Positions 1 through 64,000 of a stretch of DNA of 64,000 nt are shown in pieces. The notes under the pieces were generated by a model, which ran no database searches, was not told where the DNA came from, and saw only the letters and a program-made list of their open reading frames with translations. A program made the position numbers and the translations under genes. Position 1 is the stretch's first letter. Each line of letters opens with the position of its first letter. Origin of the DNA: Brachionus manjavacas (lineage: Eukaryota > Rotifera > Eurotatoria > Ploima > Brachionidae); contig JAHQIY010000004.1 of assembly GCA_019054805.1 (NCBI GenBank), positions 7,758,501 to 7,822,500 on the forward strand. Direction: 5' to 3'.

Positions 1-940
1 TTTTTTAAATTTTGAAAATTGATTTTATTTGCTTACTTGTGAGTCTTTCGTCCATTCTAGTTACTTTTTCTTCGACTCCTTAAATTGGCAAAATAAGATT
101 TTTTAAATTTTGAAAATTGATTTTATTTGCTTACTTGTCAGTCTTTCGTCCATTCTAGTTACTTTTTCTTCGACTCCTTAAATTGGCAAAATAAGATTTT
201 TTAAATTTTGAAAATTGATTTTATTTGCTTACGTGTCAGTCTTTCGTCCATTCTAGTTACTTTTTCTTCGACTCCTTAAATTGGCAAAATAAGATTTTTT
301 AAATTTTGAAAATTGATTTTATTTGCTTACGTGTCAGTCTTTCGTCCATTCTAGTTACTTTTTCTTCGACTCCTTAAATTGGCAAAATAAGATTTTTTAA
401 ATTTTGAAAATTGATTTTATTTGCTTACTTGTGAGTCTTTCGTCCATTCTAGTTACTTTTTCTTCGACTCCTTAAATTGGCAAAATAAGATTTTTTAAAT
501 TTTGAAAATTGATTTTATTTGCTTACTTGTCAGTCTTTCGTCCATTCTAGTTACTTTTTCTTCGACTCCTTAAATTGGCAAAATAAGATTTTTTAAATTT
601 TGAAAATTGATTTTATTTGCTTACGTGTCAGTCTTTCGTCCATTCTAGTTACTTTTTCTTCGACTCCTTAAATTGGCAAAATAAGATTTTTTAAATTTTG
701 AAAATTGATTTTATTTGCTTACTTGTCAGTCTTTCGTCCATTCTAGTTACTTTTTCTTCGACTCCTTAAATTGGCAAAATAAGATTTTTTAAATTTTGAA
801 AATTGATTTTATTTGCTTACGTGTCAGTCTTTCGTCCATTCTAGTTACTTTTTCTTCGACTCCTTAAATTGGCAAAATAAGATTTTTTAAATTTTGAAAT
901 TTGATTTTATTTGCTTACGTGTCAGTCTTTCGTCCATTCT
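1..940. repeat. 98-bp tandem satellite array, about 9.6 copies, running off the left edge
   Basis: Units start at 1, 99, 197, 295, 393, 491, 589, 687, 785 and 883 and are nearly identical. The array stops abruptly at about 940, where the sequence after CGTCCATTCT changes. Units differ mainly at two sites in the ACTTGTGAGTC segment, giving three variants: A (ACTTGTGAGTC), B (ACTTGTCAGTC) and C (ACGTGTCAGTC). In order they read A B C C A B C B C C, so units may have been amplified in blocks. There is no ORF. The true length is unknown because the array is cut by the window edge. Confidence 0.97.
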
Positions 941-1510
941 GGATAACCGACTATTCATCTCGCTTACATCTGTTTAAGCCGTAAAATTAATTTTTTTAAT
1001 TTTTTAAGAGTAATTAAATTTTACTTTCTACAAGCATACTAAGTATCAATAAAATTTGATTTATTTTGGCTTCTATTGAACCTTCTTCATTTATGACTCT
1101 GATCTTCATATTTAAACAAATTACATTTTCCTTATTGATAAAATAAAAATTATACTTCATCTATTAAATTAATTTGTGATGACATGATCTGAAAATTAAA
1201 AAAAATTTATATTAAAACTAAATACTATTTTGAAAAATTTTTTCACAATTTAAGCTTATTATTTTTTCTCGATTCAGAATGTTCTAAACTAATCAAACTA
1301 ATCATCTATAGTTAGAACATAAAGCTCCTAGAAATTATAATAGGCGATAGAATTCTATTCATCATGTACATTCATCTATCAACTAGTCAACCATCAACCC
1401 AAAATTACATCAAACAACTGCGTGCTTTATTTTAATCTGTTTGACTATGAATCTTTTTAGTTAGTCAATTTATTAATCTCTAGATCTCTATTAATCTCTA
1501 TTGAGTCGAA
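941..1510. other. AT-rich non-coding stretch
   Basis: Nothing recognisable: no ORF, repeat unit or family motif was seen between the satellite and the decayed coding fragment that follows. Confidence 0.5.
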
Positions 1511-1530
1511 TCCAAATTACGAAATTCTGA

Positions 1531-1785
1531 AAATGTTAAAAATATTAAAGACAGAAAGGCTGGTAAAAAAAGAGAAGAACTAGCTGCTAAAGAAGTTGGT
1601 AGTATTAGTTTAGCTGATCATTTGAAAAAAGAACTTGAATTGATAAGAACATTTATGGTGGGTGGTAAAGAAAAAAGCGAAAAAAGAAAGATACGCCAAA
1701 AGATAATGTCAACAATGAAAAGCCTAAAAAAGACGACTAAAATTTCGGGTCTAATTCTGAAAGTTCAGATTCGGATTACGAATAA
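1531..1785 (+). pseudogene. Decayed coding fragment with a frameshift, family unknown
   Basis: One frame reads a charged, coding-like stretch (containing REELAAKE, then SISLADHLKKELELIRTF) up to about 1665. A neighbouring frame then continues with a lysine-rich tail and an acidic ending SESSDSDYE just before a stop. The natural reading is the C-terminus of an old gene or transposon protein broken by a frameshift and at least one stop. No start codon, splice sites or conserved domain can be assigned. It could be a transposase tail, but nothing proves this. Confidence 0.3.
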
Positions 1786-1829
1786 TTTTATTTTTTTTAA
1801 CTTCACAAGATTTTCTAGTCAATAAAATG

Positions 1830-3316
1830 AATCAAATAAACTTGACCAACTTTTAACAATTTTTAATATATTCTTAAAAAATCTTTTTCATAGCTCAAAT
1901 TTCTGGAGTAATTTTTATTCAGACTAGTTATGAAAGAATAGTGTCTTAAAAAGAAAATGATAACATTTGTCTAAGCTGACAAGCATTTAAGTAATATATT
2001 TTAGTCAAAACTTCAAAAATACAATCTGGATCAAAAATAAAAAACAAAAATTTAAAATTGAAGTCTAAATTTTTATTTTAAGGACCAAAGAATCAATCTG
2101 CTCAATGTATCAGAATTTTATCACCAAAATTTAGACAACTCTTTAAATCAAAACAAAACTCTGTAATTCTGAAAATACTGCTTTATTGAAGAATTTTGGT
2201 GATGCAAATACTGAAAAATGAAGCAGAATAATTGTTAGCCCTTAAAAATTTTCCCTTGAAATTTTATACAGATTAAGAATGACTACTTATTTATTTAAAA
2301 CAACCCAAAACTCGTCGATCGGACAACTAGGTCTCAAGGAATCCTGGTGATCTTGTAATTTTACTTAAAAACGCAATGGTAACCAGAATAGAGAAATTCT
2401 TCAAGAGAACATTTTCAAAAAAAGATAAGAAAAGCCGCCTAGAGAGATTCCATACAAGAATAAATTAAAAAGACAATATGCTACGTTAAGTAGAGAATTG
2501 TAAGACTTATCATTGTAACAAATAAATTTTTAAAAGTTTAATAAATAAATAGTTAAATTAAATTAAAACTTAATCTTTTGAATGTAAAATTTAGAAAACT
2601 AAGTCGACCAGTTAGTATTATAGCATAAAATTTTAAAGTTTATTCATTTAGCTTTCTTTTAAGTGTATATTCACTTTCCTTGTCCAAGTTTTTTTGAAAC
2701 GGATTTTTATTTCTAAATGCACAACTTTTAGAGGTAAAGAATGGTAAAGAAGTGTCTTAAATTTTCAAGAAGAATTTTATTCTCTTTTTTTTGTATAAAT
2801 TGAGTTTTTTTTATAATCAGGAAAAATTTGGTTAAAAAAGCTCATTCCATTAAAAAGTAATTACATTTTATTCACATAACCCTATTTTTTTTAACTTTAT
2901 ATATCTGTATACATTCTTTATCTGAATAAGATGTCATCTGAAACAAACACTCATTAAGTGTTTTTTTTTAATTTAAAATTTCCGCCAAGATTTATTGGGG
3001 ACTCGTTAGATCAAAAATTTAATAAATTATTCTAAATTTTATTTAGTCAGATATTTTTTTGGAATAATATGATATTTTGTTAGATTTAACTAAAAAATTT
3101 GAAAAAAATTTTGAATTATTCTTTAATTTTTTATTTAATTTTGGTATGTTTTTAAGAAAATTTTTAAAGAAGTTGAAAAAATTAAGGATAAATTTATAAT
3201 CAACTTTATGATCTATTAAAGTACTAAAATTATTAATAACAAAACAAATTTCAGTTGTTTTTGATTTCAATTGTTTTTTAATTTTGATGACGACAATCTA
3301 GGATTGAGAAATCCAA
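1830..3316. other. AT-rich non-coding stretch
   Basis: No supported gene. A short minus-strand ORF at 3043-3270 is Phe/Asn/Lys-rich, as expected of random AT-rich DNA, and has no domain. Confidence 0.4.
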
Positions 3317-3439
3317 GCAATTTGTGAAAAATTACCTAAAGAAGATTTTTTGAAGCTGGTGCCAAAAAATTCAATTTTCAAAGAAGCATGGAGAAAAGCT
3401 GGCGACAGCTTTAAAAATGATAAAAATAAAATTAATTAA
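3317..3439 (+). pseudogene. Short coding-like remnant of about 40 codons
   Basis: This frame reads AICEKLPKEDFLKLVPKN followed by an equally non-biased stretch (KEAWRKAGDSF) and then a stop. Its composition is unlike the Phe/Asn/Lys noise around it. Another frame just upstream reads DDNLGLRNPS, so a one-base shift may separate two parts of one old reading frame. No family is recognised. Confidence 0.25.
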
Positions 3440-3454
3440 AATTCCGTAAAAAAT

Positions 3455-3765
3455 TTTTCAAAAGGTTTAAAAAATTTACTTTTTTTTACTAAAAATTACC
3501 ACTATTAGATAAAATTTGACGTAAAATTGCGTGAAAAAAAGTAATTTTTTTTTTCGAATTCAGGCCCTAAAAATTCAATAAATGTCAATAAATGTCAAAA
3601 TTCTTACAAAAAATAGTATTTTTTGTAATTTTTACTTTTTACAAAAATTCACGTAATTTCCGGTATTTTTACGTAAATTCTGGTAAAATCCGGTAAATTT
3701 ACTTTTTTAACTTTGGTAATTTTACGTAATTTAACGTGAAATTAAGTAAAAACAGTTAATCATAG
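3455..3765. repeat. Patch rich in GTAA/TTAC words, possibly a worn inverted-repeat element
   Basis: The stretch repeats words such as TTACGTAA, GGTAAA and ACGTAAA in both orientations, including GTAATTTTACGTAATTTAAC near 3716-3735, far more densely than its flanks. The composition resembles the interior of the MITE at 13296-13743, which is also full of GTAA/TTAC words, but I could not define terminal repeats or a target-site duplication. Confidence 0.3.
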
Positions 3766-4751
3766 CAGTACTATAACTTTTTGTTATAAAATTCTAAGAA
3801 TTGGTTAAAGGAATCATTAATTAATTCAAATAATTCTTTTTCATTATTCTTTATGTTGTGCAATGCTTTAATAATTGAAGAATTCATTTTTCTATGCTTT
3901 GATAAGTCTAAAAACTGATTAACAAAATGTTTGAAATAACCATTTAGTGGAAATTTTTTTTTTTTAAAATAAATTCAATTTTAAATAAAACAACTTTAAA
4001 TTTTAAACATTGCAGCAATAAATTAATTTTTTGAAATGTCAGTGAAATACATGATTTCGACTCAATATGAATATATTGCCTATAGGACTTAAAATCTCAA
4101 AATTTTGCTAATTTATTTAATCATATTTAAAATTAAAATCAATAATTTGTTTCATGTTTTTTCATCATTAAGGGTTAAAAAACTCAATTTTGTCAATTTG
4201 AATTAATGAAAAAGAATTTTATTTTTGTAATTTTTTGAAAATTTGAATGAAAATTCACAAAGCCTCTCGATAAGCTGATACGGAATGCATGATTAAATTA
4301 AATATATGACCACAAGTTCAGCAAATATGGCGTCTTCAAAGAGTAAAGCTATTTAAAATGGTATATCTTGGTCATTTTTCAAGGTAGACATTTCAAATTC
4401 ACCAAATATTCAAAAATAAGAAAATTCTATTTCTAAATCATAGAATACTGTAAAAAGAGACATTTTATCTTTAAGGCTTAGGGGGCGAAAGCGCATTAGG
4501 TAAAAAAAATTTAAATTATTTAATTTTATATAAATTCGAATACTGAAAAACAAATTAAAAAATCTGACACTGATGGGCATCCTTTTCTTGTTAGTTTTTG
4601 TCGAATGAAAAGATTTATTTTTATTTCTGCTTAAAAAGAACAATAATTATTAAAATAAAATAAATATTCAGCTCAAATAAGGAAAAAAAAACAGTTTTAA
4701 ATCATAATTAGGTAATTTTTTCAAATAAGAACCAAGTGTATTAGAAAATGC
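3766..4751. other. AT-rich non-coding stretch
   Basis: No gene supported. The minus-strand ORF at 4410-4643 has no domain and noise-like composition. Confidence 0.4.
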
Positions 4752-4858
4752 GGTGTAGATGATCAACTCAATGCAGTACCTAAACCTCTGTGTCAGATCG
4801 GAGCCGTTGCTCAAAAAAGAAGATGAGCGCCTTCCCATTATCCACTAGGATAGAAAAA
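4752..4858 (+). repeat. Dispersed repeat, copy 1 of 3
   Basis: Shares the core GAGCGCC(T)TCCCATTATCC followed by ACTAGGATAGAA, and an upstream block CTCTGTGTCAGATCG, with copies at 16696-16786 (opposite strand) and 29990-30102. It is GC-richer than its surroundings and has no ORF. It could be a SINE or the 3' end of a LINE. Confidence 0.8.
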
Positions 4859-5617
4859 GGAACAATTATATATTACAAAATAATAAATCAGATGAAGATA
4901 AAAAAAATTAAAAAATTTTCCTTGTTACGATTAAAAATAGTCCTATATCCTTGAAATTTTTTTGCTCTCATTTTCGAATGGTTGGTAAAATTTCTAGTGA
5001 AGATCAAATCCCATAACCCTAACCCCAAAAAAAACTGGCAAATTTGTAAAGTTTGTTAAATTTAAAGCTAAAATCTGTGTGTGGATTGCGTTTCCTACAG
5101 ACTGAATATTATTTTCAATGTTTTTGAATAATTCTTATAGAATTAAAATTCTGAGGATTTCTAGTATAAATAAAAATTAGTTGATATACAAATAAATACC
5201 CAAATTATTTTTTTTATTAAATGTCATTAAGTTTAAATAATCCTTAGTGTATATTTTTTCCGATAAAATATCTGAAATTATAGAATCACTAAATATAGAT
5301 TTTAAATTTTAAAAAAAATTTAGATTTCTATTCTTGACGAAGCTCGGCTTTTAACGCTCCAAGTGAAAACCATTTTTATTAGCCAGTAAATGGTGTGGGT
5401 ATTGGGCGATACAGAATACCAATCGCTCAATACGGTAAATATTAATAACTCTTTACTAAATATAAGCTCTCTGATAACAATGCAAAGCCCTTATTTCGAA
5501 TTTAAATTTCACGTAAAAAAATAATTGATCAGTCGTTTGGACTCACTTTTTTTTAGATAATTGAATAAAAAAACATAATAAATCAAAAATTTATTTTTAA
5601 ATAATACAAATTTTGCA
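4859..5617. other. Intergenic; poly-A signal of the GPCR gene at its right end
   Basis: No gene seen. Moderately GC-rich short words occur at 5330-5430 but with no ORF or repeat partner in the window. Confidence 0.4.
5590..5595 (-). terminator. Candidate polyadenylation signal for the GPCR gene
   Basis: AATAAA on the minus strand about 25 bases past the GPCR stop. In DNA this AT-rich the hexamer is common, so only its position supports it. Confidence 0.4.
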
Positions 5618-7747
5618 TCATATTTCGAGATCAGGTTCAGCCGGGCGATTATATTGATGTAATTTTGAATTAAAATCTATTGAATATTGATCTAAATCAT
5701 CGATATCATTTAAATCACTGTGTATATTAAAATCCTGTGTATCGTTGTTTTTTTGCCAGTTTAAGCATAACATCGGACAAATACACATCAAGCAGGTGCA
5801 GTATTCATTATTTTCTTCATATTTTTTTAAATATTCCTCATCATAATCTCTTATGAGGCAAGTCGACGGTTTGATGGATAAAAGTCTTGCCAGACTCAGA
5901 CGAAATCTTACATCAAAAATTAGCAGTAGGAAAAATTTACACAATAGACTCAATTGAAACAAAATAAAAACAAAATTGTAGTAAACATAAAAGTCCAAGT
6001 TTATTTCCTCGTGATGTTTGGAAAACAAATCGAGAATAAGTCTGGAAAAAAAATAGGGAAATGCGAATAAAATGTACATGGCCAAATCAATAATAAACAT
6101 TAAATTCAAATTTTGATCTTCTTTTTGTTTTAGTTGAAGTTTTTTGTAGTTTTTTTGATTTTTCAATGATGCCACACTTGAGTTCAAATAATCATCACTA
6201 CAATTTAGTCGAGTCTCACATTTATTTGATCCAATTGAAGCATTTAATGTGCCAAACTTTGCCATGCTATTTTGCTCTTGAATTTTGATCATTTTCATTC
6301 TTTTTTTGCTAATTCTTTCTTGTTGAACTAATAACTTTGTATTGTGGGCGTACAAGTAAATGAAAGATGATATCACAACAAGAACAATAAAAATTGGTGC
6401 AGAAATTACCATAGTATGTTCGAGCCAAAAATACAATGTGTTGTAAGACAATAATTCATTCAAATCGCTTTTAGTAATGCAAACAAGTGAGATATTAAGA
6501 ATGTCAATGTTTTTCCGGGTCCTGGTCTGTCTGGAAAATCTTGAGTCTCCGGGTTTTACTATAAAATCTTCGCATTTTTTAACTATGCTGCAAAAGCTGT
6601 ATTTCATTGAGGCTAGACTCAAAAATCCTTGCTGGGTGAAAAAATTTTTATGCGAAATTTTCATTTTGGATATGGTTTCATTTGTTTTTTTGTCTAATTG
6701 AGTTCTTAAAACAAAGCCTAATGCCAGATTTCTTGTCATATAAGATCGCTTTGGTCCGAAGGTGTCCGATTGACAGGTTGAATTTTTTTGTCCATGATTA
6801 TCATGACGGACAAAATAGATATCATTTTCATTAGCAAAATTTTTAGGTATTCGCGACGGAGAAAGAGCCAGCAGGCTTTCATTAACATTGAAACCGTAAA
6901 ATTGCGGAATAGACAGCGAAATAGAAACCAAAATTGTAACTGCTATTGAAAAATTAATAACTCTTTTACTAAAATAAGAAACTTGGCGTGTGTTGGGAAT
7001 TTGTCTCTTCTGTTTGAGGCCTTCTTCATAACAAGACTCGACCATCACACTATCTTCGTTTATTACATCTGAAAAAGTGATGTAATTATCGTTCTGGCTG
7101 AAAAAATTGGAAAACTCAAGTTTATTTGGAATGGGCGATTCTTTGACTTCGTTGTTGTGGCTCATACTTAAATTGGATGCACTGTCAAATAACTCTGTAG
7201 TGTCCGCAATGTTTTTATTCTGCTTAAGTCGCGATTGTTGCTGATGGAACAATTTTTGCTGATAACTGAATTGAACCTGCTGTTGGAATAGTAGCTTGCG
7301 ATTGTAGCGACTGTAGTTAAAATTGTGGTGAAATTTGATGATGGCTATTAAACAGTAATCCAAAGAAGTGAACATAAAATTCCAAATAACACAATAAAGA
7401 CAAATACTGTAGATTATGTTAAGAACAATTTTTAATTTAAAATATGTGGTCTTGTGACTTTTGAAATAAAAATTATCGATTAGATATTTTTCGTAATTGT
7501 TTGATATAAAAATTAAAAAGGAAAAAAATTGATACAAAAAATTGAATTTGAACTGTAAAATAAAATATGTTTTCGAAGCAGAGCTGAAATAGGGTCTAGA
7601 TGTGATAACAATGCCGATAAATGATGTCACACATCCGAAGGCGATTAGAGTCGGAATAAAGGTGAATGAAAAATCCACAATTTGTTTACTTAATTCCATA
7701 CATTCTAAATTTTGATTAAATAAACGATTTAGCTCATAAAATTCCAT
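5618..7747 (-). CDS. Divergent class A-like seven-transmembrane receptor (orphan GPCR), 709 aa, single exon
   Basis: An uninterrupted 709-codon frame with seven hydrophobic segments at about residues 24-50, 61-83, 106-137, 263-283, 443-468, 546-575 and 585-612. The end of helix 3 reads TSLDYCLIAIIKFH, where family members have a DRY-type motif; helix 6 has FAFPYF; helix 7 runs into FDVRFRLSLARLL, the usual start of helix 8. The loops are unusually large: intracellular loop 2 about 125 residues with Gln-rich runs, extracellular loop 2 about 160 residues with several Cys and Asn-X-Ser/Thr sites, and intracellular loop 3 about 75 residues. A Cys cluster (CTCLMCICPMLC, about 650-661) in the tail is a likely palmitoylation site. 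The likely role is sensing an extracellular ligand, perhaps a peptide, through G proteins; the ligand is unknown. The missing DRY and NPxxY signatures make the subfamily uncertain. Many other invertebrate GPCR genes also lack introns. Confidence 0.75.
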   Translation of the reverse strand: MEFYELNRLFNQNLECMELSKQIVDFSFTFIPTLIAFGCVTSFIGIVITSRPYFSSASKTYFILQFKFNFLYQFFSFLIFISNNYEKYLIDNFYFKSHKTTYFKLKIVLNIIYSICLYCVIWNFMFTSLDYCLIAIIKFHHNFNYSRYNRKLLFQQQVQFSYQQKLFHQQQSRLKQNKNIADTTELFDSASNLSMSHNNEVKESPIPNKLEFSNFFSQNDNYITFSDVINEDSVMVESCYEEGLKQKRQIPNTRQVSYFSKRVINFSIAVTILVSISLSIPQFYGFNVNESLLALSPSRIPKNFANENDIYFVRHDNHGQKNSTCQSDTFGPKRSYMTRNLALGFVLRTQLDKKTNETISKMKISHKNFFTQQGFLSLASMKYSFCSIVKKCEDFIVKPGDSRFSRQTRTRKNIDILNISLVCITKSDLNELLSYNTLYFWLEHTMVISAPIFIVLVVISSFIYLYAHNTKLLVQQERISKKRMKMIKIQEQNSMAKFGTLNASIGSNKCETRLNCSDDYLNSSVASLKNQKNYKKLQLKQKEDQNLNLMFIIDLAMYILFAFPYFFSRLILDLFSKHHEEINLDFYVYYNFVFILFQLSLLCKFFLLLIFDVRFRLSLARLLSIKPSTCLIRDYDEEYLKKYEENNEYCTCLMCICPMLCLNWQKNNDTQDFNIHSDLNDIDDLDQYSIDFNSKLHQYNRPAEPDLEI

Positions 7748-10700
7748 TTTTTCTATTCATTTGATGAATAGCTTGTTGAAGCTTTAATCTATCATAAAAA
7801 CTGAAAATAGTTTAAAAAATTAAAATAACAAATTTTTTTTATTGCATTCAATTAAAAAACCCAAAATTTTGATGATTGCTGATGCTAAAACAATAAAAAA
7901 TTATGACTAATTGCCTTAAAAATTGTAGCCTTAAAAATAAATATTTTCATTTGAAAAAAAAACTAATTGAGTCAGAAAATTAATAACTTTTTATTGATCG
8001 TACTTTTTGGCATCTTTAAAAATTAATTTCAAAATGATTAATGCTAATTTGTCCCTCTTAAGCATGCTTTGGATTGAAAAATTAGCAAAAATGATATCGA
8101 ATTTCATCTAAATTATACAATATTTTAACTAAAAATTATTTAGATTTAAATCAAAAATTATTTTATTCACAAATTGATAATTTTGCTTCTTAATAAAGAA
8201 TTTTTAAATGAATTAAATGAAAATGACACTCTGTCTCTTCCTATTCCCATTCATACCGTAGTTTTAATTAAATTTCTATTTTTTAAAAATTAACTCAATT
8301 CTTGTGACTGTTTAAGGATTAAAATTTTACTTAAACCAATTTGAAAAATTAAATATTTTTTCTTTTTAAATTAGAATGGGCGGATTTTATTTATTCTTTA
8401 TTTAAAAAAAACAGAAAAGGTTTTATAATTGAATATTTCTCTGGAAATAGAAATATATTGATTGTCAAATAAATAATGAAAATATGTCCAAAATTTTATT
8501 ATGATTTCTCGTATTTTTAATCATTTAAATGACTAGCTGAAATATGGATCACAGAATATAGAGCTCTATTTTATAAAGCTTCAAGCTTAGCACAAATTAA
8601 TAAAAACCATAATTATGATTTGCTTCCAAATTGACAAAATTCTAATCCCCGAGGCTATTTCACAATATTTTAGTGCGTTTTGTCAAAAAAATAAAGATGA
8701 TTCATTTTTCAGAAAAAAGCATATTATATGTTTAGATGAAATTTAATCTGTAGCCCATATTACAACTTTTTTTAATATATTAATTTTTTCTCCTTTTAAA
8801 CATGAAAATATTCTCAGATTAGTATAATTCTGTCTTATCTTGTTTGAATCATAAATGGATTATTGAAATTATTTAGTATTTCAAAAGGTTTTTTGTTTTT
8901 GGTTAAATTACTAACTTCAATTTAAAAATTTCCTCATGAAATCTGTCATGCCATTCATATGAAATATTTTTCATCAAGTTGAGCTAATGAATATCTCTTT
9001 TTAGTATGAACCAATTCAGTGCATCAACCTGTATGACTAAATTAAATCTCAGCCTGGCGATGAATAAAACCCAGCAAAAGTTTTAATAAAATATTTTATC
9101 GATTATTTTATTTCCTCTAATTTAAAACAATTTTTTTCCTAAATGAAACTAAAATAAATGAATTACATGACTTTATTTTATTTCATCAAAACACAAAAAA
9201 TAAATTTATAATTATTTAGATTCTTAAATTCATCGATCGAAAATATGTAAGCTTCAACACAGCCAAATCACCTATTATTTGATTCTTGCCTTTTTAATAG
9301 AAATTTTGAAGAGCAATCAAGAAACTAATGTAAGAAGAACTAAAATCTATCAGATTAGTTAAAACGTCTCTGTCTAATATTTCAAGAACCCGAAAATTTA
9401 TAATAGATCAGTTTTTTTTAATTTATCCCTCAATAATAATAAAAATTAAAGGCTATCATTTTTTATAAGTTTTTCAAAAAAATTCTTCATAGATATGAAG
9501 AAATTCCTAAAAAATGGAATTAGGGACTATCTTGCATTTAATAAGATGCATTTATAGAAAAATACACAATTTCTTGATTTATTTTGAAACTTAGTAAATT
9601 TTAATTAGCTTTAGAATTTACTTTAAGTCAAATATTTGACAAAATTAATTTGAATATTTATCAAAAATAATGGATTTTTTTTTAATTTTAAAAGACGAAT
9701 AAAATAAAGCGAATTAGCTTGGGAAAATCTAAATTTTAAATATTTTCCATCAAAATAATTATCTCGAATTCTAGATGTCCTGTAATGAATTCCAGCTTAA
9801 ATAAAAAATTATATTTTCCTGGCTATAAACAATTAATTTTTTTATTTGCTTGCTTGGGATGAATTTTATAAAAAAGAGTTTCGAAGCTATCGAGTTATGC
9901 ATTGCTATTCAATCCGAGAGCATAATTTTTCTTAATTTTTTTTTTGTCCATAGAAATTTTCAAAAAAAATAAATAATTGAAGTTATCTCTTAATAGATCA
10001 AACAAAATAAAATGAAAAAATGGCCGCCTTTTTGCTGTTAGTCTAAAAATTCTGTAGCAAAAAATATTAATAGGCTTACTTTAGCCTGGATTTTCTCATT
10101 AAAAAAAAAACTATTAAATGAATGACTAAAATTTTTGCTTTTGAATATTTTTTCCGTGAACTTAAAATTATAAAAATGTAAACTCTGAAAAATAAAAGAG
10201 TTTTTTAGGAAATTGAGGGGAAATTTTATTAATTGTTTGAAAACTGATGAAAATAAAATTAGATTTAAAAAAATTAATAAAAGCTCAAATAAAATATTTG
10301 CTCGAAAATAATAAATGAGATAAAAAATAGATATTTTGTAATTTGACGACATCTGATGAGTGTAAAGCTAGGATTTCGTTTATTTAATAAACTCACAATT
10401 CATTTATTTGTTTAGCAATTTATATTAGTTGATACAAATCAAACAAAATACAAGCTATTGTGAGCTTAATAACTTGGTGGCGTTTATAGCACGAACGATA
10501 GAGTGAGTAATTTTTCTAATGATCTTTAGACACTGAGAGTTGGAAAAAAAAAACAAATTATTTGAATATATTGTTGCAAAAAAACTAATCAAATACAAAT
10601 CGAATTTCATTTAAATTGCATGTTTATAGAAAGAACCCATATTCCCATTTTTATCAAATTTCTCAGTTTTAATATATTTTAATTGCGTTTTTTCTTCGAT

Positions 10701-11095
10701 AAAAATGAATTTTAAGTTTTAATAGAAAAATCAATAAAATATCAAAAATCAACAGCTATCAAAACGCAAAAGGGCTACGAATTGAATTATATTATTAAAT
10801 ATTAATTTTAAAAATTTAAGCTGCCAGAATTTGAAAATAAAAGTGGCATTAAATCTCTCAAAATTCTAATACAAAACCGGATAAGTTGATTTTAAGTGAA
10901 AAAAAGAGTTGAATGAGGAAATAAAATTTAATCTATACATAGGTTTTCTGGTACTTAATTTTTAAAAAGGTTTTTTTTAATTCCCCGATTTCTTGATTCT
11001 AAATTAAAATTAAGATTCTAAATTATTTAATACTATAATACTAAGTACGTCCTAATCAACGGGTTAAGTTGAATCACAAGTTAAAATAAGCGAAT
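7748..11095. other. AT-rich intergenic stretch without recognisable genes
   Basis: About 3.3 kb. The longest frame (10038-10352, minus strand) is a Phe/Leu/Asn/Lys-rich string with no domain and looks like chance. No repeat partner was noticed. Confidence 0.45.
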
Positions 11096-12045
11096 GTCAA
11101 GCAATTTTTTTTCCTCTCACCGAGAACTCAAAATATAAATTTCAAAACTGGGAATTTCAAGTTTTAAAATTTTTTTCTGTTCAAGTCAAGCCAAATGAGT
11201 AAGAAATAAGCCAAATTCAAGTTTTTTTTTGTTTAAATTTATTATCAATATCAAGTTAAAAGACTAAAATTATCAATAAGATATTTTTAGAATAAAAATA
11301 ATAAAAAAGTTATGAACAGTAGTTTTTTTTTTATAGACAAATACAATACCCCTAAAAGTTCATTGACTAACTTTCTAACACTGAAAAGCTAAAACAGCAT
11401 TTTTAACTTAATCTAATTTTGTTTAATTTAATATAGCATTACAAACATTCAAATATTCAATCGCCGATTATAATTACAGATGAAGAGGTTAACGCAGTTT
11501 TGGGTTATAAGTTTTGAATTTGTGTTAATTTGTAATTTATAAGTAAAATAGTTAAGAGGTTATTTTGGTTCCTTTGGGTGTAAAATAATCTTAAACGGCC
11601 TTATTTTGGGAACTTTTTTACTATAACTCCATGTATTAACTATTCAAAAGTGGCCGTGATAAGTAAAAAATTTAAAAGTATGAAATATCGACACAAAAAT
11701 AGCCACATTGATTATATTCAGATTAGTCACCCAGAATGCAATACTTGCATTTGTATCAAATATTTGGATGTTGGATTTTGTCCTCATTTAATAGTAGCTT
11801 TGATTTGCTTTAAAAATGATACCCAGATTTGAAATTAAACGATGATAAATATAAAAATAAATCTAATAAAAATATAGAAAGACATAGCTAGATAGAATTT
11901 AAAAAAAAACTTGAATTTATTCTACCTTATTTTTTACTTATTTTGGCTTGACTTGAACAGAAAAATATTTGAATGCTTGAAATTCCCAGTTTTGAAATTT
12001 ATAATTTGACTTTCTCGATGAGAGTAAAAAAAAATTTTGCTTGAC
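11096..12045. mobile_element. MULE-like DNA transposon remnant, 950 bp, with terminal inverted repeats of about 140 bp
   Basis: The left end (11096 to about 11230) and right end (about 11901-12045) are inverted copies. Both begin GTCAAGC and share TTTCAAAACTGGGAATTTCA and then CTGTTCAAGTCAAGCCAAA on the inward side. Long inverted repeats together with an internal SWIM-type zinc-finger fragment fit the Mutator-like (MULE) group, in which SWIM domains are common. No target-site duplication is clear. The interior is far too short for a full transposase, so this copy is non-autonomous. Confidence 0.8.
11650..11832 (+). pseudogene. SWIM zinc-finger fragment of a MULE-type transposase
   Basis: A 60-codon frame carries the SWIM pattern C-x-C-x(n)-C-x-H: CNTCICIKYLDVGFCPHLIV, where the second Cys pair partner and His lie in CPH. 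SWIM domains of MULE transposases have the same spacing and a following hydrophobic helix. It lies centrally between the inverted repeats of the 950-bp element, and no catalytic DDE region is present, so it is a leftover of the element's transposase rather than a host gene. Confidence 0.7.
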
Positions 12046-12620
12046 GTTTTCCTTTACTCTTGCACTGACGGAAAGCGTTTTTTGCTTACATTGATTTAGA
12101 CATTTTCAAAAAATTTTAAATTGATCATGGCAGGTAGAAAATTTTTAGTGAGAAAAAAAGTAAATTTTAGAAAGTTTTATTGTTTTTATTGATCAAAGAA
12201 GAAAAATGTTTTTAATCATATAAATTAAATTGATTTTTTTTTAAATCAAAAACATTAAGATAAAATTTGGCAGTAGATTTTAATTTTTATTTAAGTTGAA
12301 AAATTGAAAAATTATTTATTCCAAAATATTTTTCAAAATAACTTTGGATTTTAGCTAAATAAAATAGAATGATCACTTTTTTTATAGCCTTAACCGAATG
12401 GTTTACATAGAATAGATATAAAAATCAATAAAAATTTGAAGTTTAAAAAAAATTATAAAATCATAATATTTCGTCAATTTTTTAATGTAACATTTCATTA
12501 TAAAAAAACTCTTTGACTGACAATATAAAAACCCCAAAACTCGATTAATCTTTATTCGATAAAGAAATTTTTGACATTTGAAAAAAATTTTACTTAAATT
12601 TGAAATTTTTACACTAAATC
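12046..12620. other. Non-coding stretch downstream of CKAP5
   Basis: This is the 3' flank of CKAP5. Nothing else is seen apart from the candidate poly-A signal at 12551-12556. Confidence 0.5.
12551..12556 (-). terminator. Candidate polyadenylation signal of CKAP5
   Basis: AATAAA on the minus strand, about 65 bases after the CKAP5 stop codon. It is the first such hexamer downstream that I noticed. Confidence 0.45.
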
Positions 12621-15600
12621 TTATCGCCGAACATTTTTGATCAATTCAAATCGGCGTCTGTATTCCTCCAACAGATCTTCGGGTGGAGTTTGAATGTAAT
12701 TAGTGCCGGTGTTGCTTGCATTCGTTGTTGCTTGAGTATTTGGTTGATTAGTTTGGCTCTGAAGGGAATTTTGTTCGCTTGAGTTTTCAATGAATTTCTT
12801 AACAATAAAAATAGAAAATTATCAAAATATCTTTTAAATGTTACATTCACTTTCATGTCCAATTGTTTAAGATCGTTCAACTGGTCGGACTTAAGAAAAA
12901 AAAGATTAATTTTGAAATATTTTCTTGTCCCAAAACCCACAAAAATTAATTATTAGTTTTGGTGATTTAAAAGCTAGTTTTTGTATTCTAAAAATATCGT
13001 GAATCACCTAAAGGCAGAATTTTTTATCATAGAAAAAATTTAAAATATATTTTAATTATTAAATTAATTAATCTTAGCTGGTTTTAAACATTGATTTTGA
13101 TTAAAGTTTTTATATTTTAAGAGTTGTAAATTCATTTTTTCAAATTTTCACTTTCTTTATTTGATTTACTATGAGTGCTTAATAAACAATAATGAGAAAG
13201 ACCGACAAAAAAAGCTATTAGAGAATAATTTTAATGAACTTGTTTTTGATTTCTTTTGTAAAAAATTAAACAATAAATACAGTGCTTTACTTTTAACCGC
13301 AGAACGGATTAATTACACCATTTTACGTAATTTTACATCAATAAATGTAAGATATTATTCATTTAAAATAAAATTTACTTTATTTTACCTTTTATTAAAT
13401 TTTTAACAATATTTATATTTTATAAAATTATGTAATAAAATTTAAAAAAAATGTAAATTTTCAGGTTGATAAAAAATTTTTATGAAACCTAAAAAAAATT
13501 ATTAAAAATCAAATTTTAAAAAAATCAATGTGAAAAATTAGAATTATTTGGCCGTCAGCATTTTTGTTGTGTTATACTTGAAATAATGTAATTTAAATCA
13601 TTTTAGGGAAGCTTACATTTAATTACATTCTAAATTTGATGTAATTTATGTAATCTATCAATAATTTTATCTAATCTATAAATATATGTAATCTTACATT
13701 GTAAAAATACGTAAACTGATGTAATATTAGCCGTTCTGCGGTTTATAGTAAAAAATTGTATATACCATAACAATTCCTTTTATTTAGCAAATATTCATAT
13801 TATTCTAATAATAATAATAATAATAATAATAAGCTACAGCAGGAGACCTGTGGAGCGAGACTAGATGTAGTTTCGCTATGGTAGCTATCTTTCTGTGAAA
13901 AAAAAAAAAAAAAAAAAAAAAAATTTTCTATATAGCTTGATCAAATTTAGGGTTATTAAATTAATCAACTTTAAAAACATGCATGAGATGATTTAACTTT
14001 TTTTTTCTCATTCAGATTTTCAAAATTAAATACATAATTAATATATTGAAAATTTTCTAAGGGAAAAAATGAGTTGCCATTTATAAAAAAAATAAAAAAA
14101 ATAAAGAAATTTGAAAAATAAATAAATTGACTCTCTAAAATTTCTAAGATGTATTTTTTCTATGATTTTTTCTACGAATTGATACAGCGTCAAAAATTAA
14201 GTTAAATAGCTAGTATTAAAACAAAAAAATTAGTTAGTAAAGCAGCTGAAGATTTAAGAGCTAAATTTGAGCTAGAAGAATATTTTTTTGTTGGTGCTTA
14301 TATACCTCGTCATCAGCTGGTTTGCTGAATCTATGCACAGGCTGACACAACAAAGTTTAAAGTTGATATCTATTTGGAAATAATAAAATTTACCTCTGTT
14401 CGTGATCTAGTGTATTTTTTCTTCAAATCTTTGACCAAGTCCATGTATCTTTCAGGATTGATTGAATTTTCTGAATCATTATTGATTGACTTTAGACCAG
14501 AATTTGGCTGATATTTTTGAAATAAACGTGCTGTGCCTGAATTGGCGTTTGACCGGTGGTCATCATTTGCATATGTTCTCAGGTTATTTTCATCGTTGTC
14601 ATCATCATCTAAATTATTAAGATTCGTCTTGGACTTCCAATCAGCAATTGTTTTCATTATGTCATCAACATTTCGAGTCCCAGTTTTAAAATCTAAAAGT
14701 GAAACAAATTAATAAATTAAAAATGACTTAAAATTAAAAAAAAATTTTATATTTATTTTTCATAAATACCTGTTGAATCTGGCGAGGATTTAAGCTTCAA
14801 ATTGGATGACGAAGTGGATGATGTTGAAGATGAGGAAGGTGACTTGTTACGCTCGGTTTCGATCCGCTTAAGATTTTCTTCAATAAACGCTTGCAAATGT
14901 CCAGATGATTTTTTGAAGTATTTGTCACAATCGAAGTCGGGATTTTGGATTTTAAAGTCATACAATTCGTTTAGACCTTGATTGCTAGTGTCACTATCTA
15001 CAATTTTTTTAAGTATTAAACCCAATTGATTACTCAATTGAGTTTGACCAAGGGGCGATGTCGGTTTTTTAGGGGACGAGAAATTTTGAGTCTTGTTTTG
15101 AATGTTTACTTTATTTGAGCTAAATCCAAAGTTACTGCCAACTTGACTGCTTCCATGATTTGAGCTATTTGATAATTGAAATCCATTCTTGAACAATTTT
15201 ATGATGTAAATTTTTATTTCTGAATCGTCCGGCACATTAATTGCTGCTAAGTCGTCGATTATTTTTGCCTGTTTGGCTTTGGCCAAATGAAAGACCAGGG
15301 TCTTTACGGTGCGAAGCGGTAAATCGGACGATTTTCCGGACCATGAACTAGACGGATACATCTTCAAAAATGAATGTATTTCATTTAATACTTTAGAAGT
15401 GTCGATTTGTTGAATTAGAGCTTCGTTTATTTGTGATGATCCGGAATTGTTTGATGACGATTGTGGAGATAAGCGCCTTATTTGACGCCAAATGCATTTC
15501 ATTACCAACTCGAGATATTTAGTACAAGATTTTTGGCTCAAATCACATGAATCTGTCAAGAGTCTAACAAGCGAACAGAAGCAATTTGTTTGGTTAGATG

Positions 15601-18600
15601 TCTCCAAAAGTTTAAGCATTACTAAATTAATTGCTCGGACCAATTGATCACCATCTGAGTATTTGCTTAGTCTTTCGTCCGTCATTAGGGATAATAAGTT
15701 GTCAAACAGCGACTGTAGGGATTCAACATCAGCTGATTTTCCAAGACCACTATCAAACAAGTCCATGACACAATGGAGAATACCTAGAATAGATAGAAAA
15801 AAATATTTATTAATTTGGTCGACAATTTAAACAATAAATAAAATGTTTTTCACAAAAATTTTTTTTAATTATAGAAAAAAAATTACTGAATTTTCATCAA
15901 TATAATTATTTTTGACACTATTGATTATCAATATGTTATTTACCAAAATTTTTTTAAGTATCTTAATATTTTTTTAAATTAAAAACAATTTCCTTAAGTT
16001 GCCGGATTAATCGAAAATTGAATGAAAATTTAGAGTATTCTTTTTAAATTAAGGTTTCACAAAAAAGAATTAAATTTTACAAAATATTTAACTCATAAGA
16101 ATACTGTCATCAATTTGATGATAAATTAAAATTAATTGATTTTTGAAAATTTTGATAAATTGTAAGATTAATTAAATGTCCTTTTTTTAAGATAAAATAT
16201 TCCTAGTCAAAATATTAGCATACACTGGAAAATTAAAAGAAAAAAAATTCCTTAATAAAAGATTGCGATTAGATTGATTATTTTTTATATTCTTAATAAA
16301 TTTAATAAAATAAAAATATTCAACTGATCACTTTATTTTTAATAATTTAATTTAGTTTTTTTTTTAAATAATTTGTTGAAAAAAAATAAAAATAAAAAGA
16401 TAATTCATTTTTAAAAATTTTTAATTAGACTTTAGACTTACTTATTATGCTATTAGAGTGATTTGTGTTGGATTAAAATTAAAATTTAACAATCAATTAT
16501 TTCTGTTTTTTTTAATTATTTTTTGTTAAAGAAATATAAAAAACAGACAGCTACCATAGCTAGTTTTGCTATCGTAAATTGAAGTTAGTGATCAAAATTT
16601 AAGGATTGTGTTCAAAGGTTTTTATTTATAAAATAAAAAACAATTTTCTTAGTTATTAAATTTTAATCATAAACTCAAAATTTGTCATATAATTGTTCCT
16701 ATTCTATCCTAGTGGATAATGGGGAGGCGCTCATCTCCTTTTCAAGTACCTTTTTGAGCAACGGTAAAATTTGTCATGCAGTAGCTTATTTGTGAGAATT
16801 TTTTTAATATTTGAAAAAATTGTGAAAATTATTATGAAAATATGAATTTTTGGAAATGTGATTTCAATTGTTTTATGCATTTTTAAAGCAATCCAAAATG
16901 GTTCTTAATAAACTAAGCATTAAAATATATTTTCAGCCTAATAATATTAAAAAAACAAACTTTAGTTTTGAAAAAAATGAGCAATTACCTTTATAAAGCT
17001 TGAATACCATTTCAATCGGATAGGTTTTTCCTTCTAAATAAATTCTGTTAGCCACTGCTAGCTTCATGGCAACTGTATTCAAAAAATTATCAATGTGCGG
17101 TGCAAAGAGTTGCTTTTTCTCCTTATCCTTGATGACAACATCGATTTGAAGCAAATTTTGAATACTAATTTCAATATTCGAATGCGAAATATGTGTGATT
17201 ACGAGCTCGATAGCTTCTTTGCAATCTTGGGTCTCTTTCAATTTAGTAATGGGATAAGGTGGCATATTTTTGCGTGGTGGGGGCAAATCAATGGGTTTAT
17301 TCAGCAAATCATCTAGGTCTTTGTGAGAAGTTAACTTGACCGAAATGACTGGGTCCTTGTCGTCATCGTCATCTTTGATGTCCAAACAGAATTGGCCTTT
17401 GACTTTAGGCAAGGGTCTGTTGGACGACGGTGACACAATTTGCTGAGTAAGTGACTGGCCCTTGCGCGGCGTAGTGCTGTACTTAGCCGCAATTCTGGAA
17501 CCACCGGATGGTGGCTTGTCATCCACAGCAATGGAGGCTTGCGGTGTTCCCATTTGACACTGATTGGAAACCGGTAATGGCGGCATCGGTGCCTCATGGT
17601 TCTTGGCCTCTTTTTGTGCATCTTTTTGGCCTACACTCCCACTGGCTGATGCTTTGAGACCATTAGTCTTGGCCGATCGCTTGATTCTTTCGTCAAGCAT
17701 GCTCTGGTCCTTTTCATTCAATTTTCCAATATACTTGTAAACCGGATCTCCCACTATTTGATAGGCAATGGTAATTGTATTAAGGGCAGCATTTCGAACG
17801 CCATTATCGCGGTCGCCAATCTGCTTGGCTATTTCTTTTAGACTTCCACTCGGATTAAATTGATTGAGGCCTTGATTTTCGATCATGAGACCCAGCTCTT
17901 CCAAACATTCGGCTCTTTGGCGAGCGTTCTTGGACACCAGACCCTGCAACAAAAAGCTAAACACCTTGACTGGCGAATAGACCAAAGCTATTTGCTTTAT
18001 TATCGACCTAAAACCTTTTCGTATAGGATCCTTTGGATCTCCTAGTTTACCGATAAAATACGGTATGAACGCATTGGCCTCGTAGTCGATTAGGTGATAG
18101 TTTTTCACATTTAAAAGCATGTTGAACAACGAGTTCATGTAGTCAATGGCTTTGAGAATTACGGTCGGATTTGTTTCAAAAAATCTGAGCGTAAGCCAAC
18201 GCAGTATAAGATCCAAATTGCTGAGTGTGGCGTCGGGCAGATCGTCCACTGCTTTGGTCAATGTTTGCAGAGCAATTATTTGATATTTAAAGTCATCATG
18301 AAACAGCTGAGTCATCAGGGTCCGATTGAATCCGGCAGTGTCCATTTGTTGTCTGAGCAAATCAATGTAATCTTTTCTTGGCACGTCAAAATTCCATTTG
18401 AGAGTTTTAAGCGATTTTTCGTCTTCCATTCGCTTTGTTTTGTTCGAAATTTGCATTATAGGCCCGAGATCTTCGTCGTCGCCAGCTTTTTTCTTTGAGC
18501 TGGCAGCGGCTGTTTTTTTCTCGGCCTCTTTTTCTTTTTTGCTCTTTTCTTCTTTGGCTTTGGTGGTCTCTTTTTTTTTCTCGACAGGCGGCGCCGGCTC

Positions 18601-21600
18601 TTCCATGGACTCTTCTGGCGAGTCGGCGTACAAGTCTTTTCGCTCAGCTGGTTTGGTGATCTTGGGTCCAGTGGTGGCCGGCTTTGGCGCAGGCGCCTGC
18701 TTAGCCGAGTATTCAACTCGGGCTTTTTCGATCAAAGGCTGAATTATGCTCACAGAAGTTGGCTTTACTTTTTGTAAGGCGCGCATCAGGTCGTTTGGAC
18801 CGAGCGCCATCATCAACGGCGCAATCAACTCTTGGGACTTGGTTCTGACCTCTGGGTTTCGGTCTTCCACAAAGCCGAACACACTTGGTATTATTGATTT
18901 AAGTTCAGGCGGCATTTTTCCTTTGCACTTTGGCAACGTCTGTGCCAGCCAAGCGCAAAGCTCCGCTTTAATATTCGGATTAGTGGCTGAGGAAAAAATT
19001 TCAGTCATCAGGTCATTTTCGAAAAATGGCGCAATGCCGCCGCAGTTTTCGAACCATGAATTAAGTGCCGAAACGGCTGTTTTGCGCAGCGCTTCTTTGC
19101 TGTCCGATAGAGCCTGGATCATGCCTGGTGCTAGGATCGAAACAAATTTTCTTCCTTGCGAGCCTAGTGCAGCGGCAAGTTTTTCACATATTTTAAGGGA
19201 GGCCGTGGCCAGCACTTTATTTGTATCGGTCAATCGTTTGTTTAAATTAGTAGGAAAATCATTTAGGTTAGCTTCGATGAATTTGTTTTCTCTTAAAATG
19301 ACCTCAATTTTTTCCAAAGCTGCCTGACGCTCTTTCCAATTTTTGTCATTCAACTGATTGATTAGATCCTCATTTAATTGTGAGCTAATGTCAGTTCGGG
19401 GAATGAGCGCTTCTTGCTGAAGCTGAGCTTGCATCGGATCCAATTCTTCTTCACCTCCGTTGGCGCCACCCGATGCCGAATTTGAACTGGGCACATTTTT
19501 GCCCCGAATAGGCGCTGGCGGTTTTTCGCCCTTGACTTTGTCGATCTCAGCATCGATCTGGTCCAGCAGTGCTGGTTTTTCCTGCTCAAAAAATGACCTA
19601 AAACTCGGACCAACATACATGTAGACTGTGCCTATTAATTGAATAGCTGCATTTCTTACACTGGCATTGCTATTAGCCAGAGCGCCTTTGATATGGTTCA
19701 AAATAAGCTTGACTTCGCATCCTTGAAATCCAAACTCTTTGATTGCTTGAGACAACCATAACAAGCAGTGTTCTTGATTTTTTGGATTTTTGGCTTCGAA
19801 AACGGATGGCAAGACTTGATTTACCACATAGGACAGAGTGCATTGGTCGCCAATTTTAGACAAGGCATTTTTGGCTTGTTCGGAGGCCTTCACGTCTCCT
19901 ATTTTGTCCGCAATGTCCGTCAGACAGTAAGAGGCAGATCGTTGACTAAATTTGAATCCAACTTCTGCCACAGAAGCTACTAGTTCCAGTCTTTGCTTTA
20001 ACACTTGGAAGTGAGAGTCCTTAAAGCCAGGCTTTTTGGCCAAAGTTCGCACTATTATCTGAACGGGAGCCTCGTCAGGAACCATTCTTTTGATACAATT
20101 GTTGAGTGTTTCAATGGAACTTTGTCTTTCCTTCCAATTTGAGCTGCCGAGACCATTGACACACTCGGCTCCGAATAATTCCAGAGCTTTTTCTTCAACT
20201 GTTTCTTGCACCATGTCGGGTTCTTCAGGTACACTTGGCTTTTTGGACTCGGCGCCTGATTTACTCTTGGCCGCTGCTTTCGAATCTGAAGATCCTGGCT
20301 TTTTCACAACTGCTTTTTTTTCCACATTGGCCTTGACTGTCTTTGTCTCGGCAGGTTTTGTCTCAGTCTTAGCCGATGCTGCTGGCTTGGCAGTAGCAGA
20401 AGCAGCTGCTTGTGCTTGGCCCGCTCTAGGCTCACCTCTTAGATTCAAAAGAATGCACTTATCTGAATATTCTTTTATTTTTTCCATTTTGAGCGGCTCA
20501 ATTTCGCCAGTCATTTGGAAGAAAATTTTTTCACCAAATGCCTTGTGCACTGCGCCTAGAGCTTCGGATGACGAGTCTCTTACACTCGGATCTGCCTCGC
20601 TCAAATTCTTAACCAAAGGTGGCATGTATTGTTTTAGGACTTTTTTGGGCAAGGTTGTCTGAGTGCTCATGGCAAAGCATCTTGCCAAAAAAAGACCAAC
20701 TTGCTGCCGAACGACCGGAGTTTTGTGACCCAATAGGCCCACGCATATATCACATATTGCCTCTAAGCTTGTCGACGGATAAATTGCGTCACATGCCTCA
20801 CGCAAACCTTCGACAATGTGTTGCTTTTTTTCTTTGAATTTTTCCATTATTGGCTCAATGCAAATGAGAGCATACTTGGAAAAATCTTTTCTCAAACCAC
20901 TGGCCAGACCAGTAACACATTTTGCAGCCACCAAGACACAATTTATGTTCGCATCCTTGGCTATGACTTTTTTCAAATCAGCAACTAGCTCGTGATAATC
21001 GGCAACTTGTAGTCGAGGACTTTTGGCCAATATGCCCTGAAGTGTGTCCAATGATTCTTTGCGCTCTTGCCATTTTTTGGCCTCCAATTTTTCTTTAAAA
21101 TCTTTGGGAAGTTTTGAGAGTATTTCGACCGGGTCCATCAAGTCATAGGGATCGACTGATTCCGAATTCACTTCGCTTGCTTCATCCACAGCGTCGCCTC
21201 CACCAGCTCCGCTCATCATCTTATTTTCCATCTCTTGTTCCATTTTTGCTTTCAAGTCCTGCTGAGACCTCAAAAAACGGGTCTGTCTCGGCTTTTCGGT
21301 GCTGGCCGATTTGAATCCTTCTTCCAATTCTTGCATCACTGTGGGCTTAAGTCCTTGAAATTGAGGCATAATGGCTTGACCAACCCATCTATACATTTCG
21401 ACAGCCATCAATTTAGCTTCGTCTCTTACATTTTTATCTCTGTCTTCCAGCAATTTTGGAATAAATTTGACTATAGGCTTTATTGGAAGAGTTTTGGAAC
21501 TGAATTCACTGATGGCTCGGCGCAATATTTCCAAACACGCTTGCACTATTTTTGGCTGTTTGTTCTCCAAACCTTTGATTAATTCTTCTTGGACAATTTC

Positions 21601-22061
21601 TTGTTTTTCAGCCTCTATGTACATTAAAATTATCTCGAAAGCTTTCTCTTTTATTTTTGCCTTTCCATTTAGACATTTTTGAATCAAACCAGGAACGACT
21701 TCTCCAGCCGTTCTAAAAAATTGAGTTAAACTAGAAAAAAATATTTTTTTTTCATTTACTTGGCAGCAGCAGGTATATTTTCAACATAAGCTAGGACAGC
21801 GTCTAGAGCCTTGTCTTTGGCGACTTCGTTTGAGTCGACGACAAATTTTTTTACTAAGCCCAAGTAAGGCGAATAAGCGGGGTTTTTCGGATCGTCTGCC
21901 CGGCCAAATAATTTACAGCATTCTTCGTAGCCTTCTATACGGGCTTTCCAATTCTTTAGGGAAAAAAAATTCAGGCAAATTTTTACACTTTTAGGCTAAC
22001 TGACCTTATGTTCACATTTGTCCTCTGTGGAGAGCTTTTTCCAGTCATTTTCGTCAGTCAT
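12621..22061 (-). CDS. CKAP5: CKAP5/XMAP215/ch-TOG microtubule polymerase, 7 exons, predicted 2167 aa
   Basis: Exons (minus strand): 22061-22005, 21953-21760, 21712-16989, 15783-14770, 14692-14394, 12889-12851 and 12797-12621; all junctions are GT/AG and the phase is consistent throughout. The N-terminus (DENDWKKLSTEDKCEHK, then NWKARIEGYEECC) matches the family start. Five TOG arrays are marked by their conserved Trp: residues about 21, 298 (KKWQERKESL), 609 (SNWKERQSS), 875 (KNWKERQAA) and 1190 (KWNFDVPRKDY). A Lys/Glu-rich linker of the kind that binds the microtubule lattice precedes TOG5. The C-terminal exons keep the helical domain (e.g. LRTVKTLVFHLAKAK) and a final coiled stretch ending ELIKNVRR. 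The protein adds tubulin to microtubule plus ends and works at spindle poles and centrosomes. Human CKAP5 is about 2030 aa, so this copy is complete and slightly long. The last two exons are short and follow a 1.5-kb intron filled with mobile DNA; they are the least certain part, supported by phase and by similarity to the human C-terminus. Confidence 0.95.
13296..13743. mobile_element. MITE, 448 bp, TA target-site duplication, in CKAP5 intron 5
   Basis: Ends are inverted copies: AACCGCAGAACGG on the left and its complement on the right, with inward similarity continuing for about 55 bases (ACGTAA and ATGTAAGAT blocks). A TA dinucleotide sits directly outside each end (13294-13295 and 13744-13745), as for Tc1/mariner-type insertions. 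There is no transposase. The interior is dense in GTAA/TTAC words. Confidence 0.85.
13806..13832. repeat. (AAT)n microsatellite
   Basis: About nine ATA/AAT units directly before the poly-A retroposon-like segment. Confidence 0.9.
13833..13923 (+). mobile_element. Retroposon 3' end with a 26-base poly-A tail
   Basis: A GC-richer segment ending CGCTATGGTAGCTATC then TTTCTGTG runs straight into 26 A residues (13898-13923). A related piece lies on the opposite strand at about 16547-16575 (GCTATGGTAGCTGTCTGT when read on the minus strand). A GC-rich body plus homopolymer tail is what a reverse-transcribed insertion leaves; whether it is a SINE or a truncated LINE cannot be told. Confidence 0.55.
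14230..14393 (+). pseudogene. Coding-like remnant with one stop, antisense in CKAP5 intron 5
   Basis: About 55 codons read AAEDLRAKFELEEYFFVGAY then IPRHQLVC, a stop, and IYAQADTTKFKVDIYLE. The residue mix is unlike random AT-rich translation. It ends against CKAP5 exon 5 on the opposite strand. It is probably part of an old mobile element; the family is not recognised. Confidence 0.3.
16696..16786 (-). repeat. Dispersed repeat, copy 2 of 3, in CKAP5 intron 3
   Basis: On the minus strand it reads GGTACTTGAAAAGGAGATGA then GCGCCTCCCCATTATCC, nearly identical to the copy at 29990-30102. The middle block CTCTGTGTCAGATC present in the other two copies is missing or replaced here. Confidence 0.8.
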
Positions 22062-25000
22062 ATTGAAAAAAAATTTATATTTTAATTAAATTGAGATAAA
22101 TTTTGTACAGGTCTATAATCAAATTGCTACTGTTTCACTTAAACTCTAAACAAAAAGTTGAAATGAGTTTAATCTAATGGACATTCAAGTTCAGATTAGA
22201 ATCGGTCAATTTGTCGAAAAATGGATATGAAAAAAAGAAAAATTAATTTAGGTTAAAAAAATTAGAAAATAAAATTTGAAGCTATTTTTTACTGAAGAGA
22301 CCAGCAAGCTTTGACTATGAATATTTAAAACTGTGCCAAGTCTACTAAATTCACTCGCGGTTTTCCCGTGGAAATAACACAAAAATCTAAGCCGAATATT
22401 TAACAAAATTAAAAAATTCTCTTGATAGTCTTTAATTATTTTGTTTTAATAATTTCAAGCAAGTAGGGTGAGGATAAAGAAGCGCTTGCAAATTTCAACT
22501 ATTATTCATTTAGATCTCCACTCTTGTATTCCATTGCAAATTTTTGCGAGTATCAAAGGATAGAGATTATGAAAACACATGCAAGAAGCTCACATACGCA
22601 CACACAAAATCATATTTTCAGGAATGAACTCTCATCAAGGCGCATTTTAATAGATTACCATTCGATTTTCGACTATTTCAGTAATCTTTCATTTCATGCT
22701 AGTTATTAGATCAATTCATATAATGAAAAAGATATTCTTTAAGTGAATACGGCGAATTATTTTGCATTATAATAATTTGCATGAATCAGCCAACAATATA
22801 AACTATTTTTATATTCAAACGCATACACTAAAACAAAGTGCTAAAATTTAGTAAAACTAAAATAACTTTTTAAAAGTTGTGAATTAGGTAAAAGTCGATG
22901 TAATTTGGGTCATTTGCAAAAATTTATGTTGATTTAATAATTAATTTTTTTTTTGGTTTAACCCATAATTGGAGTTGGCTTTAATTGCAAATAAATTATT
23001 TTAATATAAAACAACATTTGATCATAATTTTTAGGTGTCGAATTTTTTTTAATTCAAAATAACTCTAACAAAATCTTGGTTTAATTTTTTAGTTTAAATT
23101 AAATATTTAAAAATCCAAATATAAAAAAAATATATATTTTATTAATAATTAGGGTTTTGAGAAATTCAATTAAAAATTGAATAACTCTATTTCTAAAAGT
23201 TTAAAATTATTTCCGTGAATCCAACATAAAGGAATTGTCAAAGTTTCAATTCCAAAACCTCTGCAAATTGCACTCAATTTCAATTTCAAGGTTAATCAAA
23301 AGGCTAGTGCCCTTATCGTAGTAGAATGATTAGCACTTCATTTATTTAATTAATAAAATTAAGATTAAAATTTTTAAAATTTAAAATAATGAACTTTTAT
23401 AAAACTGCAATCAAGTTTTTTTTAAAATTTAAAAATTGATAAATTTATGTCTAATTTTTAAAATTTTTTTACAAAGTCAATATAGATTAAATTGATATTA
23501 TCGAAAATTAGAAGCTTGAAGGTTGCATTTACAGATCGATCTCTTGATCAAAAAATTATCATCGAAACTTCAAGATTATGGTCAACCTTAAAATCTTTGA
23601 CAACTTATATATTATTTCGAAAAAGATTTATCGTTTCAGAAACATTTTAGTGAAAATTATCAGCAAACATTTTAATATTTAATTTCTTAAAAAAAGGTTG
23701 TTCATTCTGACAGATATTACTTAGACGAACTTTATGAAATCTATTTGTAAAATATATTTTATTTCAATTTTGGCATTTAAAATTTTTAAAAATAGATAAA
23801 TTTTTTCAATTAATGTTAACAAACTAATATTGATAAAAATTTTAGCCATCATAAGTATCTATTATTTCTTCTGAAACAATTATACTATTTAAAATTTCCA
23901 AACCTCAATTAAAATTTTGCCATGTATAGTATTTCTTTTGTTATTTAGCATATAATATGAGATGCTTTTAGTTTATATATTTTTTGGATCATCAGATAAA
24001 ATAATTTTCTAGGAATATTTTTTTTAAAGCTAAATAAAACTAAAATTGAAAATGCTGAATTACAAAATTTATATTTACATTTAAATTTGAATGACTTTCA
24101 CCACCTGTAAAAATTCCCCAAAAAAAATTTATTACCTTCATCTGGAAAATACATGAATAAAAGGAAGATAAAAAAAGCTTGAAAAAAATCCATTAATAAT
24201 CTTAATTGGTATTATCAATTATTGGACAGTTTGTGTAAAGATAAAAAATTTAAATCTTTACACAAACTATAAAAAATTTTTTAAATAAAACAAGTTTACT
24301 TTGTATTCAAGATATTAATCATAAAACAAAAGTATCATAGGCTGAACACAAACAAATTTTTACGCATGTGTTTTCAATATGTGTTTATATATATAGTGGT
24401 ACAAGATTATTACTTGAGGGTAATAAAGCAAATTCCATTTTATTTTTTATCTAAAGTAAATTTATCAATATTTACTCTCTTAATAATTATTTTTTTAGAT
24501 TTAAATAATTTTTTTTTTAATTGTTAAATTTAAAACTGTTGATGAAAAATAAAGAAAATTGAAAAAATTTCTTTCATTATTTAATCATAACCTGAATCTT
24601 TTACAAAAAATTAATAAAATTGTTAAATTTTCTGAAATTTTTTCAATGAAGCAAGATTTTTTTTTCTCTTGAAAATATTTTATTGAGCTATTTTATTTTT
24701 TACAAAATATTTCCAATTTTAAATCAAAAGATTTATTTGCGACTTTTTTTTTCGAGAATAAAAAAAAACTTTCCATAAATTAGAAAAAAAATTGGCTCAA
24801 GGTTTATTTTTTATTAATTGATGAAACAATATTTTCCAATACAGAAATTAAAAGTTTTCATGCATTTACAAACAACTTAAACAATTTTAAAATTAGCAAT
24901 TAAACTAATGAATATTTTTAAAATTCCAACAATCAATTTTTACTATGGGTTTATTCTAATTGAGTAGCATCATTTGAATACAAACTGATAAAATTTATTA

Positions 25001-28000
25001 AATTTTACATTTGAATAGTAAAAGCGAATATTTTCTTTATTCAATGCCAAATAAGACAATTTTCAAAATATTAGCTTTAATTGGGTTTATTTACCTAAGT
25101 ATTTAAATCTATGCAAATTATTATATATGAAATTTTGTTCGCTATGAAGCGGGCTGAATTTTTTTTCCAATGCTAATCAATTTTATGCTTATTTAAAACA
25201 AACACATATTTAATTAAGAGTAATTATTAATATTAAAAAACTTGTTGTTATTTTTCTGGAAGATAATACGAATCCGCGATAAAATATTTTTTTTCTAAAG
25301 GTTCCGAACAATTCATTTTTCTATTTCTAAATCAGAGAAAAATCCTTAAATCCCAAGTATTTTGGTTTTAAAATTATTTCATGGAAAAATTAAGATTTCA
25401 GACGTTTTAAAACAGCTTTAATTAAATAACAGACTGGTTGGAAGCTCTTGATCGGTTATAATCTGATTTTAATTTTATCATCAGATTTGATTTTACATAA
25501 TATAGCTACTTAAAACTTTTTTTACTGTATCTTACTAATAAAAAGTGTAAAAGCTTATTTTTTAAATAAAAATAAAGAATCAATTTAATCCTTATTATTT
25601 TTTGATTTATAATGATATTTTTTTCTCATTTTTCAACTCAACTAAATGCAATTTTGTTCCTTAAAACAATTTGGTTCACATCTCAAACAAAAATTCCTTA
25701 AGCGAGCGTAATGCAGCTAATCAAGGTTCAAGCTTTTTTACAGCAAAGAAATTTTTGGCTTCTTAAAGTTGAGAAATATATTTTTTAGCATTATATACAA
25801 TCTAAAAGAATTAAAACAATATAACAAATTTAGATTTTTCAGATCGTAAGTGCTAAAAGGTATCATTTCACTCTCATTTCTGATGAGATGTATTTTTAGT
25901 ATTAAGGTTGATACCTTTTTTATAGAAGACTTTTTTTTAATGTACTTAAAAATTTTAAGAATTTTTAGGTATTTTTTTCTCTTAAGAAAAGAAGTTTGAT
26001 TAAATTTTCGAGACATTTGATTTATTGAAAATTTACCTCTTATTGTCTATCATTAGTCTATCTGTATCTGTTTATTCGAATTTCTTTTGCAGAAATTTTA
26101 AAGAAATTTTCGGTTTCAAGTTTTTGTTTAACATTTAAGATAGAGTTTCAAGTTTTATATTTTCGTTTACCAAATCGTTTTAATAAAAATTGTTTAAAGT
26201 TATTTAATGCTCATCATATCTGAATAGATTTCATTTTTTTCATTTTTAAGATTCCATCAATTGATAAATTTCGTGTGCTACAAATATTTAGCAAAATTGA
26301 AAGATTAATATTGAAAAATTAATAACAATTTAAAGAAATTATCTGCTAAAATTTTATTTAAATAGATAGATAGAAATATAATTATGTAAATGAGCCGATA
26401 ATTTTTAATATTCGAAAGCGATCAAAATTTTTCGTTTTTGACATTGACAATTGAGTTTGCTTAAGCTTAAAACTTTTGTTTTTTTTTCAATCATTTTTGA
26501 AATTTGTTTTCAGTTTTTTTAAATCATCAGTCTTGTTTCTGTTTTTCAGCACTCTTTAAAGGTATTAAAAGAAAATTGTTTTAAATGCCTTAAATCAATT
26601 ATTTATTAAATATTTTGATTTTAGGAAATAAATTTAGTTAATTGGTATGTACCTTATTTGACGGTAGACCCAAAAGTGTGGTCGGTTGAGCCACAAATAA
26701 ATGATTTAATTTAATAGTAGTTTAAAGATTTCCGATAGCTTATTTTGAGTTAATTATCGATTTTGATCATATTCTTCATTATGAATGTATAGATAACTCG
26801 GTATATTTTTTGTCAACTAGATTTTTAACTAAATTTTAACCAAAGATTAAACAATTTCGGCTTAAAAACTCTATTGGTAATTTGATTTTATGGGGTTGGA
26901 AAGTTTTTCATTCAAAATTAATTCAGCATGTAAATCAAAAAAAATCCATAATAAGTAAAAAATTATTAATTTTCATTTAACCTTGCCTAAGGGATCTAAA
27001 CTGTTTGATAAAATCGATTATTTGTTATTTATCTCTGAGTGAAAATCGGTTTTAAAATAATTCTTTGATAGAAATTCTCACACTTACAGATAACAACCAC
27101 ATGTATAATTTTGTATTCATTTATAGCAAAAAAATAAAGGAAATTAAATATTTTACAGCTATTTTTTGTTTATATTTCGACTTAATTATTTCTAAAAAAA
27201 TTTTCCAAAAAGTGTATACTGCATTGTGAAATAAATAATTACTAGAATACATTTCAACTTGCCTTCGATTGAAGCATATAACTCTCTGAATTTTTTCTGA
27301 TTAGAAAAATAAATAAAAAAAATATTAAAAAATTTCAATTAAAAATATATTTATTTCACATGCAAATTTTGATTTTATAAAAAGGAAAAAATTTCAGTTA
27401 TGACAACAATTTTATTTAACTAACTATGATTCTTGTACATTAAATTCATTTGAGTAAAAGATAATTTTAATTTCAAATTTCTCGATTTATTAACATCAGC
27501 AGTTTTAAATTTCATTATATGCCACTCATTGCCAAGATTCATCCTTCTAAGTCAACAAAAGTTTGACGAATATTAAATTTTTTCTTGTAGATAGGTTATA
27601 AAATAAATCTTAAACGAATAAATCATTATTTAAGGTTGATAATTGTACTAAAAAAATCAAAAACTGTATTCTCTTACTATACAAAATGACAATGCAATCA
27701 AGTAAAATATTGAAAACAAGTTTAACTTTTTGATTTTTTTAAATGAGTAACTGTCACTGAAATTTATTGAATTTTTAATTAATTTAGTTAGCGAAGCATA
27801 CATTTTATAAAAGAGAAGACTATCCGAATGACGACTTTTTTTACATTTTTTTTCACAAGAGATAAACAGTATTTTTTGTTTCATTCAATAATTTCGGGAA
27901 TAGTAATGAAAAACCAGGGAAATCAAAAATTCAAAACATTAATTAAACATAATTTCATTTATATATTATGTTTCTCATCTAGAGCTTGAAGTTAAATTTT

Positions 28001-28748
28001 ATTTTGAAAATAAAGTTGGTCCGTTCTGAGGCTTGATTAAAAATATAACATAAACGCCCTTTTCTCTAACACATCTAATTGTTCATATTTTCTCTAGAAA
28101 ATTGTAAGATTTTTCAAGTTTTAACATAAGGTAATCTACATATTTTGGTTAACCCTGTTCGATTAAGATTGATTTACTGATCTTTATAGCAACATATCTA
28201 AAAATCATTCGGAAACAATTATTCATTAGTCAGAGCCTGGATAATTTAAATGGATTATGGAATAGGCTCAATATTTGCTAAAAACTATTTATTTGATTTA
28301 TTAAATTGGGCTCAATTTTAAATTATTTACGAAATGATGATTTTTCAAGTCAAATTTTTATATAATTAAAAATTTTAATTATTTTAAAATATTGAATCTT
28401 GATTTAATGCATAATATTGCAAGTAGAAATTTAATGTCTAAAATAAAAGATTTATTCCCGAAAATCTATCAATTCCATTAGGCACACAAATGTCAATTCA
28501 ATTTTTTTTTTGCGATAAATTACTAATAGAAAATGAATTGAATGTTCAAAAAAGGTGAAATGACAAAAATGTAACAAGATATAGCATTAAAAATTTATTG
28601 ATTTTGTTTTTATTCTGTCAAATAATAATCATTAAGAAAATCTTAAATATTATTTTTTTATTTTTTGTCTATTTAAGTCGATTAGAAATTATTTTTAAAA
28701 TGCAAGCAAATAGTTCAACAAGGATTTTTTTTTAGAACCACAATAAAA
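22062..28748. other. 6.7-kb gene desert between CKAP5 and the first KChIP exon
   Basis: CKAP5 and KChIP are transcribed away from this interval, so both promoters should lie in it. Short ORFs (22524-22709, 25738-26016, 27657-27884) have noise composition and no domains. The only clear structure is the hairpin at 24228-24268. Confidence 0.5.
24228..24268. repeat. Perfect 15-bp inverted repeat (hairpin)
   Basis: Arms AGTTTGTGTAAAGAT and its exact complement flank an 11-base A/T loop. It has no U-run typical of a terminator and no neighbouring gene. It may be a cruciform-prone relic of a mobile element. Confidence 0.85.
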
Positions 28749-29031
28749 ATGATACATTCGTCACAGGCAAGTAATGTCAGAACTAATTATCACAAGTCTC
28801 ATTCATCAAACTATTCAAGAAGATCTACAGTTAATTCTGTACATCGACCAAACCAAGGAACAAGGGGAAATTCGATCAATTCATCTCTACTGGATGCAAA
28901 TGCTTTATACGATGAACAAAACAGACCAGAAAAAAATGGCGAAAAAAAATCTTGCTTTAGTTATGTAGGACTAAAACGTCAAATAACCAACTCGATCTTT
29001 AATGCATTGAGAAACATCAATCCACCCGAAG
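28749..29031 (+). CDS. KChIP alternative first exon 1 (94-aa N-terminus)
   Basis: Ser/Asn/Arg-rich start followed by [14 protein letters not shown] and [12 protein letters not shown], ending GAAG|GTAAAA in phase 1. A basic/Cys stretch followed by a short helix just before the EF-hand core resembles the longer vertebrate KChIP2/KChIP3 N-termini, in which Cys are palmitoylated. This is inference; no acceptor precedes the ATG, so it is read as a first exon. Confidence 0.7.
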
Positions 29032-32000
29032 GTAAAATAGTATTTTTTTATTAAAATGTCGCATTCTTTTTGATGAATATTAATTTTTGAATTGTATAAA
29101 AATTTATTTAATTTTGATAATTATAATGCAAGTAGGTTTTAATTTTTAAGCTAAAATTACATTTTAGGTTTTTTTGCAGTTTTTTTCAATTAAAGGCTAA
29201 AATTGAATTAAGTTTTGCTTTTGTTGTTTAAATTTATTTCAACAAAAAAAATCGGAAGTCTTCAATTTTGCTGAAAACAAAAATAAGAATTATTAAATTA
29301 GGCGAAAAGCATTACTTTTAAACTTTATAAAAATCATAAAAAAAACTAGTTTATCTAGGTAAATTTTGCAAATCACAAAACTACATTTTTGGTCTTATTT
29401 AAAATAAACAAAAAAAAAGCTTATAAAATCTTTGATTTTTTGATGCATAAAGCAGAAACGAAAATTGAATTTAAAAGTGTTTTTCAAGTGTTTGAACTAA
29501 ATAAATCTCAATTTCCGTGCCGTATTTTTGGCCTTTGTTTTATCACTTAGTATATGCAGCCTAATTTTTTTCTGTTGTTTGTTCCGCTTTTTATTATTAA
29601 TAAAATCTTTGAGGAAAAATATTTTTTTGGATGGCTCTGAAAGTTCCACAAATTAAAAACTTGTCTTTTCATTTAACAGGCTTTTTGGATTTATGGTTCA
29701 TTAAAAATTGCTCTTTAATTTTTTTAATTTTGAAATTTAATTTTAAAAGAAAAAAAATTTCACAATATAATACTAATCTAAAAATCAGATTTATTTTTAA
29801 TTTCCTCAATTTCAAAATAATTAAATTTTTTATAAAATTTAAGTTATGTAAAAATTGACAATTCAGGTAAAATGTTAAGCTAATTGAACAATCAAGAATA
29901 GTTAATAATCTTGGTTTGTGAAAAAATTAATATACATTTATTTGTTTGTAATTAATAAATTTTACCAAATTTTACTTTTGAAATATTTTGGTGTAAATGA
30001 TCAACTCGATTCAGTAGCCTCTGTGTCAGATCGAATCTGTTGCTAAGAAAGGTACTTGAAAAAGAAATGAGCGCCTCCCCATTATCCACTAGGATAGAAA
30101 AGAGAAAACTATTAATCAATAAATTCTACCAAATTTTACTTTTAAAATATTTACTTGTCCAGCATTATTTTTTAAGAAAAAATTTTTTCATCTTTTATTC
30201 TAACTAAAATAACAAAAAATTACGATAATTTTTTGGCAATTATTGTAAATTCTCGATTTTTCATTTTTAAACTTTAATGGTTTTTCCTTAAATATCATAA
30301 AATCTGGTTTAATCTTTATTTTGAATCACCAATGTAAATTTCTATCTTAAAACTCCTAAATTTTGATTTTTTTTGATTTATAAGAAAATGGAATGTCTGA
30401 AATTCTCAGTCGAATTCTTAGAATATATCAAATTTAAATTATTTAGCTCGAAAAAAACCTTATTTGTGTAAGTTTAAATTAAATTAAAAAAAAGAGTGTT
30501 TTGTTCTCAATTACTTAAAAGTAATAACCGAAAACAAATATTTGATTTTGAAACCAAGTAAAATCTTTGACTTAATCAATTTCGCATTTCTGTATTGTAA
30601 ATTGCTAGTCTGTAGGGAAAACGAAAACATATTGTTCTTAATAGAAAAATAATTAAAAGTTAAATTTGTTGAATGTTTTAGTCATTTAAAAAAATAAGGA
30701 AATTTTTGCATTAGAAAAAATCAAAAAAAAACTGTTTTACACTGAAGTTGGTTCAATCGAAAAATTAAATCAAATAAATTATTTTTTTACACTGATCTTT
30801 TTAAATTGTTTTTAATCTTTTAAGAAAATTGTCTTTCTTTTGTTTCTATTCAACTTCAGCATATAAGAACTTATATTTAAAAATTTTTCCAAAAGAAAAA
30901 TAAGTAAAGTTGAGTAATTCTTAGATGATATTTAGTAAACGTTGATAATTTAAAGTGTTTGTTTAACTCAAACAATTAATGTCACTTAAGCATTTTCCTT
31001 TATTTTAAAGAAAATCGACATTATTTCTTATTTAAAGTATATTGCATGGCCTTGATTATTATTTATTTAGAGGTCTATTATTATTAATATTATTTATTTA
31101 GGTTTTGTTAAAAGCATGTTAAAACCTATAAAACTCTTGTTAGTTTCATCCACTTTTTTGCCTGATGATCATGAGAAGTGTTATTAAAAAAATAGGAACA
31201 TGATTTACAGAATATTATTTTATTCTACATAACCTATAAATATTTCCTTATCCAAGCTGAAAATCTAATCTTTAGCTGCGAAAATTGGATTTTTGTACGT
31301 TGCCAAAATCAAATGTGCTTCTAATTAAAAACCACAATAAGCAAAAAGTTTTAAATTCTTGCGATTTTTGTTTTTAAAGTAAATAAAACTGATCATTATT
31401 TATGTGCCATTGATGCAATGATTTATCTTAAGAATTGATTAAAAATTGTAAACCTTTGATGAAATCAGGTCTAATTTGGTTTACAAAGTTGGATCGAATT
31501 AGCTCGATATTTTTCTGTTTTTTTTTCTATTTTGTTTTTTTAAAAATGGCGAATGAAGTCTAATTAGCTTAGATTAAATGCTCTTTGATACTTTGTTTAT
31601 GAATCAAAAAGAATGGCAAAACTTTTGGATCAATTGAAGTCGATATTTGCAATGAATGGTAATTAAAAATATTAAATTTTTCCATTTAACTTATTAGTTT
31701 TTTTTGATTGCTGATTATTTATTAAATTTAATTATAAAATTTAGTCAAAGAAAAGTCAAAAAGTCGATTGAATTGAAAAAAAGGCTAAAATAATTTAATC
31801 ATCTGCTAGAATTCAAATAAACTAAATCTTAATAATAAATTTATTCTCAAGGAATTTTCTGAAAACTTAATCGTTTTTGTAAATTTTAATTTTGAAATGG
31901 GCACCGCATTAACTACTATTAATTCAAATATTGTTTCACAGAAAGGTATATTTTAGATATTTTTTCAATCTGATATTTGGTTTTAAGTGTGTTCTGGTAA

Positions 32001-35000
32001 TGAATGCACGATTCCTTTGCTTTTTGCATGTTTTTGATGTAAAACCCTAGTAAGGTCATGTAAGTAATTAGCATCTTAGTTTAACTAGATATTTATAAGT
32101 TCTGTAAATTATTTACATAAAAAATATAACTATTTTTAAACATTTAGCTGCTTTAAGCTCAACAGCCTTATCCTGCATCGAACAAGTTTCGTTTAGATGA
32201 TTGAAATTCTTTTGAAATAGTTAATTTTTGAAATTTTTTAAATATTTTATCTATAAAGACTGCATACTTTTCAGCAAATTTTGAGAAAAACAAAATTCAT
32301 TTTGGTTATTATAAGTTCATAACCTGGAACCAAAACATAGTAATAATGATTTGAAATCACTTGCTTACACTCTTATCAAATTTAAATTTTTTCTCTTTTC
32401 TATTTCAATATCACAAAACGAAATTGTGTTTTATTGATAACATCGTCCGGAAATCGATTAAAACTTTTCTTGATTATTAACAAATTCTTATTTTAAATAT
32501 CACAAAGATCAGTAATTTACTTATCTAAATATTTTTGAAAATGATTTTAAGAGTTTTAGCTAAATAAGGAAAAAATGACGCCAATGTCTTTAGGGTTTTA
32601 ATTAAATTTAAACAAGTCTTCTGACGAATTTCAGTTTTCAGCTCTAAGTAAAAATTAAGTAGATTTCGAAGACATTAAAATTGTGGTTAATTAGCTCGAA
32701 TCATCGAGGAATTTTTCCAATACATTGAATTTTGATAGAATATGACTATTGCTTAACAAATTATTTTTTTTAAAGTCTGTTAGTATTCCCATATTTAATT
32801 TGACTTATTTTAATAATGAAAATTTTATTATTTGCTAGAGGGGAAAATAATCTTCATTAAATTTGCTTTTGGTTAGAAAAAATGGGCGCAAAGGAAAGAA
32901 AATTCTCAAGAACAATTATTGTCATTTTCCATAGCAAAGACATTTAAGCTAGCATTTTTATCCAAAATTAAGCTAGTAAAAAATTGCTAAACACAATCTT
33001 ACACAATCTAAATAACATTTGACACCCAAAATTAATTTTTTTTCTTAAGAAATTTTATATCTGCAAACAATTTGGAGGAAAGTAGGAATCACGTCGGTTT
33101 CTGAATCAAATTTCTTAGAATTTATCCTTCTAATCACTAAATGGATTAAAAATTCTCATTATCGTTATCAGTGCTAGAGAATCGATGCAATGATTTTTAT
33201 GAACAAGATCCATGTTAACTTTATCTTTTATTATTTTACTAAAAATTATTCAAATATTCGATTTTCTATGAACCTATTCAATTAAAAACTATTTTTAATA
33301 GTTTGCTTACGAAATATGAGAATAAATGTGAGTGCTTAAGATGCCAAAATAATCTTTATAAGCATGATTTAGATTTTAAGAGAAAAAAACCTGATTAAGT
33401 CAATTGGATTTTTATCTCAAGGCATTTTATTAAACTATCTGGTTTAATAGATTTAAGCAAAGGAATGCAGATATTTCGACATATTTTGTTTTAAGAATCA
33501 CAGTTATTGTTTCGTAATAATCAAAAGGAAATTTCATTCATGGTGATATTAGATTAGGTTTCGTCTTTGATAATAAATCACGAACAATTTTTTTTTAAAT
33601 TAATTCCTATTAAATACAAATATTTAGCCTCCTAAAAAAAATGCGTATATTAATTTTTAAATTAAAGCTCTGGAAATTTAATAATTTTTCAAAGCTTTTT
33701 AAATCTCATTTTTAATTTTAAAGCTAAATATTCAATGAATTGCTGAGTTACAAATAATTTTTTTATTGTTTAAAACAATTTAGCCAATTTTTCAAAGTAC
33801 ATATTTGACGAAAAACCGAAACTATTAAATAAAATATCTGGTTTACATATATTTTATATTAACATTTTCAAAATTTAGTTATTTTAGCTAAAATTTCAAA
33901 ATTCTTACACAACCAAACTTAACAAAAACTATATTTAAAAATGGAATCAACCAGTTCTTCAAAAAAAGGTTTGTTTAAGTGTGGTTTCTTAATTAAAATT
34001 TATATGAATTCGCAACTGAAGCGTCTTTTTTTAAAATAAATATCGAAATTTTAAATTTTAATTTTAATTTTTTAACCATTCAATTGAAAATGTACCAAAG
34101 AGCTAATGATTTTGTCTATCGATTTAAATCAAGTATTTATTAATTTTCTACTTGTCATCTCTCTCTCTCTCTCTCAATAATTTTAAAAATATGCTTACAT
34201 TTTTATTTTTGTTAATATATAATTTATTAGATGTATTTTAAAAGTTTACCGAGATGCATGCTAGTCTAGATAATTTTAATTTCAGTAAAACTGAGGAACA
34301 AACGCGTTAAATTTTTTTAAATTTTATTTAAATATGACACTCATTTGAAATCAATAATAATTAGTAGCAAAATTTTGAATTTAAATAGATAATTTCGCGT
34401 CAATTTGATTAAATAAAATTTGAAATATGTACTTTTTTTTATTTAAAAAAAGTGAAACAAACAATTAATTTTTAAAGTTCAATTTAAAACAAAGATTTTT
34501 TTTAAAGAAATAAATAATTAGAATTTAAAAGAATAATTTTGAAAAATAAAATTTAAACTCAAGTTTATCGATCCGATTTAGGACACTATATGAGAGAGGA
34601 AATCTAATTTTGCTTTATGATTAACTGGTATTTAATTTTTAATCTACCTAAATTCATTTTCTTAAAATAAATTGGTTTAATATTGGTTATTTTTATTTGG
34701 AAAAATTATTCTTTTTATTTAATTCAAAATTGACATATTCATTCTTTTAAATCAAAAATATTGATTTTTTTTATAAATGCTTCCAAAATGGATAAAGTCT
34801 AAAGCAATTTTGTTTTTAATCTATTTGAAATTAATTTATTAGTTAAATAGAAGCATTATGAAAAAATGCAGCTATGTTTTCAAATTTAATCAATCATTAC
34901 GAAATTTCATGATAAAAAAAATGATTAGGATTACACTTTTTGTGTAATTAAAATTCTTCTATATCATCGTATGCAAAATCTTATTTTAATCTGTAAATTT

Positions 35001-38000
35001 TTTTTGCTGTTTTATTTCCATTAGTTTTTGTAAATTTATTTTTAATCATGATCTATAGAAAGCATAACTTGATTTTTATAGAAAAATATTTTATGACATA
35101 AAATAAAAATTTTCATTGATAAATTATTAATTTTTGCATGACGCAAAATAAATGGAATTTTTTTGCAAACAAAAAAATATTTATGAATTTATTTGGCGGT
35201 AGTTTGGAGAATTTTAACAGAGCGAAGAATTTTTTCTTTTCTCGGCCAAAAACTTAAAGCGCATTTTAATTTTTTCAAACTGTAAAATTTAAAAGATTTT
35301 TAGTAATAAAATATAAAATATAAAAACTCTCTTAAGAAATTTTTTTCTTCGAAAAAAAATTTTAAAAAAATGCTTGTTCTATTAAAGATATTACAAACTA
35401 AATAAAGCATTAATTTGAGAAAGGTTTTCCTTAGGCTTAAGAGATAGGTATTCAAAGATTTTTAGTAAATTGACACTATATCACGATCTTGTTTTGTTTT
35501 ATTGATTCAAAAAGTAATTAATTCTTAGAGGAAACTGTATCCTGGAGCGCACCACGAAAATATCATAGATCAAGAAAAATTTGATAAAAAAATCTTACTT
35601 TGCTAGAACGCTTAATTGATACTCGTTTAAACCAAAAAGGAAATTTTCTTCTAACTAGAAAATTATTTTTTTGTAAAAGGATCTGAACGTTTGGTTTATG
35701 AAACTTTGAAAGTTTGAATTTCTTTTTCAACAGAAGAATAATAAAAACTAAGTTTCGTATGCAATTTATGGCAAGCGAATCTCTTGATAACTTTTTTATT
35801 TAGACATGGTAATTTCTTATTTCCTAGAATAGTTTATTACTGTAGAAAATATTCGCATAATTAAAAATGTGGATGAGAAACTTTTCCATGATAATTAAAA
35901 AATAATCTAATTTTATGATACTAATTTGATTTAAATTTTTCAGCTTACAAATTATTTTTAGAGTTTTTTTATTTTAAAAACTCTCTATTAAATTGTGCCG
36001 AAATGAGATTTTTAAATGAAGTCTAAACAATCCAACACTTTATCAAAATTAAATTCAACTTGAAAATTTAATAAACCTAATGTCTAAAAATTAAATTTAA
36101 TTAAATCAATTCAACTATTTCAGCATATAATTAATCACAAAAAGAATTTGTTGAGGACTGAGCTTAGTTAACAATTATTTTTTATTTAAGCTATTTTTTT
36201 TCCTTAAACTAGCGAAAAATAACTCAGTTTTTAAGTAATTTAAAGTCATCTTTTAGAGTGTTTGATATCGAATAATAAAAATCAATTTGACTTATCAAAA
36301 ATAAAACTCTTAGATAAAAATTGATGCAAAATAGACTTTTGTCGAAATGGAAATATTTTCCATTCCGAAGTTTGATATAGTTCAGAGTACTTTGTAAGCA
36401 TTTAGCGTTGGTTTTTCTTTCAATCAAATGTATCCTTATGCCAACAGATAATCCTTTAAGTTAAATGTTGGCAAAAGTTTCATCAGGCTGCTAAAGGATA
36501 AATATTTTGAAAGGAACAACAACATATGATAAGAATCCAATTATAAACATGCCAAAGATTTACAGAATTCCTTTTAAAAAATTTTATTAATGAAAAAATA
36601 TAATTGTTTTTCATGAGCATAGTTATTATCTAATTTTTAGTGGATTTCGATTTCAAAGTAAAAAAAAGCTCACAACAGCATTATTTTTATTTTATTTTCA
36701 AGGCAAATGCTTCAAAAATAGAGTAATTTTAAAAAAGCTTATTGTTTTTTCTAAATAGTATAAGATTATATTTGGAAAAAATAACTAATTGAAATTTATT
36801 TTTAATTTAGCATTTATTACTATTTGTTATTGGTGTCGAACCGATCTTTAATTAAGTTGAATTTTGTTGTTATCATAATTCTTGAAAGTTTATCAAATCG
36901 GGAATTAAAAAAATATAATTTCTTTTTAAATTTTAGAAGCAGAAATTTTTGAATAAAATTTAAAAAATTTAATGGCTAATTATTTAAAGATTTTGAGTAT
37001 TGAAAGCGTTTTCTCTTATTAAAGTAAAATTAATGAAGCAATCTTTTTATTTAATTGCCCTATAGACACCATCAATCATAGGTTTTGCTTGAAGCTGTTT
37101 AATAATTTTGTTGAAAATTATTTATACAAAATCGATATAACTCTAGGATTATTATTAATGCTGGATCAAATTCACGAAACTGTTTTCTAGTTGATTTAGC
37201 CTCTTATTTTGATGAATGATTTATTTCTATCCTTAATAGTAATCTGATTTATGAAAATACTGATGCTGATAGACTTTTAGTGTTTAGCAAAAAGCAAATG
37301 TGCAAAGAGTATTAGTATTTTCTACTTCATCCTCCTAATTTTAATGTAATAAAAATTTTGGCATTATCAAAATTAATTTCGCCTTTCAGAAAATTATTTA
37401 TCAAATACCATAATTTTCGGTAAACATTAAAGGCAGATATTTGAAATTCGATAGGTATAATGAAAAAAATTTTTTTTAGTTCTAGTGAAAAAATTGGCAA
37501 AAAGCATCTGTTTCTAAATTTTAGTTCAATTTAGCACTGAATTAGCTTTTTTTTTAGACTAAAGTAAACTATCTAATATTTACTCTACAGAAACGAAAAG
37601 TCGATTTTTTAATATTTTTTAATTCCTCAAGCAAACATTAATTTAGTGATGACTAAGTTCCTTTTTAGAAATTATATGAAATAATGGATAATTTATAAAT
37701 TTCACTTGATTTATTTTGTTGATGCGTTTGTTCTTCAGTTGAAAACTTAATTCGTCTTGTACAATAAAAAAAGTTTTTTTTCTCATTAAAAAGTGACTTA
37801 TCGCCATTATGGATGAAGACGACGATGTTTTAGGATACTATAGCTATGGTGAGTGTCTAGTCTTTATTATTTAATATACTACCAACAAAAAAAGAATGGA
37901 TATTAAGGTTAATGTGAAAAGCACTTGAAAAGTTGATTAAAAGTTTTATTAGAAAATAATTATTTTTATTAATCACCTATAGCATGCAAATATATTGGAA

Positions 38001-41000
38001 ATTATTCTATTCGCCAGAAATAATTTTTTTTAATAAAGAGAAGGAGAGAGATGACGTCAAGGGTAGCTTCCTAAAGTAAAATAAAAAAGTTTTATTCGAA
38101 TTTTGAGTTATAGTTATATCTTACAGAAAATTTTAGAAATATTTCAAATTTGTCGCTTCTATTATTTTTTTTGAAAATCGGAAATTTTTTATCAGAATTT
38201 TATACAAAGTATCAGTAAGAATTCTTTATTAAGATACCTAAAAATTGCAAAAATATTATCTAAAAAATATCAGGTATATTCTTTTAATTATTTAACAGAT
38301 ATAAAAATTAAAGTAAAAATTAAAAAAATCAAGCTGATGCAAAATTTTAATTTGCTTGATTTAATTCTAACACTTTAATTAAAAACAAAATTAAGATGAT
38401 AATACACAAATGTGAACAAAAAGAGAGAGATGATTATTAAATTATTTCCATGGAATGAAAGTTTTGATTCAAAAATTTAATTCAGAATTAAGTTTCTTCT
38501 TTTTAATTTAAAAAAATATTAGAAGTGTTTTAAACCTTTAAGACAGTTTAATTAATTTAAATTATTGATAAAAAAGTCTCATAAATTATCAGTTTGTTTT
38601 TTGGAATCGGTAAATAAACAGAAAAGGATAGGAAATATCAAGACAGCAAAGGGTAGCAAGTGTTCAAGATTTAAAAATCAAAAAAAAAATTTCAAAGACT
38701 TGTAGTTCGATAATAAAATGAAAAATAAAAATGTGAGATGCGCGAATTCAAAATTTAATTAGATTTTAAAAAATATAAATTTTATTAATCAAGGTTAAAT
38801 GACCAAAAATTCCCTTAGCGTGAAACAATAACATTTTAATAAAGATAATTAAAATTATTTTCAAAGAGAAAAATTTTCATTCTTGGATCTTTAATTCATA
38901 AATACACAATTAAAAATTATAAAAAATAATCTAAATTTTTTCATGATTTTAAGTAGTTACGGAATGTGATAAAAAAAGTTTGTATAAGATTTAATCAAGA
39001 ATCTATTTAGCCAAAACATTCCTTTTATTCTTGTTAAACGACGTTTTAAATTAAAAACTTAAAAAATTTATTTACCTCTTAAATTTACATAACATATTGG
39101 ATCGCATACAAAATATACTCACATAATGTGAACATCATTTATTAAAGCTGATATATGATCCCAAGACTGAAAGCAGTATTCACCTTGATTAAAAAAATGT
39201 GGCCGAAATTTATTTTATTAAGAGACAAAAATAAAAAAAATGTTTTTTTTGAAATATTTTTAGAAAGCGTTGAAGCTTTGAATTTGCTTAAAAAAATAAT
39301 CTTAGCCTTTTTCACTTTTTCCAATGTATTTTTTTGGATCAAAAAATTTTCATTAATGTCTTTTAAATCCTATTCGTGTAAAAAGTTAGCAAAGATGGTT
39401 CATATAATATACGTTTTTTTACTAAAGCTGCTTGGTTTTAAAAAAGATTAACAACATTTTAGCCTTTGTCAATTTTCAGAGATTACGGAAAAATGGCTTT
39501 CATAAATGATCCGAGTGGCCAGAAACTTGGATCAAAATAAGTTTTTGAATTAATTATAGAACCAAATTAGCTATGAGGCGTACAAGTGAAACTACTTTCG
39601 AAAGAATTTATTCTTATTCAAAGTTCAAAATAATTAAAAGCTGATAATTGCTTTAAATTTATAGAAAAAGCTTTTTTGTCATAAATTTTTGGCTCTTACA
39701 AATAGAAAAACTATCAAAACTAATTTTGGATTTTTATTGATGCCATTATCATCAATTATTTACATTGAGAAAGCAGCAATTCATAAAATAGTTTTCCACT
39801 CTTGATAAAGAATTGCTGTGAATTTAATTACTAAACGACAAATTTCAAATATTGACTAAAATTCTTTAATTTAATGCCATCTAAAATTTGCTCAATCCAA
39901 TACATAGAGTATATACTTCCTCCTTCAAACTTAATTTCAAATTGACTTTAAATAATGTTCCGGAGAGGTAAATATTTTTCACTTACTCAATCGAAATTGG
40001 GCTTTCTTCCTTAAAAACTAGACTTTAGTTGAGAAAATTGAAAACACTCAAGGATACTTTTAAATTCAGATTTTGTTTTTACGGAAGTTTATATTATTTT
40101 TGATTTCTTCTTTATTATCGAGAATTTTTGATATTAAAGCTAGAGAAAAAGAGTAAAATATTTACATTTCAATCCTAATGAAAAATATTGGAAACAGTTC
40201 TACAAGCAGTGGTAGTTTACCTAGAAATGGCGGTATTTTTCGAAAAATTAGACTGAGACGTATACAAAAGAGTTTTTTTAGATATTTATGTGCTTTGATG
40301 CGGATGCACCCATATTTAATTTGATCTAAAAAAAATTTAAATTTAATGATACTTTTTAAAAAGAGAATGAATATGAGGAGAATTCACAAACCATACTGCG
40401 CTATAAACCAAGACCAATAGAGGAATTGGTCAAAGAGACCCGTTTTACCAGAAAAGAGATTCAATACATGTATCGAGGATTTAAACAAGAATGTCCCAGT
40501 GGAATAGTTACTGAACAAATGTTCAAAGAAATTTATTCCCATTTTTTTCCTCAAGGCGGTGAGTTGACAACGTAAAATTTTTAATTATTGCTCCACTAGC
40601 CTTAGTTTTTTCCTTCAGAATGTTCAAATTATGCTCGGTTAATCTTTGCCACGTTAGACCAAAACTCAGATGGTACAGCTAATTTTGAAGATTTTCTGGT
40701 GGGTTTATCTATATTGTCACGTGGAACAATCGATGAAAAACTAAGGTGGATTTTCAGTTTGTACGACATAAACAAAGACGGTAAAGTGACCAAAGAAGAA
40801 TTACAACTGGTTATAACTTCAATTTATGAGCTAATGGGAAAATTTACCAAACCTCAAATAGATGAAAATGCACCCAAGCAACATGTAGAAGTTGTTTTTA
40901 AAGTAAAGCTGTTTTTAAAAAAATAATTTTTTTTTGATTATTTTTTTAAAGAAATTTAATTCAAAACAAGATGGTGTAATCACCATAGAAGATTTTATGC

Positions 41001-41130
41001 AGACGTGCTATAATGTAATTTTTGTTTTAATTGAGCAAAAATTTATTAAAAAAAATTCAATCAATCAATCTTTTTTGTTAAGGATGAATCAATTTTAAAT
41101 TCAATGTCAACGCTAGATACGGTTTTTTGA
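28749..41130 (+). CDS. KCNIP: KChIP-family calcium sensor (Kv4 channel-interacting protein), shared core exons plus alternative first exons
   Basis: Core exons are 40364-40558, 40619-40902, 40952-41014 and 41083-41130. The core reads [33 protein letters not shown], then EF-hands and ends with DESILNSMS, all close to vertebrate KChIPs. EF1 is degenerate (CPSG), as in the family; EF2 is [14 protein letters not shown]3 is canonical [14 protein letters not shown]4 is [12 protein letters not shown], having lost the usual first and third ligands. The core starts with AG, so it needs an upstream exon ending one base into a codon; each of seven candidate first exons does this. With the longest first exon the protein is 290 aa, with the shortest 200 aa. 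KChIPs bind the Kv4 N-terminus and control surface expression and inactivation; the variable N-terminus sets membrane attachment and gating effects. Candidate AATAAA signals lie at 41161 and 41261. Confidence 0.92.
29032..29989. other. KChIP intronic sequence
   Basis: No exon supported. The plus-strand frame at 29631-29858 becomes Phe/Lys/Asn-rich and has no phase-1 donor. Confidence 0.4.
29990..30102 (+). repeat. Dispersed repeat, copy 3 of 3, between 36-bp direct repeats
   Basis: Carries CTCTGTGTCAGATCGAATC and GAGCGCCTCCCCATTATCC like the other copies. It is bracketed by near-identical 36-base direct repeats, 29954-29989 and 30118-30153, that contain ACCAAATTTTACTTTT. Those are longer than normal target-site duplications. 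Confidence 0.8.
30154..31612. other. KChIP intronic sequence
   Basis: About 1.5 kb of AT-rich DNA with nothing recognisable. Confidence 0.4.
31613..31658 (+). CDS. KChIP alternative first exon 2 ([15 protein letters not shown])
   Basis: Fifteen codons plus one base, ending AATG|GTAATT in phase 1. The peptide would form a short amphipathic helix. Too short for proof; supported by phase, donor and its place in the series. Confidence 0.5.
31897..31945 (+). CDS. KChIP alternative first exon 3 (predicted N-myristoylated)
   Basis: Reads [16 protein letters not shown] and ends AAAG|GTATAT in phase 1. Gly2 with Thr6 fits the N-myristoylation pattern. Vertebrate KChIP1 also begins MG and is myristoylated, so this is the best candidate for a KChIP1-like, membrane-anchored isoform. 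Confidence 0.6.
31946..33940. other. KChIP intronic sequence
   Basis: No additional phase-1 first exon was found. A frame starting [10 protein letters not shown] at about 32881 lacks a G|GT donor before its stop. Confidence 0.4.
33941..33968 (+). CDS. KChIP alternative first exon 4 (MESTSSSKK)
   Basis: Nine codons plus one base, with A-rich context before the ATG, ending AAAG|GTTTGT in phase 1. The donor is weaker than the others. Ser-rich, no lipid signal. Confidence 0.45.
33969..37808. other. KChIP intronic sequence with a (CT)n tract
   Basis: 3.8 kb without a supported exon. The only simple repeat is the CT tract at about 34157-34176. The minus-strand frame at 36224-36427 is noise-like. 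Confidence 0.4.
37809..37848 (+). CDS. KChIP alternative first exon 5 (acidic [13 protein letters not shown])
   Basis: Thirteen codons plus one base, ending TATG|GTGAGT in phase 1 with the best donor of the set. The peptide is strongly acidic with Tyr, and its G/C use (GACGACGAT) stands out from the AT-rich background. Confidence 0.65.
37849..39154. other. KChIP intronic sequence
   Basis: Nothing recognisable. Confidence 0.4.
39155..39434 (+). CDS. Possible KChIP first exon with hydrophobic N-terminus (weak)
   Basis: A 98-codon frame, long for this intron, ends in [14 protein letters not shown] with a possible phase-1 donor TTG|GTTTTA at 39434. A short form could start at 39395. A hydrophobic N-terminal helix recalls vertebrate KChIP4a, whose membrane-spanning N-terminus suppresses Kv4 inactivation. 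The donor is poor, much of the upstream frame is Phe/Lys-rich like chance translation, and an opposite-strand frame overlaps it. Confidence 0.25.
39955..39967 (+). CDS. KChIP alternative first exon 6 (MFRR)
   Basis: Four codons plus one base, ATGTTCCGGAGAG|GTAAAT, phase 1. The non-AT codons CGG AGA and the good donor argue for it, but four codons could occur by chance. Confidence 0.4.
40178..40232 (+). CDS. KChIP alternative first exon 7 (Ser/Gly-rich, closest to the core)
   Basis: Reads [18 protein letters not shown], ending GGCG|GTATTT in phase 1, only 131 bases before the shared exon at 40364. It is the most proximal start and so may serve the shortest primary transcript. Confidence 0.6.
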
Positions 41131-42674
41131 AGTCTTATTGAATCTGACAAGAAATTACACAATAAATCCTAAATTAAAATCCAAGTTTTGTTAAATTGTG
41201 AACATCTTATTGAAAAATTTGTTTTATTTATCCTTAATTGTAAATTATATTATTTTGTTCAATAAAACTTTATGTTTTTCGAATTTTAACCCTTTTTTTT
41301 TGGTATCAATATTTTATGAATTTCTTATTCGAATTCTTTATTTCAAAATAGAAATCATTAGGACTAATATATCTAGAAATCATTAAAAATCTTTTACGAG
41401 TCAATTACTAATTGTTTAGCGTTAGCTTAATAGAAAAATAATTGCCAAAAGAAAACTCTTATTTGTGAATCGAAAGAAGTTGAAAAGACTCAGAGTGAAT
41501 AATTAAAATTATAATAACAAAATAATACAGTAAATATAGGACATAAAAGTTAAACCCAACAAATATAATACAAGTGATGAAACTTCGAGTATTCATCTTA
41601 GTTTTGAGTACAAGTTATTTTTTTAAATTAAATTTTTAGGGGCTTATATAATTTTTTTTTCATGTGAGAGGAATTTTGATTTGATTGTTTTGATAATTGA
41701 TATATATGATAACTTAGTGGCCGTAGTTCTTGCTGCGACACCTAACATTTAGATTGTTTGACGCCATCACCGCCATTAGGCAGTGTGAAGCTGCAGTAGC
41801 CGATTCCATTAAATCTATGAAAAAGCAGCTTTGAAACCAGCGATCGACTTAGATTTTACCATATTCTATTTGATTACAAAAATTTTAATCTATCATATTT
41901 TCACATATTTTTGGTCAAATATTAAATTTAATTTTTCATAAAAAAAAATTTAATTTTTTTAATCTGCTTTTCTCGCTTTTTTTAAATATTATTAATTTAT
42001 ATTAAATTGAAATTATGATGTAAATACTGGCAGTATTTATGTGATTTTCATTCACTATTAAAAAGTAAACGTTGTTTTTAGCTATTCAAAAAAGTTCAGT
42101 TAATGTTTTTAGATACGTTCAAAAATTTTAATACATCAATCCAAGAAAATTAATAAATTTTTTTTTACTTTTTTTTAATTTAATGACGATATCTCATGAA
42201 AATATGGATCATGCTCAAAAAAAACATGAAGGAACATTGAATCAATTTAAGCTATCACAATCACAAGATTTGTGACTTATATCTTGTTATTTCAAAAAAT
42301 TATGCTTCTAAAAAAGAGATTGTGAATGATTATGAGGCTCAATGATAAGGTATATTTTTGTTCTAGTTTAATAAAATAACTTCTTCTCTCTTTTCAGATA
42401 CAGGACTCCAATATTTTATTTTAAATTTAACTATTTCTTTGGATATTTTATTGGTGATAAAAAAACAAGATGTGAAAAAATTTATAAAAGATTATTTTTA
42501 ATTGATATAAGTTATTACTGTATGGCAATATTTTTTAAAAGAAAAATCTTTTTTTAAAATCACAATGAATCAAATTGTTTATTATCTGTAAAGAGAGATA
42601 CAGAAAAGTAAAAAAAAGACTAAACATGATAAAAATATATTTATTATTTATTTGTGATCTCAAACTAACTGAAT
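41131..42674. other. KChIP 3' region and intergenic DNA
   Basis: Poly-A candidates for KChIP lie at 41161-41166 and 41261-41266. A GC-richer patch at about 41719-41850 has no ORF or repeat partner in the window. Confidence 0.45.
41161..41166 (+). terminator. Candidate polyadenylation signal of KChIP
   Basis: AATAAA 31 bases past the KChIP stop. A second AATAAA follows at 41261. Confidence 0.45.
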
Positions 42675-42992
42675 CTATTTGTACTTGTAATCAGGCGAAT
42701 AAGGTTTATTATCGTAGGTTTTTGACGGGTAATCATATTTATGAGGAATGTATTCATAGGTAAAGCCATAACTATAAGGCTTGTAATTGTAGCCATGATA
42801 CGGGTTAAAATCATAATACTTGGGAATATAATCATCTTTCATAAATTTATAGTCTGGATAAAATGTTCTATAGTAAACGTCCAATATTGATCTTGAATGA
42901 GCTAATTTTCCATCATTGTGACTATTTGTTTCTGCGCAAATAGATTGCAAAATCAAGCTGAAAACAGCTAAAAATAAAAGTCTATAATTCAT
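42675..42992 (-). CDS. Small secreted tyrosine-rich protein, 105 aa, single exon
   Basis: A clear signal peptide (MNYRLLFLAVFSLILQSICA, predicted cut after residue 20) is followed by 85 residues of which 20 are Tyr, with many Pro, Lys and Asp in patterns such as YNYKPYSYG and YDNKPYSPDYKYK. There is no Cys in the mature part. This composition occurs in structural, adhesive or cuticle-type secreted proteins, in which Tyr can be cross-linked or hydroxylated. The exact role is unknown. The gene stands alone between KChIP and SmG, transcribed away from SmG, with 438 bases between the two start codons. Candidate minus-strand AATAAA signals lie at 42640-42653. Confidence 0.75.
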   Translation of the reverse strand: MNYRLLFLAVFSLILQSICAETNSHNDGKLAHSRSILDVYYRTFYPDYKFMKDDYIPKYYDFNPYHGYNYKPYSYGFTYEYIPHKYDYPSKTYDNKPYSPDYKYK

Positions 42993-43430
42993 GCTTAATA
43001 AGTTTTGAGATATGTCGTGTTAAAATTAAAAAATGTTCTGATAATTTATAGATAAATTTTGGGTCATTTGATTCTTTTTATGAATATTTACATTATTTGT
43101 CATTACAATCTTTTATTTAACAAAAAATTAGTTCAATCCATTTCAAGGTTATTTGAGAAATTAATTATTTGGAGTAGGTTGTGGAGTCAAAAAATAGTTT
43201 CAGAATTATTTCAAAATCAAAGAATAAAAACTCAAATTTAATTTACAAAAAAATTAAAACCGAATATTTTCAAACTTAATTAAAAATTATAAAGCAAAAC
43301 TTAAATTATATTTAATTTTGCTCTTTTCATTTTTTGAAAAAAATGAAATGCTTCGCATTAAGATCAGTTTTAAAATTTCATCTAAATAATTTCAAAAGAA
43401 AAATTTAAAAAATAAAAGTAAAAATACAAA

Positions 43431-43776
43431 ATGAGCAAGGCTAATCCACCTGAATTAAAAAAGTAAAAAAATTTAACTAATTAATCTCGATTTTTACTTT
43501 CAATTTTTTCAAAAGGTTTATGGACAAGAAAGTTTCGTGTAATTTTTACTTGCTTCTAGTTGATCATTTTTATTTTTTTTATTTTATTTTATTTAAGTAA
43601 AAATTAATGGCAACAGATTAGTGACTGGAACCCTTAGAGGATATGATCCTTTTATGAATTTAGTAATTGATGAAGCCACTGAGCATGTCAGAGGTAGCAA
43701 TGTTATGAATCCTATTGGCATGGTCGTCGTAAGAGGTAATAGCGTTGTCATGATTGAAGCTCTTGAACGATTATAA
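43431..43776 (+). CDS. SNRPG: Small nuclear ribonucleoprotein G (SmG), 3 exons, 77 aa
   Basis: Exons 43431-43462, 43516-43538 and 43598-43776 join in phase. The protein starts [20 protein letters not shown], almost identical to human SmG, and contains the Sm1 box ([15 protein letters not shown]) and Sm2 box ([18 protein letters not shown]). SmG is one of seven Sm proteins that form the ring around U1, U2, U4 and U5 snRNAs in the spliceosome. Human SmG is 76 aa, so the model is complete. The introns are 53 and 59 bp, typical of this window. A poly-A signal follows at 43825. Confidence 0.97.
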
Positions 43777-46083
43777 TTTCACCCTCTGACTCATTGATTG
43801 TTAAATTGATTATTATTGTTTTAAAATAAAGTTTTTGAACCATTTATTTGGAAGTTTTTAAATACAAATATTTTTAAAATTAGTAAAGTTTGAATATCCT
43901 TTAAATTTCATTTTTATTCAAGTTCGATTTAAAAGAAGCTAAAAACCCTAAACTTGATTTATTGTTAATCAATTAAGGTTTTAAATTTCATTCTTAATTG
44001 GTTTTGTCATTTTGCTTGGTACTTGTCGAAATTTTTAAGAATTCTTTTATCAGTTTTGATTCAATGCCATTTAGTTTATTCCAAATGATTTCAGAAAAAA
44101 ATGTTTACCAAAAATTAATAAATTCTTTTTTAAAGTGAAATTAAACCTCTAATTTTACTCTAATATTTTTGCTTTTCTAGCTTCCGAGTGGATGGTGATT
44201 TTTTAGAATAAAGAGATCATCAAAAGAAAAAAATTTAACTATCAAATAATTGAGAAAAATATTAGGATTTTTTTATTTTTATTTTTAAAAATCATATACA
44301 CTTAAAACAATTTTTCAACTAATGATTCAGCTTTAGATTTTGAATGAAATTGATCTTTAAAAAAAGCTCAATAATTTGGTGAGCATCAAAATTATCTAAA
44401 ATTTTGGAAATCTAAAAAGATAGCTTTATTTAAAAATTTTTTAAAAATATTTCATCAAGGACAATCCTTAGAGTAATGCAGATTGAAAAGTTTTCGTGAC
44501 CAGGAAGAAATTTTAGGCTGATTCTAAATAAAAAGTTCAAGAAACTTGCCAAAGCTTTCTAGAAAATTTGACCTGAAGTTCATTAATTTTGAAAACAACT
44601 TATAAAACTACTGTTTCTAAACTACTGAATGCTAACAATTGACCAAAGAAAATTTTAAGAAATTCTTCAGCCATCTGACAAATTTTTCTTGTTTTTAATC
44701 TTTTTTTCAAAAATTCATAATATTATTTTTATTTTAAATCAAAAGATTTTATATTTTATTGTTTTCTCATTATTTTTCAAAAAGATATTCTGATATTAAA
44801 TTATAACTGAATAAATTTTGATTTTCAAATTGATTTTATAAGGACTAATTTTGAAGAATATATTTGAATTATTAATCTTTTAAGTATTAATTACGAAATT
44901 AAAAAGGTCCTTAGATTTTTAATTGAATTGAAAATTGCTTTTTAATTAAAAGTAAGGAACAAAAATATCTCTTGAAAATATTGTATCTCTTTAATTGAAA
45001 ATAAATTAAAAAAATAGCTTTTACGGAATATGCTGCATTCATTTTTGCAAGTAGAGATCGTTCATTCAATTCTTGGCTAATTTTCCATTAATTTTAGTTT
45101 GAAAACAAAAAGGAAATAATAAATTTCATGAATGAGAAATTTTTTTCTTAATTTTTTTAATTAAAAATAATTTAAGTCGAAATTCGGGACGATAATGGAT
45201 TAGACTAATGATTTTTAGCATGTTTGAAACATAAATATATTGGAAATATTTACAAAATTTAAAATAAAAAAGTTTATTTGATAATTTTTTTTTCTGATTA
45301 CACAACACAACAAATAATATCCATATATTAAGTTATTTTTTAATCTTATAAAACAATATAAAATTACACATGATATGATGTTTTTATAAATTTAGCACGA
45401 AACAAAATTGAATTCCGTTTTTAAACGGACATAAATCTGATATCCTTATTTTGCAGTTGTTTCATTTTTAAGGTAATTTTAATACATTTTGCTTTGTCAA
45501 TTATCTTTTTTTTTAAATACTTTATTAATATTAAAGAAGTTTTGGAATTATTAGTATCGTAAGGAAAAAAATTGATTTTCTTATATTCAAAGATTCAATT
45601 GAAACTTATTCCAAAGATTTATCTTAAATATGACACTTTTTTGAAAGATTTAGAATGATAACAAAAACGGAATGAAATAAGAAATAGTAATTCAGAAAAA
45701 AGGTAATGTAATGTTGCTTAATTAAACTGTTTGCAAATTCAGCTTTTATTTTAGATTAGAATTTTTGCGAGATTTCGCTTAAAACCAGTATATCATCATT
45801 TATAAATAAAAATGCTGTTTTAAAAAATTAGAATAAAAACTTTGACATATTCAATTTTGCAGACAATTCATCTTTTTTCAATTAAAAATTAATTTAAAAT
45901 ATTTGACAAATGATTTTTAAATCTCAAACCAAATCAGTAAAGCGTTTCATGAGTTTTAATAAATTTATTAATGCTTTTCAATTTCCGTCATAAATAATTT
46001 AATAAAATCATTTTTTTATAATCAAATAAAAATAAATCGAATTTTTATGTTTTGAATTGATAAATTTAGAATTTAAAAAAAAA
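43777..46083. other. Intergenic stretch between SmG and the guanylate cyclase
   Basis: 2.3 kb of AT-rich DNA. The minus-strand frame at 45126-45308 is noise-like. No repeats noticed. Confidence 0.45.
43825..43830 (+). terminator. Polyadenylation signal of SmG
   Basis: AATAAA about 50 bases after the SmG stop, followed by a T-rich stretch. Confidence 0.6.
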
Positions 46084-49000
46084 ATGGTTTACGGAATTTT
46101 GGTACAAAGTGTTCAGGTATTCTCAATTTTTTTAAGTGTATTTTTTTTTAAAAAATAATTATGAACAGGATGCCATAATTACCAAATTTGGCAAAGAATT
46201 GTGGGAGCAGTTGCAAGAATTTTTGAATTTTGATGGAAGCACTCTACTTCAAAAGAAGATATACTCAGACGAGTTATTTGGACAAATAATTGATGCTTTG
46301 ATTCTGTTCCGTCAGGAAGGTGATCACGATTACTACATGGAATTTTTCGGTAGATGGAGCAAAAAATTTCGATTAAATCTTAATTTTTGTTTGTAAAAAA
46401 GGAAATGCTTTTGTCGGATATTTTTCACATTATGGTTTCGAGAAAATTCTCCGTGTTGCTGGTCGAAATTTTAGGGATTTTTTATACTCAATTGACCAAC
46501 TTCATGATAGCAATAGATTCATGTTCCCACAAATGAAAAGTCCTCTGTTTTTTGTTGAATCAGAAGATGAAAATGGAGCCTATCTTCACTATCAGTAAAA
46601 TATAATTTAGATTAAAAAGATTCAAAATTTAAACTTTAATTATAGATCTACTAGACGTGGTTTTAATTATTATGTAATAGGACAAATAAAAGAATGTTGC
46701 AAGAGGTTTTATAATCAATCTTGTGAAGTCAGAATTCATGAAGACATATCTGATGACAAACGTAATTTTTAGACAAAAATAAATTGCATTTTAAAAACGA
46801 ATGGTTAAGACTTTAAAATTTTGGCTAAGTGTTTTTTATTTTTCTAAAACATCTTAAGCGAAAATAAGACAAAAATTAACTTTTGCTAAATGAGAATACA
46901 AATTAAAAAACGTTTATAATTTTTCACCCTGCGGCAGTCCAGAGCTTGTCCAATTTTCTCTTGAAGGAGTTTACTTAAGGTGCCTTTATCATTTCATCTA
47001 GTAGCGAGTTCCAACTGTTTGCTACTCGATTGCTATAAAATTCATGTCTTTGGTTGCAGCATCTCACTATTTTTCTTCTAAAGTATCCTCTGTGGTCTCC
47101 TCTAGAGTAAAGTAGATCTGGTTCTAGTGAATTTATGTCTTTTTTGGTGTATGGGCTCCAGACAGGTAATGCAAATTCGATTTGAGGTCTGATATAGCTA
47201 GTATACAATTTTTCCAGAGCTCAGGGTCTCTGTATGTGAAGACCGATATTTTGGAGACCTAATAATCTGTTTGCTTTTGGGGCGGCCGCATTTACTTGGT
47301 TTTTTGGTTTTAAGTCGTTTGAAATAAGTATTCCAAGGTATTAAGGTATATTCCAAAAAGTATTCCTTCCTGAGTTGTTTCTTTTCATTTTTGCCGATGT
47401 GAATAATTTTACATTTGTCAATGTCTAGTTTCATTGAGCAGATGTTAATGGTAAATTCAGAATAACAGATTATTCTTAGATACGACAAGATGAAAAAACA
47501 ATTTAAAAAATGTTTCAATTGAATCGATATTTTAATGTTTCAAATCATTTAATTATATTATTAAATTCTTTAATTATTATCAATTAAATTTGAAATCTAT
47601 TTTAAAAAATTATCTATTAATAAATTTAATTTTACCCAAGATTGATCTTTTATTCTAGGAACATTTAAATTTGATTATGCTTTTATTTTTATTGTTTTTA
47701 ATTAAAAATAATTCTTATAGTAAATTCAAGTGAATTAAATATTGATTTTTTTGCATTTTTATTACAGGAAGTGATCGGATTTGAAAAATGTTTACCTACT
47801 AAATTTCAAAATCAAATAAGTAGTAGAAAGATGTAGAAAAGTGACTGTTTAATGACGCATAAATCTAAAAATAACAAATAGTGTATCATTTAAGCCCAAA
47901 TCCTAGTCAAATAAATGTAGAAAACGTAATAAAATTTAAATTTGAGCAAGTGATTTTAGAATTTAGAGACTTCTCGGCCATGTTAAAACATTCTTAAATT
48001 ACGCTGCATTCTCTAAAGACATGTTTTAAATCTTCCCTTGTTAAATATTGTTAGATATTGATTAAGATTTTAGCTTTTAAATGCATTGGCCAAAGCTGGG
48101 TTTCGATTTATGACGCTGCAATATCGAACAAGGGAATGCGAAACAAAAAAAAAATAATAATTTTTTAAATAAATTGCAAAATTCTGTGGAAATTTTTTTA
48201 AAAATAGTTTTAAAAAAAATATATAAAAAATAAGTATTATCGTGGTTTTACGATAATACTTATTTGGACAAATAATTATCAGAATTTTTTTGTTGGGAAA
48301 AAAATATATTCTGGTGTAGATTATGTACTCTAAGTAACTTTCGAAGGCAGTTTGTCATTCTAATGGCGCGATAATTAGAAGAATCTGTAAAGAATGATAT
48401 CATTGATATTTTATCCATATTTGAGGGACTTTGTTATTATTTATTTTCTTATTTATTTGTTTTCTGTACCGAGCAAAAGATCCTTCAGATTAAAAAAAAA
48501 TAAAAATAAAATAAAGTTAAATAAAAAAAAAAAATAATAAAAATAAAATAGCTTTGAATAGAAGAAAATTAAAATTAGATAACGTAATTGCTCGATTTTA
48601 ACGACATGTCATTATACCTGGGTATTCAGAATTAATGACAGGGTCTTAAAACATTAAAAAGATTATTTAAAGACATGTCGGTAAATTCGAGAAAATACGT
48701 AATATTGAAATAATAGAGTTAGAGGATACTTTAATTTTAATTTTGCTATAAATCAATGTTAAAGAGCTGGACAACTTGATTAATTGTATTCAAGCTTAAG
48801 GTTGTTTTCTCATAATTATAGTTTCAGTTAATTATTTTAATTCAATAAGAAAAATTAGGCTATTTTTTATAAAAAAAAATTTTGCTACAACCATCAAATG
48901 AATAACAGGGAAAACCGCGAAAACTTTTTTTTTGAAATCAGAAAGAAAAAGTTTGCTTGTCCACTTTTCTGTTTTAAATAGTTTAACAAGATGTAATTTG

Positions 49001-52000
49001 ATTTTTTTTAAAGAGAATCATGTAATCTACAGAATCGATTTTAAAAATCAGGCATTTTTAGAAGATAACGACACGAGAAGTATATCATCGGTATGGTCAA
49101 CAAAAATGAACAACATAATGTCTGGTACTTTGCTAAACGTAATTTTAGATTATTTTGTGGAAATTTTCTATTTTATTTTTATTTTTTTTAGCTCTTTCCT
49201 TTTTCAGTTGGATTTGGCAAGGATTTAAAAATAAAATTTATTGGACACGCATTTGAAAGTCTGTTCACAGAAGAACTTGTGGGAAGAAATCTATTTGACA
49301 CATTTAAAATTACTCGACCACCATTTCATGCAGATTGGAATTCTGTACTTTTTTTAATTTTATCAAATCGTTTTTTATTTATAGAAATTCTCATAGATCT
49401 TAATTAACAGCAGCTCAGTCATTTTTGAGTTGGAAAATATTTGTGACTTAAAAACCTCGGATTCCAAGGACACAAAATTAAAAATCAAAGGTCAAATGAA
49501 ACTGCTAAAAGACATTGATGCCATTGTTTTCCTTGGCCATCCAGTGTAAACTTTAAAAAAGTTTTTTTTTTCTTTAACTAAATTTCAACTAGAATAAATG
49601 ACATGGATGAAATGTCAAAATTTGGTCTGTATCTGAATGACTTGAATAAATTTGACGGTAGCGCAGAAATGCTGGTCACTGAAATGCAACATCAAGCCCA
49701 ACTCCAAAAAGCCTATGAAACAGTAAATAAACAATTAAAGATTTAAAATTTGAAACTCATTTAAAGCAAAAATCTTAAAAGCAACAATCGTGGACTGCTA
49801 GTTTGGAAGAAACTCGGCTTCAATTGAATCAATGGAAAAAAAAGGGTAAAAAATTACTGCACTCAATGCTGCCTGCGCGAATAGCTCAGCTGATCGAAAA
49901 TGGAGTTAAGCCAAACTCCATTTGCGAAACATTCGAGGAAGTCACAATCATGTTTGTGAATACCGTTGACTTCAGTAGCATAGTCAAGAATGCTGAGCCG
50001 ACTCAACTAATTAAATTTGTCAATTCAACAATTTCTGTATACGACGGCATAGTTTCTACCTATGATAAAGTCCACAAGGTTTATTTAAAAACGATTTAAA
50101 ACAGATTTTAAACTTTTGAATGAAAGATTGAAACAAAAGCTGACGGATCTTATTTGATCGTCACAGGTTTGGATCACCATTCACCAAACGATTCCTCCAG
50201 TCTAGGAAAAGAGGTAGTCATAATTGAATCCAATAATTGTATTAATTTTTTTATTAATTTATTTATTGAAATAAACTTAATTTAGTCAATGTTCAGTGTT
50301 AGAACCAACTATGACGAAGAAACTGCAAACAAAAGACAATTTCCTCATTTTAATCAGTGTGAGTTAATTTGTGCTGTTGCACTGGAAATAATAGAAAATA
50401 GCCACGAATTACACAACCCTTTTGACTCCGATAATAAAGAAGCCTTGAAAATTAAAATTGGTTTCCATACTGGAAGCATTGTTGCTGGTATTGTTGGTCT
50501 ATCGAACATCCAGTTCTGTTTGTTCGGTGACACAGTTAACACAGCATCGAGAATGTGCAGCAATAGTGATGTAAAAAACTTTTAAATATGTTATTTTTTA
50601 TTCTAAATATTGAAAAATGTTGATTTTTTTAGGCTGGAAAAATTCTTTTGAGTGATAACTCATACAGTCAATTGAAAAATTCAATTTATTACGAGTGTGA
50701 GTTTAGGGACACGATTCAAGTAAAGGTAAATTAAAAAGAATTTAGATTTTTTTTAAATCGAAACAAATTCTGGTCAAAAATTACAGTCGTACCTCGGTTA
50801 TATCAATCATCTTTAAAAGACAAACGGACATCAATACTTTTACATTGTTTTTAGTGTTGGCAATCGATTGACAAATTTAATAAATCGATTAATTTATTTA
50901 GTCGATTATTAAATCGATTTATTTTTTTAGTCGACTATTTATTTTTTTAAAATGATTTAAAAATCGATTGATTTTTTCTAATTGACTAAAAAGTTTCTAA
51001 TTAATATCTCGAAATGAAAAATAAGGAATTAAGGAATAAGGATTTTTTTTTTAAAAATAAAGATTTTTTTAAAATAGATTTCAAATTTAAATTAACATTT
51101 TTCTTCCACAGGCTATACAGTCTCGGAAAGAAGAAATAAATTAAATCCACTAAAGATTCACAAAATGATGGTAGTTTCAGAAAATTTCTAAAAAATTAAA
51201 TTAGAATTTTTTTAAAAATATTTTAGATCGTTTCAAAAATTTAATTTTTAAAATTTTAATCTTTTTTTATTACGGATAAAATTTTTTTTTAAAGAAAATC
51301 ATTAAATTGTAATTTTTGCTTTAAATTTGAAGTTTTAAATCAATTTAAATATCTTTATCCTTAAAAAAAAACATTTATTGCTAATGCTTAATTTTTCATT
51401 TCGAGATATATTAATAGTCAACTAGAAAAAATCAATCAATTTTTAAATCGATTTAATAATCGATTAAAAATTTAATAATAAACATCGATTTAATAATCAT
51501 TGTTTTTTTATCCAGTTATATCAAGTTCAATTTATCATGTTTCACTTGTATCATGCATCAAAATAAGACAAATAGTATACTCAAATACTGTAAATTAATT
51601 CTCTTATACCATTTTTTGCTTGCATTTAATTTTTTTTATAAAAATTTAGTCATTGACAAGTGAGATTTTTTTAAACCAAGAAAAAAAATGAGTGAAAAAA
51701 TAATCGGCCGTAAACGTAGAAAAGCATTAACAGTTCAAGATAAATTAGACATAATTGAAATTAAACAAATACAAACTATTACTAATGAAGAAATCGCAAC
51801 AAAATATGGCTGTGATCCATCATGTATTTCTAAATTATGGGAAATTTGACTGTGCTACGGCTGATGAAATAAGTTTTAAGGGGTTAGGGGATAAGATTGA
51901 AAAAGAAAAATTATTGAAATTAAATCAAAAAAAAATTGTGGACTACTTTAAACTAAAGAACTAGACTTTATTTGTATGAAATATGCATAGATTTTTTAAT

Positions 52001-53198
52001 TTTTTTTTAAATAAAATTTTTCATTTATACATTACCCGAAATTAATTTGTTCCATCATATCATATAATATCATTTGATATCAGATGATATGATTTGATAT
52101 CAACTGATATCAGCTAATATCAGAAAAAAATTTTTTTACATGATTTAAATTTTAATTCACCTGATATTATCTGATATCAAATCATAATAGCAGATATCAG
52201 CTAATATGAGGAAAGTTTAAAAAAATGATATTAAATGATATCAGATGATATGACAAGTAAATTTCCGACACTGTATCATGCCTCACTTATATCATGTTTG
52301 ACCCCCTCGGACAAATAGGATGATATAGCCGGGGTACAACTGTAGTTAATTTTTAATTCGCATGAAAAAACATAAAAATTCTAACAAAATTGATTTTTAA
52401 CTGATAAATTAAATTTTATTTGTTTATTACATGTCAAGAAAAATTTTTATAAAAATTTATCTGATTCAGGAAAAAATGTTGGCCACGAGTCAGTGATTTT
52501 TATTTAAAATAATTAAGGTTCGAAAGCTGCCCATTGACGGAGAGCAGCTTGTATTTAAGAGCGTCTGTAGTGGTGCTAGACTCGTATTCTAACAGTTTTC
52601 ACATTGAAATGTGCAAACCTGCAAGGACCCTTAAATATAAGAAATTTTCCAAAACAATTTTTTTTAATGGAATAGGAGAAATACACTCTATAAAAAACTT
52701 TCTATCAAAAACTTTACATTTGATCATTTAAAACGCGTTCAGAATTAGCATGAGGGTCCGGTAAGGATCTTAGCTAAATTTTATAGCAAAAAAAAATATA
52801 AAAATTTATCTAATTCAGCAAACAGAGTCATAATACGAAAAAAAATGTTTTTTTTAAAAGCCAAGCCATAACAATTTAAATAAAAGGAAAATTCGGATAA
52901 AGGAAATGTCAAACTAAGGAAGAATGACTGTATTTAAGTTTCACTGGACCTTCCTTTTAAAAATTACACAATTTTAAGGCAAAAAATTTTCGTTAATTTT
53001 TACTTTATATCAATTTCTATTAATAAATAAACAAATAAAACATGTTCATAACTTAATTCAGTGAAATAATTTGTTAGAATAATTATTTTTTGTTGTCAGT
53101 ATATTAAATTAAAGCATTTTTTAAAATTTAGTTTTAAGGGTAAAGGTTCAATGCAAACATATTGGTTGAAAGGCAGAAAAAATGGAATCAAAGAATAA
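46084..53198 (+). CDS. Soluble guanylate cyclase subunit, beta-like H-NOX heme sensor, 13 exons, 633 aa
   Basis: Exons: 46084-46116, 46169-46349, 46402-46594, 46646-46761, 49014-49138, 49192-49344, 49397-49545, 49593-49722, 49782-50078, 50127-50213, 50286-50570, 50633-50725 and 53139-53198; every junction is GT/AG and in phase. The domain order is H-NOX (about 1-185), H-NOXA/PAS ([14 protein letters not shown], about 217-360), coiled coil leading to HSMLP, then the class III cyclase domain. His106 in DQLHDS matches the proximal heme ligand, and Tyr135/Ser137/Arg139 (YQSTR) form the heme-propionate motif. Tyr145 replaces the Ile of human beta1. The cyclase domain keeps the guanine-recognition Glu (IETKADG) and Cys (FCLFGDTVN) and the Asn/Arg of NTASR, but the first metal-binding Asp is Asn (FVNTVDF). 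Human beta1 also lacks it, so this subunit probably needs an alpha-type partner. It makes cGMP in response to a gas ligand. The length is close to human beta1 (619 aa). Confidence 0.93.
46965..47460 (-). pseudogene. LINE reverse-transcriptase C-terminal fragment, frameshifted, in sGC intron 4
   Basis: Read on the minus strand: [14 protein letters not shown], then in another frame [30 protein letters not shown], a stop, [20 protein letters not shown] and TKKDI, then again shifted [13 protein letters not shown]. These are the standard blocks of the reverse-transcriptase thumb/connection region of non-LTR elements of the jockey/CR1 type. At least two frameshifts and one stop make it dead. No endonuclease or YXDD catalytic core remains. 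It lies antisense to the guanylate cyclase. Confidence 0.88.
48229..48264. repeat. 15-bp inverted repeat (hairpin) in sGC intron 4
   Basis: Arms AATAAGTATTATCGT and its exact complement around a six-base loop. No coding context; possibly a mobile-element trace. Confidence 0.8.
50852..51498 (+). mobile_element. hAT-family element nested in the Tigger element, 647 bp
   Basis: The left end reads TAGTGTTGGCAATCGATTG, a hAT-like terminus. The sequence down to about 51021 is an inverted copy of about 51391-51498 (shared blocks include TATCTCGAAATGAAAAAT and AATCGATTGATTTTTTCTA). Between the arms, 51111-51191 encodes [18 protein letters not shown] up to a stop, the C-terminal dimerisation motif of hAT transposases. 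A candidate 8-bp target duplication, ATTGTTTT, flanks it (50844-50851 and 51499-51506). The right terminus appears worn. Confidence 0.75.
51688..51964 (+). pseudogene. Truncated Tigger transposase (HTH domain plus tail)
   Basis: From 51688 a 53-codon frame encodes the CENP-B N-terminal helix-turn-helix ([12 protein letters not shown] through [10 protein letters not shown]) and ends at a stop; a second frame to 51964 gives the acidic/Lys-rich transposase C-terminus ending VDYFKLKN. The two ends of the gene have been joined by a large internal deletion. Confidence 0.8.
52047..52258. repeat. Tract of TGATATCA-type palindromic words in the Tigger element
   Basis: TGATAT, ATATCA and TGATATCAG-like words recur about every 8-15 bases, so the tract is largely self-complementary (ATGATATGATTTGATATCAA and similar). 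It sits just inside the right end of the element, where sub-terminal transposase-binding repeats would be expected. Confidence 0.7.
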
Positions 53199-53302
53199 AA
53201 ATAATTAAAAAAAATACCCTTTTTATAACCTAAAATTGACACATCACCCTCTAAGTTGAATAAAATTTTTAAATTTTATTAAAATGAAAAAATATTTTTA
53301 AA

Positions 53303-54817
53303 TCAATTATATTTTAAAAGTATCAAGCTTTTGAATAATTCCAGTTCCATATTATTATTTATCTCTAAATTTATTGACTTTAAATAATCTTCAATTTCAT
53401 TATCACTCAAAACTATATTTAATTTTTGATTAATTGACCTAATAATTGCCATTCCTTCATCAAATCTAACCATTTTTGCAGATTCAGCTTTGACCGTATC
53501 AATTATTTGGTCAACAACAAAATGAATACCACCTTGTTTCGATTTATGAATGCTTTTCATGTATTTGTCGACAATATCTTTAATAATTTCTCGGTCATTT
53601 TCATCAATATTTTCCTTATCAACCAGACTCAATGCCTCAAAATCTCCAATTAACTCATAGCTTTTATCATCCACCGAATCATTAGGTAAGTTAAGTCCTT
53701 CGGGTGGCTCGAATGATTTCACAAAATTTGGAAGTTCTTTTTTTTCGATGACTTCTGACTCGTATTTCATCAAGTAGTCTTTTGGGTCTGCTTTTACTAT
53801 TCCTAAATTCTTAAATTTTCGATTTATAACTACATTCGGGTTTTCCCATTGAACAATGACATTTTTAGGTTTTTCAATTTTCACATCTTCAGGCTTTTGG
53901 TAAATAACCCTTCTTTTAGGAATTTTATGGGGAAGCCAACGTTCGACTATAATCGGCTGAGGTTTTGGTGGAATTTGTGGCAAACGCTCAATAATCACTT
54001 TTCGCGGAGGTGGTGGAATTTTCTTTGCTGGAATTTTTATTATTCTAGTCTCCAATTTTTGAATAGGTTTTGGTGGTGCTTCGCGAATAATTAGCGGTGG
54101 AGGTGTCTTGGGTTTTTGTGGTTCTTGACGAATGACTAACGGGGGAGCCGCCTGTGGAATAGTGGTTTTCTCATGTTGAATAATTATGTCGGCATGGTCA
54201 GGTGGAGTTGGTGGCCTTAGATATCTAAATCCTATTTCCTGTTCATACTCAATTTTTTTGTCCATTTTTTTTACAATTATTTCAGGTGATGAATCTTCAT
54301 TTATTGGGTATTCACTAATGGGAATTTCGCCTTTCCAGCTCAAAAAATCGGATTTATTTGCGATAAATGACTTTTGGCCTTGGAAAACAATTTCTTCTTT
54401 GTTTTTGAAATTGATAGGCTCTGTTGCGTTCAACACACTTTGGTAAATTGCTGGTGAACATGACGGATTTGAAGATTTATGACTTGAATATAGCCAGTTT
54501 TGACGAGTTGGTTTGAATGAGTCTGAACCAAACATTTTCTGGGAATTTGAATCAGTGGATGCGAACGAATTCGGTGATGAAATAGACAGTGTTTTAAATG
54601 TAGATGAATTTGATTGGGACCTGATCTTTTGTGTGGCAGGAGATTCAGATTTTGGAGATGGAGTAGAATTTTTTGGAATATTCAATTCTGGCATTGGTTT
54701 TAAGAACACATCTTCGTATGGTTTTAGGCCTAGATTTATAAGCTTAAGCCAATTTTGGTCCGAACAATTCGAATTCCATGGGATAATGAGAGCTGAATCA
54801 AAAGCAGAAGCAGTCAT
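53303..54817 (-). CDS. Proline-rich protein with ERL/ERW repeats, 504 aa, single exon, function unknown
   Basis: I do not recognise this family with certainty. Residues 1-130 are Ser/Pro/Asn-rich. Residues about 200-330 hold a repeating Pro/basic/aliphatic pattern: PPLVIRQEP, PPLIIREAP, PPPPRKVIIERLP, PKPQPIIVERWLP, KPKNVIVQWENP, then LGIVKADPKDYLMKYESE. The C-terminal 150 residues are charged, helical and end NNNMELELFKSLILLKYN. There is no signal peptide, membrane segment or Cys cluster. The regular beta-like VIIERLP/VIVERWLP repeats recall articulin/alveolin-type cytoskeletal proteins of protists, but that likeness is inference only. It converges with the guanylate cyclase, with 104 bases between the two stop codons. 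A minus-strand AATAAA lies at 53275-53280. Confidence 0.75.
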   Translation of the reverse strand: MTASAFDSALIIPWNSNCSDQNWLKLINLGLKPYEDVFLKPMPELNIPKNSTPSPKSESPATQKIRSQSNSSTFKTLSISSPNSFASTDSNSQKMFGSDSFKPTRQNWLYSSHKSSNPSCSPAIYQSVLNATEPINFKNKEEIVFQGQKSFIANKSDFLSWKGEIPISEYPINEDSSPEIIVKKMDKKIEYEQEIGFRYLRPPTPPDHADIIIQHEKTTIPQAAPPLVIRQEPQKPKTPPPLIIREAPPKPIQKLETRIIKIPAKKIPPPPRKVIIERLPQIPPKPQPIIVERWLPHKIPKRRVIYQKPEDVKIEKPKNVIVQWENPNVVINRKFKNLGIVKADPKDYLMKYESEVIEKKELPNFVKSFEPPEGLNLPNDSVDDKSYELIGDFEALSLVDKENIDENDREIIKDIVDKYMKSIHKSKQGGIHFVVDQIIDTVKAESAKMVRFDEGMAIIRSINQKLNIVLSDNEIEDYLKSINLEINNNMELELFKSLILLKYN

Positions 54818-55456
54818 TTTTTTTCTAATTTAAAAAAAATTTTTACTAATTACTTTCAAATTTATTAACTTAAGTATCACGGCCTATAATTATTTGTGTC
54901 GTAATTTGCTAGTTTATATTTGGGTCGATGCTATTTTTTCTTCCGTCGAATGTTTTTGTCATAAGCCTGCTCATAAAGTCTGACCAGAATTTAATCTTAA
55001 TTAAACTCTCAGTCTAGTTTATAAATAGATAGATTTTGTTTGTATTTGAAAATTTCCTTTTTCATTATTTGTTTTTATTGAGAATAGGTTAATTTTTTAG
55101 AACCAAATTAATCAAAATGTCATAGATTTGATTAAAATAAATTTTAAATTTCGGTTCTGTTCCAAGTATAATTAAAAATGTTGAATTATATTTAATTAGC
55201 TTATAGAAAATTTAAAACGGATAATGTAAAATTTGTTTATTAAAAATTTTAGATTTTTAAAAAAATCTCATATTTATTTAATTAAATTTATTTAACTCTT
55301 AAAAAATATAAAAGAATGAGTCAAAAGATTTTATTTATGCATGATTCAAAACATTTCTAATGAGTGTCTATGATTTCAGAAAATTTTTTGGAGTGATTTT
55401 TATACCGTGAACCCTTGCGATATAATGGGTTCTTACTTGAGAATAATAAATGTATT
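54818..55456. other. Upstream region of the proline-rich gene
   Basis: No gene. The promoter of the minus-strand gene should lie here, but no clear element was seen. Confidence 0.4.
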
Positions 55457-56503
55457 GGTCTGATTAAAATTAGATTTGGTCTGTAAAATGTGTCAGATTT
55501 TTTTCTCAATTAGTCAGCTATTTTTTAATTAGGTCTGTTGAATACTGATTGAGCAGTTTTATTGATTAGGTCGGTAATTTATAATAAAAAAATCAGTCGA
55601 AATTAGGAAACTATCTTTAAAAAAAATTTATAGCAGATTTATAAATTATTTTTTAAATTTATAAAATTTATATATGCTTTATTTAGCAAAAAATACAAAG
55701 GCCATAAGAATGAAGAAACTTGAATATAGCCAGTTTTCAAGTAATATATGTCTTAGCTTTATGAGAAGCAGTGGGTAAAAAAAATTATGGCTGGTTTGAG
55801 GACGTTCAACATCTGACACCCAGCACTAGTAATGCTTTAGAATGAACTAACATAGCAATTAAGGATAATAGCACATTTGGAGAAGAATGGCTTTGTCTCG
55901 TTTTACAGAAGTTGCTTTTAAAATTGTAAAAGAGTGGTCAGCAGATCGTGATCCTGGTTATAAAAACTGCAAGAAATTATTTTTTAATCGATAAATAATT
56001 ATGGATTAAGGCAAACGAACGGGCTAAATTTCCCAAAAAGATCAAATCAGTTGATAATGGTAATATTATAAAATACTATATACCTAAATTCAGTATGCAA
56101 CTGTCCAAGCGGTTTTAAGGATTTTTTGTGCAAACATATAGTTGTAATGGCTATTAGATTGAAGAAAGTAAAAGCACCGGCTTATGCTTAAGGCGGAAAA
56201 ATAGAAACAAAATCAAAGAGAGGTAGAAAGCCAAAAGCTAAGCCAGCATCAATTAAACAAAAATAATTATTTTTTTTACTGATCATATTTTTTTATTCAA
56301 TTTTAATTATGAAAAATTAATTTTTACTTTTCATTTTTCTATTTTCTACTGATAAAAATAAATTTATAACTGATCGATAAAATAAATTACTTATAAAATA
56401 TTATTTTTTACTGACCAGTTTTTTATTTTATTCTGAAAAAAATTACTTACCAATTAAATAAAATACATACCAAATGTACAGACCAAATCTAAAAAAAAAG
56501 ACC
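55457..56503. mobile_element. Degenerate MULE-type DNA transposon, about 1.05 kb
   Basis: Both ends carry an inverted TTAGATTTGGTCTGTA (about 55470-55485, and the complement at 56477-56491) preceded by GGTCT, with weaker inward similarity. The interior holds a broken MULE transposase C-terminus with SWIM finger. No target-site duplication could be fixed, so the outer limits are approximate. Confidence 0.65.
55759..56265 (+). pseudogene. Broken MULE transposase C-terminus with SWIM zinc finger
   Basis: One frame reads LYEKQWVKKNYGWFEDVQHL then TPSTSNALE, stop, TNIAIKDNSTFGEEW; another continues RFTEVAFKIVKEWSADRDP; a third gives WIKANERAKFPKKIKS; a last one gives CNCPSGFKDFLCKHIVVMAI then RLKKVKAPAYA and KRGRKPKAKPASIKQK. 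These are the usual C-terminal blocks of invertebrate MULE transposases: the NNALE/TN-type block, then the SWIM C-x-C...C-x-H finger, then a basic KRGRPxK tail. At least three frameshifts or stops make it dead. Confidence 0.85.
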
Positions 56504-57219
56504 GAAATAATTACACCGAAAATTAAAAAAAAATAGCGAAAAATAAAAAACGAAAATTAAAAATAAAATATTTAAAATACAGTTTTTGTATTGAAAGACG
56601 ATACTAATTTTTTTTTTTATAAATTTTTATTTTGATAAAAATAAGTTAAGTTTTTGAAAGTTTTTCTAAAAATGCGCTTTTTAAAAAATAGCGCACTAAA
56701 ACCTGGTAATCATAAGTTATAGCACTTATGTTATCGTAAGGGTTTATGGCTTATTTTATATGAAATCGATTTTAATGTTTGATACAATTTTTTTGAATAA
56801 AATTCAAAACAAATAAAAATTTCAAGTTTAAATTTTTGAAAGCTAACTCTTTCCTTTCAGTACCATTTAAAAGTGTTTTTGCATTTAAATACTTGCAGAA
56901 AGTAAAAAATAATCAGATAGTTTCATAATTTTATAATTAGAAAAACAGGTAAAATTAGTTTTAGATTTTTTTTTTCCTTTAACTTGCCAATTTTTTAATG
57001 AAGACAAATTTTTAAGCAAATTTTATCATTTTTTTATTTATTTATTTATTTAGTATAATTATATATATTTGTATTAGAGCCTACAGAACCTTAAAAACTT
57101 GAAAAGTCAGCAATGACTAGTTGTGACATAATAACAATACCAAGATCATATTGATTTTTTAAAATTCTTAGAAAGAAATTAAAAAATACAAAATTATATT
57201 TTAAAAACTTTTATTAAAT
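56504..57219. other. Non-coding flank downstream of RRP5
   Basis: Nothing recognisable. A minus-strand AATAAA at 57210-57215 directly follows the RRP5 stop and may be its poly-A signal. Confidence 0.45.
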
Positions 57220-60200
57220 TCAAAGTTTTAAATTTTTCTTTAAGTTTTCTTGAATAGATGCGTTCGCTGCCGAGCTAGAAGTTTTGCTATCTTTTTCTAC
57301 ATAGTTATTAACTAATTCTTTAACTTGCTCAAGTTGTTCTTCAGTGCCGTGCTGTTTTTCAAAATCAAGATATTTTTTAAAAATAAATTTCATTCTTTTA
57401 ACTGTCAAACCAAGTTGAATAATTCTGTTGAAAATAAACCTTTAAAAAATCAAATTAAAACCTTTTAGAATAGTAAAATAATTAAAAAAAAACAACCTTG
57501 CATCTTCATATTTTTCATGTTTGACCAACATGTCAATGTAAACTGACCATATATCAGTGCGATTCGGATATGTGAACAATAAACTGTCATACATAGTCTT
57601 GGCTCTTTCCACGTCACCATATTTAAACTCCAATTGAGCAAATTTATTGACCATGTCAATGTCTTAAATGATTTTATTTTTAATTTTTCATTAATTAGTA
57701 CTTGTTGATATTAGATACAAATCAAACAGTAAAAAGCAGTAAATTCTTTAAAAAATTAGGCTAAGCTTAATGTCTTTTAATTTCTTTTATAAGCATAAAA
57801 TAATGTAAAAAGTTATTTTTTAATCTTTAAGATTAATTAAAAAAAATTAAAAAAAAATCAAATTCAATTAAGTTTTTTGCATTATTTTACGCTCATAATA
57901 AAGCTAAAAATTGAGTAAATTTTGTTTAGCTTAATTTTTTTGAAAAAATTATCTTTTTTGTTTAAACCTGTTTTTTGGGTTTTGTGAAGTTCAGTACAAA
58001 ACAACAGAAAGAATGTAAAAAAATTGAATAACTTTTGTCATAAGGTTTAAAATAAGTTCTGTGAATGTATCATTATGAAACAATCAAAGTTGCATTTGCT
58101 GTCAGAGTCTGATAATGATTTGCAAAATCACTGCAAAATGCATTACGCTCGAACATTCTTAATCATATCAGAATAAATTTCAGAATGTCGTGGACACAGC
58201 CCAAAACCAGACAACCATCTCCAAAGCTGCATCTGCACTTTGCAGATCAAGTCGAGAATAGTGGATTTTTTGTTGCATTCACAGAACTAATTTTAAACTT
58301 TTTGAAAAATAGTTATTTCATTTTGTACTGAATTTACAAAATTTTTTTTTGGAACTTATAAAAGCTAAAATTATTAACATACGGTCTTTTTTATCCAAAC
58401 TATTAAAACTTTTTATTAACAATTTCCTTGCTAATTCGCAATTAGAATTTTTATAATGAAATATGCCATATTTTATCCAAACATCAGTGGACTGACTAAA
58501 TTTTCGCGTCATCTTTATAAAAATGGTCTCGGCTTCTTGAATTTTTGCCGAACGGGCAAAAATTTCCGCCATGTGACAATGAATTTTGTACGAGTCACAA
58601 TTTTGGCATGCCTGGTTAAACGTTTGTTCCAAACTTGTTTGAGTACCATACATATTTTCCAAGTTGAGTAAAGCAACCCAAACATTCAGTCTCTCTTGGT
58701 CTTCGGTGTACAAAATAGTTTTGAGACCTTGCTTGGCTACAGCACGAGCTTTCTCAATTTCGGCCATTTGTAAATAAAAAACAATGTACTTAATCCAAAC
58801 AAATGAGCTATTCGGCTTGGAGGCAATCAATCTTTCGTAGTCATCAGCATTATCCGGCTCTCTATTGGGATCAAAAACTTGTTCTTCTTGCTCATAAATC
58901 AACCTATCGTCAATTACTTTTTCCTTGGCAGGTTTTTCTTTTTTCTTTGGCTCATTTTTGCTGACAGTTTCATTCGAAACTTGGCTAATTATTTCTTCAA
59001 ATTGATCAAAATCAGTCACTTCCCATGGAAACAAAACAGTTTCGCTATCTTTGGTTTCCGATTTGGACTCTGTCGCTGGTGCCTTCACACTAGCAACTAC
59101 TTCGATTTGATCCTTGTCATTTTCTTTGTCCTCGGAATTTTTTTTTCTATCAACTAGCAATTTTTTTTTGACAATAATCGGCTCTTCGTCCGATTTTCTT
59201 TTACGACTTTTTTCGTTCTCCACATTAGTCTCATTCAAAACAGCTATTTCTCTAAGTATCTTTTTTTTATTTCGTTTCGAATTGTCCAAGTCATGAACAA
59301 CCAAAATGTAATCTTGGTTTTGGTCACAGTCGGATTTAATGAGACATTGGATACAATCACCAGTGCTGAAATAGGAGAATTGACTGTTAGATTTTTTCAT
59401 ATCCTGGGCTTCTGTGACAGCGGCAAGTGCATTTCCTGAAACATTCTGGACTTGTTTTTGCCGAACTGTTTTTTCGGTGGCCTCGTAGCTATTATGAATT
59501 TGTACCGGGTCGTTCATGGCCCTAGCAGTGTTTAGTTGAGTAAAGTTATTTTTAAACAGTGGCATAAAGGCAAGGCGGCCAAGTGCATGTGCCTTGAGAC
59601 CCATAATACAGAACCAACTTGACACATAGAGAACCTCGGCTTTGACGCTCTGCTCTTTTTTACAAATTATTTGTCCTCTGTATTTGGTATCGAAATTTTT
59701 GGCATAAGTTTTCACTGCTTTTTTGCCGACCATTAAACAAAATGCTTTGCTTACAGGATCGAAAGCTAGCACCAGTGCTTCCAGCCGCTGGCCCTCAGCA
59801 TACTGTTCGTCCTCATCGGCAAAAGCGTAGCCGATAATTGACGAGTTCTGATCGAAATTGTTCGATTCTAAATCATTTATGAACAAACACTCAGTTTGGC
59901 GTGAAGATTTGTTGAAGTTTTTAACTGCCACTTGAACCACTGAGCCTATCTTGACCATTTTGAAAGCTTTGCTCCAAAATGGTGCACTAGATTCATTTGT
60001 GGAAAAAAAATCAAAAATGAGTCTAGAATTTGCCAGATAAGAGCCAAAGTATTCCAGCATGAATTCAATTTCGGCTGAGTTTTTAATAGATAGGTCATGT
60101 CTTGTCTTGATCAAAGTTGTGAAGCGTTTTTTATCCTCGTACAATTTGCTAATTTTGACCAATATTGACTGACCAATTTTAACGCCATTAACACTACTCG

Positions 60201-62592
60201 ACTTCATTTGATCCAAGTATTTAATTTGTTCATTGGAACAAAATCCATCCAGGCCATGCGGAAGTTGAATGAGCATGCCATTTGGTAGAATTTTTTTTAT
60301 CCATGCGTGATAATACTCATTTGGCTTAAGATCTTGGAAATTTTTTGCCATTTTATTTTTTGATTTTGCATAAAAATCAACCAAAGTCGTCTTTAGAGTC
60401 AAATAATGACAGGCCAAAGATTTTTGGTCATTTATTTTTTTGAATTTTGACACATCACCATACTGAATGATCATAAAATTTTCTATTTTCATCTCTTTTT
60501 TATAATACTCGAATAGAATCTCGTTCAAAGAGTCCAAGTCGGACAAATGATCTTTGTAAATAATTCCATTTTTGTTTCCTTTTGGAAGTTTGACCCGAAA
60601 ATAGTTATCATTCTTGCCTACTTGGACAATAGTGCCAGTCTCGATCAAATCGCCTATCTCATAATCGACCTCGAATTCTTGGCTCTTTTTTTTCGGCACA
60701 TCCTCCATTAATAGACTCAGTTTTAAATGTTGTTTTTCTTTGTTGAAATCGAGTACTTTACACTTAATCAATTGACCAACATAGTATAAATCTTTCAAAT
60801 CCTCGTCAGGCTTAAGACTGGTGCTGATTTCTTGTCGCGGTAGAAGACCCTTGACTTCGTTCAAAAATTGAAGCAAAATTCCGTATTTTTGTATCGAAAT
60901 GACCACTCCGTAAGTTTCCAGGCCTAGGCGAAGATTATCATAAGAATCTATCAGGCTCAATTTAGATTTTATCAAGCTCTTTTTGGCAGTGAGAACACAT
61001 TTTTTTTCCTCTGGGCTCAATTGAATTATTTTGCATTTTATTTCCGAACCGATGCTCATTTTTTTTACCAGCATCGCCTCACTTAGTGGAATGTCTCCGG
61101 TGTGCATTTTCGGTATGAACCCGGTGACAAACTCGCTTATTTTTACAATCACACCACCATTTTGGGAATTAATTTTTTTCACAGTAACACTCAACGTTTG
61201 GCCCACTGCAAGCTCATTGAATGTTAAGTATTTGGATTCTAGAATACTTGGCCGGCACGACAACAAAATCATGTCCTCGATTAAACTGTAATCAAAGATC
61301 CTTGCCTTTACGGCGCTATTTAGCGGAAAATTTTGCTCTAAATCCTCGCGAGACAAATTTTTTACATCTTTTTTTAGCTCTTTTAGCTTGTCTTCAGACG
61401 CGTCTTCATCGTCATCTACTTGGTCATCGCCGATTTGGTCATTTTTTTCAAATAAATGCCTCTTGGGCACAAAGCCCAACACTTGTTTAGAATCAGCGGT
61501 GTTAAATTTTAAAAATAAGCCCTTGTTTGTGTGAGAGTGGACTAGGGCATTGTTGATAACATTGCCAAGCGTGAGACCGTCTTCTTTCAGGAATAGACGC
61601 GCTATCTTTGGAACTTTGGTGGAGTCGATTAAATGCGGCAGCAAGCTCATGTAGATTATTTTCGAGTACGGATTGATGAAAATAATGGTTCCGCTTACAG
61701 CTTCGCCATTATTGAAGAATTTTTTTTCCTCAGTTTCTTTTTTCTTGACCAAACTTGATCGTTTGGAAGTGGGTACATGATTGATGTGCACGTATCCATA
61801 CAGATCATTCGATATGCTCAAGTGAATGCCATTTTTGCTGGTCTTTTCAATGGTGCAGTCCAATTGAGCGCCTGGCAAGTAATTATCAAATTTATATTTT
61901 GATTTTAGAACAAAAAAAGAGGACTCGTTCGAGTCGCACAGTTTCACATTGATGGCTCGCTTGGATTTTTTTGATGTTATCTTGAACAAATTAACTTGGC
62001 CTATTGGGAGACTGAGATTTTGCACTTTGAAAAATCCGGTTAGTTCGGCAATTCCGAGATCTATAGTAAAGCCATGATCCTCTTTGGTTTTAACACTGCC
62101 GCTCAGAATCATGTCGTCCTCAAGACTGGCAAAAGTCAAATTGCTATTTACTTGACTTGGCTCCATGGTCAAATAAAGTTTGTTATTTGTAAAAGATAGA
62201 ACTTTGCATCGGACCAAATCGCCTTTATGGAACAGATCAACAAGGTTCGGAATTTCTGATTTTTTTGGATTGTCACAGTTCTTAATCATATCAGAATAAA
62301 TTTTTGATATGTTGTTAATTTTTACGTGTCCGAAATTTCCCAGACCTGGCAAAGAAACCACCAATTCGCTCGGCAGAATGTCGTGGACACAGCCCAAAAC
62401 CAGACAGCCATCTACAAAGCTCTTTTTTCAGATTAAATTAAAATTTTATCTTGTATTTTTTATGCATCAAAATTTTACTTTGCAGATCAAGTCGGGAACA
62501 GTGGATTTTTTGGTCGTAGCTGCTTTTCCATTTGTGGTTTTGGTGTCCTTTTTTTTATTGACTTCTTTAAACTGTTTTTTTACTTTAAACAT
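57220..62592 (-). CDS. PDCD11: RRP5/PDCD11 ribosome-assembly factor (S1-repeat protein), 4 exons, 1512 aa
   Basis: Exons (minus strand): 62592-62479, 62421-58383, 57662-57497 and 57439-57220; junctions are GT/AG and in phase. After a Lys-rich start, the first S1 module reads LVLGCVHDILPSELVVSLPG, as in human PDCD11. At least nine further S1 modules follow (e.g. LSGSVKTKEDHGFTIDLG and GVVISIQKYGILLQFLNE). A charged nuclear-type linker leads to C-terminal HAT/TPR repeats (FVWIKYIVFYLQMAEIEKAR, KFAQLEFKYGDVERAK, TDIWSVYIDM, KRMKFIFKKYLDFEKQHGT), the best conserved part. RRP5 binds pre-rRNA in the nucleolus and is needed for processing toward both 18S and 5.8S/25-28S rRNA. Human PDCD11 is 1871 aa, so this copy is shorter, probably in S1 modules and linkers. 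The start at 62592 was chosen because the frame upstream is hydrophobic noise. Confidence 0.95.
58150..58275 (-). pseudogene. Partial duplicate of the RRP5 exon 1/exon 2 junction inside RRP5 intron 2
   Basis: The segment repeats 62279-62510 in the same orientation: matching pieces include CAGAATGTCGTGGACACAGC, CCAAAACCAGACA and TTTGCAGATCAAGTCG. Compared with the parent, intron 1 (57 bp) is gone and ten other bases sit at the junction, and about 67 bases of exon 2 are missing at a second point. It cannot encode a normal exon. Confidence 0.85.
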
Positions 62593-62867
62593 TTTTGAAA
62601 TAGAATTTTTTTTGAATATTTCTTTTAGTTTAATTGAACAAAAAATGAACATGTGCTTGTTTTTACTTTTTGCTTGCAATTTGAAAAATGGATGAAAATT
62701 TTTTGTTAATTTTAATGGAGTAATTTTCGGACAATATTTTATGGGTAAAAGGTAAGTTGGGAATGATAAAATAAGCAAGTAATTTATCGTTGTTAAGGAA
62801 ACATTTATTTTTTAAAATTAATTAGATTTTTGTAAAAAAATTTCAGTATTTTAGTCTTTTTAAAGAA
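62593..62867. promoter_or_regulatory. Shared head-to-head promoter region of RRP5 and BBIP1
   Basis: Only 275 bases separate the two start codons, which point away from each other, so both promoters and 5' leaders must lie here or overlap the genes. No TATA box or named motif can be claimed in such AT-rich sequence. Confidence 0.6.
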
Positions 62868-62993
62868 ATGTCTACTGAAAATAATATTTATGAAGTTTTA
62901 CCAAAAATTGGATTCTTGTTTGAAGATGATTCGCCATCTTCGATTGTTTGCAAGCCAAAGTTAATGCCATTAAAAACAGTAACTTTGGAGAAG
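62868..62993 (+). CDS. BBIP1: BBIP1 (BBSome-interacting protein 1), first coding exon, gene continues beyond
   Basis: Forty-two codons end at a strong donor, GAGAAG|GTAAGTG. The peptide has [13 protein letters not shown], then [17 protein letters not shown], matching human BBIP1 (EVLPKQGPLFVED and LCKPKLLPLKSLTLEK). BBIP1 is a tiny subunit of the BBSome, which carries membrane proteins to and from cilia, and has also been linked to tubulin acetylation. The rest (about 30 residues in human) should follow in a second exon. None in the last kilobase fits well; an open stretch after an AG at 63935 does not resemble the family. So the gene is partial in this window. Confidence 0.85.
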
Positions 62994-64000
62994 GTAAGTG
63001 TTTTTTACCTATTTTTGTGAGTGATATCTTTTGCTAATCAAGCAGTCTAAATTTTTTTTTATCTCTTTTACTTACGTCTATTTTATTTTATTGATTTAAT
63101 AAATAAAAAAAACAAATTAAATAGTTTAATTACAGAATAATTTAATTTATTTATTTTTGAATCATCTGATCTTCCACGTTTTTTCTTATTTATAACTTGA
63201 TTATTTTCCAGTTTACTCTTTTTTGTCCACACTGAAATATACAAGGATCTTTGATGACTTTTACTCAGATTGATTGAATTTCAGTAGGCCGTTTTTATCA
63301 TTTCTATCATTACTGCTTTATTTTTTACCAAGTTGGATACCATTTTAAGTGGAATAGCAAATTTTATTACCATTCACTGAAACCATGTTGTATCTGCTTG
63401 CAATGTATCAGTTTTTCTTTTTTCCAATCCAATTATCGCCCTCAAATTCTTGATCAAGGATTTTTTTTGGTATCATCAACGATAAAAATACAGAAAGGAA
63501 AATAACTTTTACCTTTTTCTCTATTTTTCCTTTTAGAATTAGGTTCAAAATATTATTAGGAATTTTTCAATTAAAGACATTCTGTTTTTGAAAACAAAAT
63601 AAATTTGCTTACATATTATAGCTATTTAAAAAATAAAAATATTATACGCGGTTATTTTCTTAGAGAGCTCTAAATGGTTTTGCAAAAGTGAATTAAAAAA
63701 TTAAAAATATTATTTTATAAGACTTATTTTATTAAATGTTCAAAGTATTCGCCATTGATTATTAATAGAATGCTCTATCATCTTAACTCACTGTTTTAAA
63801 TATCTTTTGGAACTCTTCTTGTCAGCTATTGAATTAATGTAATTAAATTTTTTACTCCCATCATCGGGGTTTTTGCCTCTATATATCTTAAGTAAAAGTC
63901 TTAGACAATAATCACTATATTTTTTGTTGTTTAGAATACTCTCTTTCAAAAAATGTCATTGATGCCTGAAAATTTTGTCTGGAAAATGTTTAAAATTTCG
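62994..64000. other. BBIP1 intron or flank, no exon recognised
   Basis: About 1 kb. The minus strand between 63180 and 63480 is somewhat less AT-rich and gives broken coding-like strings (e.g. KRKTDTLQADTTWFQ) with stops, perhaps an old mobile element; the family is not recognised. Confidence 0.35.

Follow-up and report, generated by a model that had tools for sequence, protein, structure and literature searches.

The locus

The window analysed here, 64,000 nucleotides of the rotifer Brachionus manjavacas (contig JAHQIY010000004.1, positions 7,758,501 to 7,822,500), carries on its plus strand four exons for a KChIP, a calcium sensor that associates with neuronal potassium channels. These lie at 40364..40558, 40619..40902, 40952..41014 and 41083..41130, the last ending with the stop codon TGA. 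In a PDB search the best chains for this core were those of KChIP2, 4, 3 and 1 (239.6 to 223.7 bits, E 2e-70 to 2e-65), whereas NCS-1 gave 162 bits (E 1e-46), and the core was nearer to the KChIPs than to NCS-1, hippocalcin or recoverin. Domain profiles placed EF-hand_7 in the core with an E of 3.5e-17, and further EF-hand models were also above the cut-off. Judged from its sequence, the core is a KChIP, class E of the neuronal calcium sensors.

The first shared exon opens two bases into a codon behind the acceptor taaaaag|AG, which is weak (2.5 nats, slightly below the 10th percentile of trained acceptors). A TAA in the core frame at 40357-40359 lies directly upstream. Because of this stop and the split codon an upstream exon is required, and the earlier note was right that it must end in phase 1.

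Candidate first exons upstream of the core

The earlier note had listed seven ATG-led frames, at 28749, 31613, 31897, 33941, 37809, 39955 and 40178, and we recovered all seven coordinates and all seven phase-1 G|GT ends. Each of the seven stays open when joined to the core and has an in-frame stop upstream of its ATG. Single frames were judged against two bars, the highest-scoring frame of the real noncoding null (10.5 nats) and the 99th percentile of simulated maxima (12.7 nats). Among the listed seven, only 28749 and 37809 exceed both.

Candidate exon A (28749..29031, plus strand, donor GAAG|gtaaaa) has 94 codons and one base and encodes a basic stretch with one Cys (MIHSSQ...NINPPE). It scores 28.6 nats, of which the coding part contributes 21.6, and its GC of 35% was equalled in none of 5000 random segments. 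Candidate exon E (37809..37848, plus strand, donor TATG|gtgagt) is acidic and Tyr-rich and scores 15.5 nats, 9.5 from the coding part, with a P of 0.036 for GC. Both were picked as initial exons by a gene model run unconstrained, and 28749 and 37809 are almost certainly coding exons. Each matches the genome once, at itself, and is thus single copy, so a repeat origin was rejected for both. A tandem duplication of first exons was also rejected, no repeat family spanning two of them.

Two further frames are likely coding first exons. The frame at 40178..40232 (plus strand, donor GGCG|gtattt, 8.8 nats, GC P 0.031) was spliced to 40364 by the gene model. Candidate exon C (31897..31945, plus strand, donor AAAG|gtatat, 8.7 nats) has a myristoylation-type start. 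Their scores are comparable to those of three real short first exons of the same genome (8.8, 9.8 and 14.1).

The other three listed frames score in the range of chance frames. Candidate exon B (31613..31658, plus strand, donor AATG|gtaatt, 6.9 nats), which is amphipathic, is a possible first exon; two out-of-frame ATGs upstream, the frames of which overrun its start, count against it. The frame at 33941..33968 (plus strand, donor AAAG|gtttgt, 7.0 nats) has a GTT donor. Exon F (39955..39967, plus strand, donor AGAG|gtaaat), either a minimal first exon encoding MFRR or a chance frame, has a GC P of 0.02 and scores 5.3 nats, nearly all of which comes from the donor. The caution given with the original list, that some of the shortest frames (MFRR, MESTSSSKK) may be chance, was well placed.

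Several phase-1 frames had gone unlisted. On the plus strand these include 37984..38062 (MQIYWKLF...RDDVK, donor AAGG|gtagct, 9.6 nats) and 39493..39514 (MAFINDP, 11.5 nats), the donor of which, CCGA|gtggcc, is atypical in lacking G at -1. Both score higher than 40178 and 31897. Others start at 36347 (6.2 nats) and 34090 (5.6 nats).

Phase-1 frames exceed chance

In a pattern count between 29,032 and 40,363 we took G|GT[A/G] donors (G|GTR) reachable from an ATG and found eight in phase 1, one in phase 0 and one in phase 2. The phase-1 set includes exons B, C and F, the unlisted frame at 37984 and 35138/35183; 33941, with its GTT donor, is not a member. Real noncoding rotifer DNA gave an expectation of 1.8 phase-1 donors (P 6e-4) and simulation one of 2.7 (P 0.009), and the phase skew was seen in 0 of 1000 simulations. 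No phase-1 skew was found on the minus strand (0/1/2 donors by phase), in the neighbouring stretch 22,100-28,700 (2/1/2) or in the 6 kb upstream of a divergent KChIP-like gene (0/1/2).

Among frames scoring at least 6 nats, eight were in phase 1 versus four and five in the other phases; the expectation for phase 1 was 1.1 (P 2e-5) under the stricter noncoding control, which masks gene-model exons in the control yet not in the target. At 6 and 7 nats a laxer noncoding control already predicts 2.9 and 2.3 phase-1 frames, which makes the scored excess weaker there. When all G|GT donors were counted there were 11 in phase 1 versus 6.6 simulated (P 0.085). As a set the phase-1 frames exceed chance, and about two of the G|GT[A/G] set should be chance.

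Three of the listed frames are used by the gene model, which applies no rule on phase: 40178 is spliced to 40364, and 28749 and 37809 each open a gene, but with implausible acceptors other than the one at 40364. Apart from these, the model gave no plus-strand gene above 12 nats between 22,061 and 40,178.

A probable array of alternative first exons

The best reading of the locus, and one we hold to be probable, is that several alternative first exons serve one KChIP core. In this model the gene would have several promoters along about 11.6 kb, each giving transcripts that begin with a different short coding exon. Every such exon stops one base into a codon and would be spliced, across anything in between, to the single acceptor at 40364. 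All isoforms would then have the EF-hand core in common and differ in the N-terminus alone, which, by analogy with mammals, may set membrane attachment and tune Kv4 trafficking and inactivation. About half of the row of candidates seems well supported. Our best guess at the real set is 28749 and 37809, 40178 and 31897, plus one or two others. The proposal of several alternative first exons before one KChIP core thus stood, given the phase-1 excess, the identity of the core and the presence of Kv4 in the genome. The figure of at least seven was not borne out, because about two frames should be chance, 33941 and 39955 lie in the chance range and there may be real exons among the unlisted frames.

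It is unlikely, in our judgement, that the real first exons number just two or three (28749, 37809 and perhaps 40178) and that the rest are chance ATG-to-GT runs in an AT-rich intron. The gene model uses just these three, no listed frames but 28749 and 37809 clear the nulls individually, the all-donor excess has a P of 0.085 and frames outside the list match those on it in score; however, the gene model is limited to one start per gene, and the skew of eight phase-1 G|GTR donors against one and one is absent from four other stretches or controls. A single distal promoter, with the short exons as alternative internal exons chosen by splicing behind an untranslated leader, appears quite improbable. 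Exon A has a usable acceptor upstream at 28736 (4.0), which permits an untranslated leader exon, and exon C a strong one at 31852 (7.0), 45 bases upstream, but nearby acceptors are weak for exons E and F, the best within 80 bases scoring 3.9 for E (at 37739, 70 bases ahead of it) and 1.7 for F (at 39908). Note that the protein outcome would be identical to that of separate promoters.

We give very little credence to the idea that 28749 is part of another, unrecognised gene and that the KChIP gene starts near 40178. The distance from 28749 to the core, 11.3 kb, exceeds the longest of 74 trained introns (3,970), a set drawn from loci of mostly 3-10 kb that cannot show long introns, and the 28749 stretch alone has no PDB relative. 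Yet 28749 is in the correct phase and on the correct strand, only 37809 is predicted above 12 nats on the plus strand between it and the core, and its junction end is slightly like the first exon of the KChIP-like gene (P 0.074 anchored, 0.49 unanchored).

Comparison with vertebrate KChIPs

In mammals four KCNIP genes give 17 variants (PMC3973911). The rotifer gene, as predicted from the genome, resembles KCNIP1-4 in having a common core of the same family after several candidate alternative N-terminal exons. It differs in that there is one clear KChIP gene, with four core exons versus seven and candidates all within 11.6 kb, and, on inspection by eye, in that no candidate has a transmembrane-type N-terminus. 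The arrangement seems, from its sequence, to be a new invertebrate case of the known KCNIP-type use of alternative first exons. Searches of the openly accessible literature turned up no description of KChIP first exons in rotifers.

The likeness to vertebrates, also suggested by the earlier note, appears to hold for the arrangement, in that the phase-1 excess goes beyond chance controls. For individual exons the similarity to vertebrate N-termini does not reach significance (best B, P 0.055, then E, 0.14, and the other five 0.28-0.61). Exon B aligns gap-free with VKLLEQFGLIEAGLE of 3dd4, KChIP4a with its KIS and transmembrane N-terminus, although the rotifer exon has no membrane span ahead. 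Its early anchored P of 0.002-0.006 against KChIP4a alone became 0.055 after allowing for six vertebrate N-termini, and homology is not claimed. Exon C begins with MG and has Thr at position 6, which we take to be a KChIP1-type myristoylation motif, and exon E has YYSY where KChIP1b, with its aromatic insert, presumably has YYQY. Compared with KChIP1a and 1b, exon C gave a P of 0.51 and exon E, the Tyr-rich stretch of which has its own ATG in the rotifer, a P of 0.14. Three N-terminal stretches, each extended by 17 residues of the core, gave no PDB match.

A bolder reading is that of an ancient toolkit, in which the one KChIP gene of the rotifer-vertebrate ancestor had KIS-type (31613), aromatic KChIP1b-type (37809) and myristoylation-type (31897) first exons that vertebrates later split among four genes; we consider this distinctly doubtful.

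KChIP-like genes and Kv4 in the same genome

The core has 44 matches in the genome, three of them inside the present gene; 11 of the other 41 were compared (L037-L046, L061). L061 (contig 4, 6.81 Mb) gave 100 bits to the present gene, 87 and 83 to KChIP2 and KChIP4, and 67 each to NCS-1 and neurocalcin. As this divergent KChIP-like gene is closer to the KChIPs than to NCS-1 or neurocalcin, the view of the present gene as the only KChIP in the genome was dropped. The first coding exon of L061 likewise has a phase-1 end, at G|GTA. L042 gave 107 bits to KChIP4 and 94 to neurocalcin, L040 gave 107 to neurocalcin and 100 to the present gene, and the other eight compared lean to NCS-1 or neurocalcin. 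No relatives of the core were confirmed in viral and genome contig collections, and the bdelloid spliced leader had no match in the genome with three mismatches allowed.

The genome also holds the channel partner: the N-terminal KChIP-binding motif of Kv4/Shal occurs at two places by sequence, one of which is extended by the gene model into a Kv4-like channel. If the candidate first exons are transcribed, a very small animal would gain several KChIP N-termini from a single compact locus, whereas vertebrates spread 17 over four genes, and one could ask whether N-terminal diversity predates the vertebrate gene duplications. Gene editing has been published for this rotifer (PMC10395877).

Seven frames upstream of a shared KChIP core

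The KChIP core lies on the plus strand in four exons, 40364-40558 (the first shared exon), 40619-40902, 40952-41014 and 41083-41130, which together encode ENEYEEN...STLDTVF. When the PDB was searched with the core, the top chains were KChIP2 (E 2e-70), KChIP4 (9e-68), KChIP3 (1e-67) and KChIP1 (2e-65), with an NCS-1 chain far behind (1e-46). Because of an in-frame TAA at 40357-40359, the shared exon requires an upstream partner, as the earlier note had held. The seven plus-strand, ATG-led candidates proposed for this role, exons A (28749), B (31613), C (31897), D (33941), E (37809), F (39955) and G (40178), were likewise as described, all seven reaching a phase-1 G|GT. All seven also have an in-frame stop upstream and give an open protein upon joining to 40364.

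These frames are best explained by a KChIP gene that has several alternative first exons, a reading we consider probable; the count of "at least seven" is not established, as chance should account for about two of the G|GT[A/G] frames in phase 1. The rotifer gene would add an invertebrate case to the known KChIP first-exon arrangement.

Phase-1 G|GT[A/G] donors exceed chance expectation

Since the frames had been picked by phase and donor, the other two phases provide a natural control. In 29,032-40,363, a stretch that excludes exon A, we counted each distinct G|GT[A/G] donor to which an ATG 12 to 300 bases away is linked by a stop-free frame. There were 1, 8 and 1 donors in phases 0, 1 and 2, respectively. 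Two of the eight phase-1 donors serve exon G and the rest serve exons B, C, E and F and the unlisted frames 37984 and 35138/35183. In 1000 order-3 simulations of the stretch the means were 2.6, 2.7 and 2.7; at least eight phase-1 donors were found in 0.9% of simulations, and no simulation reproduced the observed phase skew. From 167 strand-kb of real noncoding rotifer DNA, 1.8 phase-1 donors were expected (Poisson P 6e-4). Counts for phases 0, 1 and 2 were 0, 1 and 2 on the minus strand, 2, 1 and 2 in the adjoining 22,100-28,700 (part of the noncoding set), and 0, 1 and 2 in the 6 kb upstream of a KChIP-like gene on contig 4. The excess was weaker when all G|GT donors were counted (11 versus 6.6 simulated, P 0.085).

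Frames were also scored in nats for start context, coding and donor jointly across the 11.3-kb stretch (163 ATGs), using a simple gene model trained on 51 genome stretches (window 1-20,000 and 41,301-64,000 plus fetched loci), which held 74 clean introns of median 57 bases. At least 6 nats was scored by eight phase-1 frames versus four and five in the remaining phases, and at least 7 nats by five versus one and one, both singletons being other exits of exon E. Five of the eight are among the seven candidates and three are unlisted (39493, 37984 and 36347). The mean at 6 nats in 300 simulations was 1.3 frames (maximum 5). At the 6-nat and 7-nat thresholds, real noncoding DNA gave expectations of 1.1 (P 2e-5) and 0.66 frames (P 6e-4); this stricter noncoding set had gene-model exons masked in the control and unmasked in the target, which counts against the reading of several first exons, as do the 2.9 and 2.3 phase-1 frames expected at 6 and 7 nats from a laxer set, which may still contain short real exons.

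The individual scores were 28.6 (A), 15.5 (E), 8.8 (G), 8.7 (C), 7.0 (D), 6.9 (B) and 5.3 nats (F). As a yardstick, the short first exons of an SNRPG-like gene, a guanylate cyclase gene and Kv4 in this genome scored 8.8, 9.8 and 14.1, and two of these three lay in stretches used for training. Applied to the window with no phase rule, the gene model started genes at exons A and E, which it routed to implausible acceptors other than 40364, and joined exon G to 40364. As the model allows one start per gene, its silence on the other frames means little. Exon GC was matched by none of 5000 random segments for exon A, was raised for F, G and E (P 0.02-0.04) and lacked clear elevation for B, C and D (P 0.10-0.18). 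Exon B is preceded by two out-of-frame ATGs with frames extending beyond the exon start. Exons D and F may be real exons or chance frames.

A proposed route to the N-termini

Each first exon would have its own promoter, and splicing would link its phase-1 donor to the one shared acceptor, 40364. This acceptor is weak (2.5 nats, slightly below the 10th percentile). Usable acceptors lie upstream of exon A (28736, 4.0) and exon C (31852, 7.0), and these two exons could be preceded by an untranslated leader exon. A study of B. plicatilis ESTs reported 5' UTRs averaging 52 bases and found no trans-spliced leader to be conserved (PMC1925144). The bdelloid spliced leader was absent from a genome search, the query letters being possibly inexact.

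In mammals, according to three reports, the KChIP N-terminus sets the cytoplasmic, myristoylated, palmitoylated or membrane-spanning state and changes Kv4 trafficking and gating (PMC3973911, PMC6104694, PMC12823592). The candidate rotifer N-termini are as chemically varied as the mammalian ones, and we infer that they would have effects of their own.

When the PDB was searched with all seven isoforms, that of exon B scored 234.2 bits against KChIP4a (230.0-230.8 for the other isoforms), that of exon E 225.5 against KChIP1 chain 7w6n (220.0-222.3), and that of exon G 241.2 against KChIP2 chain 7ukh (238.1-239.8) and 232.7 against calsenilin (229.6-230.8). In a shuffle test allowing the best of six vertebrate N-termini, their letters possibly inexact, exon B reached P 0.055, exon E 0.14 and exon G 0.28, and the other four exons gave 0.34-0.61. 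Searches with the N-terminal stretch of A, B or C plus 17 core residues had no PDB matches. Exon A compared with the first exon of the contig-4 gene gave P 0.074 junction-anchored and 0.49 unanchored. These single-exon sequence likenesses to vertebrate or contig-4 N-termini are leads, short of homology evidence.

Relatives of the core and a Kv4 gene

A 20-base piece of the mlh3 repair template published for Brachionus manjavacas (PMC10395877) matches the genome searched (114,169,980 bases, 61 contigs) exactly once, and two further sites match it with 3 mismatches; we take the source to be B. manjavacas or a very close relative. This genome held 41 core matches elsewhere, of which 11 were examined for class. 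The window core is the one clear KChIP, with other KChIP-like gene(s) besides. One of the 11, near 6.81 Mb of contig 4, is nearer to KChIPs than to NCS-1/neurocalcin and forms a second, divergent KChIP-like gene (L061, L062 and L063, about 6,808,100-6,808,901, minus strand). A single first coding exon is predicted for it, MSVNVNINNQ...RDWNS, which has a phase-1 end at G|GTA and lies 48 bases upstream of the next exon, where the core begins; as a prediction, it exemplifies the form of a first-exon partner in this genome. A neuronal-calcium-sensor-like gene (L042, contig 5, about 843,284-843,823) may be of either class, its 107 bits with KChIP4 being a little above the 94 with neurocalcin; one further locus among the 11 was nearly balanced in class.

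A Kv4 gene was also found, the Shal N-terminal motif occurring at two places on contig 15, from one of which the gene model runs on into a Kv4-like channel starting MASVAAWLPFARAAAIGWAP. The two copies of the Kv4/Shal first coding exon (L057 at 729,748 and L058 at 744,226) are 14.5 kb apart in opposite orientations. As the translated flanking non-coding letters match as well, the pair looks like a recent inverted duplication.

Elsewhere in the window

A 712-aa open frame at 5618-7756 (minus strand) resembles, by eye, a multi-span membrane protein and had no Pfam match at E 0.001. About 6.7 kb (22062-28748) lack a predicted gene over 12 nats, bounded by a minus-strand XMAP215/CLASP-type TOG gene (PF21041, E 9e-89) and the first KChIP exon. 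Over positions 1-940 a 98-base unit is tandemly repeated 9.6 times with 98% matches, and there the gene model reads repeated MDERLTRVEEKVTR on the minus strand.
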